From NCBI GenBank assembly GCA_022414725.1, contig CM039462.1:123447786-123511785 (forward strand): a stretch of DNA of 64,000 nt, given 5' to 3'. The position numbers and the translations under genes are program-made. Below are positions 1-64,000 of the stretch, one piece after another. Position 1 is the stretch's first letter. Every line of letters starts with the position of its first letter. The notes under the pieces were generated by a model. It ran no database searches, had not been told where the DNA came from, and worked only from the letters and a program-made list of their open reading frames with translations. Source of the stretch: Microglena sp. YARC (taxonomy: Eukaryota > Chlorophyta > Chlorophyceae > Chlamydomonadales > Chlamydomonadaceae).

Positions 1-195
1 ACTTTTGCCCCATTTCGGCCCAAAATCGTCGCTATAAAAGAACCCTCCCCCCCCCCCCCCCCCCCCCCCCCCCCCGAACATAAAAGGCCCAAATGGCCCT
101 AGAAAGCTATAAAAAAAGCTGTGAAAAAACTATTAAACAGTCCCTGGAGAAGGCCTAAAAACATACAACTAGAGAAAGCACTTTCTGATTTGAAA
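1..195 (-). repeat. Dispersed repeat H, reverse copy with inserted 29-base C run
   Basis: TCGCTATAAAAG, then C at 47-75, then AAAGGCCCAAATGGCCC, AGTCCCTGGAGAAGGCC and AGCACTTTCTGATTTGAAAA. Confidence 0.5.
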
Positions 196-214
196 ACAAT
201 CCCTGTGATGCATG

Positions 215-375
215 TATGTTAAAGTCCAGGAGTAGGCCTAATAGGCTAAAGGGACTTGCCCAACCGTGGCAGGAAGGGCTTAAAAGAAAAAGCATTGACG
301 AACTGAACCCCAAACAATCGTTTCACCTGAGTTTGTGCTACAGTGCTAATTTAATTATACTATATAATTAGTATA
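215..375 (-). repeat. Dispersed retroposon-like repeat F, copy 1
   Basis: Holds AGTCCAGGAGTAGGCC, GGGACTTGCCCAACCGT, GAACCCCAAACAATCG and a terminal AT-rich TTAATTATACTATATAAT. The same order recurs, complete, at 24284-24462 and 50702-50872. Confidence 0.6.
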
Positions 376-663
376 GTAATAGCAAAACGAATGCAAGAGC
401 GATTGGGGCACGGCCACCTGCCCTGGGAGCTCCTTGAAAGCAGCGCCTATTTTCCTTCGCTTACAGCGATCGCTACCCAGGACCCTGTTTTGGCCAAACC
501 CTCTGCTACCCTGACACTCCGCTATCCACCCCCACCACACCCCTACCCCCGGGCGGCCCCCCTTCAGGCCACCTACCCAAATCACTGCCTGGAACCCACC
601 CTTGAAAAGCACCAAATCCCTGACTGCTTTTAAAAGACCCCCTTTCTGAGACGGGAAAAATAT

Positions 664-1140
664 CTGCAACAAAGTGTAACACTCAAGATGGGAAGAAGCT
701 CTGCAACAAAGTGTAACACTTAAGATGGGAAGAAGCTCTGCAACAAAGTGTAACACTCAAGATGGGAAGAAGCTCTGCAACAAAGTGTAACACTCAAGAT
801 GGGAAGAAGCTCTGCAACAAAGTGTAACACTCAAGATGGGAAGAAGCTCTGCAACAAAGTGTAACACTCAAGATGGGAAGAAGCTCTGCAACAAAGTGTA
901 ACACTCAAGATGGGAAGAAGCTCTGCAACAAAGTGTAACACTCAAGATGGGAAGAAGCTCTGCAACAAAGTGTAACACTCAAGATGGGAAGAAGCTCTGC
1001 AACAAAGTGTAACACTCAAGATGGGAAGAAGCTCTGCAACAAAGTGTAACACTCAAGATGGGAAGAAGCTCTGCAACAAAGTGTAACACCCAAGATGGGA
1101 AGAAGCTCTGCAACAAAGTGTAACACTCAAGATGGGGGAA
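664..1140. repeat. 37-bp minisatellite, about 13 copies
   Basis: Unit CTGCAACAAAGTGTAACACT then CAAGATGGGAAGAAGCT, nearly identical in every copy. Confidence 0.95.
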
Positions 1141-1236
1141 ATATCTGATTGAAAGCTTTCCAAAAAAATGTGCTTCACCACCCACCTGTATGGTACTCCT
1201 CCCAGTGCGCAATAAAAATAGAACAAATGAATAAAT

Positions 1237-2092
1237 ACTGGGATAAATATATAAATACTGGGATAAATATACAAATACTGGGATAAATACATAAATAATG
1301 GGATAAATAAATAAATACTGGGATAAATACATAAATACTGGGATAAATACATAAATACTGGGATAAACACATAAACACTGGGATAAATACATACATACTG
1401 GGATAAATATATAAATACTGGGATAAATACATGAATACTGGGATAAATACATATATACTGGGATAAATAAATAAATACTGGGATAAATACATAAATACTG
1501 GGATAAATACATAAATACTGGGATAAATACATAAATAATGGGATAAATACATATATACTGGGATAAATACATAAATACTGGGATAAATACATAAATACTG
1601 GGATAAATACATAAATACTGGGATAAATACATGAATACTGGGATGAATAAATAAATACTGGGATAAATACATAAATGCTGGGATAAATAAATAAATACTG
1701 GGATAAATAAATAAATAAATACTGGGATAAATAAATAAATAAATACTGGGATAAATACATAAATGCTGGGATAAATAAATAAATACTGGGATTAATAAAT
1801 AAATACTGGGATAAATAAATAAATACTGGGATAAATACATAAATACTGGGATAAATACATGAATACTGGGATAAATAAATAAATACTGGGATAAATACAT
1901 AAATACTGGGATAAATAAATAAATAAATACTGGGATAAATACATAAATGCTGGGATAAATAAATAAATACTGGGATAAATAAATAAATAGTGGGATAAAT
2001 AAATAAATACTGGGATAAATACATAAATACTGGGATAAATAAATAAATACTGGGATACATAAATAAATACTGGCATATACTGGGACAAATAA
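1237..2092. repeat. 20-bp minisatellite, about 42 copies
   Basis: Unit ACTGGGATAAATACATAAAT. Several copies carry an extra AAAT. A few more units lie at 2258-2295. The minus strand is open in all frames, giving long false frames rich in Ile-Tyr-Pro-Ser. Confidence 0.95.
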
Positions 2093-2104
2093 ATTAATTA
2101 ATTA

Positions 2105-2470
2105 ATCAAGGTATGTACTTGCATAAAGCTCTCTGGTTGCTCATGATTGATTTCAGCTGGAGGCAAAATAAATAAATACATAAATTAAAAAAGGGGGATC
2201 ACAGCTTCACCACCCACCTGTATGGTACTCCTCCCAGTGCGCAATAAAAATATAATAAATACTGGGATAAATAAATAAATACTGGGATAAATAAATTAAT
2301 AAATCAATCAAGGTGTGTACTTATCAATCAAGGTATGTACTTACATAACGCTCTCTGGTTGCTCACGATTGATTTCAGCTGGAGGCAAAATAAATAAATA
2401 CATATATATAAATAAAAAAGGGGGATCACAGCTTCTCCACCCACCTGTATGGTACTCCTCCCAGTGCGCA
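2105..2470. repeat. Two-copy block beside the 20-bp array
   Basis: GCTCTCTGGTTGCTCATGAT and CACCCACCTGTATGGTACTC occur at 2128/2207 and again at 2349/2431; the second motif also ends the array at 1182. The array was copied with its flanks. Confidence 0.8.
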
Positions 2471-2630
2471 AGAAGCCAGGGAATTGTGATCTGTATATGC
2501 ATGATAAATATGTTGTTAGCTGTGTTATCTGAGGCGTGACAAAGCGCTTAAATTGTGCAACTGCCACCCTGGAGTAAACTAGGACAAGGGTTCAAACAGA
2601 CCTACAGCATCATTACCAGGTCAGGTATAA

Positions 2631-2811
2631 TTAGGATACGGCAATATGATATCATACAATAGCTTGTCATCATATGATATCATAGGATGCCAGCAGTCTG
2701 ACTAGGCTAAGGCTACCATTTACATAAAACATCATATTATGCAGTTTGTGAGATATCATATGATACCATTATCGCCTTTGGTCAACATCACATGATATGC
2801 CAGTCCTTAGG
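2631..2811. mobile_element. MITE family B, diverged copy
   Basis: TTAGGATACGGCAATATGAT at the left and ATCACATGATATGCCAGTCC then TTA at the right are inverted. The interior has the family markers CAGCAGTCTGACTAGGC and TACCATTTACATA. Confidence 0.65.
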
Positions 2812-2957
2812 TTTAATGACCTGCCTTTATAACAGATGCCTCCTTGGTAGGAATTTCTCCGCTTTCCTTTCTGAATCCTTGGTGGGCGCTGTTTTGTGCA
2901 TGGGCTCCCTCTTCCTGGAGTAAAAATCCTTTCAAAAACAAAACAAAACAAGAAAAT

Positions 2958-2960
<3 letters not shown>

Positions 2961-3024
<64 letters not shown>
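2961..3024. repeat. (CT)n microsatellite
   Basis: 32 uninterrupted CT units. Confidence 0.95.
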
Positions 3025-3028
<4 letters not shown>

Positions 3029-3065
3029 TTCTCATCACAAGGGTAACCTTGTCCGCCACCACTAC

Positions 3066-3165
3066 AATTACATTACATTATCATCGACAGGCCATTGCTG
3101 GCCCAAGATAAGCCCGCTCTGCAACATTCGGGAGGGGTCTTCCAACAAAACATCAGAATAAGAAA
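3066..3165 (-). repeat. SINE-like repeat T with TGTAA tail, copy 1
   Basis: Plus-strand CAATTACATTACATTATCAT then CGACAGGCCATTGCTGGCCC and GGGAGGGGTCTTCCAAC. The minus-strand reading ends in TGTAA units. Confidence 0.55.
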
Positions 3166-3229
3166 GTTAATCTCGCAGTAAGCAAGCAAGATTGTAGCAA
3201 GCAAGCATTATTATCAGCACTAATTCCAT

Positions 3230-3276
<47 letters not shown>
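3230..3276. repeat. (TAGA)n microsatellite
   Basis: About 11 perfect units. Confidence 0.95.
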
Positions 3277-4069
3277 CTAGTACGGTAGCGCGTGTGGCCG
3301 TTGGCCACCTTCCACCCTGGTACTGGGTCCTGGTCTGGGATACAGAATGGGTAACACCCTTGTATGTAACCACGCCGTCGACGCAACATCAAAGAGGTGT
3401 CTTCCAGGGATTGTTTTTTTCAAATTAAAAAGAAGAAATCTTATGACAATTATTTGCCTCCTCCCAGAACAGGATCCTTATTCCCCACTGCTCACCATCA
3501 TGATTGTGAACTCTCCCAGGTAGTAATCTTCTGCTACCACGAGACTAGAATCTCAGCCCGGACCCCTGACCTCCCCGGGCCAGCCCTTCAGGCCGCCTAC
3601 CCAAATCGCTACCAGGGGCCCAACCTTCAAAGACACCAAATCCCTGTTCGCTACCAGAAGACCCCTTTCTGAAACGGAAAAAAAGCCTTACAACCCCCCC
3701 CCCGCCCCCCCCCTCTGCTCACCATCATGATTGTGAACACTCTCAAGTAGTCACATGTGAGGTCTAAGCGGCAGCTTGTAGCTGGAAATAAAAACAATGC
3801 CCCACCCACCCACACCCACCCACCCACCCACTCTCCCAGGTACTCTTATTTGTAGTCTAAGCGGCAGCTTGTAGCTGGAAATAATAACACTGCCCCCCCC
3901 CCCCACACACACACACCCACACACACACACAGTGCTCACCATCATGATTGTGAACTCTCCCAGGAAGTTGCATGGGTAGTCTAAGCTGCACTGAACATTC
4001 TGAAGAAGCAGGCCTACTGAAAGCGCATCACATCTGGCATAAGGGCATAAGGCTCCGTGTGAGACATAA

Positions 4070-5068
4070 ATATATGGATATATGGATGGATGAATGGATG
4101 GGTGGATGGGTGGATGGGTGGATAGATGGATGGGTTGGTAAGTGGGTGGGTGGGTGGATGGATGGATGGATGGACGGATGGATAGATGGATGGATGGATA
4201 GATGGATGGATGGATGGACGGACGGATGGTGGGTTGGGTGGGTGGGAGGGTGGGTGTTTGGGTGGATGGATGGACGGAGGGATGGATGGATGGATGGATG
4301 GATGGATGGATGGATGGATGGATGGATGGATGGATGGGTGGGTGGGTGGATGGGTGGATGGATGGATGGATGGGTGAATGGATGGATGGATGGATGGATG
4401 GATGGATGGATGGATGGATGGATGGATGGACGGATGGACTGACGGATGGATGGTTGGTTGGTTGGGTGGGTGGGTGGGTGGGTGGATTGATGGATGGATG
4501 GATGGATGGTTGGGAGGGTGGGTGGGTGGATGGGTGGATGGATGGATGGATGGATGGATGGATGGATGGATGGATGGATGGATGGATGGATGGATGGATA
4601 GATGGATGGGTGGATGGATGGTTGGATGGGTGGGAGGGTGGGTGAATGGGTGGATGGATGGATGGATGGATGGATGGATGGATGGATGGATGGATGGATG
4701 GATGGATGGATGGATGGATGGATAGATAGATGGATAGATATATGGATGGATAGATGAATGTATGGATGGATAGATAGATAGATACATGGATAGATGGATG
4801 GATGGACGGGTGGATGGATCAATGGATAGATGGATGGATAGATAGATGGATACATACATGGATACATGGATAGATGGATGGATGGATGGGTGGATGGATG
4901 AATGGATGGATGGATGGATGGATGGGTGCATGGATGGATGGATGGATGGATGGATGGATGGATGGATGGATGGATGGATGGATGGATACATAGATAGATA
5001 TATGGATATATGGATAGATATATGGATGGATAGATGAATAGATGGATGGATAGATGGATAGATACATG
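4070..5068. repeat. 1-kb GGAT/GGGT tetranucleotide array
   Basis: Almost entirely TGGA with GGGT, GATA and GGTT variants. Both strands are open for over 340 codons (His-Pro-Ser-Ile or Trp-Met-Asp-Gly repeats); these are artefacts, not genes. Confidence 0.95.
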
Positions 5069-5149
5069 CAAAGATGTTTGTTAAACCAGAGATATCTTGC
5101 CTACCCCATTTGCTGCAATTTACTTGCATGATGATCAGAGGACACAGAG

Positions 5150-5330
5150 CCATGGTTGAAGAGGCCCTGGACATTAATGATCAATATCCTTGCTTGCTGC
5201 ATTATTGCTAATCTAATTATTGCCCATCTAAGGAATAGTTGGAAGACCCCTCCTAGATGTCGTGGAGTGGGCTTGTCTTGGGTCAACAATGGCCAGTTGA
5301 TGACGATGCAATGTATTGCAACTGATGCAG
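5150..5330 (+). repeat. SINE-like repeat T, copy 2
   Basis: GAAGAGGCCCTGGACATTAA ... GGAAGACCCCTCCTAG ... CAACAATGGCCAGTTGATGA then CGATGCAATGTATTG. Confidence 0.55.
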
Positions 5331-5361
5331 TGGAGCAATAAAGAGATAGCAGCCCCACAAC

Positions 5362-5514
5362 ATAGCAATATAATGACATATCGATATAATGGCATGTAAA
5401 TATAATGACATGAAAAACAATGATGTATCAATATAATGACATATAAAAATAATGACACATCGATATAATGACATATCGATATAATGACATATCAATATAA
5501 TGACATATCGATAT
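5362..5514. repeat. AT-rich array of about 16-20 bp units
   Basis: Unit ATATCGATATAATGACAT with variants; adjacent to the hairpin at 5574. Confidence 0.8.
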
Positions 5515-5573
5515 TATAGGCTTTCTCGCCCTGTTTCTTTGTGTGTGTTTTCTGTTTTCTCGCCTTGTTTTTC

Positions 5574-5621
5574 CGTTTTGTTTCTTCATGTCACCAAGAG
5601 GTGACATGAAGAAACAAAACG
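5574..5621. other. Perfect inverted repeat, 22-bp arms, 4-base loop
   Basis: Arms CGTTTTGTTTCTTCATGTCA then CC (5574-5595) and the exact complement at 5600-5621, loop AAGA. Confidence 0.9.
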
Positions 5622-5814
5622 AAAGAAGAAGGCGAAAAAAGAAGATGCTTACAGGCAACAAAAGGTAAAGAAAGATAGCGCAGCACCACAACATAGCAAT
5701 GTAATAGGTTTTCTCACCCTTGTTCTTTGCCTTTCTTTGCTTGTAAGAAGTTGGTGATATGTACAAAATACGAAAAACGTGATATCGTAAAAGAGGAGTC
5801 CCGCAATAGCAACG

Positions 5815-7330
5815 CAATATAACATTTAACACAGGAATATAACAGTTAGCACAGCAAGGTAACATTTAACACAGCAATGTAACATTTAACACAGGAATAT
5901 AACAGTTAGCACAGCAATGTAACATTTAACACAGCAATGTAACATTTAACACAGGAATATAACAGTTAGCACAGCAATGTAACATTTAACACAGCAATGT
6001 AACATTTAACACAGGAATATAACAGTCAGCACAGCAATGTAACATTTAACACAGCAATGTAACATTTAACACAGCAATGTAACATTTAACACAGGAATAT
6101 AACAGTTAGCACAGCAATGTAACATTTAACACAGCAATGTAACATTTAACACAGGAATATAACAGTTAGCACAGCAATGTAACATTTAACACAGCAATGT
6201 AACATTTAACACAGCTATGTAACAGTTAGCACAGCAATGTAACATTTGACACAGCTATGTAACAGTTAAACAGCAATGTAACATTTAACACAGCAATATA
6301 ACATTTAACACAGCTATGTAACAGTTAGCACAGCAATGTAACATTTAACACAGCAATATAACATTTAACACAGCTATGTAACAGTTAGCACAGCAATGTA
6401 ACATTTAACAAAGCAATATAACATTTAACACAGCTATGTAACAGTTAAACAGCAATGTAACATTTAACACAGCAATATAACATTTAACACAGCTATGTAA
6501 CAGTTAACACAGCAATGTAACATTTAACACAGCAATATAACATTTAACACAGCTATGTAACAGTTAAACAGCAATGTAACATTTAACAAAGCAATATAAC
6601 ATTTAACACAGCTATGTAACAGTTAAACAGCAATGTAACATTTAACACAGCAATATAACATTTAACACAGCTATGTAACAGTTAACACAGCAATGTAACA
6701 TTTAACACAGCAATATAACATTTAACACAGCTATGTAACAGTTAACACAGCAATGTAACATTTAACAGAGCAATATAACATTTAACACAGGAATATAACA
6801 TTGAAAACAGCGATATACATTTAAGACAGCAATATAACAGTTAGCACAGCAATGTAACATTTGACAAAGCAATATAACATTTAACACAGCTATGTAACAG
6901 TTAACACAGCAATGTAACATTTAACAGAGCAATATAACATTTAACACAAAAATATAACATTGAAAACAGCGATATACATTTAAGACAGCAATATAACATT
7001 GAACACAGCAATGTAACATTTAACAGAGCGATATAACATTGAACCCGGTAATATAACATTGAAAACAGCGATATACATTTAAGACAGCAATATAACATTG
7101 AACACAGCAATGTAACATTTAACAGAGCGATATAACATCTAACACAGGAATATAACATTGAAAACAGCGATATACATTTAAGACAGCAATATAACATTGA
7201 ACACAGCAATGTAACATTTAACAGAGCAATATAACATTGAACCCGGTAATATAACATTGAAAACAGCGATATACATTTAAGACAGCAATATAACATTGAA
7301 CCCGGCAATATAACATGTAAGACAGCGATA
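5815..7330. repeat. 20-bp satellite with higher-order structure, about 75 units
   Basis: Base unit AACATTTAACACAGCAATGT. From 5850 to 6200 three variants recur in fixed order (…CAGGAATAT, AACAGTTAGC…, AACATTTAAC…) as a 60-bp unit; from 6800 onward a longer unit of about 120 bp with GAACCCGGTAATAT and GCGATATACATTTAAG takes over. Confidence 0.93.
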
Positions 7331-7680
7331 TACAATTTCGTACCCATCATCAAATAGTTGGCCAAGAGGGGAGGGACTAATTTTGTTTACATTTGTACAG
7401 CGATAATTGCGTTAAAACGGGGTTAAACTAGAGATCGATACATATAGCCGGGGAAAAAGCCCTGTCAGCAATATAATATTTCGTACCCGTGATGAAATAG
7501 TTGGCCAAGAGGTGAGGAACTATTTTTTCTTACATTTGTAAAGCGATAATTTTGTTAAAACGGGATCAAAACTAGCGATCCCTGTATACAGCGGGGGGAA
7601 AAGCCCTGACAGCAATATGACATTTCGTACCCGTGATCAAATAGCTGGCCAAGAGGGGAGGAACTTTTCGTACGCCGGGC
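7325..7680. repeat. About 145-bp tandem repeat, 2.5 copies
   Basis: TTTCGTACCC(A/G)T then GAAATAGTTGGCCAAGAGG recurs at 7335, 7480 and 7624, enclosing repeat-H cores. The start overlaps the satellite unit (AGCAATATAACAT...). Confidence 0.8.
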
Positions 7681-7877
7681 TTGCTTCCCATCAAGGCTGC
7701 GCAGTGTGACGAGAGAGCAATGCTTTAGCGTTGTAGAATATGATAACTAAAGAAATAAAGCAACATGCACATCATAACTCAGGGAATAAATCAAAAAGCC
7801 AACCAAGTTGACCGAGCTTGCTTCCTATCAAGGCTGCGCAGCGTGATGAGATTGGAATGCTTCGGCCTTGTCATAGT

Positions 7878-8069
7878 TTTTCTTTTCAGCTCCGAGCAGC
7901 AGCTACTAGGCAGCTCCATGAGCCAGCCACTGGGCTAATCCCCAAGATTTTGACAGTTCTGGACAGCGGATACTGTTAGCTTCCAGACACGCTAGGTTGC
8001 ATTACCTTTGGCCAGCTAGCCAGTTAGGGGAGCTGCCTAGAAGCTGCTGCTTCTAGCTGAAAAGAAAAC
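7878..8069. mobile_element. hAT-like MITE family A, copy
   Basis: About 190 bp with terminal inverted repeats: left TTTCTTTTCAGCTCCGAGCA then GCAGC...AGGCAGCTCC; right GGAGCTGCCTAGAAGCTGCT then TCTAGCTGAAAAGAAA. The middle holds the family core (GCTAGCTAG..., CCCAGTGGCTGGCTC-like). Confidence 0.7.
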
Positions 8070-8149
8070 ACTGAGCATTGTAGAACATGATAACTCAAGG
8101 AATGAAGCAACAGGCACATCATAACTCAGGGAATAAATCAACAATGCGA

Positions 8150-8232
8150 CACACTAGCTAGCTTCAGGTTCAGCCCAGGGGTGGGTAAAAGGAGCTGCCT
8201 AGAAGCTGCTACATGCAGCTCCCAAAAATAAC
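8150..8232. mobile_element. MITE family A, right-half fragment
   Basis: Holds only the right arm: CTAGCTTCAGGTTC... GGAGCTGCCTAGAAGCTGCT ACATGCAGCTCCC. It is truncated at its left side, 80 bp from the full copy at 7878. Confidence 0.55.
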
Positions 8233-8356
8233 ATTGCCACCAAGTCTGCAATTGAGGCTATCGGCATGGTGTAGTGGAGAGAGGACTCTTAGTTGCATGA
8301 GGTTTAGGTAACTGCCAAAAAGCAAAGAACCTTAAAGGCTGTTGCCATGTACAAAA

Positions 8357-8590
8357 GCTCAAGTTGAGGTAATGATAACACCTGGTGGGGTGTGGTGTTA
8401 AGGGAGCCCGTCGTACGCGGGTAGAGAGCGTTCTTCTACCTCAACTGGACAAGCTACCATCACGGTTGACAACGACCTGCAACGCTAAGAGCGACCGTAG
8501 GGGGAATCGAACCCCCGACTCATCATCCTCAAAGCGATTGAGTCTACCACTAGACCAATGTATATCACTGAAAGGGGCTGCTCAAGTTGA
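8357..8590 (-). mobile_element. tRNA-derived SINE, copy 1, with 11-bp target-site duplication
   Basis: On the minus strand the head has an A box (TGGTCTAGTGGTAGACT, 8557-8541) and a B box inside GGGGGTTCGATTCCCC (8516-8501), as in tRNA. The body runs to TAATGATAACACC at the low-coordinate end. Perfect 11-bp duplications GCTCAAGTTGA lie at 8357-8367 and 8580-8590. The body is shared with three other copies. Confidence 0.85.
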
Positions 8591-8699
8591 AGTTGATAAA
8601 CTTTGCTTTGTTTAGGTTACTGCTGAAAAGCGAAGAACCTGAAAGGCTGGAGCCATATAAACAAGTTCGAGTTGAAGTTTACGAACTTTTGCTTACCAG

Positions 8700-8883
8700 T
8701 AGGGAACGGCAACTAATATTAGTGGTTGAAAAACTAATATTACCTAATATAATTATAGTGTCACAATAATATTAGTTTTTCAAATAAATTTGAAATCCTG
8801 GTGAGACGGCTCGTTCGATTAATATTATATGATATTATATAATATTATTTATTCTCTAATATTATATAACATAGCCGACCCCT
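8700..8883. mobile_element. MITE family C copy
   Basis: TAGGGAACGGCAACTAATAT left; ACATAGCCGACCCCTA right; core CCTGGTGAGACGGCTCG and repeated AATATTAG. The first 12 bases equal those of family B. Confidence 0.7.
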
Positions 8884-9526
8884 ACTTACCAGTCCATGTT
8901 GACGTAGAAGATGACGGCAATACCACTGAAAAGATCAATCCAGTTAGGGGCAGGTCCTGCGGTAGTGGGAAGCTGGTCAGAACTTATCTGGTCAGCACTT
9001 CTTTTCCTGATTTCCTGAACCACCTAAACCCTAAACCTAAACTCTGAAAACACGTCAACCCTAAATCCTTAACTACCTAAACCCAATTGCTGACCAGCTA
9101 AGTGCTGCCCAGCTTCCCCCTATTAGGTCCTGCACGCACGTGAGGTCATATTGAGGGGATGCTGTCACACTTAGCACTACATGCTGTCACGCTTAGCACT
9201 ACTGACTTTGCACACGCCTCGCACGCTTGCCCCGACAGCCCCCCTAGCCCCTAAACCAACACATACCTATCGCCTGATAAAGTACCCCTCACATGGCATG
9301 GCACGCCATACTACCTTGCACACACCTCACTCCCTCATGCAGCCCATCCATACGCACATGCATGCATGAACCATCTCATTCACTTAGAAATATCATGCAT
9401 GTCTGGGCATATCTCCTATTTATTCAACCCAGTTATTTGAACATTCGCAGCATGGCCGTCGCACACACGCATGCAAGCATCTACTTCAGTCAGCTTGATC
9501 ACAAATTCTTGCATGAGCCCTCTTAC

Positions 9527-9743
9527 CGGAGAAGTTGACCAAGTAGACAGTATTTATGAGGTATGCTGCAAACACTGCACTGAGCCCAGTCAGGGTCACA
9601 AGATTGGGGGCCAGCCACATGGGTAAGAGCTCAACCAGGAAATTCCACATGGGGGTATGGATAACATCTAGGTACGTGTAACCAGCCGGCTTGTACTGAT
9701 AGTGCTTCATCCCCACAAGGGCACGCTGAGATAGGTATCCCAT
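9527..9743 (-). CDS. First coding exon of an aminoalcohol phosphotransferase (CDP-alcohol phosphatidyltransferase; choline/ethanolamine phosphotransferase type), partial
   Basis: The Kennedy-pathway enzyme of the endoplasmic reticulum that moves phosphocholine or phosphoethanolamine from its CDP form to diacylglycerol. The exon reads MGYLSQRALVGMKHYQYKPA, then YTYLDVIHTPMWNFLVELLP and MWLAPNLVTLTGL, the characteristic N-terminus ahead of the first membrane helix; the helix continues through SAVFAAYLINTVYLV. It ends in a clean donor (G|GTAAGAG) in phase 1. The next exon should carry the DGxxARxxxxxxxxGxxxDxxxD catalytic motif, but no frame on this strand down to base 1 shows it. Either the intron exceeds 9.5 kb and the gene continues outside the window, or the gene is cut off. 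The start is the first ATG and agrees with family N-termini. Confidence 0.82.
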
Positions 9744-9839
9744 TTCAGACTGCTTGGCTGCTCTGCTCCAGCACTGCTTGGTGAGTTACTGATGGGCTTT
9801 AGCACGAGGAGAGAGGGGTTTCGATGATTCGTTCAACTG

Positions 9840-10466
9840 ATGATTCAAGCTTGCATGGGTTTTGAGGGCCCTTGCAGTGGGGTAGCAAACGAAGTAGGTC
9901 TGATTGAAATCAAGGTTGGTCGCGCCAGCCTGGTTCGCAACACTGTTTTCCCCCCAAACTCGGACGAGGAAGTTAAGCGCGGGAAGCTGCTTAGTAGATA
10001 CTTTACGCAGTGCGATGCTGTGCAGCAGATGCCTAGCGTCTACGATGGTGATCTTTACGCGCCCTCTGTCGGCCCGGCGTGCTGCGGCAGTTCAAACTCG
10101 TACTGTACGCGACTGTACGGTGTTTACGGTTCACACCAGGGGCCCCTGGTTCACGCAGCTGCTCCCGAAGCTGCCCCGATCTGCCCTGTCAGCAATTTCA
10201 GCCAGTGCTTTGTCCCCCCGAGTCACCCACTGCTGTTACAAAGCAAATTGCATCAGATAAGGCACTGCCCTGTCTGCTTAAAAATGGCCACAAAGCCGGC
10301 AGTATTTTTGTGTGAAGGTGCTACATACGGTAACTACATAAGAGCCCTTAGTGGCTGCCTTTCGTACCTCGATGCAACGGAACTGTCCTGCCCCCTGCCC
10401 CCCAGTTGCATCACGGTTGTACTACTGTTCTACCCAGATCTCCTCCAAGCAGCAATTATTGATTGA
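9840..10466 (+). other. Long open frame upstream of the aminoalcohol phosphotransferase, doubtful
   Basis: 208 codons are open on the plus strand and begin MIQACMGFEGPCSGVANEVG. Two other plus frames are open across much of the same stretch, which suggests composition rather than coding. The region lies directly 5' of the minus-strand phosphotransferase start and is probably its promoter and leader. No domain is recognised. Confidence 0.18.
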
Positions 10467-10470
10467 AACA

Positions 10471-11130
10471 GCTCGAAGTCACTTGACAGAGCAAAACGTT
10501 TTCGTTAACCTGGATACACCCTGAAACTTCTTCCATACCTGAAAAACTGCTCCAGTACACCCAAGGTTAACCAACAGGCAGCTCAAAGCACTCGCGATAT
10601 TATCTTTTTGGATGGTTTAGAAGCAAGGGTTTATATTAATTGAAATTTTACATAACAAGCAAATGAACTTTTGGGTCCCACTTCTCGTGGTTAAAATCCG
10701 TTCATGAATCTGAAAAGCAAGGCCATTGTCCAGAAAACCTACCAACTGAGTTCCAGCAACAGGATGCCCCATCAAAGTAGTTAGCTAGTTCGCATAGTGT
10801 CCCCCGGGGTTTCTGTGATAGGAACCAAGAGATAATATATTTTGGGGATTGGTGTAGTGTTTAATCGAAAGGGGGGCTTGGAATTGGCAGACAGCGAGCA
10901 GCTCACATTTGGCTTACGAACCATGTATCAATTTACGAACCATGTACCAATTTACGAACCATGTATCAATTCAAATTCGAATTAATTAGTCAGCTGCTGT
11001 TGCAGGCAGAGTCAAAATATGTGACCATCACTTGTGAGAATCAAGCGCATCCTATGTCAGCCAGTACTTCAGTACCGGTGGTAAATGCAGAACGAGTGCA
11101 ACAACAATGTCACATCGCACACACGAGATA
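10471..11130. other. Intergenic, no gene seen
   Basis: Between the phosphotransferase upstream region and the cyclophilin 3' flank. Apart from the 18-bp triple repeat nothing is recognised. Confidence 0.5.
10914..10970. repeat. 18-bp direct repeat, three copies
   Basis: TTACGAACCATGTATCAA three times. It lies between the cyclophilin 3' end and the phosphotransferase. Confidence 0.9.
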
Positions 11131-11251
11131 AGTGGGCCGCTGGTTAATGTTCGTGATCCCACTTCCTGGGGTGAAAATCGTTTCAATACAAATAAGAAGA
11201 GCCTTGTCCAGTGAAGGTGTCACTCTCAACCCAATCAAGTCAACTGACGGT

Positions 11252-11470
11252 GATCAATTTTTGGCGGAGCCCCCTCTTCAAGGGGGCGGGAGCCCCCATG
11301 TTTACCCATTTGTCCGTCCAACCGAAAAATGTCTTGAAGCCTGACACGTCATCCAACGGTCGCGTAACTAACTCGCTTCGGTCAGCTCCATCGTTGCCAC
11401 CTTTCGTTCCGTTGCCAACACACTCCGCCAATTTTCCGCGTCGCTTGCGACGCTGCGTAGGACTTGTTGC
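11252..11470 (-). repeat. GC-rich dispersed repeat G, copy 1
   Basis: On the minus strand: GCGTCGCAAGCGACGCGGAA then AATTGGCGGAGTG ... and an ending CTCCGCCAAAAA preceded by a GGGGGCTCCCGCCCCC hairpin-like block. About 210 bp. It lies at the 3' side of the cyclophilin gene. Confidence 0.65.
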
Positions 11471-11497
11471 TAGCTATTCTGATATATTTTGCTAACC

Positions 11498-11768
11498 CTA
11501 TTCCTCATCAGAAGAATCTGAATCACTCCCAGAGAGATCCCCGAGCATCGCATCCAACATCTTCGACTTGGCTTTCCCGCTTCCTCCTGCTGCTCCTGAC
11601 CCTGATGCCCGTGCAGCAGTCGACCCACTTGGTCCAGCACCTCCAGCTTTACTATCTTCAGATGCAAGTCCCATCCCAACCTGCAGAGCTTGCCTGAGAA
11701 GTGAGAACACACAAATCAAGTGTGTGAGAGAAGGATTTGCAAGAGTAAAACAGCAGGTGTGTGTGTGT

Positions 11769-11809
<41 letters not shown>

Positions 11810-14800
11810 GGGGGGGTAGTGCTACTAGTGCCAATTTTGTGAATATGATACAGTCCAGGGGCAGTCAAGTACGCTAAAGGGACTAGCCCAACATGGAGCT
11901 ATGTATATTTAATCCAACCTGCCAAGATGGCTGCATATGTAATAGCTGGGTCAAGAAAATACATGTTTTAGCACATCCATTGAGGTCGTTTGATCAGCTT
12001 AATTGGGCACTGGGCAGTAGAACATGCAAAACTCCTTTACATCACTTACCATATAGGGACCATATCATATGCTATCATACAAACTGCATCATATGATATT
12101 TGTATATAAATGGTAACTTAGTCAGACTGAGGTCATCATGTGTATCATATTTACCATGCAGATCTACACCAGTTTTTGTTTTTGTGTGACGTGTCGCAAA
12201 TCGAGCGACTCGGTACGACCACGGTGCGACGTGCACGTGTCGCAAATCGAGCGACTCGTTACGACCACGGTGCGACGTGCTGCCCCCTGAACCCCCCGGA
12301 GCTCTACGCTTTGCCCTAGATCGTACTGCGCCGTTATCCTGAAATCAGGCTTGCGTGGCAACTTTTGCTACAAAACTGGACCTACAGAAAGCTAAGAAAA
12401 CAGAGAACTACACTAAGTCACTTACATGACTGCCGTCTTAGCTACGTTACTGGACCTACAGAAAGCTGGAAAGAACAGAGAATTCCACGACATCACTTAC
12501 ATATAGGGAAAGGCTAAGTTAGTTATTTTTAGTGAATGAATCATATTAGTGAATGTTGGTTAATATTAGACAGACTCACCAGAATTTTGAATTTATTTGA
12601 GAAACTCATATACTTGGGACACTATAATAATTTTAGTTAATTTTAGTTTTTCAAACACTAATATGAGTTGCCGTTCCCTACTTACATGACTGCCGTCCTT
12701 GCGCTTGCTGACTCCTCTTTCAAGCGTGTTGCTGCATCCTTTTTTGGCCCGCCGCTGCATTTGCAAATCATATGGTGGTATGAGTAAAGTCACACGACAT
12801 GCAAATAAATACATTTGCAAATCACATGGCGGTATGTGAAAAATCACACGACATGCAAATAAATACATTTGTAAATCACATGGTGGCATGAGAAAAATCA
12901 CACAACATGCAAATAATGAAATAAATACATTTGCAAATCACATGGCGGTATGAGAAAGGTCACACGACATGCAAATACATACAATACATGCAATACACGA
13001 CAACTAAGACGACACAAAAATAAATACATGGAAGCACGACAAATAAATCAATCACACGACACATAAATAAATACAATACATCATATAGATAACACAACAA
13101 ATAAATAAATACTATACATCATATAGATAACACAACACATAAATAAATACAATACATCATATAGATCACACAACAAATAAATAAATACAATACATCATAT
13201 CATCATATGGCGGTATGAGGAAGGTCACACGACATGCAAATAAAAAGTGCTGATAACGCCTGGTGGGGCGTGGTATTAAGGGAGACCCGTCTTATGGCGG
13301 TAGGGAACGGGCTGCTACCTGGACAAAGCTACCATGGCGGTTGACAGCGACCGCGAACACTAAGGCGCACCCGTGGGGATTCGAACCCGGCACCTTATTC
13401 GTCCAAGGAGCTCAGCCATTGAGCCATTTGTTGAACGGGGATAAGACATTCAAATAAATACATGGAAAGGTGAGATTGTAGGGCTTCTATTGGCGAGCCA
13501 GCAAGCTGGTCCCTTTTGCTTGAAGCTACCAAAGACTGCAAAATCGACAAGTCCTATGCAGCGTCACAAGCGACGCGGAAAATTGGCGGAGTGTGTTGGC
13601 AACGGAACGAAAGGTGGCAATGATGGACCTGACCAAAGCCATTTAGTTATGAGTTAGTCGGCTGACGTGTCAGGCTTCAATTTTTTGGTCGGTTGGACAG
13701 ACGGACAAATGGGTAACACTGGGGGCTTCTGCCCCCCTGGAGGAGGGGCTCTGCCAAAAACACACAATAATCGTAAAATTAAATTATCACTATGCACGAA
13801 CTCAGGGCCCCCCTCAGTACAACAATTCTTTGGGGTTCAGTTCCGTCTGTTTTTCGTGTTCCCCTCCTAAAACCTTTAGCCTATTTGGCTACCCCTGGAC
13901 TGTAACAACGTACATACATGCGTTGATTCCACCCCCATATACAAACTAGTTCATGTTAGTAGCGCCGTGCAACGATGGAATAGCAATGCGTTGCCATGCA
14001 ACGATGGAATGGCGATGCATCGCCATGCAACGATAGAATGGCGACGCAGTGGCGACGCACATCGCCCAAAAGCCCCCAAAATGCTAGGTTGAATTCACTG
14101 AGGAGCATCCAGAGCCATTTATTAGAAAGTGTTTTCTAATTTGTTTGAAAAGTGTTGAACTCGCTGAGCAGCTTCGAGAGCTTCATGATCGCCGTTCATG
14201 TCGGACGGGCCATGCAACGATGGAATGGCGATGGGTCGACATGCAACGATGGAATACCGACACAGTGGCGACGCGCCTTGCCCCAAAGCCCCAAAATACT
14301 AGGTCGAATTCACTGAGGAGCCTTGAGAGCCACATTTTCTTTCTTAAAAAAAAGTTTTTTCTAATTTGTTTAGAAATTGTTGAACTCATAGAGCAGCTTC
14401 GAGAGCTTCGTGATCGCCGTTCATGTTGGTGGCGCCATGCAACGATGGAATGACGACGCAGTGGCGACGCACCGTCGAAAAAAAGCTCGGTTTAATTCAC
14501 TGAGGAGGTGCGAGAGCCATTTTTTAAAAAGTGTTTTCAAATTCTGGGGGGGGGCAACTTCTAACCAAAAAGACCCCATCGTCCAACTTTGTAGATATCA
14601 TTGAGAGGATGAAGAATCCGGTTTTATTTCTTGATTTGGACCAGTAAAAAAAAAGTAACGGTCCTCCTAAGTTTGGGGCCGCGGGGGGGGGGGGGGGGGG
14701 GGGGGGGGGGAGGGGGGGGGGGGGGTCAAGGAAAAAATCCGACATTTTCAAAAAATTAGGTACTTTCCAGGCACTTTTTTTCAAGCCCTCAGAATGACAT

Positions 14801-17800
14801 GGGAGTGGATTTAGGGTGTTCCTCTACTAAATATCAGTCCAAAAATGCTTGTGGGGGAGAGACCCATCACATATTTTGCCCAGGGCACATGGGGGGGTCT
14901 CTCTTTCTCTCCCTCTCCCTCCCTCTCCCTCTCTCTCTCTCTTTCTCTCCCTCCACACTCAACGCCCTAACCAACACTTGTACAACGACGTACAGAGCGA
15001 GACCTCATTATTCTTATTCCCTTCCCGTCACTGTGCGTCTGTTTTCGTTCTGGTGACTAGTGCTAGTTGATATTATTCCAAGGACCCACAATCAAAGGGC
15101 ACTACCTGCGACAAGTGCGGTAAACAATTGCTTAGCGGCGACCACGGAAACTTAGAGCGCCTTCAGAATTCTCTTGCGTGCTTGGCTGATTATTTAATGC
15201 CTGATTGAAGCTTGGATTGAAGGCCTGATTATTGAAGAATATTGAAGGTGGGAACATTAGGGGCCAAGGGGCCCTGAGTCCCTGACCCACAACCCCCACC
15301 AAACAATGTAACATTGATGATGATGATTTTCTATGTTTCAAACATTCCCAATGGTCTCTAGACCAACCTCAATGGATAGGCCTTTAAATACCCTGTAAAA
15401 TGAGCCTAATTAGAGACCACTACACTAAGTGGTGGCTGAGATAGTGACTGTGCAGTGGGTTCCGGAGCCGGGGGGGGGGGGGGGGGGGGTCTGCGGAAGG
15501 GTGCCTCAGCACTTTTTGGGGATGGGGTCTTTTACCTTTTTTTTTGCCCCCCCCCTTGTTCAAATTTGTAAAAAAGTGTTGAACTCGCTGGGCAGCTTCG
15601 AGAGCTACATTTTCTTTCTTAAAAAAAAGTGCTCTCATTAAAAAAATGTTGAACTCACTGAGCAGCTTCAAGAGCTTCGTGATCGCCGTTCATGTTGGTG
15701 GCGCCGCAGTTGGTTACAACGATGCGCTGAGTTGGCGAATCATCAGGGGTGACAGATGTTTCGTTGATTTTCTCAAGCACCTCCTTCCCCAAATGAACAC
15801 GACCAACAACCTGCAAGGGGCATACATTATTTAGCCTGTTCAACCTCCTGAAAATATTAGGCAACGTTAACTAATATTAATGTTTGAAAAACTAATATGA
15901 ACTAATTTTATTGTAGCGTCCCAGTAATATTAGTTTTTTAAATAAATTCAAAAGTCTGGTGAGACGGCTTGTCAGTCTAATATTATCTAACATTCACTCA
16001 TATTTTTCATTCACTATATCCATAGGTGCCTAAGTCCGAAAACGCCCTAAGTCGATACAAGAATGTGATACAGAACCGTACATGGCCCAAACTGCTCGGA
16101 ATCGAATTCTGTCAAGCTCATATTGTTTGCGCCGGTGTCAGGTATGCGCGCAGCTACTTTTCGTGCGCGTTCGCACCTGGTCGCGAGCAGCCTTGTTCGG
16201 CAGGCCGGTGGCAGTACATCAGATGTGCGATAATTAGTGATACAAATCCAGATCGCGTCAGATACGAGGCCGCGCGAGCTATTCCGAAGAAAGGTACCTC
16301 GGGACGAAAGGCTTATCGAACCCCTATTACAAGGTCATAGGCTGCACTTCAGCCTTGGCCTCGGAATCTACTGAAATAGCTGTACATCTCAAGATTTCAC
16401 CTCCCTGTGGCCTACCACACCATGGCTCAGGATTAGGGTGTGTTTTCAATGATCTACCCCAAATCAAAAACTGAGTTCAGATGTGGATGTTTGAAGACAA
16501 ATTAAAAACAAAGTTTGTTTTTTGAATTTATTTTCAAAACATATTTGAATTTTTAATTTTCGAAAAAAGAAAAAAAAGTTCTGCACGCTATATCTTTAGA
16601 TAGAGCAAAACTGAGCCCCAAAATGTTTCATTTGAGGCTGTGCAACTCTGACCTAGACTTAGGACATCCACGAAATGTAAATAATCAGTGTTTTGGGGGT
16701 CCGTACTCAACTGTACTGCATGTGTACTGCCTTCCAAGACCTTCCGTAATAACTACTGGTAGGGAAAGACGTTACACAACATTTGTACCCAGTGCTCTTT
16801 TTAAATGGCTTGTTTCGGTCGCGATAGGCTCCGTATCACAAACTACGTAAAACCCGTATCGACTTAGGGAACCCCATAGTAACAAATTAGCATGTTTCAC
16901 TTGACCTGGTCCCCACCGTTTGAGAAATCCCAAATCCGAGTATTTGTGTGTTGAACTGATGTGGTTGGGCAACTTATTAGCAAAAAATCTTTGTTTTTGG
17001 ACTTGAGGGCATAGGCTCAATCCATCCGTATCACTCAGGGTCTGACTTAGGCACCTATGGAGATAATATTGAATAACTTAGCCTTTCCCTATAAAATATT
17101 GCAAGTTTCTCGGGGCTCTGCATCTCTGTGATTAAAAAAGTCCCGAACAAACTAAGGCTTGCGCCAACTGACTAAATGGTTCAATATTTACAGATGTACA
17201 GTAAAGTACAAGCGTTCTCTTGGCACTGCAAAGCGTGAAACATACTTGATATCGACCACAATGCCCAGGATGCTAGGGTGGTTGCTTGCGTGCATATTCT
17301 GCCCTGCAGAAGAATGGGAAGCATTTGAATAGAACCAGCATGAGGTATCACTGCTTATTTTGGGGGCTACACGTAGCAGCTTCTAGGCAGCTTTCTTTCC
17401 CTGACAGTGGGCCAAACCTGAAGCTAGATTGTGCGCCTGAAAGCTGATATGACATGCATTCCAATGCAGCTGTCACCTGCCAGCCTGGATGAATAGCTGT
17501 CAACTAGGTTGTGCGCCTGGACGCTGATATGACATGCATTCCAATGCAGCTGTCACCTGCCAGCCAGGAGGTACATCTGTCAACTAGGTTGTACGTCTGA
17601 AAGCTGATATGACATGCATTCCAATGCAGCTGTCACCTGCCAGCCTGGATGAATAGCTGTCAACTAGGTTGTGCGTCTGGACGCTGATATGACATGCATT
17701 CCAATGCAGCTGTCACCTGCCAGCCTGGATGAATAGCTGTCAACTAGGTTGTACGTCTGAAAGCTGATATGACATGCTTTCCGATGCATTTGCAAGCATT

Positions 17801-20800
17801 GGGTTCGACCCAGTGGCTAGCTGTTGGAGCTGGCTGGAAGCTGCCACGTGTAGCCCGCAAATGAAAGAGTGCAAGGCATGATACAAGTCTGTCAATAAAT
17901 AATGACATACATGCAGCATGCAAATTGAGCTCAGGCTGGTTGGTTCAGTAGAATCCATCAACTTGACAGGTCTGCAGTTTGAGCCCTTGCCAGGTTCCCA
18001 AATTTCAGACCTGCTGCCTTGGAAGAGGTAGAGAGCTTCCCTTTGTGCTGTCGCGCGGTAGTCCAAGCTCAGGCGCAGTAGTGGTCTGCAAAATCCATAC
18101 CCATCACAGTAACCATTCGCCAGTACAAGCGAACGGGAAGGTTCCTTCAACCTCACACCCCATGGCAAGATGTATGAATTTGCATTATTTTGCAGCATGC
18201 AAAGCCCTGCTGCGGTCTGCTGCATCAACGCCCAGCCTGCCATGTATGTAATGGCACACCATTTTTTTTTTTCAAATCTGTTTTTCTTCTTCTAACTTAA
18301 TGGTTTAAAGCCTCCTCCAGGGACAGCGATTTAGTGTTTTTTATAGCTTTAGTAGCTTTAATAGCTTTTTGGGGCCATTTAGGGCACACAAAAATCTGTT
18401 TTTGTTTACATTTTTATAGCGATAATTTCACCAAAACGGGGTCAAAACCAGCGATCGCTATATATAGCCGGAAAAAAGCCTTGGCTCTCACCTGGTGTGT
18501 ATTGTCCAGGTTGGTTGCTCGGGCAAGAGCTATAGCGACTTCTCCAGCTTCAAAAGACACTGAAATAGTTCCAGCCTCCACGGTACGAAGCACGTTGTTT
18601 GGACAGATGCGAACCAAGCCATTGCTGCTGTCAGGCCCACTGCAGTACAGAGGTAGGACAATGCAGGTAAGCAGGGTAACAATGCAGTACAGAGTTGGAA
18701 CAATGCAGGCCCACTGCAGTGCAGGGGTAGGCCAACACAGGTTGGCAGGGTAACAAAGCAGTACAGAGTTGAAACGATGCAGGCCCACTGTAGTACGGAG
18801 GTATAACAACGCAGGTCAGCAGGGTAACATTGCAGCCCAGGTTTGGAACGATACGGGCCCACTGCAGTACTGAGGTAGAACAACGCAGGTTAGCAGCGCA
18901 ACAATGCAGTACAGATTTGGAACAATGCAGGCCCACTGTAGTACAGAGGTAGAACAACGCAGGCCAGCAGGGTAACAATACAGTACAGGTTTGGGACAAT
19001 GCAGGCCCACTGCAGTACGCAGGTAGAACAACGCAGGTCAGCAGCGCAGCAATACAGTACAGGTTTAGAACAGTGCATGCTAGGGTTTTATTTTCTATTT
19101 TATTGACAGGATTTCACCCCAGGAATTGGGACCCCGTACACAAAGCAGCGCCCACTGAAGATTCAGAAAGAAAGGCGGAGAATGTCCTACAGAAGTAGGA
19201 AGTTCACGTTGGATAGGCGGGGGTTAGAAAATATAAGGATTCCTTTGAATGGAGCACTTTCTGTCTTGTCTGTCCACCCCTCTGGGTTGAGACACACATT
19301 TGACCCCCTCACCCCATCCCCGCCAAGCCCACAACACAATGCATACTGCACACAAAGCGCACAATGCATGCTGCACACAAACACATACTCCACACACAGC
19401 TCACAACGCATACAGCACACAAACACATACTGCACACAGAGCTCACCTGTTTCCAAAGAAAGCTGCATAGTGTGGGATCAGCTTGTGGCAGCAGCAGCCA
19501 GCCAGACCGTTACGAGAGCCAGGCAGCAGCTGATTCTTTAGCTGGTCCACACCCATTGGGATCATATCCTCAAACAGCTCAAACACCAACCGGCCTGCAT
19601 GATTTCATTATATTGTATAATTAAATGATCACTGTAGCACGAACTCAGGGCCCCCGTCGAAAAACGATTTTTTGGGGTTCAATTCATCAGTGCTTTTTCT
19701 TTTCAGCTCAAACACCAACCAGCCTGTATGATGATAAGCCTCTTCAACCACTGCTCCGTGGCTGAAGAGGCCCTCGACATGAATGATCAATACGTTTGCT
19801 TGCTGCTAACTAGCTTGCTTGCTGCAATACTGCCCATCTAATTTTGAGGATAAGTTGGAGGACCCCTCCCGCAAGTTTTGGAGCGGGCTTGTCTTTGGTC
19901 AACAATGGCCTGTTGATGACAGCGTTATGTAATTTAATATCTTAGTTCCCTTCCCTGCTTGTCCGCCCCTTGTCCCTCAACCTGCTTCTGCCCCCCATAT
20001 TCAATCCTTTCTCCATTGTGCATGTTGTATGTATGTAAGCGTATGTACGTCACAGTCCAGGGGTAGGCCAAATAGGCCAAAGGGACTCCATTGTGCTTGA
20101 CCAGGAGGAGGCAATCACTAGTTCACTGTTTCATTTTTGGGCTACGCGTAGCAGCTTCTAAGCAGCTCTTTATCCCCGTCCTTGGACCAAGCCCTGACGC
20201 CAGCTAGTGCGTCTGAAAGTTGACATTACGGGCATTCTAATACAGCTGCATGCTTGGGTTTGACCCAGTGGCTGGCTGTTGGAGCTGGGGGGAAACTACC
20301 ATGAGTAGCCCCCCAAAGAAACAGTGTCCATTTTGTATGACCAGGAGGCAAACACTTGTTCAGTTAATCTTTTAGAATCTGACAGTGGTTTTTTTCTAGC
20401 TTTATTTTTTGTGGGCCTCCTCCAGGGCCAGCGTTTTACAGCTTTCTATAGCTTTTGCAGCTTTGTATAGCTTTTTAGGGCAATTTAGGGCATTGAAACA
20501 AAAAACACTGTGTGTTATTTACCGTACTATTTTATAGCGATAATTTCGTGAAAACGGTGTCAGAACTAGCGATTGCTATACATAGCAGGGAAAAAATCCC
20601 TGCGCTAGTTCACTACAAGCCAAACCGAGTAACCTCCTTACCAACTCCCTCACATATGCCTACACACACAGCCCCACGGATTATCCCAAGCACATATCCT
20701 CTCATAACTCCCTCCTCACCATCAGTTATTTATTTATTTTATATTTCTGTAGGCTAGGTTGAGTAGCTACTTGGGCTACTCAAACCTGATTTCAGGAGTG

Positions 20801-21217
20801 TTGCGTAGCCATCCCATGGCGGGGCGCGGTGCCCAGAGGGGAGAGGGGGGGGGGGGGGGGGGCTCATGCGTCGCCATGCAACGACGGAATGGTGACGCTG
20901 TGGAGACGCGTCGTCAAGGAAAACATGTGGACACAACATCACCAACAACTGCGGCATCCATAGCAGCTATCACAGGCTCACAGGCAGGGGTCAGGGAGTG
21001 TATGTGTGTTAGTTTGTGTGTATGTGTGTGGTGGTTTGTGTTTATGTGTGCGTAAGTGTGGGGGGGAGGTCAGGGAGTGTATATGTGTGTTGGTTTGTGT
21101 GAATGTGTGTGGAGGTTTGTGTTAATGTGTGTGTGTGTGTATGTGTGTGGGGGAGGTCAGGGAGTGTATGTGTGTGTGGTTTGTGTTTATGTTCATGTGT
21201 GTGGAGGTTTGTGTTAA

Positions 21218-21264
<47 letters not shown>

Positions 21265-21447
21265 AGGACTGCCGCTGATGAATGTCCAGGCCTGCAATGG
21301 GACCACGCGTCATCTAAAGAAACAAGTCCTAGTCGTGTCGCAAGCGACGCAGAAAATTGGCGAAGTGGGTTCGAAATTGGCATGGTTCGAGCTGTCCAAG
21401 GTTTGGAAGGGTGGAGAGTGGGTTTATGAGGCCCAGGGTTGGAACGT

Positions 21448-21495
<48 letters not shown>

Positions 21496-21502
21496 GGCAG
21501 GC

Positions 21503-21547
<45 letters not shown>

Positions 21548-22735
21548 GGCAGGCAGACAGACAGATAGACAAACAGACAGATAGACAGACAGGCAGACAG
21601 ACACTTGGACAAACCGTCCCCAGAAGGGGGGGCTCTGCCAAAAAAAGTGTTCCTCACCAGCAGGCCTGTGACCAATGTTGATGTCCATGAACACAAAGGG
21701 CCGATTGGGGTCCATATCTGGCAGGGGTCGTATTGCTTGATCCTTCATTCGGTCTAAATGAGCTCGCTCCAAGTCAGGGTGTATGCCTGTTTCCTTGAAC
21801 TTCTCCATGTTCTTCTTCATAGTCTTGGATGAGACTGAAGTGGCGAACTTGGGGCCACGATGGTTTATAGCTTCTCCTACAAACCTAGGTGTGTGGGTTT
21901 GGGTTGGTGGGTGTGGGTGGGTGTGGGTGCGTGGGTATGGGTGCAGGCACGGGCGTGGGCGTGGTCGTGGGTGTGGGTGTAGTAGCAAGGTGGGTAAGTC
22001 ATTATTATGTGACCGTCAGTACCAGGATATGCACACATCCATGTCATCCAGCACCATCATGGCACCTTGCATGATGCGACTGCATTCCTGCCATCCTGCA
22101 TGCTCATGCATTCATGCCATTCCAACAATTCCCATCAAGATAGCATATAGCGGTGTGCAGGCACTCTGGCAGTCAGCTTGCTCCCGCTTGCAAGCATTGT
22201 CCTCTGCAGGTCCTACATTACATTGTCACAAACAGGCCATTGCTGTCCCAAGACAAGCCTGCTTCGCATAATCCGGGAAGGGTCTTCCAAAAAATTATCA
22301 GAAAAAGAAAGGGCATATGGCAGCAAGCAAGCATTAGTATACAGCTTTTCTTTTCAGCTACCAGCAGCAGCTTCTAGGTAGCTTCCATAGCTTGCTACCC
22401 AGCCACGCCTCCAGCAGCGCAGTGTATCTGAATGCTGAAAAATCTCACTTTGAATACAGTTGAAATCTTGTGGCTTAGCCCAGTGGCTGGCTCGGGGAGC
22501 TGCATACAAGCTGCTGCTGGTAGCAGAAAAGAAAAGCTATGCTCTAGGATGAAGCCAAGGCTCCAAAAGTGATTGCACCAAGCCTTTGGCACACTAAAGC
22601 TGGGTGCCTCAAAGAAATCAACCCAGATAGCTATTTGGACGAATGCTGTGAGGTAGTGCAGTAACCTCTTGGACCTAGTCTCAGCTTGCCCTTGCTCCAA
22701 CACCTCCCAGCTCACGCATGTACAAACCTTGTCAT
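11498..22735 (-). CDS. Divergent cyclophilin-type peptidyl-prolyl isomerase-like protein, six exons, 292 residues
   Basis: Exons in transcription order: 22735-22728 (eight coding bases, ATGACAAG), 21884-21658, 19594-19447, 18639-18492, 15810-15659, 11693-11498. Every junction has AG/GT borders and the phases close exactly (879 nt with stop). An N-terminal extension of about 70 residues leads into FVFMDINIGHRPAGRLVFEL, the first cyclophilin strand; HKLIPHYAAFFGN replaces the usual HRIIP...QGGD block; LDNTHQVVGRVHLGKEVL and QRIVVTNCG are the C-terminal strands. Compared with cyclophilin A from family knowledge, the catalytic Arg is Lys, the Gln of QGGD is Phe and the drug-binding Trp is Asn, while the His of LDxTH is kept; isomerase activity is therefore doubtful. 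The last exon adds a Gly/Ser/Ala-rich linker and a tail GDLSGSDSDSSDEE with CK2-like acidic serines. The tiny first exon is the least certain part; the other five are mutually consistent. Confidence 0.88.
12051..12160. mobile_element. MITE family B, truncated copy
   Basis: Starts TAGGGACCATATCATATG and keeps TATATAAATGGTAACTTAGT then CAGACTG, but lacks the right terminal repeat. Confidence 0.5.
12165..12400. repeat. Dispersed repeat with GTGCGACG blocks, copy 1
   Basis: GACGTGTCGCAAATCGAGCG twice, then CCCCCTGAACCCCCCGGAGC and ATCCTGAAATCAGGCTTGCG, then GGACCTACAGAAAGCT. Related copies lie at 46335-46520 and (reverse) about 51985-52075. Confidence 0.5.
12503..12680. mobile_element. MITE family C copy, inverted
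   Basis: TAGGGAAAGGCTAAGTTAGT left; CTAATATGAGTTGCCGTTCC then CTA right. The core TTAGACAGACTCACCAG is the inverse of the 8.8-kb copy. Confidence 0.7.
13231..13458 (-). mobile_element. tRNA-derived SINE, copy 2 (second head type)
   Basis: The minus-strand head carries TGGCTCAATGGCTGAGC and GGGTTCGAATCCC boxes; the tail is GCGTTATCAGC. Flanks GACATGCAAATAAA (13231-13244) and GACATTCAAATAAA (13445-13458) form a 14-bp duplication with one mismatch. It sits in cyclophilin intron 5. Confidence 0.8.
13547..13772 (+). repeat. GC-rich dispersed repeat G, copy 2
   Basis: GTCACAAGCGACGCGGAAAA ... CCCCCTGGAGGAGGGGCTCT then GCCAAAAA; same order as copy 1, opposite strand. Confidence 0.65.
13787..13925 (+). 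repeat. Dispersed repeat F, copy 2
   Basis: CACGAACTCAGGGCCCCCCT ... GGGGTTCAGTTC ... ACCCCTGGACTGTAAC then ACGTACATACATGC tail. Confidence 0.6.
13940..14525. repeat. About 230-bp tandem repeat echoing cyclophilin exon 5
   Basis: Units carry TGAGCAGCTTCGAGAGCTTC then TGATCGCCGTTCATGT, equal to the 3' end of exon 5 (15659-15700) read on the plus strand, followed by CATGCAACGATGGAATGGCG. Copies at about 13951, 14155 and 14385; a short one at 15574-15610. Confidence 0.75.
15858..16026. mobile_element. MITE family C copy, degraded ends
   Basis: Has GGCAACGTTAACTAATATTA and GTCTGGTGAGACGGCTTGTC as in the 8.7-kb copy; the terminal TAGGGA has been lost. Confidence 0.6.
16030..17355. other. Cyclophilin intron 4 interior, no gene seen
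   Basis: A CpG-rich stretch at 16030-16340 is open on the plus strand for about 100 codons without a recognisable domain; the rest is AT-rich and featureless. Confidence 0.4.
17358..17860. mobile_element. MITE family A, copy expanded by an internal 80-bp tandem repeat
   Basis: The terminal arms GGGGGCTACACGTAGCAGCT (17370 on) and GCTGCCACGTGTAGCCC (about 17840-17856) enclose five copies of an 80-bp unit (phase markers at 17431, 17511, 17591, 17671, 17751) that begins GTGCGCCTGAAAGCTGATAT. Other copies carry this segment once. Confidence 0.75.
18300..18482 (+). repeat. Dispersed repeat H (GCGATAATTTC...CGCTATATATAGC), copy
   Basis: CTCCTCCAGGGACAGCGATT, runs of ATAGCTTT, then TTTTATAGCGATAATTTCAC and AGCGATCGCTATATATAGCC then GGAAAAAAGCC. 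Copies also at 20405-20602 (+), 45700-45905 (-), 57640-57895 (-), about 61157-61260 (-), 1-195 (-), and short ones at 7380-7470 and 7520-7612. Confidence 0.6.
18640..19080. repeat. 74-bp minisatellite built on a splice acceptor, six copies
   Basis: GGCCCACTGCAGTAC starts copies near 18634, 18708, 18782, 18856, 18930 and 19004. The first is the live acceptor of cyclophilin exon 4 (minus-strand GTACTGCAG|TGGGCC). Confidence 0.9.
19768..19940 (+). repeat. SINE-like repeat T, copy 3
   Basis: GAAGAGGCCCTCGACATGAA ... GGAGGACCCCTCCCGC ... CAACAATGGCCTGTTGATGA then TATGTAATTTAATATC. Confidence 0.55.
20127..20327. mobile_element. MITE family A, copy with complete ends
   Basis: Ends CACTGTTTCATTTTTGGGCT and CCCCCAAAGAAACAGTG are inverted. 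The start CACTG and size suggest a hAT-type non-autonomous element. About 40 bp either side are themselves similar (TTGACCAGGAGGAGGCAATC versus ATGACCAGGAGGCAAAC), more than a normal target duplication. Confidence 0.7.
20405..20602 (+). repeat. Dispersed repeat H, copy
   Basis: CCTCCTCCAGGGCCAGCGTT ... TTTTATAGCGATAATTTCGT ... AGCGATTGCTATACATAGCA. Confidence 0.6.
21000..21263. repeat. (GT)n-rich microsatellite region
   Basis: TGTGTGT tracts and a repeated GGAGGTCAGGGAGTGTATGT block at about 20986, 21065 and 21152. Confidence 0.85.
21326..21650 (+). repeat. GC-rich dispersed repeat G, copy 3, expanded by a CAGA microsatellite
   Basis: Begins AAGTCCTAGTCGTGTCGCAA then GCGACGC and ends GAAGGGGGGGCTCTGCCAAA-like. 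Where the other copies have one GACAGACGGAC the sequence is an array of CAGA/CAGG units (21450-21603). It adjoins cyclophilin exon 2. Confidence 0.65.
22205..22345 (-). repeat. SINE-like repeat T, copy 4
   Basis: Plus-strand CTACATTACATTGTCACAAA then CAGGCCATTGCTGTCCC and GGGAAGGGTCTTCC. Confidence 0.55.
22338..22541. mobile_element. MITE family A copy (CTTTTC end type)
   Basis: AGCTTTTCTTTTCAGCTACC at the left is matched by GGTAGCAGAAAAGAAAAGCT at the right. The core has GGCTTAGCCCAGTGGCTGGC. It lies in cyclophilin intron 1. Confidence 0.7.
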
Positions 22736-23064
22736 TTTTCGACCGCCTGAAGCTGAGTTGAAGCGCGATTAAAATATGACCGAAGTCACAATTTTTACTC
22801 TCCTAGCGGGCGAGGGGTTTCGTTTCGGGGCAGGAAGAGAGGCGTGGCAAGAAACTTCGGTTTGTGTCGCTGAGTTGCAGCTACCTTGATTGGGGAAAGC
22901 GGTTGAGTCGTTAATGTGAATAAAGAGCGCGCAGGCTGCGTATGTAAAGCATGCTAGTCATATAGCGAAGAAGAGTGTACCTCGTTTGGTGCCAAGCCAA
23001 GCAAGTAGCCAAGTAGCCGAGTAGCTGAACGACCCGAAACCACCCTCGAATTCCAAAATGACAG
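22736..23064. promoter_or_regulatory. Probable bidirectional promoter between the cyclophilin and the unrecognised gene
   Basis: This 330-bp interval separates the minus-strand ATG at 22735 from the plus-strand ATG at 23065. It is largely free of the repeat families seen all around it, has raised CpG content and contains short direct repeats (AAGCAAGTAGCCAAGTAGCC near 22996-23015). No TATA box is obvious. The role is inferred from the position of the two start codons. Confidence 0.4.
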
Positions 23065-26000
23065 ATGACAGGCCTAGGGACAGTCTTCACACAAGGTAGT
23101 CATAAAGTTCAAGGTCGCACCAAGTTGCGTATTTTCGCGATGAGTAGATTAGGTCACATAGCGGACCTGGAGAACATAAATCCTGTTTCCGGGCTGCTTT
23201 CTTACCAGTCTCGACAGGATGGTAAGGTCCAACTGAGCACCCAAGGGAGTAAGGATGCCCATGCTGCCGCTCTGAAGTGGCCAGCTCGGCGTCCCCTGAG
23301 CGATGTCACCGCGCATTTCACGTTCCAGGTGAGACATCCGGCCGAAACTGAAATACGCAAAAGCCAAACTCGAAAACTGTGTCCATATTATTAGTTTGGG
23401 GGGGGATCCTGCACCTATTTCACCCATCCTGGAAAGCTTCGTCTTGACTTTCAACCCAACCAGTGACACCACATCTTGACCTCCCTTGTGTCAATGCAGC
23501 TCGGAAGAGTGGAAGAGGTCAATGCACTAAGGGCCCACACCTTGTTTCCTGGGAAGCCTACTGAACCCCGCCAGGTATGTCCAGTTGCTGCACATGCTCG
23601 CTTGTTGATAAGCTCTCCATGGAGCTGGCCGGCTGACTCCTTTCTGTGTTGTGGTTCTCAGGTAGAATCGATATTCAGGGGGCCAAGCACAAGTCTTGAT
23701 GGTGAGTTATATCTATCTGACAGGCTCAGCATTAGGGCAGTCGGTCAAATTGGCTGCTAGGAGGTGGTGTTTGAGCTTGGCATCACTATCATCATCCCCT
23801 GCAGATTTTGGGGGCTTCCCCGCCCTTGTCTGCACCCCTACGGCATTTTTCCCACCCAGAATGCATCCTTTTTAGCCAATATGAGGGTGCTGTAGACCCC
23901 CCACATTTGTAGTGATAGTGTCAGTAATTCACTAACTTATTAATAGGGATGATATTAAATGCATAGCAAGACTACTTCTTCGAGCTTGCAACTTCAATGT
24001 TGAATCAGAAAGGAGTACCTCTCGTCCTGGCAGAATTTGCAGGTGCTGTGATATGGTAGTTTACGGTAGAAGAGTGGTTGAAGATGAAATGCATTTCATA
24101 CTAGAATGTCCTTTACACGCTGAGGATTTTCACTCTTTAAGAAAATGAAAAATGGAGCTGAATTAGCGGGGGGGAACTCCAGCATGAAGCTGGTCATGAA
24201 TCCTGATTCCTTTGAAGGATGGAAATACTTAAACAATTTAAAGAATGCAATAAGAATAGAACAGATGAGATGATGATTCACTTATATTGTATAATTAAAT
24301 GATCACTGTAGCACGAACTCAGGGCCCTTGTTGGTAAAACGATTGTTTGGGGTTCAGTTCATCAATGATTATTTTTTAGCCCTTCCTATCACGATTGGGC
24401 AAGTCCCTTTAGCCTAATTGGCCTACCCCTGGAATGTAACATACATACAAACATACATACGAGATGTGCAGTTCAGGCTTTGGATAGAAGGTCGTGACAA
24501 GGGCAGAGCTCATCAGCCCATCTCAACTGCCGGTGCTGATGTCTTGCAGGGTCTCACTGTCAAGCTGTGGCTAGGAACAGCCTTCGGCGAATGCGATAAG
24601 TCACTCCTCCTTGCTTCCCACATCAGCTCTTGGCTTTGCCTCTTGGAACGCGCTGGAGCATCAGATCTCAGAAGCGTGTTTCAGCAGCATTGAGAGCTGG
24701 GATCCTAAATAAGAGCCTGTCGACTGTGACTGCTGCTAAGGTCCGCGTCCACCATCCTTCCTCATCACGAGTATTTCATGACACAACCATGCAATTGTGT
24801 AGGATCTTCTGCGTCTGCTCGTATCTCTGAATATTTGTTTGGTCCCTTACAAGGGAGGGCAATGTGCCTCGCAACTCCCATGCAACAGTCAAATGGAACG
24901 CATGCCTCGCAGTATTGCTTGCAAGTACAAACCATACAGACTGGAGAGGTTATTAAATCATGTGCCGCATCCGCACATAGCTCCTAAGGTCGTTCTAAAT
25001 TCTTTGCTGGTAGTGAGGCCGACACCAAGTGATGTCTGCTGCCCTCAAAGTAGCAGAGACTCCACTTTTACACCGGATGCAGTCCCACTTATACCTAGGA
25101 GTTTGGCGTCGACCAAGGCCTTCGGCCCACACCACCAGCGCATGAACCCTCGACATGGACCGGTCACCTCAAGTCGGTAAGGGCACTTAGCCCAGATATT
25201 TAATCACATTATGGGTCTGTTTCAAGCAGCGTTGCAAATCATGGTGCGCGGCACATCAAGCAACACAGCTCTTGGACAGGTTGGTTGGGCAAGTCCCTTA
25301 AGCCTATTTGGCCTACCTCTAGACTGTCATCTTGTGTTGGCGCTGTAGAAAGGGCTAGGGCAGGTTCAGGTTGTTGGAGAAGAGTGTAGTAGGGGATACT
25401 ATACTTGTTCCTTCGCTGAGAATATTCCAGAACAGATGTTGCAATATTTTAACAGAATTTCAAGAACTTAGTAGTACTACTAGTAGTGGGTGGATGCAAG
25501 AGTAATGATGTATGGCCATAGTTGTCAAATGAATGACAGAGACATGCAACAGGGCTACTATGATAGATCCAGATGTATTAGACAAGTTCTTGAGCTGCTT
25601 CAATGGCATTTGATTGATCAGTTACATTTAACACTTTCTTGACCTGCTTCATTATCATTTGATTGATCGTTTAAATTAAAAAGCTTTTGACCTGCCTCAT
25701 TGTCATCTGATTGATCATTTACATTTAAAAGTTGTTGGCCTGCTTTTTTGTCATTTGATTGATTATTTACATTTAAAAGTTTCTTGGCCTGCTTTATTGT
25801 CATTTGATTGATCATTTACACTTAAAAGTTTTGGGGGGCTGGATCATTGTCATTTGTTTCATCATTTTAATGTAAAATCTTTCTTGCGCTGCTTCATTGT
25901 CATTTGATTGATCATTTACATTTTGGGGCTCTATGGTGAACCACGTTGATGGACACCCTTCTCTATTCAGGGATGTCCACGATTTCCTGTTTGGGCTACG

Positions 26001-26557
26001 CGTAGCAGCTTCTAAGCAGCTCCCTTTCCATGTCCTTAGGAAGAACTTGAAGCTAGCTGGTGCATCTGAAAGCTGATATAACAAGCATTCAAATGAAGCT
26101 GTACACTGTGGGCTTAACCCATTGACTGGCTTATGGAGCTGGCTGGAATGTCATGTGTAGCCCAACAATGAAACAGTCAACCTGATGAGGAACTGTGTTA
26201 GTATGATCATATGTTGCAGTGAGATGTGGTGGTGCTGCCAGATAAATAAAAGTGGGCCAGATGAACTGAAGAAGTGGGCCAGATAAGAAATAGTGAGCCT
26301 GCAAGTGAGCCTGATAATAGAAAGTGTGGAAACGTGTACCTGCCACTTCGAACTCAAAATAATTCGCTACACTAAATATCCAATTAATTCCAGTTTGTGA
26401 CTCGCACACACCTTGCCACATCGTGATTCTTTCTCTTTTAGTTCCTCCTCAGTGGCTCAGTGCCTTCCGAAAACGCTTTGAGAGATTATGCAACCCAAAA
26501 AAGAGGATTGAGGCTATGAGCAACCGAGGAAGGCAGCAGTTACAGGAGAAGCAGTAG
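23065..26557 (+). CDS. Unrecognised small gene, four-exon model, about 163 residues
   Basis: Proposed exons 23065-23328, 23500-23574, 23662-23701 and 26442-26557 have AG/GT borders and consistent phases (0, 0, 1). Exon 2 is exactly 25 codons (LGRVEEVNALRAHTLFPGKP...), exon 3 carries VESIFRGPSTSLDG, and the last exon, after the acceptor TTCTCTTTTAG, encodes PPQWLSAFRKRFERLCNPKK and ends GRQQLQEKQ-stop. The C-terminus is strongly basic. I recognise no domain. A second ATG at 23058, seven bases upstream in another frame, would give only 13 codons before TAG. A later in-frame ATG at 23140 is an alternative start. The gene lies divergent to the cyclophilin gene with about 330 bp between the ATGs. 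Further small exons in the 2.7-kb intron cannot be excluded. Confidence 0.42.
24010..24280 (+). mobile_element. LINE zinc-knuckle fragment, degenerate
   Basis: A plus frame reads SRPGRICRCCDMVVYGRRVV then EDEMHFILECPLHAEDFHSL, the C-x2-C...H...C arrangement of the LINE C-terminus. It lies in the large intron of the unrecognised gene. Confidence 0.55.
24284..24462 (+). repeat. Dispersed repeat F, full copy
   Basis: From TATATTGTATAATTAAATGA through GAACTCAGGGCCC and GGCAAGTCCCTTTAGCC to a CATA-repeat tail (ACATACATACAAACATACAT). The tail orientation suggests retroposition. Confidence 0.65.
25606..25926. repeat. About 62-bp tandem repeat, six copies
   Basis: Unit CATTTGATTGATCATTTACA then TTTAAAAGTTTCTTGGCCTG; copies drift by indels and substitutions. 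Confidence 0.85.
25985..26176. mobile_element. MITE family A copy (GGGCTACGCGTAGC end type)
   Basis: CTGTTTGGGCTACGCGTAGC at the left, and CATGTGTAGCCCAACAATGA then AACAG at the right, are inverted ends. It lies in the large intron of the unrecognised gene. Confidence 0.7.
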
Positions 26558-26877
26558 GGATTATGCGATGAGAAAAAGCATGAGGGAAGATTTGCCAACA
26601 GAAGAAGAAGAAAGGCGTCAGCATGGGGAGGCGGAGTTTGCAAGGAGAAGAGGCCTAAGTGCGAGAAAGGGGGCAAGCAAGAAAAAGAGGGTACGGGCGA
26701 AGAACGACCAAGAAAGGCAACAGTTCCAGGATGAGCATAGGCAGACGAGGGTGCTTTGGGGTCAGGTTATTACAGTTTGGTGTCAGCGTTGAGAGGGATG
26801 ACAATAGGCTTGCAGTGCCCGAACTCCCAAGTTGTATGTTGTCAAGCTGCGGGAACATTTGGAATCCAGTAGCACTG

Positions 26878-27073
26878 CTGTTTGTTTAGCTACGCGTAGC
26901 AGCTTCTAGGCAGCTCCCTTTCCCTGTCCTTTGGACCAAACCTGAAGCTAGCTCATGCTTATGGGAGCTGATATGACAGTCAATCCAATGCAGCTGAAAT
27001 TTGGGGCTTGACCCAGTGGCTGGGTGATAGAGCTGACTGGAAGCTTCCATGAGTAGCCCAAACAAATAAACAG
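26878..27073. mobile_element. MITE family A copy
   Basis: CTGTTTGTTTAGCTACGCGT then AGCAGCTTCTAGGCAGCTCC at the left; GAGTAGCCCAAACAAATAAA then CAG at the right. Confidence 0.7.
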
Positions 27074-27079
27074 TGTCCA

Positions 27080-28470
27080 GTACAGGGGGCCTGCAGGAAG
27101 TTTTTTCTATACCATATGCTTGTATTTTTTTATTAGCTCCCCCCCCCCCCCACCCCACCCCACCCAAGCTTGTGAGGCCCATATTTCCACCAATAATAAT
27201 TAGGGGGTCATAGTAGGGTGTATTGTGATCCCCTCAACGATTGTTATCCATTTGTGGTCTTACATGTGGACTTAGACAAATTGGACATAGTTGTCAAGCT
27301 TACCCCCTTTCCTAGCCCTAATTCTGAGCTGACCTAGCAAGTTTTTGGTGCCTGAGAATTTGAAGATTGTTTTAAGGCTATGTTGCATGTCTAAGGAACC
27401 TTTATACACCCAACAAGTTTGGTGTGGAAATATTGAGTTTTGATTTGGCCCAACTTTCACACTGGGATACCTGGAACCTGTGGAGTTCACTTCTCGAGCT
27501 CTACCTCGATATGCTCACTCGATGTCAGACACGAGCACGGATTTGGAAAAGTCTGCTCGAGCCTCTTTCGGTGGATACTTTATCTACGTCAGATTCCGCC
27601 TAGCGACGAAGTTACACAGATTGATAGATTTTTCAGAAACCGGCTCGACCCCCCCCCCCCCCCAAAAAACAAACGCACCCCTTTTGGGGGGTCGACATCT
27701 ACTTCCTCTGCAAGTCGATTACATTTTTCTCAGTTGGTATCGAGGATTACGGCCCCTTTAGGCCCCTAATTGAGCTTGACTTTTAACTTGGTAACATAGC
27801 TTCAGGCAGCAATTTGTCTTCGGCAGTAAAAACACCCAGGGGAAAATGCAAACGCGAACCCGGCGCAAACATAACATTTTTCTTCTTCCATTTCTTTTTC
27901 TTTTTTCAGACCCCTAATTCAGGAAGCAGTATACTTCGAGCATTCATCATGCAGTACCGGTATCCGAGCAGCTTTCTAGAGGCCCCCTGGTCCAGTAAGG
28001 TATCGCGATATTGTATCCATCATTATCGCCGTCATCATACTTCTCAAGTAGTCCCCCCATGTACAGTATCTTGACTTGCAGATATCCCCCTGTGATGGTG
28101 ATCCATGCTCATTGTGATCTTAAACCCCACAAACTGTGATGGGTCCACAGCGGGGCAGCAGGGTTGTTCAAAAGCAGATCTTGCCCTTGGCGTCAAAGAA
28201 GATTTCCAAAACTTCAATTTGAGCTAGGTAGCAATTTTGTACATGGCTCCAGCTAGCAATTTGGCTGCTCGCCGTCTCTAGATTGCCAAAAAGCATGGAT
28301 CACCACCTCGAGAATCTAACAGATTAGCGGCTGTCAAGCATAGGTATGCTGTTGAGCACACAATACATGCCGTTTGCATCATGGACTGTCATATGCTAGC
28401 TATAGCTACCGGCAGTCTAAACATTTCTAATTTCTATTCTCTACTTCCTTACAGCACGTTATTCTTATGC
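27080..28470. other. Intergenic between the unrecognised gene and fibrillin, no gene seen
   Basis: Contains a C-run region near 27130, a C run at 27650-27663 and the ATTTGGCTGCTCGCCGTCT motif (28252) that recurs inverted at 28755 and 63535. Confidence 0.4.
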
Positions 28471-28475
28471 AAACA

Positions 28476-28720
28476 TGGCAACTAGGAAACTAAACTCGAG
28501 AAAAAAGTATCAGAACCCAGTTTACCAATCTGAGAGCGAAATGGTCCCTCTACATGATCTGGTGTGCAATTCAGAAGTGGAAGGTCGTGCGAAGCTACCT
28601 TTGTGTGTTCATGAATTTATGGAGAGATTGGATCAAGGATATAAGGATACAAATGCTTATATTTTTGACTGTTTTGACAACATTTACATTTCCCCTAGTA
28701 ATTCATTCATAATATAATAT
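28476..28720 (+). mobile_element. LINE 3' fragment, same lineage as 63.2 kb
   Basis: The open frame RKLNSRKKYQNPVYQSESEM ... VEGRAKLPLCVHEFMERLDQ aligns along its length with 63150-63300, where the same codons are broken by a stop. An AT-rich tail (TATAATATAATAAATTATAA) follows at about 28710-28745. 5'-truncated. Confidence 0.6.
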
Positions 28721-29691
28721 ATATAATATAATAAATTATAAAATAATGCCTTAGGCGGCGAGCAGGCAAATTGTTGGCTGGAGCTCAAGCTGAAGTTCAA
28801 GTAGCCAGGACAGCAAAAACCAGTGGCGTACTATATAGTAGTACACGTCACCAACTGGTTTAATTGTTGCCGTAATCAGGCAAGTGTTCCATCAAGACAA
28901 GCACACACCACACCATTCAGGGTGAGTCTTCAAACTATCATCTGAGCAAAATGAGAAGCACTACACCTCACTATGATCAGGTGTAAGCAACCCACCAGCA
29001 AAATAAGAAGCACTACACCTCATTGTGATCAGGCGTAATCAACGCGCCACCCTGTTATATACCAACACCAATCCAGGCGTAAGCAACACACCGTTATAGC
29101 AATTCAGGGGATGATTTGGGAAGCACAATTTGTACTTCGGACTTGGTTCTCAGAATCTCAGGCCAATTATCGAGAATTCTCACGAGAATTCTCAGATTTC
29201 CAGGCCAAATTCTCGATTTCATGTACAAAGTCCGGGTTCTTCAGAAACCTTGAACCCAAATCATCCGCTGAATGGCCATAAGGCATGCATGCAAAGCCAT
29301 CCGCTGTCAACCAATACATGATATGACCAAATATGAACCACTACTCCAGGGGATCCTTTCTACAACAGTCCTCGTAATATCCTTATAACGTATGCCACAC
29401 ATTGAATAAGAAACGCATGCAAACCGCCAAGGCAAGATACACGATTTCGACCCAGCAAGTCTTGCAACCAGTATAACACACAAACTGAAAAAATAATCGA
29501 GAGCAAGGGGAGTTGAAAATCAAAGTAGAAAATCATCGCATGATACGGTAACTCAAGGCCCATGTGTTTTGGAGGCAGCTGGTGCTCGATGAGTATGCAA
29601 CTAATTTCAAGTTCAAGCTGAAGTGCTCAATGACACCAGCCATTGCAATGGGTCTGTTGAAGATGAAGACTAGAAAGGGATAAAGACGTCC

Positions 29692-31369
29692 TCACTGCTT
29701 TTTAAGCTCGTACACCTTTTTGAACAAGAACAGGTTCCCACTTGTCTTGCCCTTTCCCACTCGAAGCTCGTCATCACAGAAGGAGGTCACCCACTCAGCC
29801 CCTTTTCTTCTTGACTCCGACTGGGAAGATCCAGTGCCTAGTTCTAGATTGGGAAGCCACGTCGGGAGTTTAACGCCAAGCCAGCCAATTGGTCTCATCT
29901 TGAAGTAGGAGTCAGAATCACAATGTAACAATGGTGGGTGGGTGGGTGTTGATGGTGGGTGGGTGGGTGTTGATGATGGGTGGGTGAGTGGGTGGGTGGT
30001 GATGGTGTGTGGGTGGGGCCATACATTTGATTGGTCAGGATATGCACAGTGTGCTGTGCATGTGCAACCTAATGTAATGATAACGCCAAGTCAGTCAATT
30101 GGTCTCACAGAATCACAATTGGTCTCACAGAATCACAATGTAACAATGATTCATAGGGTCCTTTTGATAAATGGAGGAATGGTGATTGATGTCTTGATGT
30201 TATGGCATCTCGGTGGATGGGTGAGCGGTAAGTAATGATAACGCCTGGTGGGGCGTGGTATTAAGGGAGCCCTGTCTTCCGTCGGTAGGGAACGGGCTGC
30301 TACTTTACCAGGACAAAGCTACCATGGCGGTTGACGGTGACTGCGAACACTACAGCGCTCCCGTAGGGATTCAAACCCGGCACTTTCTTCGTTCAACGAG
30401 CTCTACCCTTGAGCCATTCATCAAAACGGGGATGTTTGGTAAGCGGAGGGATATAGCAAAGGGAACTAATATATGTATAGTTGTAAATATAGGTAATCTC
30501 TAAAAAATAGTTTCCATGGTGTTGCCTTTAAACGATCTTTTTCAAGTACAGCCCCCTTGGGCTGTGCTTGGGCCCCTTTCGGGCTGAACTGAGAAGAAAA
30601 TGGTGCACTGTGGTATGCAGTGGTACTGTAAGACACAATGGGTGAGAAAAGGAAAACGAATTCATATCGAGATGATGACAGGATGTTTGTTTGGTCGTGG
30701 GTTGGTATCTCTCACCAACCCTAAGTGCGCCTACTTTGCATATTGCACGAGTGGCACCACCATTCGAACTGAATCCTCCTGGTTTGTGTTGGGAGACCCA
30801 CCTCCTGGAATGAAAGTCCTTTAACAACTAAAAAAAAAGTACACCCACTTGAAACTGTCGAATGCGATCATTGCTGTGCGTCCGTCTCCTGTGTTGCGCC
30901 AACTACCCTCGATGCCAATGCGCCAGCTGCCTAGTGGGCCCAAACCAAAAACAGCTGTGTTGCTGGACCGAATGGCTCCCCCGGGATCTGTTGACAGTTC
31001 TTGAGAGACATCAAAGAGCCCGGTGCTTGGAAGTCGCTTGGAGGCAGCCACTAACAGGCGGGCAACTTCTGTCCGGGTGACTGCCTGACGTAATGATGGG
31101 TTGGAAAGCGGATGAGAGAAAATCATGTGTATGGAATTCAGGAAGACTAGGAGAGAGTCTGGTGCTTGGAAGTCGCTTGGAGGCAGCCACCAACGGGCGG
31201 ACAACTTCTGTCTGGGTGACAGCCTGACTTAATGATGGGTTGGCATGCGGATAAGAGAAATTCATACTTTTGGAATTCAGGAAGACTAGGAGAGAGTCTG
31301 GTGCTTGGAAGTTGCTTGGAGGCAGCTACTAACAGCAACCATCTGTCCCGGTAACCGCCAGGGTAAGGT

Positions 31370-31404
<35 letters not shown>

Positions 31405-34400
31405 ACAAATAAAAAGCTTATTTTCGGTCATTGAGAACTATTGATGCCGTAATGATGGGTTTGAAAGTGGATTAGAGAAACTCGTGTTTATGGAATTCCA
31501 GAAGACAAGGAGGGAAGCTTGCTTGTCCGGTTTACACTGCCACATCTACTAGCCACCATTTTCAACGTGCAGGTGATATGCCCATCCACACTGCCACAGC
31601 CATACCCATTACTCCCCCCCACCCCCACCCACACACAACACACACTCATACCCCTCCCCCTAACCCACACCCCACACCCCCACACACACACTCATACACC
31701 CCTGACCTCCTCCCCCACCCACAGCCATACAAACACGAACCAAGGCACTCATACCCTCTCTGACGTATCACTCACACACAAACTAACACTACAACAGCCA
31801 CGCCCACTCCGGACCTCCCCCTGGTATCTGCCACTCACGCAGCCAAGTTCATGCGCTCAAAGCCATGCTTTGTGTCAAATTAATAGGGACCGGCATATCA
31901 TGTGATATTGACCAAAGGCATGAATAATGTCATAGGATAAGATACAAATTGAATCATATGATATTGTATATAAATGGTAACTGTAGCCTAGTCAGACTGC
32001 CGGCATTATATGACATCATATTGCCGTTCCCTACAAATGAACCACATCCAAGCAGCCCAGCACGCAGTTCATTTCTATTGTTTTATTTCTAGGTACAAGC
32101 AGCAGCTTCTAGGCAGCTCCCCTGGCTGGCTAATCAGCCAAACCTAAAGCAACCTAGTGCACCTTGAAGCTGACGTAATCAGCTTTCTAGCACTGCAGAA
32201 TTTTGGGGGCTTGGCCCAGTGGCTAGCTCAGGGAGCTGCCAAGAAGCTGCTGCTAGTAGCCGAAAAGGAAACAGTGAGGTCATCAACTCACCGTCCCATT
32301 GCTTGCGGACACTAACTTCCAAGAGCCTAGCATGTTGTTGTCCAGCACGGCGAAAAGGAAACAATGAGATCACTAACTCACCGTCCCATTGCTTGCGTAC
32401 ACTAACTTCCAAAAGCCCAGCATGTTGTTGTCCACCACGCTTGGGCTTGCTGGGTTGATGCCGAAACTACTTTCTGACATTTGGTCAGAAATAAACCTTG
32501 GATCATCAAATCTCAAGTGAAAGCGGTAGTCATCCTTTTGAAGCCTCTCCAACAAAATATCCACCTCTACCTTCTCCTGAGTCAGTCCAGGTGAAAAAGG
32601 AGTAAGCATAAATGAAGAGATCACAAAAGAGGCACCATGGTTTCATTTTTGGCGGAGCCCCCCCATCTGTGGGGCGAGAGCCCCCAGATTCATGTAGCTG
32701 TCTGTCTGTCCGAACGTCCGACTGTCCGACGACCGAGAAGAAGCCTGACACGTCAGCCAACTGTCTCATAACTAACTGCCTTCGGTTAGCTCCATCGTTG
32801 CCACCTGATGTTCCGTTGCCAACACTCTCCGCCAATTTTCTGCGTCGCTTGCGATGCTGCATAGGACATGCTGGGCTACGCATGGCAGCCTCCAGCCAGC
32901 TCCAACAGCCAGCAACTAGATAAAGCCGAAAATTTCAGTTGCATTGCAATACCCGTAATGTCAACTTTCAGACACATTAGCTAGCTTCCGGTGGGAAGGA
33001 GCTGCCTAGAAGCTGCTACACATAGCCCAAAAAATGAAACAGTGAGTAAGCATGCAGGCTTTGAGGTTCACTATGAAGGAAGCATGCAGGGTGTCAGGGC
33101 TGTCGATAAATAAATAAATAAACAAATAAGTAAATAGACAGGTTGCCTTATTACGAGGCGTGAGGTTGAGGGGGCCAGCCTGTTTGCTTGCACTGTGGCC
33201 AACCACCAATGGGCTGCCGATAATAATTTGGTACTCTTTGTTGTTGTGTGGTTGGTAAACATGATTCGACTCCATCATTGCTTTTATTTTCAGGCACCAG
33301 CAACAGCCTCTAGGCAGCTCCCCTGGCTTGCTACCCATCCAAACCTGTAGCAATGTAGTGCGGCCGGAAGCTGATAGAATTGTCTTTGTAGCACTGCTGA
33401 AATCTTGGGGCCTAGCCCAGTGGCTGTCTCAGGGAGCTGCCTAGAAGCTGGTGCTCATAGCTGAAAAGAACAGCTACGAACTACATGTCCAACAGACATC
33501 CGCTGCCCAGAACTGTCGAAATCGTGGGGCTTAGCCCAGTGCCTGGCTCAGGGAGCTACCTAGAAGCTGCTGCTCGTAGCTGAAAAGAAAAGCTATGAAC
33601 TCCATGTCTCACTCATGTTTCCTCTCCACATCACACATCCCACGGCCTGGGGGATATTGTAACCCAACCTAAGAGGTACAACAGGGAACAAAAACTGTCC
33701 ACATCACACATCCCACCGCCTGGGGGTGTTGTACCCCAACCGAAGAGGTACAACAGGGAACAAAAACTGTCCACATCACACATCACACATCCAACCGCCT
33801 GGGGGATGTTGTACCCCAACCTTAGAGGTACAACAGGGAACACAAACTGTCCACATCACACATCCCACCACCTGGGGGATGTTGTCCCCCCACCTTAGAG
33901 GTACAACAGGGGAAAAAATAAAAATTGCCATACTAAACAAAAACGACCCAACAGAGCTGTGGGAAAGATCTACGTTCAAAGCTGCAGCAACATTAGCCTA
34001 TCCAAAGTGTGTGTGTGTTTGTTTGTCACAAACGACTTTTCCAGGTTTCACTTCAAATCACAAAAAAACGGAACATTGTATACTATGTAACAATTTGAAG
34101 ACTTATTGACACCGGACAGATTCCCACGAGAGCACATATGAGCATCGCAATGTAAGACAAGGAGCTAAGATTTGTGCTTTGGGGGGTCAAAAGCTACAAT
34201 TATCGGGTAACCTTTTTTTAACATTTCAAATTCGTACCATCCAAACATGTGCGCAGCAGTACCAACCGCCACTCCCCACATCTCTCTTCCTCAGTGTTTT
34301 CTTTTTCTTTTTCTTTTTGCTAAAAGCAGCAGCTTCTAGGCAGCTTCTCTGACTGGCTATTCGGCCGAATCTAATGCAACCTAGTTTGTCTGGAAGCTAA

Positions 34401-34894
34401 CAGAATCCGCTGTCCAGTACTGTCAAAATCTTGGGGCTTAGCCTAGTGGCTGGCTCAGGGAGTTGCCTAGAAGCTGCTGCTCGTAGCTGAAAAGAACAAG
34501 TCCTATGCAGCGTCGCAAGCGACGCGGAAAATTGGCGGAGTGTGTTGGCAACGTATCGAAAGGTGGCAATGATGGTGCTGACCGAAGCGAGTTAGTTAAG
34601 CGACCGTTGGGTGACGTGTCAGGCTTCAATTTTTTTGTCAAACGGACATATGGTTTAACATGGGGGCTCCCGCCCCCTTGAAGAGGGGGCTCCGACAAAA
34701 ACACTACTCTACCTCATGTGATCCTGGGAGAATGGCTGCTGCTGGTCCATATTTCCTCTCAATGCTATCCAGCAGTTGGTACAGCTCCACCTTGATGCAC
34801 TTGATGTCATCAAGCACACGCTGACTCTGCAGTGAGAACAGGGGTATGCACATCTGTTTATTGATGATGGTGATGACGATGATGATGATGGTGG

Positions 34895-34951
<57 letters not shown>

Positions 34952-35494
34952 CATTTCCCGGATGACCTTCTGGACTCTCTATGTGCCCGTGGGTTGACTG
35001 AGTCAAGGGGGACTTTTTTTTTGCTCAATGAACTGGATAGATATTCAAACGAGGTCAAAAGGTTTGTTGTCTATTAGTGCATCTTCACTGCGATTTCCAG
35101 GCTGCAATGATACGTGTTTACGTGGGAGAAAGAGAGAGAGGAAGGGAGAGTGATGTGTGCAGCATCATGACGGGCTGTGTGTATCAACGCTGCATCGGCA
35201 TTGGTAAATCCGTCAATCGTTCCCGCGTCCTTAAAAGCAGAGCTCCAGGCCTCGCTCTGTTAGCCAACGTGCCTCGTTTACATTCCACACGTGCTAAGCA
35301 TTTGGTCGTGGGAATAGGTAAAGTGCTGCTGATGGATTTTCCGACACATGCCAGACCCAACCGAAAGTACCGACACCAGCAGCTTCGTCACGGCAAGGAC
35401 GCAACTCACGCACCGGCTCTGCCCGAAGAAGAGTACCCTGGCGAGCTGGGCGCCTTAATAGAGCTGGTCTACAGTTAAATTGTAAAGAGAACAT
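29692..35494 (-). CDS. Plastid-lipid-associated protein / fibrillin (PAP_fibrillin family), five exons
   Basis: Exons in transcription order: 35494-35414, 34826-34713, 32576-32382, 31084-30845 (or -30849), 29898-29692 (or 29893-). The first exon encodes 27 residues rich in Arg, Leu and Ala (MFSLQFNCRPALLRRPARQG), like a plastid transit peptide, ending at a GTGCGT donor. Exon 2 has KVELYQLLDSIERKYGPAAA. Exon 3 has SPSVVDNNMLGFWKLVYASN, the fibrillin 'L-x-G-x-W-x-L-x-Y-x-S-N' signature. Exon 4 has NTAVFGLGPLGSWRIGIEGS and the last exon has CDDELRVGKGKTSGNLFLFK, matching the family's C-terminal 'D-x-DLRI-x-RG' strand. Both intron-4 solutions (GT at 30844 with AAG at 29899, or GT at 30848 with GAG at 29894) keep frame, giving 278 or 275 residues. 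The family binds lipids in plastoglobules and thylakoids. Gene identity is good; the first exon is inferred from frame and donor only. Confidence 0.83.
30233..30440 (-). mobile_element. tRNA-derived SINE, copy 3
   Basis: Same body and second head type as copy 2 (TAATGATAACGCCTGGTGGG at the low end; GGGTTTGAATCCC box at about 30366-30378). The target duplication is unclear (GGTAAG on both sides). It lies in the last intron of the fibrillin gene. Confidence 0.75.
31018..31335. repeat. 139-bp repeat echoing fibrillin exon 4
   Basis: GGTGCTTGGAAGTCGCTTGG recurs at 31022, 31161 and (GAAGTTGC form) 31300. The first lies in the exon; the other two and a flank remnant at 31447-31510 lie in the intron before it. 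Confidence 0.85.
31883..32033. mobile_element. MITE family B copy
   Basis: TAGGGACCGGCATATCATGT left; ATGACATCATATTGCCGTTC then CCTA right; core TATAAATGGTAACTGTAGCC. Confidence 0.75.
32078..32275. mobile_element. MITE family A copy in fibrillin intron
   Basis: Left arm ACAAGCAGCAGCTTCTAGGC; right arm GAGCTGCCAAGAAGCTGCTG then CTAGTAGCCGAAAAGGAAAC. It abuts the echoed exon segment at 32276-32370. Confidence 0.65.
32646..32870 (-). repeat. GC-rich dispersed repeat G, copy 4
   Basis: Starts TTTTTGGCGGAGCCCCCCCA on the plus strand and ends CGTCGCTTGCGATGCTGCAT; a reverse copy. Confidence 0.65.
32871..33044. mobile_element. MITE family A copy
   Basis: GGGCTACGCATGGCAGCCTC at the left; GCTGCCTAGAAGCTGCTACA then CATAGCCCAAAAAATGAAAC at the right. 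It directly adjoins the GC-rich repeat ending at 32870. Confidence 0.65.
33285..33472. mobile_element. MITE family A copy
   Basis: TTTATTTTCAGGCACCAGCA left arm; CTAGAAGCTGGTGCTCATAG then CTGAAAAGAA right arm. A right-half duplicate follows at 33488-33597. Confidence 0.65.
33488..33597. mobile_element. MITE family A, right-half duplicate
   Basis: Repeats the right half of the preceding element (CAGACATCCGCTGCCCAGAA ... CTCGTAGCTGAAAAGAAAAG). No left arm. Confidence 0.55.
33622..33912. repeat. About 72-bp minisatellite, four copies
   Basis: CACATCACACATCCCACCGC then CTGGGGG and AGAGGTACAACAGGGAACAA. Confidence 0.9.
34305..34496. mobile_element. MITE family A copy
   Basis: CTTTTTGCTAAAAGCAGCAG left arm; CTGCTGCTCGTAGCTGAAAA right arm. 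It joins directly to the GC-rich repeat starting at 34497. Confidence 0.65.
34497..34702 (+). repeat. GC-rich dispersed repeat G, copy 5
   Basis: CAAGTCCTATGCAGCGTCGC ... CTTGAAGAGGGGGCTCCGAC then AAAAA. It begins at the last base of a MITE A copy and ends 10 bp from fibrillin exon 2. Confidence 0.65.
34858..34950. repeat. (GAT)n trinucleotide repeat
   Basis: About 30 GAT units with a few GGT, in fibrillin intron 1 just upstream of exon 2. Confidence 0.95.
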
Positions 35495-36059
35495 GCAGGA
35501 AGTTACAGTGCTGTAGCTGGTGGCTGAGAATGATGCCAATCGGGCGTAGTTGTCTATCCAAGAGGAGTGGTCGTTTGTTGGTTGGTCGTTGGTTGGTTGG
35601 TTGGTTGGTTGATTGGTCGGCGTCCGCGTCCGCGTCCGATCCGTCGAAACGAAAGTTCGCTGGTTGGTGGTTGAAACGAGAGGTTGGTCGGTCCAGGGGT
35701 GGGGGGTGAGGGGGGTTACTGGGGGGTGGGGGTGGGGGGTGGGGGGGTCCGTGCACCCCAGAGCTGAGTGACCGCTTGACTTTCTCCATCCTCTTCCTGT
35801 CTGCCCCATTTTGTACTATTAATGGGCGTTCTCGTCAACCTCTAGGAGAAGGATGGTTCGCCACCTCGAAAGGAAGGGGAAGTCCACCCTCGCATTAAAA
35901 CCATCTTCATCTTGGCTGAAGTAGACCGAGTACTGTACTCCCGGGTGTCATTGTTTTCGGGATATTCTGCAATGAGAAAACAAATAGTGCGACGTTTGTG
36001 TAGGGGGTTAGGGCATCTATTTAGGTTATGTGTACAGCATTGGTACACATGCTATGGTG

Positions 36060-36660
36060 AGGGGGGGGCATTACATTACATTACATTACATTACATTACA
36101 TTACATTACATTACATTACATTACATTACATTACATTACATTACATTACATTACATTACATTACATTACATTACATTACATGACATGACATTACATGTTA
36201 AAGTCTACTTGACACCGCGAGGGTGTATGAGACTCTGTGCTTAAAACAAAAAGAAAAGCACCCACAAAGCAAAAAACCCCATTACATCAGGGGTGTGTCG
36301 AGGACAAACAAACCAAACTCCCAACCACCGTTTTGGTGGCGTAGGTATTAAACCCCCTAGAGCAGGACCCAGATCTCAACCACTTACAGTGGCCGAGGTA
36401 AGAAGCTGACAAATGAGAAGTCACAAGAAGAAAAAAAGGGATAATAAATTACGGTGCCACTAAGCAGTCCAGGGCTTCCTGTCTTGCTCTTCTACAATTA
36501 GAAAGATAGTCGGCTAGGTTGCTCCAAAAAGACTTAGTGCCATTTCCATTCATAAAGGTTCTGAATGTGGAATCGCAGAATTCCATATTCCATACGGTTA
36601 AGTCGGTATCCTCATGGACATGCCTATAAATATCTGTAAACAGCTTCTGGTAGCGAAGGA
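36060..36660 (-). mobile_element. Second, shorter LINE 3' end, head-to-tail with the first
   Basis: Bases 36185-36660 repeat 36733-37200 with few changes. They cover the end of the LINE frame (from the FYNDIRLRYQKLF region onward) and the whole 3' UTR. It ends in about 23 TGTAA units (minus strand) at 36068-36183. The breakpoint with the first copy is at about 36660. Confidence 0.8.
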
Positions 36661-36986
36661 CATGTGGGGGATTACATTACATTACATTACATTACATTAC
36701 ATTGCATTACATTACATTACATTACATTACATGTTAAAGTCTACTTGACACCGCGAGGGTGTATGAGACTCTGTGCTTTAAACAAAAAGAAAAAGCACCC
36801 ACAAAGCAAAAACCCCATTACATCAGGGGTGTGTCGAGGACAAACAAACCAAACTCCCAACCACCGTTTTGGTGGCGTAGGTATTAAACCCCTTAGAGCC
36901 GGACCCAGATCTCAACCACTTACAGTGGCGGAGGTAAGAAGCTAACAAATGAGAAGTCACAAGAAGAAGAAAAAAGGGATGATAAA

Positions 36987-37907
36987 TTACGGTGCCACTA
37001 AGCAGTCCAGGGCTTCCTGTCTTGCTCTTCTACAAGTAGAAAGATAGTCGGCTAGGTTGCTCCAAAAAGACTTAGTGCCATTTCCATTCATAAAGGTTCT
37101 GAATGTGGAATCGCAGAATTCCACATTCCATACGGTTAAGTTGGTATCCTCATGGACATGCCTATAAATATCTGTAAACAGCTTCTGGTAGCGGAGGCGA
37201 ATATCATTATAAAAAGGGCACTCAAACATATGCATTTCATCCTCAGGGTTTTGGAACCCACACATTTGACAGTGTCTCATTGAGCGAGGGATGTGTGCTC
37301 TATCCACCACCCTCATTCTTTCTGTGTTCAGCCAATGGGAACCCATTCTAAACTGTGCTATAGAACGAATCTGATCCTGCTTATGTAAGGCGGATGTAAA
37401 GGGAATCAAGCCATTCTCATCATTGCTGTTGGCTGCGAACCATTTTTGGTATCGGAGGCGTTTAAAGCCAACCCTTCTCTCATCAGGGATGTCTCTAACT
37501 GCATTGGTGTCACTTGGGTACTTAAACCTCCATGACTCAAAAACTTCAGACATAATACCTTCGACATCGACAGCCTCCAAAATGTTGATGTTTTTACTGG
37601 ATCCTAGCTTGTGGAGAGCACAACGCAAGTCATGAACCCAGCCAGTGTTGGAGTCAAAAGATTCCTCAAGAGCCATTCTAATGAGATCCTCAGGTTCTTT
37701 ACGTATGGTCTTGTTCCAGAAGCGCAAAGCTTGTTTAAGCCAAGCAAAACACAACGGGGTTCTACCCAGCTCTTCCATGATAATATTAGATGTAGTAGAT
37801 TGGCAAACACCCAACATTTGGGATGTGGGGGTGGGGGGGATGAAACAGATACTAAAGGGAAAGTTGAGGGGAATTTGACCCAATACAGTAAATTCTAGAT
37901 CAACCAT
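36987..37907 (-). mobile_element. LINE (non-LTR retrotransposon) ORF2 C-terminal part
   Basis: A 306-codon open frame without the reverse-transcriptase core. It shows LCFAWLKQALRFWNKTI, then FRMGSHWLNTERMRVVDRAH and the zinc-knuckle-like CQMCGFQNPEDEMHMFECPF, typical of the region after reverse transcriptase in non-LTR elements. The TAA/TAG stop is followed by a 3' UTR and a (TGTAA)n tail (read on the minus strand) at 36672-36732, so the copy is 5'-truncated. A sister copy lies immediately downstream at 36068-36660. Confidence 0.8.
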
Positions 37908-37929
37908 ATGCTGGGGGGTTCTGAAGCAA

Positions 37930-39389
37930 GGAATTCTGATACATGGGATAATGTACTGCCGTACTGATAATATAAGACACTGAAGGCACTAATAAAGTAC
38001 ATGCAGTATTGCAGTATGTCAAATTAGGAGGTTGGATAGGGGTGGCATAAAAGGTGCACAATCAGTAGTATAACAAGTGGGTCATGTAAGCTTTGCGGGG
38101 GCTGTGTCGAAGTTACGGTATGCGGATGCGATAGAGAAACTTGGGAGACCCACCTCCTGGAGTGAAAGTCCTTTCACAACTTTTAAAAAACCAGGTAGGT
38201 AGGTTCATGTTTGAAGTCTAATATTTCCATGGAAAGGTGGGCTAGGTATGTTGTGGTCTGAAACCAAACAATTCCATGACAAGGCGCGCTAGGTATGTTC
38301 ATGTGTTAGAAGTCAAATAGGTCCATAACAAGGCCAGCCAGGGATGTTCCAGTCTGAAGTTTAAGCACACGCTGATATCAAGCTCACCTCTGGTCTGGCG
38401 AGATTGCCTCTGGTTTCAAACATGGTATGAAAGAATGGACTGCATTTACACTGTCATCGATTATGACCAAACAATATTTAGGAAACTGGCAAATGGGCAG
38501 CCCAGAAGAAGAAGTTGGCTGGAAGTGCCAGCTGGTTTCTCGGTACGCTCAGCTGACTCGACACAAACCCTTAGGGATTGTGTTTTCCTCCGCGCCGACG
38601 GTGGTCCAAACCCCGCACATGCGTCCGATTCTCTCATTCCTGCGCTAACTCATCATCGACTGCACATCACGACCTCAAACTTTAAGACCTTTTCATTATG
38701 CAGATGCTGAACAAAGGTGCGAGGATTATGCCCAACCGAGCTAGCAAGGCTGGCCACGCGCAGAAGCTCAAGCCATGCAGGGTTGCAGCCAGCGAGAAGC
38801 CTTCTGTTGCCGTATTAAATGACCCTACAAGCGTGAGGTGAGGAGCATGAGTCGAAGAAGTTCGATTCGGAAGGGCTACTACCGGTATGCTGGCTCTAGT
38901 TCTGGGGCGTGTGTGGTACGCGTCACGTGCGAAGGTGCTTCTTCTGGTGGCTAGACCGTTTTACCCATCGCGGATGTCCTTACGCCTCATCGTTGGGCAT
39001 TGCCTTGCAAGGTGCATACAACGTGCACAGCTCGTGCAGTTACTCTACTACTTGGATTGGATGTTTTGTGTCCAGGTCAGCGTTATTTTTCACGTTGCGC
39101 CCGGGTGGGCCCTTCTGACCCACACCCACCCAGGCTGACATGCGGTCTCTACACCTCCCTCCAAGCTAACTCAGGCGCTCTACACTGCTTTTAAATCGAT
39201 GCATGTGATTGGTGGGGCTTAACCGTTGCCCGTGGGTTACTTTGCGTGCGTGACCGTGCGCACGTGGAATCAGATCGACTCATTTACTATTGCATGGTGT
39301 CTACTATCCGGCAATAGACTTATCTCCCAGCTAACTGCAGCCACACTCCATTTCGACTCATGGAACGTCTCACTATCTGTTGCCTGCAG
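37930..39389. other. Upstream region of PurK-PurE; start exon not identified
   Basis: Holds three diverged units of about 60 bp (GGTAGGTTCATGTTTGAAG type) at 38195-38360 and GC-rich open stretches at 38887-39120, one of which is rich in Arg and Cys but ends in the wrong phase to join the acceptor at 39389. Confidence 0.4.
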
Positions 39390-42300
39390 CGACAATGGTC
39401 TGCCCAGGAGCACCGTGGTCGGAGTGCTGGGTGGCGGCCAGCTAGGACGCATGATGGCTCTCGCAGCGGTGAGATGGCACTAGGAGTACCTTTGCGGTGC
39501 TTTGGTTATGTAGGCGGTAGCATGCATTCATGTTTTACGGATTTTCCCTCCTTACGCGCCCGCCCTCTCTCCCCTAGATCTAATCCTCCTCCCCGGAACG
39601 TTCCAACTGCCCATGCAGCACCCCAAATGCTGAATGTCCTCAAGCTAGTTCACATATACTCCCCGCCCCCCCTCCCTCCCAAACACTTTCCTGGGGCACA
39701 TGCACACACACTGACATGAACATACTGCCGGCTGCATGTCCCCGTGGCGTTCCTCCTGACTTGACCCCACATGACATCCTCTCATTGCTCTTAGCTACTC
39801 CCTTCCTTTATATGCCCCACAAATTCCCACCAACTCAACTCCAGGACATCACTTCGATCCCATGATCCATCCAGCAGCCTACCAGGAACTTCACATGTTG
39901 CATGTGCCCCTCCTTCCAGTCCCAACATCAACCACCCACCCACACCAACTCAACCCCCAAACACCAACCCACACCTCCAAACACCAACCCACGCCAATCT
40001 CCAAACTCCACCTCAGGCTAACATGGGCGTCACCTTCAAGTGCCTGGACCCCTCCGACCTGCCCCCTGCTGCTGTTGCCGCTCATGTGGTGAAGGGACAC
40101 TTCCGAGATGCTGATGCCATCACTAACTTTGCCACTAGTGAAGGGGTGGATGTCCTGACCACTGAAATTGAGCACATTGATACCGGCGCTGTCGAGGCTG
40201 CTGCCAAGGCTGCTGGTTTGGATGTCGAACCTACCCCTGCCACCATTAGGGTAAGGGCCACCCATGCAGTGCATGCACAACAGTCACCAGATCCCTCCCA
40301 CCCATGCACTAGTATGTGTAGGGTAGGAATAACTATAGGTTGTGGCTCGCCTATCTTGTGCTGCCATGTGACCTCATATCTGTAGGGAACGGTAAAATGA
40401 TATCAATATGATATCATATGATGCCAGCAGTCGGACTAGGACAAAGTTACCATTTATACACAAAATCGCATGGTGCATTTTGTATGATATCATACTCGCC
40501 TTAGTTCAACATCATATGATATGCCGGTCCCTACAGATGTGACATGAGAGGCACATTTGACATGTTGGCCTATTGCAGCTGCCGTATCTTGTAACTTGTG
40601 TCCATCCCAGCATGCCCCCTTCAATCCACAAACTGAATGTGCCTCCCTGTACCTACACCACCATGCAGATGATCCAGGACAAGTTCTACCAGAAGCAGTA
40701 CTTCCAGAAGAATGGTGTCCCCCTCGCTGAGTTCCGCCAGATCAAGTGCAAGGGCTGCATGGAGAGCACAGGACAGAAATTTGGTTTCCCTTTCATGCTG
40801 AAGAGCAAGAGGTAGGTGTTGTGACAGAAACACACTTGCGTGTTGGGTGTTTGGCGCAACAGGGTGTTGCGGAAGAATTCAATGTTTGTTGGAATTGAGG
40901 GCTGGGGAGATGGAAAGGAGTGGGTGGGTTGGCCTCCTGGGTTAGGTGTTCGTGGGTTTGGTCGGGTGGGTTTGGTGTGGGTGGTTAAGTGTCAGAGTGG
41001 TTGGTGTTGGGTTTGGGGTTTGAGTTGCCGTAGATGAGTTGCCCCAAGCTCATAAGTAGGGACCAGAATACCATATGATGTTGATCAAAGACAAATATGA
41101 TCATATGATATAAGTAAATGATACAAATTGCACCATATGATGTTGTATATAAATGGTAACTTTAGCCTTGTCAGAATAATATATGATAAGAGATGATAAT
41201 ATATGATATCATATGATATGATAATACATGATGTTATAATATTATATGCTATCATGTAGCCGTTCCCTGCATACATGCCATGCCCCCCGTACAGGTAGGC
41301 TTATGACGGCAAGGGGTCATGAACCCATGAACCCATAACCCCATGACCCCATAACCTCATGAACCCATAACCCCATGACCCCATAACCTCATGACCCCAT
41401 AACCTCATGACCCCATAACCCCATGACCTCTTGACCTCTTGACCTCATGACCCCATGACCCCATGACCTCATGACACCATGACCCCATAACCACACCCAT
41501 AACACCATGACCTCTTAACCTCATGACCCCATAACCACACCCCATAACACCATAACCTCTTGACCTCATGACCCCATAACCCATGACCTCATGACCCCAT
41601 GACCCCATAACCACACCCATAACACCATAACCTCTTAACCTCATGACCCCATAACCACACCCCATAACACCATAACCTCTTGACCTCATGACCCCATAAC
41701 CACACCCCATAACACCATAACCTCTTGACCTCATGACCCCATAACCACACCCCATAACACCATAACCTCTTGACCTCATGACCCCATAACCACACCCCAT
41801 AACACCATAACCCCATGACCTCATGACCCCATAACCCCATGACCTCATGTTCCCTACATACATGCCATGCCCATTCTACAGGTTGGCTTATGACGGTAAG
41901 GGTAATGCCGTTGTCAAGACTGAGGCGGACATTGAGTCTGCCGTCGCATCTCTGGGAGGATATGAGATGGACTTGTATGCTGAGAAGTGGGCTCCCTTTG
42001 TGAAGGAGCTAGCTGTCATGGTTGTTAGGTGAGATACAATCAGAGCTGGCTCTCGCTGGTTACTTAGGCTTGAGGGGCGGTCCATTGAGTTTCTGTGAGG
42101 GTATGAGTTGGACCTGTACGATGAGAAGTGGGCTCCCTTCGGTAAGGAGCTAGCTGTCATGGTCGGAAGGTGCAACATAACAACCAGAAAGATTGGACCC
42201 CCCCCCCCCCCCCCCCCCCCCGAGGTGTCGTAGCAATAAGAAAACAGAAGTTAAAATTGCCAACAATTTAAAAACTCACCCTTCTTGTATGCTGAGAAAT

Positions 42301-45300
42301 AAACACCCTTCTTGAAGGAGCTTTTGTCACACAGTTGTAAGGTGCGACCGGCCTTTTCTAAAGGTGCGATTCAGTGGAAATTGCGATCATTAGACTAATC
42401 AGTTTCTGGCTGGTGCGATTTCAGGTCATTTTTTGCCCTATTGAATTGCACCACAAAAAGCGAGTTCAACATTCTTGCCCATGGTGGAATCACTCTGAGC
42501 ATCTCTAGTTTCGCACCAGCTACCCCCCTGTCATTGCACCATACAGTGTGCCAAGGACCAGTCAGGGCAGTGTGGGAAATTGGGCGCCCTTGATGAAGGA
42601 GCTGGCTGTTTTGGTGGTTAAGTTAGACACAACAAGACACAGCAACCGACGAGAAACATTGGCTGCGAGTGTTGGCTATCGGAGCGAAAGGTGGCAACGG
42701 AATCGAGTGCAGCAGACTGAAGCCAGGGTTTACGAGACTGTAAGGGCCAGGTTTTCTTTTTTCTCATGGTCTTAATGCTGCAATGTTAACCACATCAGTT
42801 CAACATGAATATACCGTTTTTTGCTCAGAGTTTTGGAACCAGGTCAAGTGGCATGGTGGGGCTTAATTTTGAACGTGTGTGCAGTAATGCATCTGTGTTA
42901 TTGTTCTCACCTGTCTCTTAATTCGTGGAGCGTTTAATCCAATAGTCAGGCCTGTAGCCCGCAATTGCTCAGAATGAATGGCATGGTCTTGGTAAGTATT
43001 AATGAGTAGTCGATCTGTAGATTCGCAAGGGAAAGGAGAACGAGATGCAAAGGAGCAGAGCTCACCTGTCTCAGCTGACTTAGTACAGTAATGCTCACCT
43101 GTCTCAGCTGATTTAGTACAGTAATGCTCACCTGTCTCAGCTGATTTAGTACAGTAATGCTCACATGTCTCAGCTGATTTAGTACAGTAATGCTCACCTG
43201 TCTCAGCTGACTTAGTACAGTAATGCTCACCTGTCTCAGCTGACTTAGTACAGTAATGCTCACCTGTCTCAGCTGATTTAGTACAGTAATGCTCACCTGT
43301 CTCAGCTGATTTAGTACAGTAATGCTCACCTGTCTCAGCTGATTTAGTACAGTAATGCTCACCTGTCTCAGCTGATCAAGCCACTGCGCCGAAAACAATT
43401 TATTGTGGTATCCAGCTCTCCAAAGTGACAGCTCACCATCAGGGTACTAAAAAACGTACATGTCTACTTTTTTTGCTAGGTTTAAAAAAACATTTTTTGT
43501 ATTAAAGGTACTCTGCAGAGAGATAACGTAAGTTGACAAAAAAGGTATCCTGTGCTTTCATGCATAGACTTACTTTTTTGTTGGGAACGGCAACATGATT
43601 TGTTGGGAACGGCAACATGATATCATATGACATGGCAGTCTGACTTTAACATTTACATACAATAACATATGGTGCAATTTGTATGATATCATATGGTATC
43701 AGACTCGCCTTCGGTCAGTATCATATGATTTTCCGATCCCTACTTACTTGACATCTGTGTGTGACTCGAAATGTGGTGTCTAGCTCTCGAATGTGACAGC
43801 TCACCATCAGGGTACTACAAAATGTTTTAGTGCTTAATTTTTAGCTAGGTTTAAAAAACCGATTTTGGGTAAGAAAGGTACTCTGCAGAGAGATTTGACA
43901 AAAATATTTTGGCAAAAAGGTATCCTGTGCTTTCGTGCACAGACTTACTTGACATCTGTGTGAGACTTGAACTCAGGTAAACCTTTATTACAAACAAGTC
44001 TCGTGTATCCACCATTGACATGCTCCTCAACTCTGTGCTTCATCACAGGGCTCGTGATGGAAGCGTGAAGTCCTACCCTCTCGTGGAGACCGTCCACAAA
44101 GATAGCATCTGCTGGGTCACCGAGGCCCCTGCTGATGTGCCCAACAAGGTGTCGGTTGCGGCAACTGCTGTGGCAGAAAAGGCCATTGCTTGCTTGGATG
44201 GAGCTGGCATCTTCGGGTGAGGACCCCATTTGGTTTATAGCTAAAGCTGTGTATGCCCTCTCTACATGCCATTTATACATGGCCATGGCTGCATTAATGC
44301 TAAAGCTATATATGAAGGGCGTCTGGAGGCGCGTCCCGAATGAAATGCAATTTATTCTGAATTCATAGCTGCATTAAAGCTAAAGCTATAGATCATATAT
44401 GCCCTTTATATAGGTTCATCTTTAATTTCCAATCGCGAAGCGCCCCTTAAGTACGAGCTGGCATCTTTGGGTGCCACCCACCTTTCTCTGCCTCAGAGTG
44501 GAGATGTCAGTGATGGCTGATGGAATTGTACTGCTAAATAATGTCACTGTACTGCTGAACAAGATCGCCCCCCGCCCTGACAACAGCGGTCACTACACCC
44601 AAAACAGATGCATCGCCAGTCAGTTCGAGAACTTGCCACTCGCCTCTCCCGTCAACTGCCACCCACCATTCCCTCCTGCAGAGTGGAAATGTTTGTGATG
44701 GCTGATGGCTCTGTCCTCCTGAACGAGGTTGCCCCCCGCCCCCACAACAGCGGTCACTACACCCAGAACGGATGCATCACAAGTCAGTTTGAGAACCACG
44801 TGCGTGCGATCCTCGGATGGCCCTTGGGTGACACTGAGCTCATGGGAGGATCAGTGCTCATGTTGAACTTGATCGGTGAGGCTGACGGCGAGGAGGGCAC
44901 GAGGATTGCCCACCAGCGTATGGCAGCCGCTTACAAGCTGCCCGGTGCTAGCGTGCACTGGTATGGCAAGGCTGATGTGGTCAAGGGACGCAAGGTGCGC
45001 ACTTTCTTGTTATAATTGCACTTCTTTGTTATAAGTGCACCTCCTTGTTATAGTCGCCCTGGCTTGTTACAATTGCACTTCCTTGTTATGATTGTGATTT
45101 GGTCAGCTAATGCGAAAGGTCTTGAGCTTCTCTCTCACAATATGCAATAACATTAAACTTCCACTTGTACAATTTTGAGTAAATCATCTCGGAAGGCAGA
45201 AGTTAATACATGCTTGAATTATTTTCTCTTTAGGTGGGTATAAATGGGACAGAAGGATGGCTTTAAATAGGGAAAAGATGCTTCAAAGGGGTCCTTGTAA

Positions 45301-45351
45301 TGTCCTTGCAATTTGGGTAGGTGGCACGAAGGGCCGACCTGGAGGGTTCAT

Positions 45352-45384
<33 letters not shown>

Positions 45385-48300
45385 AGATTCGAGTCTCTTG
45401 GAGGTGAAAGGTTAGGCCCCAAAAAGGGTCCCAGGTAGTGATTGCCACTTGAAGCAAAAAAATAAAGCTCTGGTAAGAACTTGAGTGGAGCAAGTTCCAT
45501 CTCGAGCCAAATGCATTTAGCACTCGATCAGGGACCCTGGCAACGAGGGTGGTTAGCGTGTTTGAATTTGATGATGGTTGACCTGGCAGTTGGGATGGGT
45601 GTGGGGGGTATATTTGGTGATTGGTAGACCTAGCAGTTGGGCTTGTGTTTGAAGTTGATGATGGTACACCTAGCAGTTGGGAAGGGCGTGGGGGCAGGAA
45701 TTTTTATTTCCGCTATATATAGCGATTGCTAGTTTTGAATTTCGCGATAATTTCGTTATAGCAAAATGATCGCTATAAAAATGTTTTTTGTTTGCCCTAA
45801 AAAGCTAAAAAAGCTACAGAAAGCACTAAAACGCCGTCCCTGGAGGAGGCAAAAATATATATAGCTAGGAGAAACCCACTTTCAGATTAAAAAAAAATCA
45901 CTGTGTGGGGGGGTACCAGCGTTGGTATCGAGCTTCAGGGCCTTCTATAAGACAAGGAACCAGTGTCTTGACTTGGCACCATGGTGCTCCTAGTAGCTTT
46001 TGGGGTGCTACTATCAGCTTTTGGGGCTCCAATGGCAACCCCAAAAGACTCTAACGGGGCACCCCCAAAACAAGAAGATACATAATTTACCACTTCTGCT
46101 ATATATAGGGACCGGCACTTCACATGATGTTGACCAAATCCAAGTATGATATGATATGAAACCATACCAAGTATGATATGATATTGTTTATAAATGATCA
46201 CTTTAGCTTAGTCAGACTGCCGGTATCATGTGATGACATGATGTCATATGATATCGTACTGCCGTTCCCTATATATATAGAACCTTCAAGAAAACCCTTA
46301 TGATTTTCCTGCTTCAAGCTGAGCTCGGTATTTTTGTTTTGTGCGATGCGTCACAAATTGAGCAGCTTTATGTGACCCCAGAGTGAAGCGCTACCCCCCA
46401 ACCCCCCCGGGGCTCCGTGCTTTGCGCTCCGCCCTATACCTGGCTATGCCACAATCCTGAAATCAGGCCTGCGTCGCAAATTCTGCTACACAACAGGACC
46501 TACAGGAATCTGAAAACAATTTGTAGCTGAACTCTACCTGGGCATGTAGCTGAACCTGGCCCCCCTCACTCGCAGATTGGACACATCAATATCGTGGCTA
46601 AGAACCGCGAGGAAGGTCGCAAGAAGCTTGGTATGTTGGACGCGGCTGGTTCTGACGCCCTGCGCCAGTCTACTGTAGCTGCTGCTCTGGCTGGTCTTGG
46701 TAGTGAGGAGGCTGGTGGCAAGCCCTTGGTTGGTATCATCATGGGCTCTGACTCGGATCTTGCTACCATGAAGGCAGCTGCTGAGGTGAGCTTTACCCCT
46801 TTTAAAACCCCACACTTGACCCATACTTGACCCACACTTAGCTTACATTTACCTTACATTTGCTGGCTCTGCATCTCAAATAGGTATAATCACTTTTAGT
46901 TTTTTAATTTATGTCCTTTGACAAATTATAAATAATTAAGCGCAAATGAGACCTTGGTCAGCACCGTTATAGGGTCTGACTAGGATCTTGCAGCCATGAA
47001 GGCAGGCGCTGAGGTGAGCTGAACCCCCTTTAAAACCCCACACTCGACCCATACTTTGCTGAACTTGCATTTGCTGAATTCCAGGCCAAAACTGAGGTAC
47101 GAACAACGAGCGACACCTGTTGAGGAAGATCAAAACCCAAATCATCCCCTGAGTTGCTGTAATCATATGTGTGGTTGGCCCCAGGGCAAGCAAATGCGCT
47201 GGCCCCCTCAACCTCACGCCTCGTAATAAGACGCACTATTTATTTATTTATCCATTTATTTATTCATTTATTCATTTATGTATTTATTTAATCATATGTG
47301 GTGTCCCCTCTTTTATTTGTAGATGCTGGATGACTTTGGCATTGCTTTGGAGCTCACCGTTGTGTCAGCTCATCGCACTCCCGAGCGAATGATTGAGTAT
47401 GCCCGCAGCGCTCACAAGAGGGGACTGAAGTGCATCATTGCTGGTGCTGGTGGTGCCGCCCACTTGCCTGGCATGGTGGCCGCCCTCACTCCCTTGCCTG
47501 TCATTGGTGTACCCGTGAAGCCCCCTGGTTATGGACTGGACGGAGTGGACGCCCTCCTCTCTATTGTACAGATGCCTAAGGTGAGAAGAGGTGGAGAGTG
47601 TGGGCACTATTTCTTTTGGGGCCTCTCATGGTAGTTTCCAGTCAGCTACGTCAGCCAGCCACTGGGACAAGCCCAAAGTTTTCAGCTGCGTTGTCATATC
47701 AGCTTTCAGACACATTAGCTAGCTTCTGGTTGGGCCCAAGGACATAGGACGGAGTGGACGCCCTCCTTACTATTGTGCAGATGCCTAAGGTAAGAAGACG
47801 TGGAGTGTGTGCATTGTTTCTTTTAGGGCTACTCATGGCCTGTTCTACTAAGTGTTTTCAAATGTTTTTCTACTCGTTGCCTTCGCGACGCGACGCGACG
47901 CTTTGAGACGCTTGCCATGTTTCATAATTCCGTCCACTGTTTATTTTTTGGGCTAAGCTGGCAGCTTCCACCTAGCGCCAGTAGCCAGCAACTGATTCGA
48001 GCCCCCAAAAGTACAGCTGCATTGGAATGCCTGTCATGCCAGCTTCCAGACGCACTAGCTAGCTTCAGGTCTGGCCCTAGGGTGGGTGAAACGACCTTCC
48101 TAGAAGCTGCTACACATAGCCCCAGAAGCAGTTTGCCTCAAGGTATGCCTTATTATGAGGCATGAGGTTGAGGCAGCCAGCCTGTTTCCTTGCTCTGGGG
48201 TCCACCAAATGATCTTCCTATTTCTGCAGGGTGTCCCTGTTTCGGTGTGCTAAGTTAGAGCTTTGGTGGGGTTACTTTTTAGGGCAAAAAAGCTGGTAGG

Positions 48301-48615
48301 AGCACCCCAAAGGCTACAAGGAGCACCATGGTGAAGACATGGTTTCGTTTCATTAAAAACAACCCTGCCTTGCACTGCCTGTTCTACTATGGAGCCAATC
48401 ACCAAATAATCTTCCTATTCCTGCAGGGTGTCCCTGTTGCCACTGTTGCCATCGGCAATGCTGCCAACGCTGGATTGTTGGCCCTACGCATCCTGGGCAC
48501 CTCAGACCCTGTAATTCTTGACAAGATGGTGGACTACCAGGCCAATATGAAGGAGATTGTGCTGAAGAAGGCCGAGAAGTTGGAGACACAAGGATGGAGG
48601 GACTACAAGGCATAG
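39390..48615 (+). CDS. Phosphoribosylaminoimidazole carboxylase, PurK-PurE fusion (ADE2/plant type), nine exons, N-terminus unresolved
   Basis: De novo purine synthesis: converts AIR to CAIR. Exons read directly: 39390-39468, 40017-40250, 40669-40811, 41882-42028, 44049-44216, 44682-44994, 46576-46785, 47323-47580, 48427-48615. All have AG/GT borders and matching phases, about 580 residues in total. The N-terminal ATP-grasp PurK half shows [27 protein letters not shown] and [14 protein letters not shown]. The C-terminal PurE half shows [15 protein letters not shown] and [16 protein letters not shown], including the conserved His of SAHRTP. The order and length match the plant/fungal fusion enzyme. 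The exon holding the start codon, and any transit peptide, must lie before the acceptor at 39389; the frame there stays open upstream without an ATG. Stop TAG at 48613. Several exons have decayed copies in flanking introns (see findings). Identity is very secure; splice sites are inferred from sequence alone. Confidence 0.95.
40383..40533. mobile_element. MITE family B copy (inverted orientation) in PurK-PurE intron
   Basis: TAGGGAACGGTAAAATGATA left; ATCATATGATATGCCGGTCC then CTA right. The flanks TCTG/CAGA extend the symmetry. Confidence 0.75.
41057..41268. mobile_element. MITE family B copy, lengthened by ATGATAT repeats
   Basis: TAGGGACCAGAATACCATAT left; ATCATGTAGCCGTTCCCTG right; the interior AT-rich segment is repeated. 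Confidence 0.7.
41320..41850. repeat. CATGACCCCATAACC-type minisatellite in PurK-PurE intron
   Basis: Short units nest in a 53-bp unit containing AACCACACCCCATAACACCA; it ends 30 bp before exon 4. Confidence 0.9.
43055..43378. repeat. 33-bp minisatellite, 10 copies, in PurK-PurE intron
   Basis: Unit GCTCACCTGTCTCAGCTGAT then TTAGTACAGTAAT; one copy has CACATG. Confidence 0.95.
43580..43742. mobile_element. MITE family B copy with duplicated left end
   Basis: GTTGGGAACGGCAACATGAT occurs twice in tandem (43580 and 43602) before the core; right end GATTTTCCGATCCCTA. Confidence 0.7.
44482..44650 (+). pseudogene. Decayed duplicate of PurK-PurE exon 6 in the preceding intron
   Basis: After its own acceptor CTCTGCCTCAG it reads [16 protein letters not shown]..., then [20 protein letters not shown], against the live [20 protein letters not shown] at 44683. 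It has an internal insertion (repeat of the TGTACTGCTGAA segment), diverges after CAGTTCGAGAAC and lacks a donor. Confidence 0.85.
45700..45905 (-). repeat. Dispersed repeat H, reverse copy in PurK-PurE intron 6
   Basis: CGCTATATATAGCGATTGCT is a perfect-looking inner palindrome; then GCGATAATTTCGTTATAGCA and GTCCCTGGAGGAGGC. Confidence 0.6.
46105..46272. mobile_element. MITE family B copy flanked by TA repeats
   Basis: TAGGGACCGGCACTTCACAT left; GATATCGTACTGCCGTTCCC then TA right. Flanks are TATATA on both sides, consistent with insertion at TA. Confidence 0.75.
46335..46520. repeat. Dispersed repeat with GTGCGACG blocks, copy 2
   Basis: GTGCGATGCGTCACAAATTG ... CCCCCAACCCCCCCGGGGCT ... 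AATCCTGAAATCAGGCCTGC ... GGACCTACAGGAATCTG. It ends 55 bp before PurK-PurE exon 7. Confidence 0.5.
47945..48128. mobile_element. MITE family A copy in PurK-PurE intron
   Basis: TTGGGCTAAGCTGGCAGCTT left arm; CTTCCTAGAAGCTGCTACAC then ATAGCCCCAG right arm. A further core fragment lies at 47640-47740. Confidence 0.6.
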
Positions 48616-48688
48616 ATTTGAATTGTTGCATGGTTCTTCAGCCAACTTGAGGCTACTCACTGCCTGCCAATTCCAAGTCCCCCCGTGC

Positions 48689-48870
48689 AATTCTTGACAA
48701 GATGGTGGACTACCAGGCCAATATGAAGGAGATTGTGCTGAAGAAGGCCGAGAAGTTGGAGACACAAGGGTGGAGTGACTACAAGACATACATTTGAATT
48801 GTTACATGGTTCTTTAGCCAACTTAAGGCTACGCACTGCCTGCCAATTCCAAGTCCCCCCTGTGCGATAC
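48689..48870 (+). pseudogene. Tandem duplicate of the last PurK-PurE exon and 3' UTR
   Basis: GACAAGATGGTGGACTACCA to GGAGTGACTACAAGACATAC repeats 48518-48612, and the following 3' UTR (TTGAATTGTTACATGGTTCT) repeats 48617-48680. The copy ends in ACATACATTTGA instead of TAG after GCA. Confidence 0.9.
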
Positions 48871-49199
48871 CCGCGGAAACCAGGGAGCACACTAAGCGGA
48901 TTAGACAGAGTAAAGACTTGTACAAGTCAAGGGATGGAGGGAGTACAAGCAATGAAGTCATTTGTGTGGATGCGTCGAAAGGCTGCAACCAGGGTGGTTC
49001 AGGGAGAACCTCAAATCTGCCTCTCGAAACACAGCCTGTTTCAGAATCTGCTTCTGGAGATGCAACCGATTTCAAATTCTATGTCTGCAAGGCCCCCCCC
49101 CCCCCCCCCCCCCCCCCACACACACACCACACACACACCACACACACACACTCCCCCCAAATCTGCGCCTGGGACGCGCTCGGACACTCAAAGATATAA

Positions 49200-50000
49200 A
49201 TAACCAGAGATAAAAGATAAACTGCCTCAGGAAGTGCCCAGAGAGGGTTACACCCCTTCAAGGGTTGTTAATGTCTTACAAGGTAATTTACTCTCCTATG
49301 CAATGAGATTCAACGGACCCTTTAAAGGGACGCAGCGTTCTGACAAACCCTGGATGCAATATTTCCTAAATGCAGATTACGTAAGCGTTGCACATCCGCT
49401 GTTGCCTGCCACATGACCTTTTTATTCAAATCTTATAAACCTTTATAGCTTTTAGATTTAAGTTTGCCTGGGTAATATTGAGGTATGCAGTTTGATTGCC
49501 CTTATTATGATTATGACTATAACTCCTAACTTGTGGTTTGCACTCATCTCGACAAAATGATGACAGTGCATATTTTGGCCAATAAATAAATAGCACGCCT
49601 TATTACAAGGCGAGAGGTTGAGGGGGCCAGCCCGTTCGCTTGCACGGGGGCCTACCACCCAATATTGTGTCTAACATATGCACCCGCGCGCGAGCACCTA
49701 CCAGAGTGTCAGTCCAACTGCTCCACCTTCCTATATCTTACCACCATCTGTCATGTTCAGTGGTGACAGGCTAAAGTTAAGTTGATGAGAAATGCACACG
49801 TGTTAGTTTTTTCACCCATTGCTCAATTCACTCTCATGGGGGTGGCACGTGTTCAAGTGGGCAGGCAATTTTTCGGCTTCTCACTCATTATTACGAGCTT
49901 GATTTTTTATTTATGTTTTGTGTTTAGAGAGTGGAATAGACTACCTCCGTGGCCCCGTTTCGATAGTTTGTTTTTTAAAAGTGGAATCAGTCAATTAGAC
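49200..50000. other. Intergenic; possible non-LTR retrotransposon remnants
   Basis: Weak coding-like pieces: PSRVVNVLQGNLLSYAMRFN at 49250 and VFREWNRLPPWP at 49920, the latter recalling the R-x-WN-x-LP end of some non-LTR polyproteins. Not enough for assignment. Confidence 0.25.
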
Positions 50001-50129
50001 TCCTGTTAAATGTAATTACAACGGACACCGGTGAGGGAACTTCAGGAGGACCCCCAACTCTGCCGCCTGAGACGCAACCAATTGTATATCCTGCGTCCAG
50101 CATCGCAATGGACCCTTCCTTCTGGTCAA

Positions 50130-50425
50130 CAGTCAAAAACCTAAAACCATAAACCCTAAGCCCTAAAATAAATAGCACTCACATAAATGCCACGCCAATC
50201 AATGCCACTTCTACAAATGCTGCAAAAAAAGCTCAACTAGGTACCACATAATGATAAACCAATTCATTAAATAACACTCAAATATATACCACTGAAATAA
50301 ATGAAATTTGAATCAAAAACCACACAGGTTAATGAACAATAAAACCTTAACCCTAAACCCTACATTCCAACTTCTGAAACCTAAACCCTAAAACTTAAAC
50401 CCTAAACCCTAAATCTAAAAGGAAA
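50130..50425. repeat. Interstitial telomere-like CCCTAAA tracts
   Basis: TAAACCCTAAGCCCTAAAAT at 50150 and AAACCCTAAACCCTAAATCT near 50397, with degenerate units between. The unit is the plant-type telomere repeat; smaller traces lie at 9021-9080. Confidence 0.75.
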
Positions 50426-50701
50426 AAAACTCAATTAAGTACCTATAACATTTGAGCCACTCTGATAAACACTACTAAATTAAGCAACACTCAAGTTGTT
50501 GCCATAAAAACGTAAAACAAAGGCGATAAAGACCACTCTAATAGATACCGTTCACATAAATATTACTAACATATATTGAGTCCTGCGACGGAACGGACTC
50601 TTCTACGTTGCGTCTGCGCCTTTGCGAGCATCCTGAACAAACCTGCTGGTGATGTGCTGCCCCCTTCCCAAGGTTGACAAAGTTGAGAAAACAATCATTC
50701 A

Positions 50702-50872
50702 TGTAAGTTAACAGATCAGGGGTAGGCCAAATAGGGTAAATTTACTTGCCCAACCGTAATAGGAAGGGCTATAAAGAAATAGCAATGATGAAGTGAGCCC
50801 CAAACAATCTTTTTACCGACGGGGCCCTGAGTTCGTGCTAAAAGGATCAATTAGTTTTACAATATTCTTGCG
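50702..50872 (-). repeat. Dispersed repeat F, full reverse copy
   Basis: ATGTAAGTTAACAGATCAGG then GGTAGGCCAAATAGGG ... GGGCCCTGAGTTCGTGC ... CAATTAG. Partial copies also lie at 11850-11895, 19614-19692, 20030-20092 and 25282-25332. Confidence 0.6.
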
Positions 50873-51497
50873 ACAATATCCTACTAATATATCGGGTTTG
50901 ATAGTTATTTATTTAGCACCTAAAATTTTATATTTCAGCTTACTTTAGCTTATATTTTCATAGAATGTAACAAGTAACTTTGATTAAGAAGCCTTAGAAA
51001 TTGAAAATTAGAAAACGCTGAAAGTATCGTGGTGTTTACGAATGTGCCTTCTAACTGTTGTGAGCCTTTTGATCGCATTATATCCTCAGTATAATGGTTC
51101 TTTAAGGGGCGGCCTCAGATGGTGGGACACTCGGGCTGAGTTACAGCTGTGATGCGTTCGTTACACATCCCGCTCCCGTTTGTAGCAACCCTACTGGCGA
51201 CATTATCGTAGTGCTGTCCAAGCCTCTTACTTCCACTGAAGCTGTCCTACCTGTTGCTGATGAGGCACCTCCCTGCTCTTTCATGCTTCTTTCGTTCATT
51301 ACTTCCGTTCTGGCGCTGCGCGATATATTAAATCGATCCTTTCTTTCTGGCGAACGTATATAGGCTAGTCCCTAACTTTTGACGCGGTGCAGTATTCGCG
51401 CAGGAATCGGATCTCCAAGGTTGGGTTACATTATCCGAAACCAGCCTAGGGCCTCGGGGCCTGGCGGGGGGCCTGGCGGCTACCATCCTGGCCCAAA

Positions 51498-51712
51498 ATG
51501 AGCTTGGCGGAAATAGGATACCGTTCAAATTCGCGGTGCATGCAGTCTGTCTACGACACTCGCATCTTCTACATACCAACGGCAATTTTCGAGCAGCGAA
51601 GCTTCCGATTGGCTGCAGCTTCCGACTGTTTTTCGGCCGACCTCGGAGGAGCCCCTAGAGGAGCGGCGAAGCCCATGGAGGGACGCAGCGACGCTGGAGC
51701 TTCGAGAAGAAG
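51498..51712 (+). other. Open reading frame with start and donor, unknown
   Basis: ATG in a good context (CCAAAATGAGC) opens 71 codons beginning MSLAEIGYRSNSRCMQSVYD and ending in an Arg-rich stretch at a donor AAG|GTATGA. CpG density is higher than in the surroundings, and the opposite strand is also open. It could be a first exon upstream of the AP2-like gene or chance; nothing links it by frame. Confidence 0.22.
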
Positions 51713-52070
51713 GTATGAGCAAACGATAAGTTGCAGCAGAAGCTCGTGTCTACCACTGTCTGCAAAATCAATTCGCTGAATGTCCAAACCTCGTACTGTG
51801 CTGTGTTCAGAACCCCTGAAAGGCCCTCCTCAAGAGAAAGTCGAATCCAATGCCTGAGGTGGGTGACTGGGGGTGGGTGGGTGGGGGGGTGGGGGGGGGG
51901 CGGGTATTGTATAGATTGTTGTCTGAGTTGGGGGTAGGGTTTGGCAGTGTTTTGATTTCAAATGCATGTAGGTCAGCTAGTCCTAACTAGCGAAATGTGC
52001 GACGCAAGCCTGATGACAGGACGGTTGCGTGGCACGTGTCATGTAGAGTGAAGCTCGGCGCGAAGCGCAG

Positions 52071-52386
52071 CCTGTTCAAGGGGGATTTTGTTTTAGGAGT
52101 CCCTGTTCAAGGGGGATTTTGTTTTAGGAGTCCCTGTTCAAGGGGGATTTTGTTTTAGGGGTCCCTGTTCAAGGGGGATTTTTGTTTTAGGGGTCCCTGT
52201 TCAAGGGGGATTTTGTTTTAGGGGTCCCTGTTCAAGGGGGATTTTGTTTTAGGGGTCCCTGTTCAAGGGGGATTTTGTTTTAGGGGTCCCTGTTCAAGGG
52301 GGATTTTGTTTTAGGGGTCCCTGTTCAAGGGGGATTTTGTTTTAGGGGTCCCTGTTCAAGGGGGATTTTGTTTTAGGGGTCCCTGT
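52071..52386. repeat. 31-bp minisatellite, 10 copies
   Basis: Unit CCTGTTCAAGGGGGATTTTG then TTTTAGGGGTC; the first two copies have GGAGTC. Confidence 0.95.
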
Positions 52387-53545
52387 GGAAACATGCATTT
52401 TGCACATAGATGACACATGTTAAATACGTTTGTAACAACTTTGTCAAGCCTCTGAATTGTACAGAGAAGTAACTAAAAGTCTTGTACTACAACCTAGCCC
52501 CAACATTACTACAAACCTGACACATACTCATTAAGTCATCATCAATTCATATTCCTTGCGTAGCATAAGAAAAAGGTATGCTACCTCATCCTGCGCTGCC
52601 TCATCATCAGCTACCCCACGCTCAGCTACATCATCCTCAGGTACCATATTCTTAGCTACCCCACGCTCAGCTACCTCATCCTGCGCTGCCTCGTAGCATA
52701 AGAAAAGGGTCTGCTTGATCATATCACATCATGAAAAATGTGATACTATCAATTGTGGTGGCACATGCAAGACACACATGCACACAAAGCACACACAAAC
52801 AAATACAATAACTACCCTCATCACGCCTGTCTCCTGTGTTGGTGCAACCTCTTCCAGCATGTCCTCAACCTCGGCCTAATAATTCTCCAAGGACAAGGCC
52901 TAGCCATAATCACATGGGCGGGCAGCGCAGGCGCGGGCAGTTTAGTATGTTCAATTTTGCTCATATCTCATGCCTTTGCAACAGTCAATCAACCAACCAA
53001 CCAGCAGTCAAACAAAGTAACTTCAATAATCGGATTCTAGATTACATGTGTACTGTCTGGTCTTGGGCATGCATGGGTCACTCTCAGATTTATTACTTGG
53101 TGACTTCCACCAGGGGTCTAACCAGGGTTGGGCCTAGACTAGCCCAGGCCCAACCCAGGCGACAAAGGTGCGGCGGAGGGCTCAAATCACTTACTGGCGT
53201 TGCAAACGTCGCGTCGCAAGGCCCACTTCACACCGAGCATCGCACTGGCGTTGCACCGAGTAGCTCAAGTTGCACGTCGCACAATAAAATATCTGGGGGC
53301 TGGGGTGTGGTGGGGGGGGGGGGTAGAGGGGGAGGGGTGTGTGTGTTGTGTGTGTGGGGTGTGGGTGTGTGTGTAGGAGGGTCGAGTGCTTGGCTATGCA
53401 TATGAGCTTATAGAACCATAGGTCTTGAGAAGAAAGTTAAATTTGCCACATCTGCTATATGCATACCAGAGCATACCACACATGTTTGACTTGTGACAAA
53501 CGTCCTGCCAAAATGTATCATCATTGAGACAGCGAGGGGAAGTAG

Positions 53546-53594
<49 letters not shown>

Positions 53595-53702
53595 CCCCCC
53601 CCCCCGCCCGATTAGAGGGACCGTGGGCTGGTTGTGGATGTGAATGTCACTCATTGGCGTCAACTCCCTGCCAGCAGTGCTCCAAGGCTACTGGAATACT
53701 GC

Positions 53703-56488
53703 ATGGCTACGGATACAAGTGATTTCACACCTGTGTGGCCACGCCCAATGCCTGAGGTTCTAGACCTACCTGACAGGAGAGCAGTGGATTCTCAGAACCA
53801 TGGCTACAAATTTGTGGTGTACGAATCAGGCCGCAACGGAAAAAAGCGAGAAAGACCGTATTGGGGCCAAGTCAAACTCTACGCAAAGGAACAAGCTGAG
53901 CTACCAGAGAGTCTCCGGACTGGTGCTTCCAAGGAGAAAATAAAGGTAACATGATGCTGGTAATCTCTGGTGTTAGGACTGGATAGGCTGATGGCACATC
54001 TGATAGCTTGATGCTGATTATTACTACTAATTGCGATACTTGTGAGTGTTCCAACTTTTATTTTTTTGATTATTATAATTTGATACACAATATAATGATA
54101 CATTTATAATATTAGAGTACTAGTGCAGTGCCCGTGTGGACGTTGGGCAGACTTGTTTTGGAGTGGTATAGAACAGTTAGTTATAGAACAAGTTAGTTAT
54201 AGAACAAGTGGGTATAGAGCAAGTGGGTATAGAACAGTGGGTATAGAATGGTTAGTTATAGAACAAGTGGGTATAGAACAGTTAGTTATAGAACAAGTGG
54301 GTATATAACAGTTAGTTATAGAACAAGTTACACCTTTGCCCTCCCCCCCACCCCCCTTCCCCACTCCACCCATCCCCTCCCCTCCCTCGACACACATACA
54401 ATTTGATTTTTTTCTGCTGCAACTGAACCTTTCTTACGAATCTCCCCCTCCTTACTGTCCTTCCCCCTCTCCCTCCCTCCTCCATCGACCCATCCCCCCC
54501 CCCCCCCCCCCCCCCCCCCTCTATCCCCCTCTATCTCTCCACTCCTCCCACCCCACCCCCTCCTTCTCCCTCCCCCATGCACCCACAAAACACATCACGA
54601 ATACCCCCTACTCCCCCCCCCCCCCCCCCCCCCCCCACACACACTCCTTACCATCCTCACCAATCCATTCCTACCTCAGCTTCCCTACCCCTCCCTCCTC
54701 CCTCCCATCCACCCACCCCATCCTACCCCACCCTCTCTCCCTCCCATCCTTTCCCTTCCTCCCTCCCTCACCTCCACACCCATACACATACATACCACAC
54801 TACTTCTCCCTAACTCTTCCCTACCACTTTAGGTGTGGGCTTAGCTGATGCCTAATGATTAGGGATCGGCATATCATATGATTTTGACCTACGGCGAGTA
54901 TGATATCATATGATATCAAACAAATTGCATCATATGATATTGTATATAAATGGTAACTTTAGCCTAGTCAGACTGCCGGCATCATATGATATCATATGAT
55001 ATCATATTGTCTATCCCTACTAATGATGGACGGGACAAAGGGCAGCCACAACTGGCGCTCGTTTGCACATATTCCGTCCTAGCTGAGAACTCCGGACTGT
55101 CGCAATCTCTGAGCTACTTACCGGCAGCTATTGAATGCTTCCTTACGCGTCATTATCATTATTGTTGTTTTGACCAGCAGGGGCCTTCATTCAGCCACTG
55201 TTGTCACCCTCTCACTATAGCATTGCGCTTAGTAACAGTATTCTTGGTGAAAGGGAAAGAGGGTGCAGAGATGTTGGGAGCATTGCAATGGGAAGAGAGC
55301 ACAGACAATAATGGGCATGGAAGTACATAAGAGCACAGGCAAGGGTAGTTAAATAAGTTTGGATTACACCATCAACCACAGCGAAGGCAAAGTGCCCATC
55401 CGTGAGACGGATTCAGAAAACGTTCGCAGGCGGAGAAACACAGCTGATTGTTTGAATTTCCGTCGGGGCAGCCGGATATAACGGTCCTGAGTGACACGCC
55501 GACCAGGATATTTTTAATCATATAGATATATGAGATTGCGAGGACGGTTGTCCCCAGGGATAGTCACCTGTTTGGCCTCATAAAAGGTAATGATAACGCC
55601 TGGTAGGGCGTGGTGTTAAGGGAGCCCGTCGTACGCGGGTGGGGAGTGGTCTCCTACCTCAACTGGACAAGCTACCATCGCGGTTGACGACAACCTGCAA
55701 CGCCAAGAGGCTACCTAGAAGGGGGAGTCGAACCCCGACTCTTCTTCCTCCAGCAATCTGGTCTACCGCTAGACCATTGCATATCACTGATAGGGGCTGC
55801 TTGGCCTCATACTTATACAAGTATATAAGTTCTACCCGATTTGCATGATTATTTAATCAATTCTGCAATTTCTGTTACGCAGACAATCGCCACAAATAGC
55901 TTTGAGACTGCTGAGGAAGCCGCCAAGGCGGTGGAACAGGTGGGTGCCTGCACTGCTCTTCTTCTCCTGCTACGGCTCAATGGGGGGGGGGGGGGGGGGG
56001 GGATGCTGCCTATAAGCTGCCAAGGCGGTGGACAGGTGGGTGCCTGCACTGCTCTTCTTTCCTGCTACGGCTCAATGGGTGTGTGTGTGTGTGTGTGTGT
56101 GTTGTGGGGGGGGGGGAGGATGCTGCCTAGAAGCTGGCAAGGCGGGGGGCTTGGAACAGGTGGGTGCCTTGCACTGCTCTTCTTTCCTGCTACGGCTCAA
56201 TGGGGGGAGGGGGTGGATGCTGCCTAGAAGCTGCCAAGGCGGTGGACAGGTGGGTACCTGCACTGCTCTTTCTTTCCCTGCTAACGGCTCAATGGGGGGG
56301 GGGGGGGGGGGGGGGATGCTGCTATAAGCTGTCAGGCGGTGGACAGGTGGGTGCCTGCACTGCTCTTCTTTTCTGCTACGGCTCAATGGGGGGGGGGGGG
56401 GGGGGGGGGGGGAGGATGCTGCTATAAGCTGCCAAGGCGGTGGACAGGTGGGTGCCTGCACTGCTCTTCTTTCCTGCTACGGCTCAAT

Positions 56489-56519
<31 letters not shown>

Positions 56520-58041
56520 GGGGGGGGGGGGGGGGGGGGGGGGGGGGATGCTGCCTATAAGCCTGCCAAGGCGGTGGACAGGTGGGTGCCTGCACTGCTC
56601 TTCTTTCTGCTACAGCTCAAATGGGGGGGATGCCCTGCCTATAAGCTGCCAAGGCGGTGGACAGGTGGGTGCCTGCACTGCTCTTCTTTCCTGCTACGTC
56701 TCCCTCAATGGGTGGGGGGGGGGGGGGGATCATGCTCAGAACTAGAAGCTGCAAGGCGTGTGGGTGGACAGGTGGGTGCCTGCACTGCTCTTCTTTCCTG
56801 CTACGGCTCAATGGGGGGGGGGGGGGGGGGGGGGGGGGGGAGTGGGGGGGGGGGGTAGGGGTTGGGGGAGAGAGGAGGGGGGGCTGCTGCCTAAGAAGCT
56901 GCCAAGGCGGTGGACAGGTGGGTGCCTGCACTGCTCTTTCTTTCCTGCTCAGCTCAATGGGGGGGGGGGGGGGGGGGGGGGGATGCTGCCTAGAAGCTGC
57001 CAAGGAGGTGGACCAGGTGGTGCCCTGCCACTGCTCTTTCTTTCCTGCTACGGCTCAAGGTGGGGTGGATGAGATGCTGCCTAGATGCTGTTACACATAG
57101 CACAAAATATAATGCAGCGTTGTGGGCCTTGAGTGGGTATGCAATTTGTGTGTTTCCCCCTTCCCCCTTCTCCCTTTCTGGTGCTAAGCACACCCCCTTC
57201 CCCTCCTGCCCCCACTCAACCACCACCCTGACTTCCCCTGCCCTGGTGGAGGTTGTCATACAAGCTCGGGCGACAGCTGCATGCAACTTCCCTCTCTCAG
57301 AGGAGGAGAGGCCAAGCTGGACAGCATTCCGGATGAGGTTGTCATTGTTCAAGCTTCAGGCAGGCTAGCCACAAGAAAAAGCGTGGAACTAGTGCATACA
57401 GGTATGGAGGTGGTGTGTGTGGTGAAGGGGGTGGATGGTTGGATGGAGCGTATGGGGGAGCGTTGGGTGGATACCAAAACAAATCACCCTGCACCTTACA
57501 CCCTTGACCTGAGCACGATGATAGCAGCCTTCAAAACACTTCAGTGACCATAATCAATGTTTTTTAGAATCCTTTGAAATATGTCTTGAACAATTTGTGC
57601 ATTCCTCTTGAAGGTTGTTTGGCTTGTGACATTCCAACCGCACTGCAGCAGGTGGATCCTTTTACCCCTTTTTTTTACCCCCTCCAGTTATAAATATCAG
57701 AAAATCGTAACATTAGACTGCGTTATGGCCCAAATTTTCGTATTAAGAGATCGTAAGAGACCTAAAAAAAACTGAAATTATCTTAAATTGACAAAAATCG
57801 ACTAAAATTGTGCTCAGGATGCTGTCCTGGAAGGAGGCAAATACAAAAACGTGATAAGATTAGCTCTTTCAGATTTGAAAACAATATCACTGCACTGCAG
57901 GGGTGTTTGCTGGAACAAGTCTGTTGATAAATGGCAAGTTATGATTGTGCGCCTCAATGAATGGACCCAGACAACAATTGGCCGCTACATTGATGAAGTG
58001 GAGGCCGCCCTAGCATATGATGCCGCCGCATTGCTGCTAGG
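53703..58041 (+). CDS. Divergent AP2/ERF-domain-like protein (two AP2-like segments), 5' and middle exons; 3' end uncertain
   Basis: Proposed exons: 53703-53945, 55883-55939, 57252-57337, 57901-58041; phases 0/0/2/2 agree. The first AP2-like unit runs across three exons: a basic stretch YESGRNGKKRERPYWGQVKL, then NSFETAEEAAKAVEQ, then ARATAACNFPLSEEE, following the AP2 order W-G-x-V, F-x-T-x-EEAA, A-x-x-NFP. A second unit begins where AG and G join to give RGVCWNKSVDKWQVMI, followed by IGRYIDEVEAALAYDAAALL, the best-preserved AP2 piece. The exon before the first ATG is also open (from about 53616, right after a 48-base C run), so the true start may be upstream. The final exon here ends at a good donor (GG|GTAAGT, phase 2); its continuation is not settled. 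The expected role is a DNA-binding transcription factor in the nucleus. The third exon relies on weak splice sites. Confidence 0.68.
54165..54328. repeat. Short-unit array GTTAGTTATAGAACAAGTGG
   Basis: Alternating GTTAGTTATAGAACA and AGTGGGTATAGAACA units, about 10. Confidence 0.85.
54330..54832. other. Homopyrimidine-rich tract
   Basis: About 500 bases almost wholly C and T with C runs of about 20 at 54497 and 54616; in an intron of the AP2-like gene. A similar tract covers 60558-60870. Confidence 0.85.
54859..55020. mobile_element. MITE family B copy in AP2-like gene intron
   Basis: TTAGGGATCGGCATATCATA left; ATATCATATTGTCTATCCCT then A right; core GTATATAAATGGTAACTTTA. Confidence 0.75.
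55572..55811 (-). mobile_element. tRNA-derived SINE, copy 4, with 11-bp target-site duplication
   Basis: Same head type as copy 1 (minus-strand TGGTCTAGCGGTAGACC and GGGGTTCGACTCCC). Perfect duplications TTGGCCTCATA lie at 55572-55582 and 55801-55811. It is inserted 70 bp before the second exon of the AP2-like gene. Confidence 0.85.
55920..57085. repeat. Splice-donor-derived G-rich minisatellite, 11 copies
   Basis: Each unit repeats the end of the second AP2-like exon and the intron start: GCCAAGGCGGTGGACAG|GTG then GGTGCCTGCACTGCTC, CTGCTACGGCTCAATGG and a G run of 6-30 bases, then ATGCTGCCTATAAGCT. The first copy is the live exon end at 55939. Confidence 0.92.
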
Positions 58042-58044
58042 GTA

Positions 58045-59580
58045 AGTTCTCCCCCTCTCTCCCACTCCCCCTTGTCCTCCGTTTAACTCCCTCCCCCCCT
58101 CTCCCCTCTATCCTCCTTGTCCCCATTGGTTAAGGGTAACTCCCTCCCCCAAACCCCATCTCTCCCCCCTCCCGCGTCCTATCGGCGTTGAAGTCTACCG
58201 ACCTTTAGTAGTGTCTCCATGTACTAGATTCAAATGAATAAGATAATAATTGTATTGCATGCTCAATGACGTATTAGATTAAGTGTAACCAGTGTAGTGT
58301 ATATCTGTGTGGGAGGGTAAGAATAAAGCCTTAAGACACATTATTATGTTGTTTTCACCCAATCTCCTCCCCCCCCTCCATCCCCCCCCCGCCCCACACA
58401 CACGTGTTGAGGCATGGACACCCAGGCAGTAAGAATACATAGTTAAAGGGGCGTCCATTAGCATCAGCTCGCCAACACCCAAAAGAGCTTTTTAATCGGT
58501 AGAACCAAAATGTGTACAAAAATCAAGTTTGAACAAAGTTATTCAGTTCATTGTAAAACTTTATTGGGTGCTCCTTACCCTTGGATGAGATCATCCAAGT
58601 TGGACAAGAACTGAGGGCATTTAGTCTGTCTATATATCATTATCATCAGCAGCAGCAGCAGAAGTCAATGATTAAATTAACTCAGATTTGTTTCACTGGA
58701 GCCCTGAGGGTTTCGCTCAGCGTTTCTGGTGAGGTGGGGGGGGGGGGAAGGGGGGGGGGGGGGGCGGGGGGGGGGTCACCACCTCAGGCATGACCTGCTT
58801 AATGAAACTCGTTGGGGACCAGAATCCAGAATGCGCATCCAACTGGCTTTTTGACTGACGCTCATGGAAAGCAGGGTGCGAAGGTCTCTTAAAGATCTGG
58901 ATGGCGTCCAGCCGTGGATGTACCTTCCAGACACCCACCAAATTACTCACTGGGTGTAGCCGACTGACGACTGCAGATTTGTGCTCCTCTTGTAGAGCCC
59001 ATCTCGATGGTGTATCTCACACTTGGAAATTTGCATTGACAAGAAAGTTGCGTACGGACAAATAAAGTTGTTCGGGGGTCTGACTCCCCCCCACACCCCA
59101 CCCCCTACCATTTAACTTTGGACCCTTTTAGATCTCGCCTCCCCACCTGGGAGTATCGACAAAAATGAACTCAACAATATTTCGAGGTGTACTCCGCGGC
59201 AATTCCCTATCCATGCTAATTATGCAGTACACAATATATTTTCTTGCCCCGCTCTCGCTTCAACCTGCTTCAAATTACAATTTATTAAAATACACATTTT
59301 TGTAAATGGACTGCCTCTTGATTGTTCTGTTGAGGTAGCAACAGTACAGTTCATCGATTATTTTCCCTTCAAGCCTATAAGTTACAATTCAATGCAAGCT
59401 ACCGTCACGCATCCGGGACTGCTTGCGGTTTGTTTTGGGGTCCAGTTCATAGTGTGTTTCTAATATACAGCACTTCCTAATTATTTTTTGATGTTGAGCC
59501 CAAGCTCATTTAGCATATCTGGCAACCCCAGGATTGTTACCGCAAACAGTCACAAATCTGCATCCAGGAAAACAGATGTC
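58045..59580. other. AP2-like gene intron or flank, no clear exon
   Basis: C/T-rich at 58045-58190, G runs at 58737-58770, otherwise unremarkable. A minus-strand open stretch at 58780-58950 has no recognised domain. Confidence 0.4.
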
Positions 59581-59582
59581 TA

Positions 59583-59772
59583 AAGTTTTTCCAGAGAAGG
59601 TGTTTGAGGCCAAGATCAGCTGATGCGCTGCTCCGTAAGCTGTTCAAGACCACTTGAAATGGAACAAGGACAAGGTTGAGGAGATGGTTGAGCAATATCA
59701 AAAAGAGAAGGGCAACGCGATGGGCGAAGAGTGGAAGGCCCTTCTCAAGAGGAAGTCGAATCTAATGCCTGA
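59583..59772 (+). pseudogene. Broken coding-like exon of unknown family
   Basis: After a good acceptor (AAGTTTTTCCAG), one frame reads EKVFEAKIS, stop, CAAP, stop, then HLKWNKDKVEEMVEQYQKEK and EEWKALLKRKSNLMPE before a GTGAGA donor. Two stops (TGA and TAA) interrupt it. A second, shorter copy of the end (ALLKRKSNPMPE, then GTGGGT) lies at 51821-51858, there cut by TGA just upstream. It looks like an old exon duplicated at two sites about 8 kb apart. The helical, charged composition gives no family. Confidence 0.4.
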
Positions 59773-60127
59773 GGTGAGAAGATGACTGTGGGGGGGTTAT
59801 GCTTTGGGTTGGGGGGGGGGCGCTTCTTGTTTTGGCTGCTTCTAGAAATCTTCTAGAAGTAGCACAAACTTGGGGGTGTGGGGGGAGGCGCTTCTTGTTC
59901 TGGCTACTTAAAGCATCTTCTAGAAATAAAAGTCTTTGGAATAAAAGTAATTTCCCACTTCTGCTGTGCATACCAGAGTATTCCTAACATCATGTTTGTA
60001 TTGAGCCGAACGCCCTGACAAAAGTATGCGTGAGACGGCGCGAGAGTCTTTTTGTTAATAATCAAAAATTGAATACATCAACTTTGACTGTTATGATTCA
60101 TATACATAAATTATCTACACTTAGTTG

Positions 60128-60254
60128 ATTATGTGAGGATGTTGGAAGACCCCCCGGAAGTTGAGGAGTGAGCTTGTCTTGACCAACACTGGTCCCCATG
60201 CCGATGACAATGTAATGTAATGTAATGTAATGTAATGTAATGTAATGTAATGTA
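60128..60254 (+). repeat. SINE-like repeat T, copy 5, with (TGTAA)n tail
   Basis: GTTGGAAGACCCCCCGGAAG ... CAACACTGGTCCCCATGCCG then an uninterrupted run of about 9 TGTAA units to 60254, the same tail unit as the LINE at 36-37 kb. Confidence 0.65.
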
Positions 60255-60557
60255 ATTTACATGCCCCCGACCAACATGGCTCAACCTGTTAAAATTTCCC
60301 TGAGTTAACTAGCAACGTTATAGATATGTAAACCATATCATATATCTAGGGTACGGAGGGGGGAGGGAGGGGGAGGAGTTCCGTATTATTAGCGCTAGTT
60401 AGATGTGAAGAGGAGATATATATCACATGTCAGCGTGGTTTAGGAAACCCGAACGCGACGGTACCAGTAGGGTGAGGGTACGTTGTTACCAGGTTACAGG
60501 CGGGAGTACGTGAGGGTGCGTGTACCAGGTACAGGCGGGAGGTACCGGTGAACAGTA

Positions 60558-60870
60558 CCCCCCCCCCCCCCACCCCCCTCCCTCTCTCCTCCTTCCCCTC
60601 CCCTCCCCTCTCTCTCCCCTTCCCTCCCCCCCTCCCTTCATGGTCCCCCCTCCCTGTGTCTCCTTCTCACCCCCTCCCTCTGTTCTGTCTTCTATCCTCC
60701 TTTACTTCCCTGAACCTTTCACTATCTCTCCCCCTTCTCTATTTTCTCTCTCCTATCCTCCTTAACTTCCCCTTGACCCTACCTCCATCCCTCCCTTTTT
60801 CCCTCTGTCCCCTCTCCTCCCCCCCTCACCCCCCCCTCACCGCATTTTCTTAAACCCACCATCCTCCCAC
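60558..60870. other. Homopyrimidine-rich tract
   Basis: C/T-only for long stretches (CTCCTTCCCCTCCCCTCCCC and similar); no coding support. Confidence 0.8.
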
Positions 60871-61276
60871 CCTGCACCACCATAAACACACATTCTCCCC
60901 TACCTGTCCCTCCAGAATGTTCGCGATACCTACCCCCGCTGAGAAAAATCGGCCTTGTGCAATCGCAAAAGCTTACAATTTCCGAAGCTTTTTCTGCGAG
61001 CCTCATTTACCCAGCCAGCCTGCAGGATGTGGTGTTGACCTTGACCTTTGCCTGGCTGTCAGCCCCGCATCGCTGTAGGTCAGCATCAAGGTGTAAACGC
61101 TAGCATGGTTAGCATGGTTAGCACTCTCTCCCCCCCCCCCCCCCCCCCCCCCCCCTTGCAAAAAGGCATTTTACGCTAAAACATTGCTATAAGGACGCTG
61201 TCCTTGGCCTAAAACAAAAATGCTGCCAGATTTTCCCACTTTCTGAACTGAAACCAACATTTTCCAACCTCTGAAT

Positions 61277-61951
61277 AGGACCCTGGGTGCACTCGCGACA
61301 AGTTAGGCAAGAAACGGAAAAAGGCTGCACCAAGGGGTTTGAAGAAGAAAGCAAACAGAAGTGAGAGTAGTGAGGAAAACATTGAGGAGGAGGAGGAGTA
61401 GCTGCCCATGCACGATGATGACAATGTGGATAATGTGGACAATGGTGTCGGAGATGACAATGAGGAAGCTATCCATGAGATGAAGGTACTGACGATGTGC
61501 AGGGCCAGGGTCCAGCTGCTGCCAGCAGTCACCTGGATGGTCCAGTGCCTAGGAAGAGGAGGGGGAGGAAGAGGAGGGGAGAAGAGGAGGGGGAAGGGTT
61601 GAGTGGGGAAGCGGATGCCGAGCCCCCTAAGGAAGCACATGCTAGGAGTAGGGGTCCTGGTGGGTTTGGGGACCCCCTAGTGATCGAAGATCAGGAGCAG
61701 CAGATAGTCAGATACTTTATACTGGTGGGCTGATGGCTCCTGTGGATCTGCAAAGCGCTCCGGTAGTAAAGCAGGAGCCGGACTGTACGGAGGAAGCTGT
61801 TGGGGCTCATCCTGGCCTTGTGTTCCCTCCTCATCCTGTACTACCTCATCCTCAGCTACCAAATCCTCAGCTACCCCACGTTCAGCTACCTCAAGGGGTG
61901 ATCAAACCCGATCCTGATTCAGCTGCAACAGGATGGATAACCTTTGAATGA
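61277..61951 (+). other. Charged coding-like segments, possible 3' exons of the AP2-like gene
   Basis: Three open stretches in different frames follow one another. 61277-61402 encodes GKKRKKAAPRGLKKKANR (a bipartite-like nuclear signal) and an acidic run SESSEENIEEEEE before TAG. From 61500, after an acceptor-like GATGTGCAG, comes PRKRRGRKRRGEEEGEG and more. From about 61733 is a proline-rich stretch with VKQEPD and IKPDPD (the first fits a sumoylation motif) and an HPQLPNPQLPHVQLPQ repeat. The composition suits a transcription-factor tail and the strand agrees with the AP2-like gene, but no continuous spliced frame could be fixed. Confidence 0.35.
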
Positions 61952-62439
61952 TGGCATGGTGACCAGGTATGACTGTAGCAAGATAGATAACCTTTGAATG
62001 ATGGCAATGTAACCGGACAACAAGATGGATTGACTTTTAGTGATGACGAGGTAACCGGTTCCTGGGTAACACTTTAACAAGATGGACTACCTTTGATTGA
62101 TGGCAAGGTTGAGAAGCACATGTCTCTGTTCCGCAATACTTCCACTTCGTAGTTTTCACACCACCCGCGTTCATATAGTGAGCCCAACATCTGACCATGT
62201 AGCCGAACCATGTGCGGTACATTTAGCCGAACAACTGAATATGTAGCTGAACAACTGTGACAGCTGTACATGTAGCTGAACAAACTTCGGTAAATAGCTG
62301 CTGCTAAGACAGGGTGAGTGTAGGGTGCTAACTACCGCTGTTTATCCATGAATGTTTTTGATGAACAGATTGGATCGAGTATATTATTATTAGTATGCGT
62401 AGACTTAGAACATTTTGACAGTGCACTTATTTATTTATA

Positions 62440-63330
62440 GTGATGACTTTTTTCCTGGCAAGGGTGGTAGTGGTGCTACCTTCCAAGAATCCAAGAAGAA
62501 AAACGGGTCAATTCCCAATTCACTGTTACTGGTTGAAATCAGTGATTAAATTCTGGAACTCCATTGTGAAATACTGTGGTGGTAACTGTGGTATGATGAG
62601 GGATGTTGCCCTTGCCGATCTCAATATGGCTAGAGAACGCTAAGACTAATGGAGCAAGGATGTGTCTGATGCCCTAGCGACGTTGTACTCCTTGGAAGAT
62701 TCCCAGGATGATTCTCTAGCCACCAATTTACATGGAGGTGAGGGACCTTTGAAACTTAAACCAGTTCACTGGAACTAAGTGGGAAAATTCCTTTTCTCCG
62801 ATCATCTTTTCTTTTACTACAGCACCAAGTCATCAGATATGCGCCCTAGAGATGAAAACTCGGGATCACAAGAAAGGAAGAATGCTGTGTACCAGACTTG
62901 GATGTCCTCCTCATGGGATGAGAGTGGGAAACCTGAGATTCTCAATTATCTCATCCGAGACCTACCTCACAAGTTTGTGCGTAATATGTATAGATTTACA
63001 ACTTTCTCCCACTACCTGAAGGTGGGAACTAATATATGGGAACGCCCAATTTTTCCTTGGAAGGATCGAGTGTGTCACCTTCGAGATTATGGAGCAGTTC
63101 AAGAAGAACACCATGTGGTATTTGTATGTACTGACGAAGCCTTGCTAAATTCAAAAAGAAAGTATCAGAATCTGATTTCCCAAATTGAGAGCTAAGTAAT
63201 TACTCTATATTACCTGATGTGCAATACAGAGGTTGAAGGTCGAGAGAAGCTTCCTCTTTTCATCCATGAATGTATGAAGAGACTGGGTCAAGTATATTTT
63301 GATAGGTATGATTAGTTTTTTGTACTGTTT
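62440..63330 (+). mobile_element. Decayed LINE C-terminal region (second LINE lineage)
   Basis: Fragments in one strand read GQFPIHCYWLKSVIKFWNSI, WSKDVSDALATL, FTTFSHYLKVGTNIWERPIF, then a zinc-knuckle-like CHLRDYGAVQEEHHVVFVC and ALLNSKRKYQNL, followed after a stop by a conserved VEGREKLPLFIHECMKRLGQ tail. Stops near 62641 and 62778 break the frame. The order W-L-K...F-W-N then C-x2-C/H-x-H matches the 36987-37907 element but is clearly another lineage. Confidence 0.65.
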
Positions 63331-63834
63331 TAATCGTTCACAAGAAGAGGAGAAAAAATGGAGGGGAAAGTGACTCGTTCGCGTTTACATTTTCCTGGTT
63401 AGACCTTTGAAGGTGAAGACCTTTAAATGCGTCCCAGCCTTTTTATACATTGGAGGTAATCCGTCCTTTTGGCAGAGCGCCCAAGAGCTCGTCTTAAAAA
63501 GTAGCATTGTATAGTCTTTTTTACTGCCGAAGACGGCGAGCTGCCAAATTGCTGGCAGGAGGTATGTAACCAAGTTCAAGTTAAATAATCCAAGTCCAAA
63601 ACCTTCAGACCAGAGCAAATACCTGTGTTTCACCTAAATGATTCTGGAATTCCGGTAGTTATATTGCCATTTTGTGTTACGTAAAAAACGTAGATGGTGG
63701 TTTTCAACTTACTTGCTGGCTGTGCCTGGCATGTAACTTTGGGTCTCCAGGCTCAGCGTTTTTTGTTTACGCGATTCACGTAGGTGGGGCTCAAAAAGCT
63801 AACGTCCTAGCACTTTATCACCCATATGTTGTAG

Positions 63835-63915
63835 TACCCTGCAGTTCAAGATCAACATCATGTGGTTTTTGAATGTACTAACCAAGCCTTGTTGAATTCG
63901 AAAATATCAGACATA
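63835..63915 (+). mobile_element. Short LINE fragment
   Basis: Encodes VQDQHHVVFECTNQALLNSK, a second copy of the VQEEHHVVFVCTDEALLNSK segment at 63095-63160, so a fragment of the same LINE lineage lies 0.7 kb away. Confidence 0.55.
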
Positions 63916-64000
63916 GTGGTGTTAAGGAAGCAAAATCCCTGAAACACAATTTGGGTTCTACCCAGATCACAACGCCCCCAACCTATGTATATAGTAAAAG

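What the first reader, a model, noticed from the sequence alone, without database searches (positions are those of the whole stretch)
41270..48870. Exons of one gene echoed by decayed copies in the adjoining introns
In the PurK-PurE gene at least five of nine exons have partial duplicates close by, always with a splice site or exon edge: exon 4 (41882-42028) has an upstream copy at 41270-41316 and downstream copies at 42092-42174, 42285-42345 and 42565-42625; exon 6 is copied at 44482-44650; exon 7's end at 46961-47055; exon 8's end at 47740-47840; exon 9's start at 48186-48245 and its body at 48689-48870. Divergence differs between copies, so duplication was repeated over time. This is not gene duplication and not a transposon pattern; it suggests continuing local duplication at exon edges, a possible route to new introns or alternative exons.
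Basis: seen in the sequence. Interest (0 to 1): 0.9.

Follow-up and report, generated by a model that had tools for sequence, protein, structure and literature searches.

The report
Introns holding decayed exon-edge copies
In a green alga's purine gene, and in most other genes sampled from the same genome, introns carry worn nearby copies of the neighbouring exon edges; they look like by-products of frequent small local DNA duplications rather than of any attraction to exons, but they leave introns with many look-alike splice sites.

Summary
All nine listed echoes of the PurK-PurE exons are there (78-94% identical, direct); a tenth, 19 bases at 44455-44473, was missed. The gene has ten coding exons (the finding's exon 4 is exon 5 here). 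The window lies in a 568-Mb assembly; the protein groups with chlamydomonadalean green algae. The pattern is not confined to this gene: under one rule 23 of 46 exons (PurK-PurE plus seven chaperonin stretches) have local echoes, and ten kinesin places repeat the same part of the profile. One chaperonin intron contains six copies of its own acceptor plus exon start. Local direct duplications occur in 19 of 20 sampled stretches (170 direct, 22 inverted pairs). Over eight genes exon edges are not preferred: coverage falls from mid-intron (0.42-0.54) through intron ends (0.36) and exon edges (0.31) to exon interiors (0.13), as expected of indiscriminate duplication filtered by selection; PurK-PurE alone is mildly edge-rich. 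In 30 of 32 residue differences tested the exon has the commoner residue, so the echoes are decaying. Known kind of event (small local duplication), apparently unusual in extent. Splicing of echoes, intron gain and the repair pathway are untested.

The parts
38698..48615 (+). PurK-PurE (AIR carboxylase) gene, ten coding exons, 626 aa
   Evidence: Spliced open frame with GT..AG at nine of nine introns; Pfam ATP-grasp and PurK_C (exon 7), AIRC (exon 9); EukProt protein P0001 identical except for its last eight residues
41882..42028 (+). Exon 5 (the finding's exon 4), source of four echoes
41262..41321 (+). Echo of intron 4 end plus exon 5 start, acceptor AG kept; begins inside the end of a MITE-like element
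   Evidence: 51/59 identical; element
41318..41849 (+). Minisatellite of CATGACCC-type units filling the space between the E5-start echo and the sequence that matches it before the true acceptor
   Evidence: TRF
42092..42188 (+). Echo 1 of exon 5 end plus intron start, donor GT kept
   Evidence: 80/94; one in-frame stop
42284..42347 (+). Echo 2 of exon 5 end, donor GT kept
   Evidence: 49/62; one stop
42578..42637 (+). Echo 3 of exon 5 end, GT kept
   Evidence: 47/60
44455..44473 (+).
   Evidence: 18/19; below the score of the shuffle control
44472..44632 (+). Echo of intron 6 end plus exon 7 start; acceptor AG kept; contains a 21-base insertion
   Evidence: 119/140 plus 21 gap columns; AG; no stop with the insertion left out
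46949..47072 (+). Echo of exon 8 end plus intron start, donor kept, one in-frame stop
   Evidence: 101/124
47747..47838 (+). Echo of exon 9 end plus intron start, donor kept; its last part lies in a dispersed repeat
   Evidence: 81/92
48180..48241 (+). Echo of intron 9 end plus exon 10 start, acceptor kept
   Evidence: 52/59
48683..48858 (+). Second copy of a 176-base head-to-tail duplication of exon 10 end, stop codon and 3' flank; CCCTGT at both outer breakpoints
   Evidence: 166/176, copies abut; breakpoints read
43404..43971 (+). Duplication lying wholly in intron 5 (43404-43575 ~ 43772-43950), split by a later MITE-like insertion
   Evidence: 80.6% over 180; ACTTACTT on both sides of the insertion

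Best explanation
The echoes are the worn second copies of small local duplications (171 of 205 clusters have a shift of 60-239 bases) that happen widely in this genome, many of them head-to-tail. When a duplicated stretch straddles an exon edge, the outer copy stays the working edge, the mRNA is unchanged if the outermost splice site is used, and the inner copy is left in the intron to drift; repeats of the event build short arrays of the exon edge. Duplications inside coding sequence mostly change the protein and are lost. Shown: direct orientation, wide occurrence, no excess at exon edges over eight genes, drift in the echo; head-to-tail layout in some cases only. Inferred: that spaced copies were once adjacent, the molecular step (staggered or paired nicks with fill-in end joining, or replication slippage), and that the outermost splice site is used.
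For: Ten of ten echoes are direct and within 600 bases of their source; no inverted pair touches an exon. Window: 74 direct against 17 inverted local pairs, 0 in 5 shuffles. Twenty 10-kb stretches (18 at regular steps on three contigs, two beside the window): 75 clusters in 131.8 kb unmasked, 170 direct against 22 inverted, at least one in 19 of 20. Other genes: 12 of 36 chaperonin exon matches in 5 of 7 stretches under the strict mask; 23 of 46 exons with PurK-PurE under the lighter mask. Kinesin: 22 of 128 matches lie in overlapping neighbour pairs (ten places, two doubtful); five places chosen for this were fetched and 5 of 5 show DNA-level copies, 3 abutting. Coverage: exon more than 100 bases inside 0.134, 51-100 0.226, 31-50 0.271, outer 30 0.305; intron 1-30 0.355, 31-60 0.339, 61-120 0.378, 121-250 0.394, 251-500 0.416, 501-1000 0.539, beyond 1000 0.197; same trend without L030 and L031. 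Residues: exon residue commoner among 119 relatives in 30 of 32 (1 tie, 1 reverse) over seven of the ten echoes; stops in three of those seven. Nonsynonymous divergence 0.095 is near one lineage's share of flank divergence (0.149/2; 0.183/2 with the dispersed-repeat part). Random pieces hitting exons would be 60% edge, 38% internal, 1.5% whole; observed 10 of 10 edge in PurK-PurE.
Against: Only 1 of 10 PurK-PurE echoes abuts its source; one is separated by a minisatellite, the rest by spacers of 24 to over 200 bases. In the chaperonin stretches 11 of 44 listed exon segments lie wholly inside the profile match, though match limits are approximate. Synonymous differences are too many for one constrained and one neutral copy: observed share 0.50, simulated 0.33-0.39 (P 0 to 0.02). 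Clusters are denser in the gene than in the rest of the window (1.25 against 0.46 per kb, P 0.009). 6 of 11 gene clusters touch an exon by 15 bases or more (P 0.004 to 0.06 by assumed detectability; 0.04 to 0.29 if five intronic arrays of my choice are added); with the 12 bases of E10 start it is 7 of 11 (P 0.0006 to 0.016). Rotating the exon set gives P 0.04-0.07 for shifts to 700 and 0.07-0.12 for shifts to 1500. PurK-PurE alone has its highest coverage at the edge. Clean microhomology was seen at one event; a wider test was inconclusive.
Confidence: 0.76

Rival explanations
1. Duplication is drawn to exon edges, for example by splicing-linked or transcription-linked DNA breaks.
For: Enrichment in PurK-PurE alone: 6 or 7 of 11 clusters touch exons, edge bins highest there, gene denser than its surroundings; 9 of 9 splice-edge echoes keep their GT or AG.
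Against: Over eight genes coverage rises away from exons with no peak at the edge; exon coverage is below intron coverage in the chaperonin genes.
Confidence: 0.1
2. Non-tandem capture: break repair copied a nearby stretch and pasted it into an intron break (repair-mediated duplication as in primates).
For: Short distance, pieces of exon plus intron, spacers at 8 of 10 echoes; such events copy exon and splice-site pieces in primates (PMC2671141, abstract and two sections read).
Against: Direct-orientation bias (170 to 22; 74 to 17), some abutting copies and multi-copy arrays fit head-to-tail duplication better.
Confidence: 0.14
3. The echoes are dying alternative (mutually exclusive) exons that once were used.
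For: E7 echo has an acceptor and no stop in the compared part; excess of synonymous change.
Against: No PurK-PurE echo has both splice sites; three of seven compared echoes have stops; in 30 of 32 residue differences the exon has the commoner residue.
Confidence: 0.05
4. Assembly artefact.
For: Repeat-rich long introns are hard to assemble; no reads were available to me.
Against: PurK-PurE copies differ by 5-22%, several with their own indels or stops, and one duplication holds a later insertion; the same pattern occurs in unrelated genes on other contigs.
Confidence: 0.02

Closest known systems
Small tandem duplications from break repair (PMC8355091, abstract and passages read; Vaughn and Bennetzen 2014, seen only as a reference there)
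   Same: Direct, head-to-tail, short; reported in natural variation of humans and plants; thought to arise from nearby single-strand breaks on opposite strands and fill-in synthesis.
   Different: That paper speaks of insertions under 100 bases; here shifts of 60-239 bases are the rule, many copies are spaced, and they build arrays that cover 29% (strict mask) to about 41% (lighter mask, summed) of sampled intron bases.
Repair-mediated duplications of nearby DNA (Pace et al. 2009, PMC2671141, abstract and two sections read)
   Same: Nearby source, up to 619 bases, can carry exon pieces and splice sites.
   Different: Of 824 human cases four donors were partial exon/intron, two full exon and two intron/full exon/intron; here about half of the sampled exons are involved and direct copies prevail. 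The two measures are not the same.
[quoted passage not shown]
   Same: Tandem copy of an exon-intron structure; the potato case reused the parent splice signals.
   Different: No new intron is shown here; the copies lie in introns that exist already.
Internal gene duplication, tandem exon duplication and degenerate exons in introns (Gao and Lynch 2009, not held, seen as a citation; Exonize PMC12343006, abstract and section list read)
   Same: Exon-like, degenerate copies in introns of the same gene.
   Different: Exonize reports full-exon duplications; here copies are partial and mostly straddle a splice junction.

Membership tests
Small tandem duplication | Copies in direct orientation near their source | tested here: met
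Small tandem duplication | Copies abut their source | tested here: inconclusive
   PurK-PurE: 1 of 10 abuts (E10 body), one is separated only by a minisatellite, eight have spacers of 24 to over 200 bases; kinesin: 3 of 5 fetched places abut (L036, L037, L038), L039 nearly, L040 has a spacer
Small tandem duplication | Microhomology or fill-in marks at breakpoints | tested here: inconclusive
   CCCTGT at both E10 breakpoints; 47 high-identity pairs gave no clear answer because partial arrays are mixed in
Intron gain by tandem duplication | A new intron absent from relatives | not tested
   No relative's genomic DNA was looked at
Tandem (mutually exclusive) exon duplication | A complete second exon with both splice sites | tested here: not met
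   0 of 10 PurK-PurE echoes
Introner or other mobile element | Copies dispersed at unrelated loci | tested here: not met
   Exon 5 region only: genome search with 41270-42700 gave 53 other matches, which cover the minisatellite (query 48-588) or an intronic dispersed repeat (1079-1310), none the exon or its echoes (40 of 715 candidates scored). Other exons were not searched in the genome

The most novel reading that the evidence does not exclude
In this alga introns grow largely as satellite-like arrays of their own splice junctions: units carrying acceptor plus exon start (or exon end plus donor) multiply, even in higher-order repeats, while keeping usable splice dinucleotides, so that many genes carry a standing set of near-identical competing splice sites from which new exons, longer exons or split introns can arise, and the spliceosome must pick the outermost.
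Probability: 0.25. Interest if true: 0.8.

Novelty: new variant of a known kind. Interest (0 to 1): 0.5.

Why it matters
Duplication at splice junctions has been proposed as a source of introns and exons mostly from single cases. Here is a genome where worn copies of exon edges are common enough to count, date and test: which of many near-identical splice sites is used, how fast introns lengthen by duplication, and whether any echo becomes an exon or splits an intron. It also warns that gene models and profile searches in such genomes can report false extra exons.

Tried and rejected
Organism: I first guessed Cymbomonas from the repeat-rich look and searched its papers (listing; passages); a tree with 119 relatives puts the protein with Haematococcus and Dunaliella (support 0.912), so I dropped it. 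The species is not established.

Other genes in the window: 116 of the 176 frames were scanned and gave 0 Pfam families. A codon-usage scan gave 14 segments: nine of the ten PurK-PurE exons, one echo, three simple-repeat segments and one of 22 residues. So generality had to be tested on the genome.

Selection on echoes: pN/pS 0.29 first looked like constraint; flank divergence and residue polarity showed nonsynonymous change near the neutral one-lineage rate. Three echoes (E5 start, E6 end, E10 start) were too short in coding sequence and left out. The excess of synonymous change remains unexplained; synonymous differences had no codon-preference direction (12 against 11).

Kept splice dinucleotides: 9 of 9 in PurK-PurE; chance of all kept without constraint 0.054 (the AG of E7 was mis-indexed there and checked). 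By eye, acceptor echoes of two chaperonin exons keep AG in 5 of 6 and 4 of 6 cases. Suggestive only; array units are not independent.

Nucleosome-sized units: exon-touching shifts seemed by eye to cluster near 165-210, but all units together peak at 80-119 (67 of 205) with a small bump at 180-199 (20), so not claimed.

Literature: searches; none of the listed titles and abstract beginnings (6 to 20 per search) reports genome-wide exon-edge arrays. The library holds open-licence papers only.

Full report
What is there. One gene was recognised in the window: PurK-PurE on the + strand, ten coding exons, 626 residues (other frames scanned). A public protein, P0001, is identical except for its last eight residues; the window encodes that tail from 49761, so its gene model probably splices from 48579 across the exon 10 echo (inference). 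The protein groups with Haematococcus and Dunaliella. The genome search placed the window in a 568-Mb assembly of 2390 contigs.

The echoes. All nine listed echoes were confirmed with limits differing by at most 18 bases, and one more of 19 bases was found. Identities are 0.78 to 0.95. All ten are direct. Nine carry a splice edge and all nine keep GT or AG; the tenth is a 176-base tandem of the exon 10 end with stop codon and 3' flank. Block-shuffled sequence gave no pair of 36 bits or more in 5 of 5 trials; the 19-base echo is below that score.

Which copy decays. Seven of the ten echoes have enough coding sequence to compare. Where residues differ, the exon holds the commoner residue of 119 relatives in 30 of 32 cases, with one tie and one reverse. 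Three of the seven have an in-frame stop. Nonsynonymous divergence (0.095) is close to half of the divergence of flanking intron and 3' sequence (0.149 without, 0.183 with a dispersed-repeat part), as expected if only the echo drifts at these sites. Synonymous divergence (0.40) is higher than that picture predicts; simulations put the synonymous share at 0.33-0.39 against 0.50 observed. I have no explanation; unequal rates at third positions or exchange between diverged alleles are possible.

Order of events. The E5-start echo begins inside the end of a MITE-like element, so it is later than that insertion; a minisatellite now fills the space between its two copies. The intronic duplication 43404-43575 ~ 43772-43950 is older than another copy of the same element, which sits in its first copy between ACTTACTT repeats. 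So duplications and element insertions alternated.

Is the exon edge special in this gene? 443 of 1881 exon bases (23.6%) and 1691 of 6940 unmasked intron bases (24.4%) lie in local direct duplications with shift up to 700. The gene has 11 clusters in 8.8 unmasked kb, the rest of the window 20 in 43.7 kb (P 0.009). Six of the 11 touch an exon by 15 bases or more, seven if the 12 bases of exon 10 start count. That exceeds a uniform model unless longer detectability of exon-anchored copies and some intronic arrays are allowed for (P 0.0006 to 0.29 by assumption). Rotation of the exon set gives P 0.04-0.12. In this gene alone the edge bins are the highest. Within PurK-PurE the case is therefore open.

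The genome. Eighteen 10-kb stretches at regular steps and two beside the window have 75 clusters in 131.8 unmasked kb (0.57 per kb), 170 direct against 22 inverted pairs; 19 of 20 have at least one. With the strict mask 12 of 36 exon matches, in 5 of 7 stretches, have local echoes; exon coverage 1545 of 8253 (18.7%), intron coverage 7800 of 26920 (29.0%). Of 44 listed exon segments 33 reach over an edge of the match and 11 lie inside it; match limits are approximate, and at least one match (L030, 9563-9721) is itself an echo of its neighbour. With the lighter mask and PurK-PurE added, 23 of 46 exons have at least 15 echoed bases, and coverage falls from 0.54 (501-1000 bases into the intron) through 0.36 next to the exon and 0.31 in the outermost exon bases to 0.13 deep in exons; beyond 1000 bases it is 0.20. 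Leaving out the two richest stretches keeps the trend (0.39, 0.27, 0.22, 0.12). There is no peak at the edge over these genes. In the kinesin family 22 of 128 profile matches lie in neighbour pairs repeating the same part of the profile within 1 kb (14 pairs, ten places; two places, at C1 129363692 and 190770077, involve matches with several stops and may be read-through). Five places, picked because they showed this, were fetched; 5 of 5 have DNA-level copies, three of them abutting.

The extreme cases. In L030 the acceptor and first bases of one chaperonin exon (match start 7098) are preceded by six copies, five of which keep AG, in what looks like a higher-order pattern of two alternating unit types; its donor side has three copies downstream, one of them cut short. 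In L031 another exon start has six upstream copies, four with AG (read by eye). These introns are in good part copies of their own splice junction.

Mechanism. Direct orientation, some abutting copies, arrays and shifts mostly of 60-239 bases (171 of 205 clusters; 29 are 240 or more; periods under 40 were masked) fit small tandem duplication. Against it, only one of ten PurK-PurE echoes abuts its source, so spaced copies need later insertion or growth, or capture by break repair. Published work ties small tandem duplications to breaks with complementary 3' ends, filled in by Pol alpha-primase and joined, with polymerase theta as the microhomology-rich alternative (PMC8355091, passages). The one clean young case here, E10, has CCCTGT at both breakpoints, but a wider microhomology test was inconclusive. 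Replication slippage is not excluded. That FEN1-deficient yeast makes tandem duplications between short repeats is recalled, not read.

Known or new. The kind of event is known; so are exon-derived copies in introns (PMC2671141, PMC12343006) and intron gain from tandem duplication (PMC3443670, PMC4974935). What seems unusual is the extent: half of the sampled exons, and introns with many near-identical splice sites. No comparison with another alga could be made here, so 'unusual' rests on published statements for other organisms only.

Noticed in passing
40376-40537, 41053-41272, 43594-43755, 46105-46278; also 2626-2809, 12062-12151, 31873-32038, 54847-55028: MITE-like AT-rich element of about 165-220 bases with ends like CTGTAGGGAACGG / CCGTTCCCTAC; eight places in the window (one partial), four in PurK-PurE introns; one flanked by ACTTACTT (8 bases, hAT-like by recall).
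   Followed up: partly
47601-47744, 47935-48122, 26889-27075, 20139-20326, 25993-26177, 32872-33028, 17363-17473: Second dispersed repeat family of about 190 bases; related to the 80-base minisatellite at 17424-17788.
   Followed up: partly
42350-42579: Intronic dispersed repeat with 36 other places in the genome search (72-85% identity), lying between exon 5 echoes 2 and 3.
   Followed up: no
L030:6120-7175: Intron array with two alternating unit types (ending TGTAG or CACAG), apparently a higher-order repeat inside an intron of a chaperonin gene.
   Followed up: partly
L024: A 10-kb genome stretch that is almost wholly tandem repeat (475 unmasked bases; exact shifts of 82, 243-244 and 325), perhaps a satellite block.
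   Followed up: no
48579 and 49761: Public protein P0001 ends with NGDRLKLS, which fits a splice from inside exon 10 to 49761 and replaces the usual C-terminus; perhaps a prediction effect of the duplicated exon end.
   Followed up: partly
exon-echo codon alignments in 41952-48788: Synonymous differences exceed what one constrained and one neutral copy should show.
   Followed up: partly
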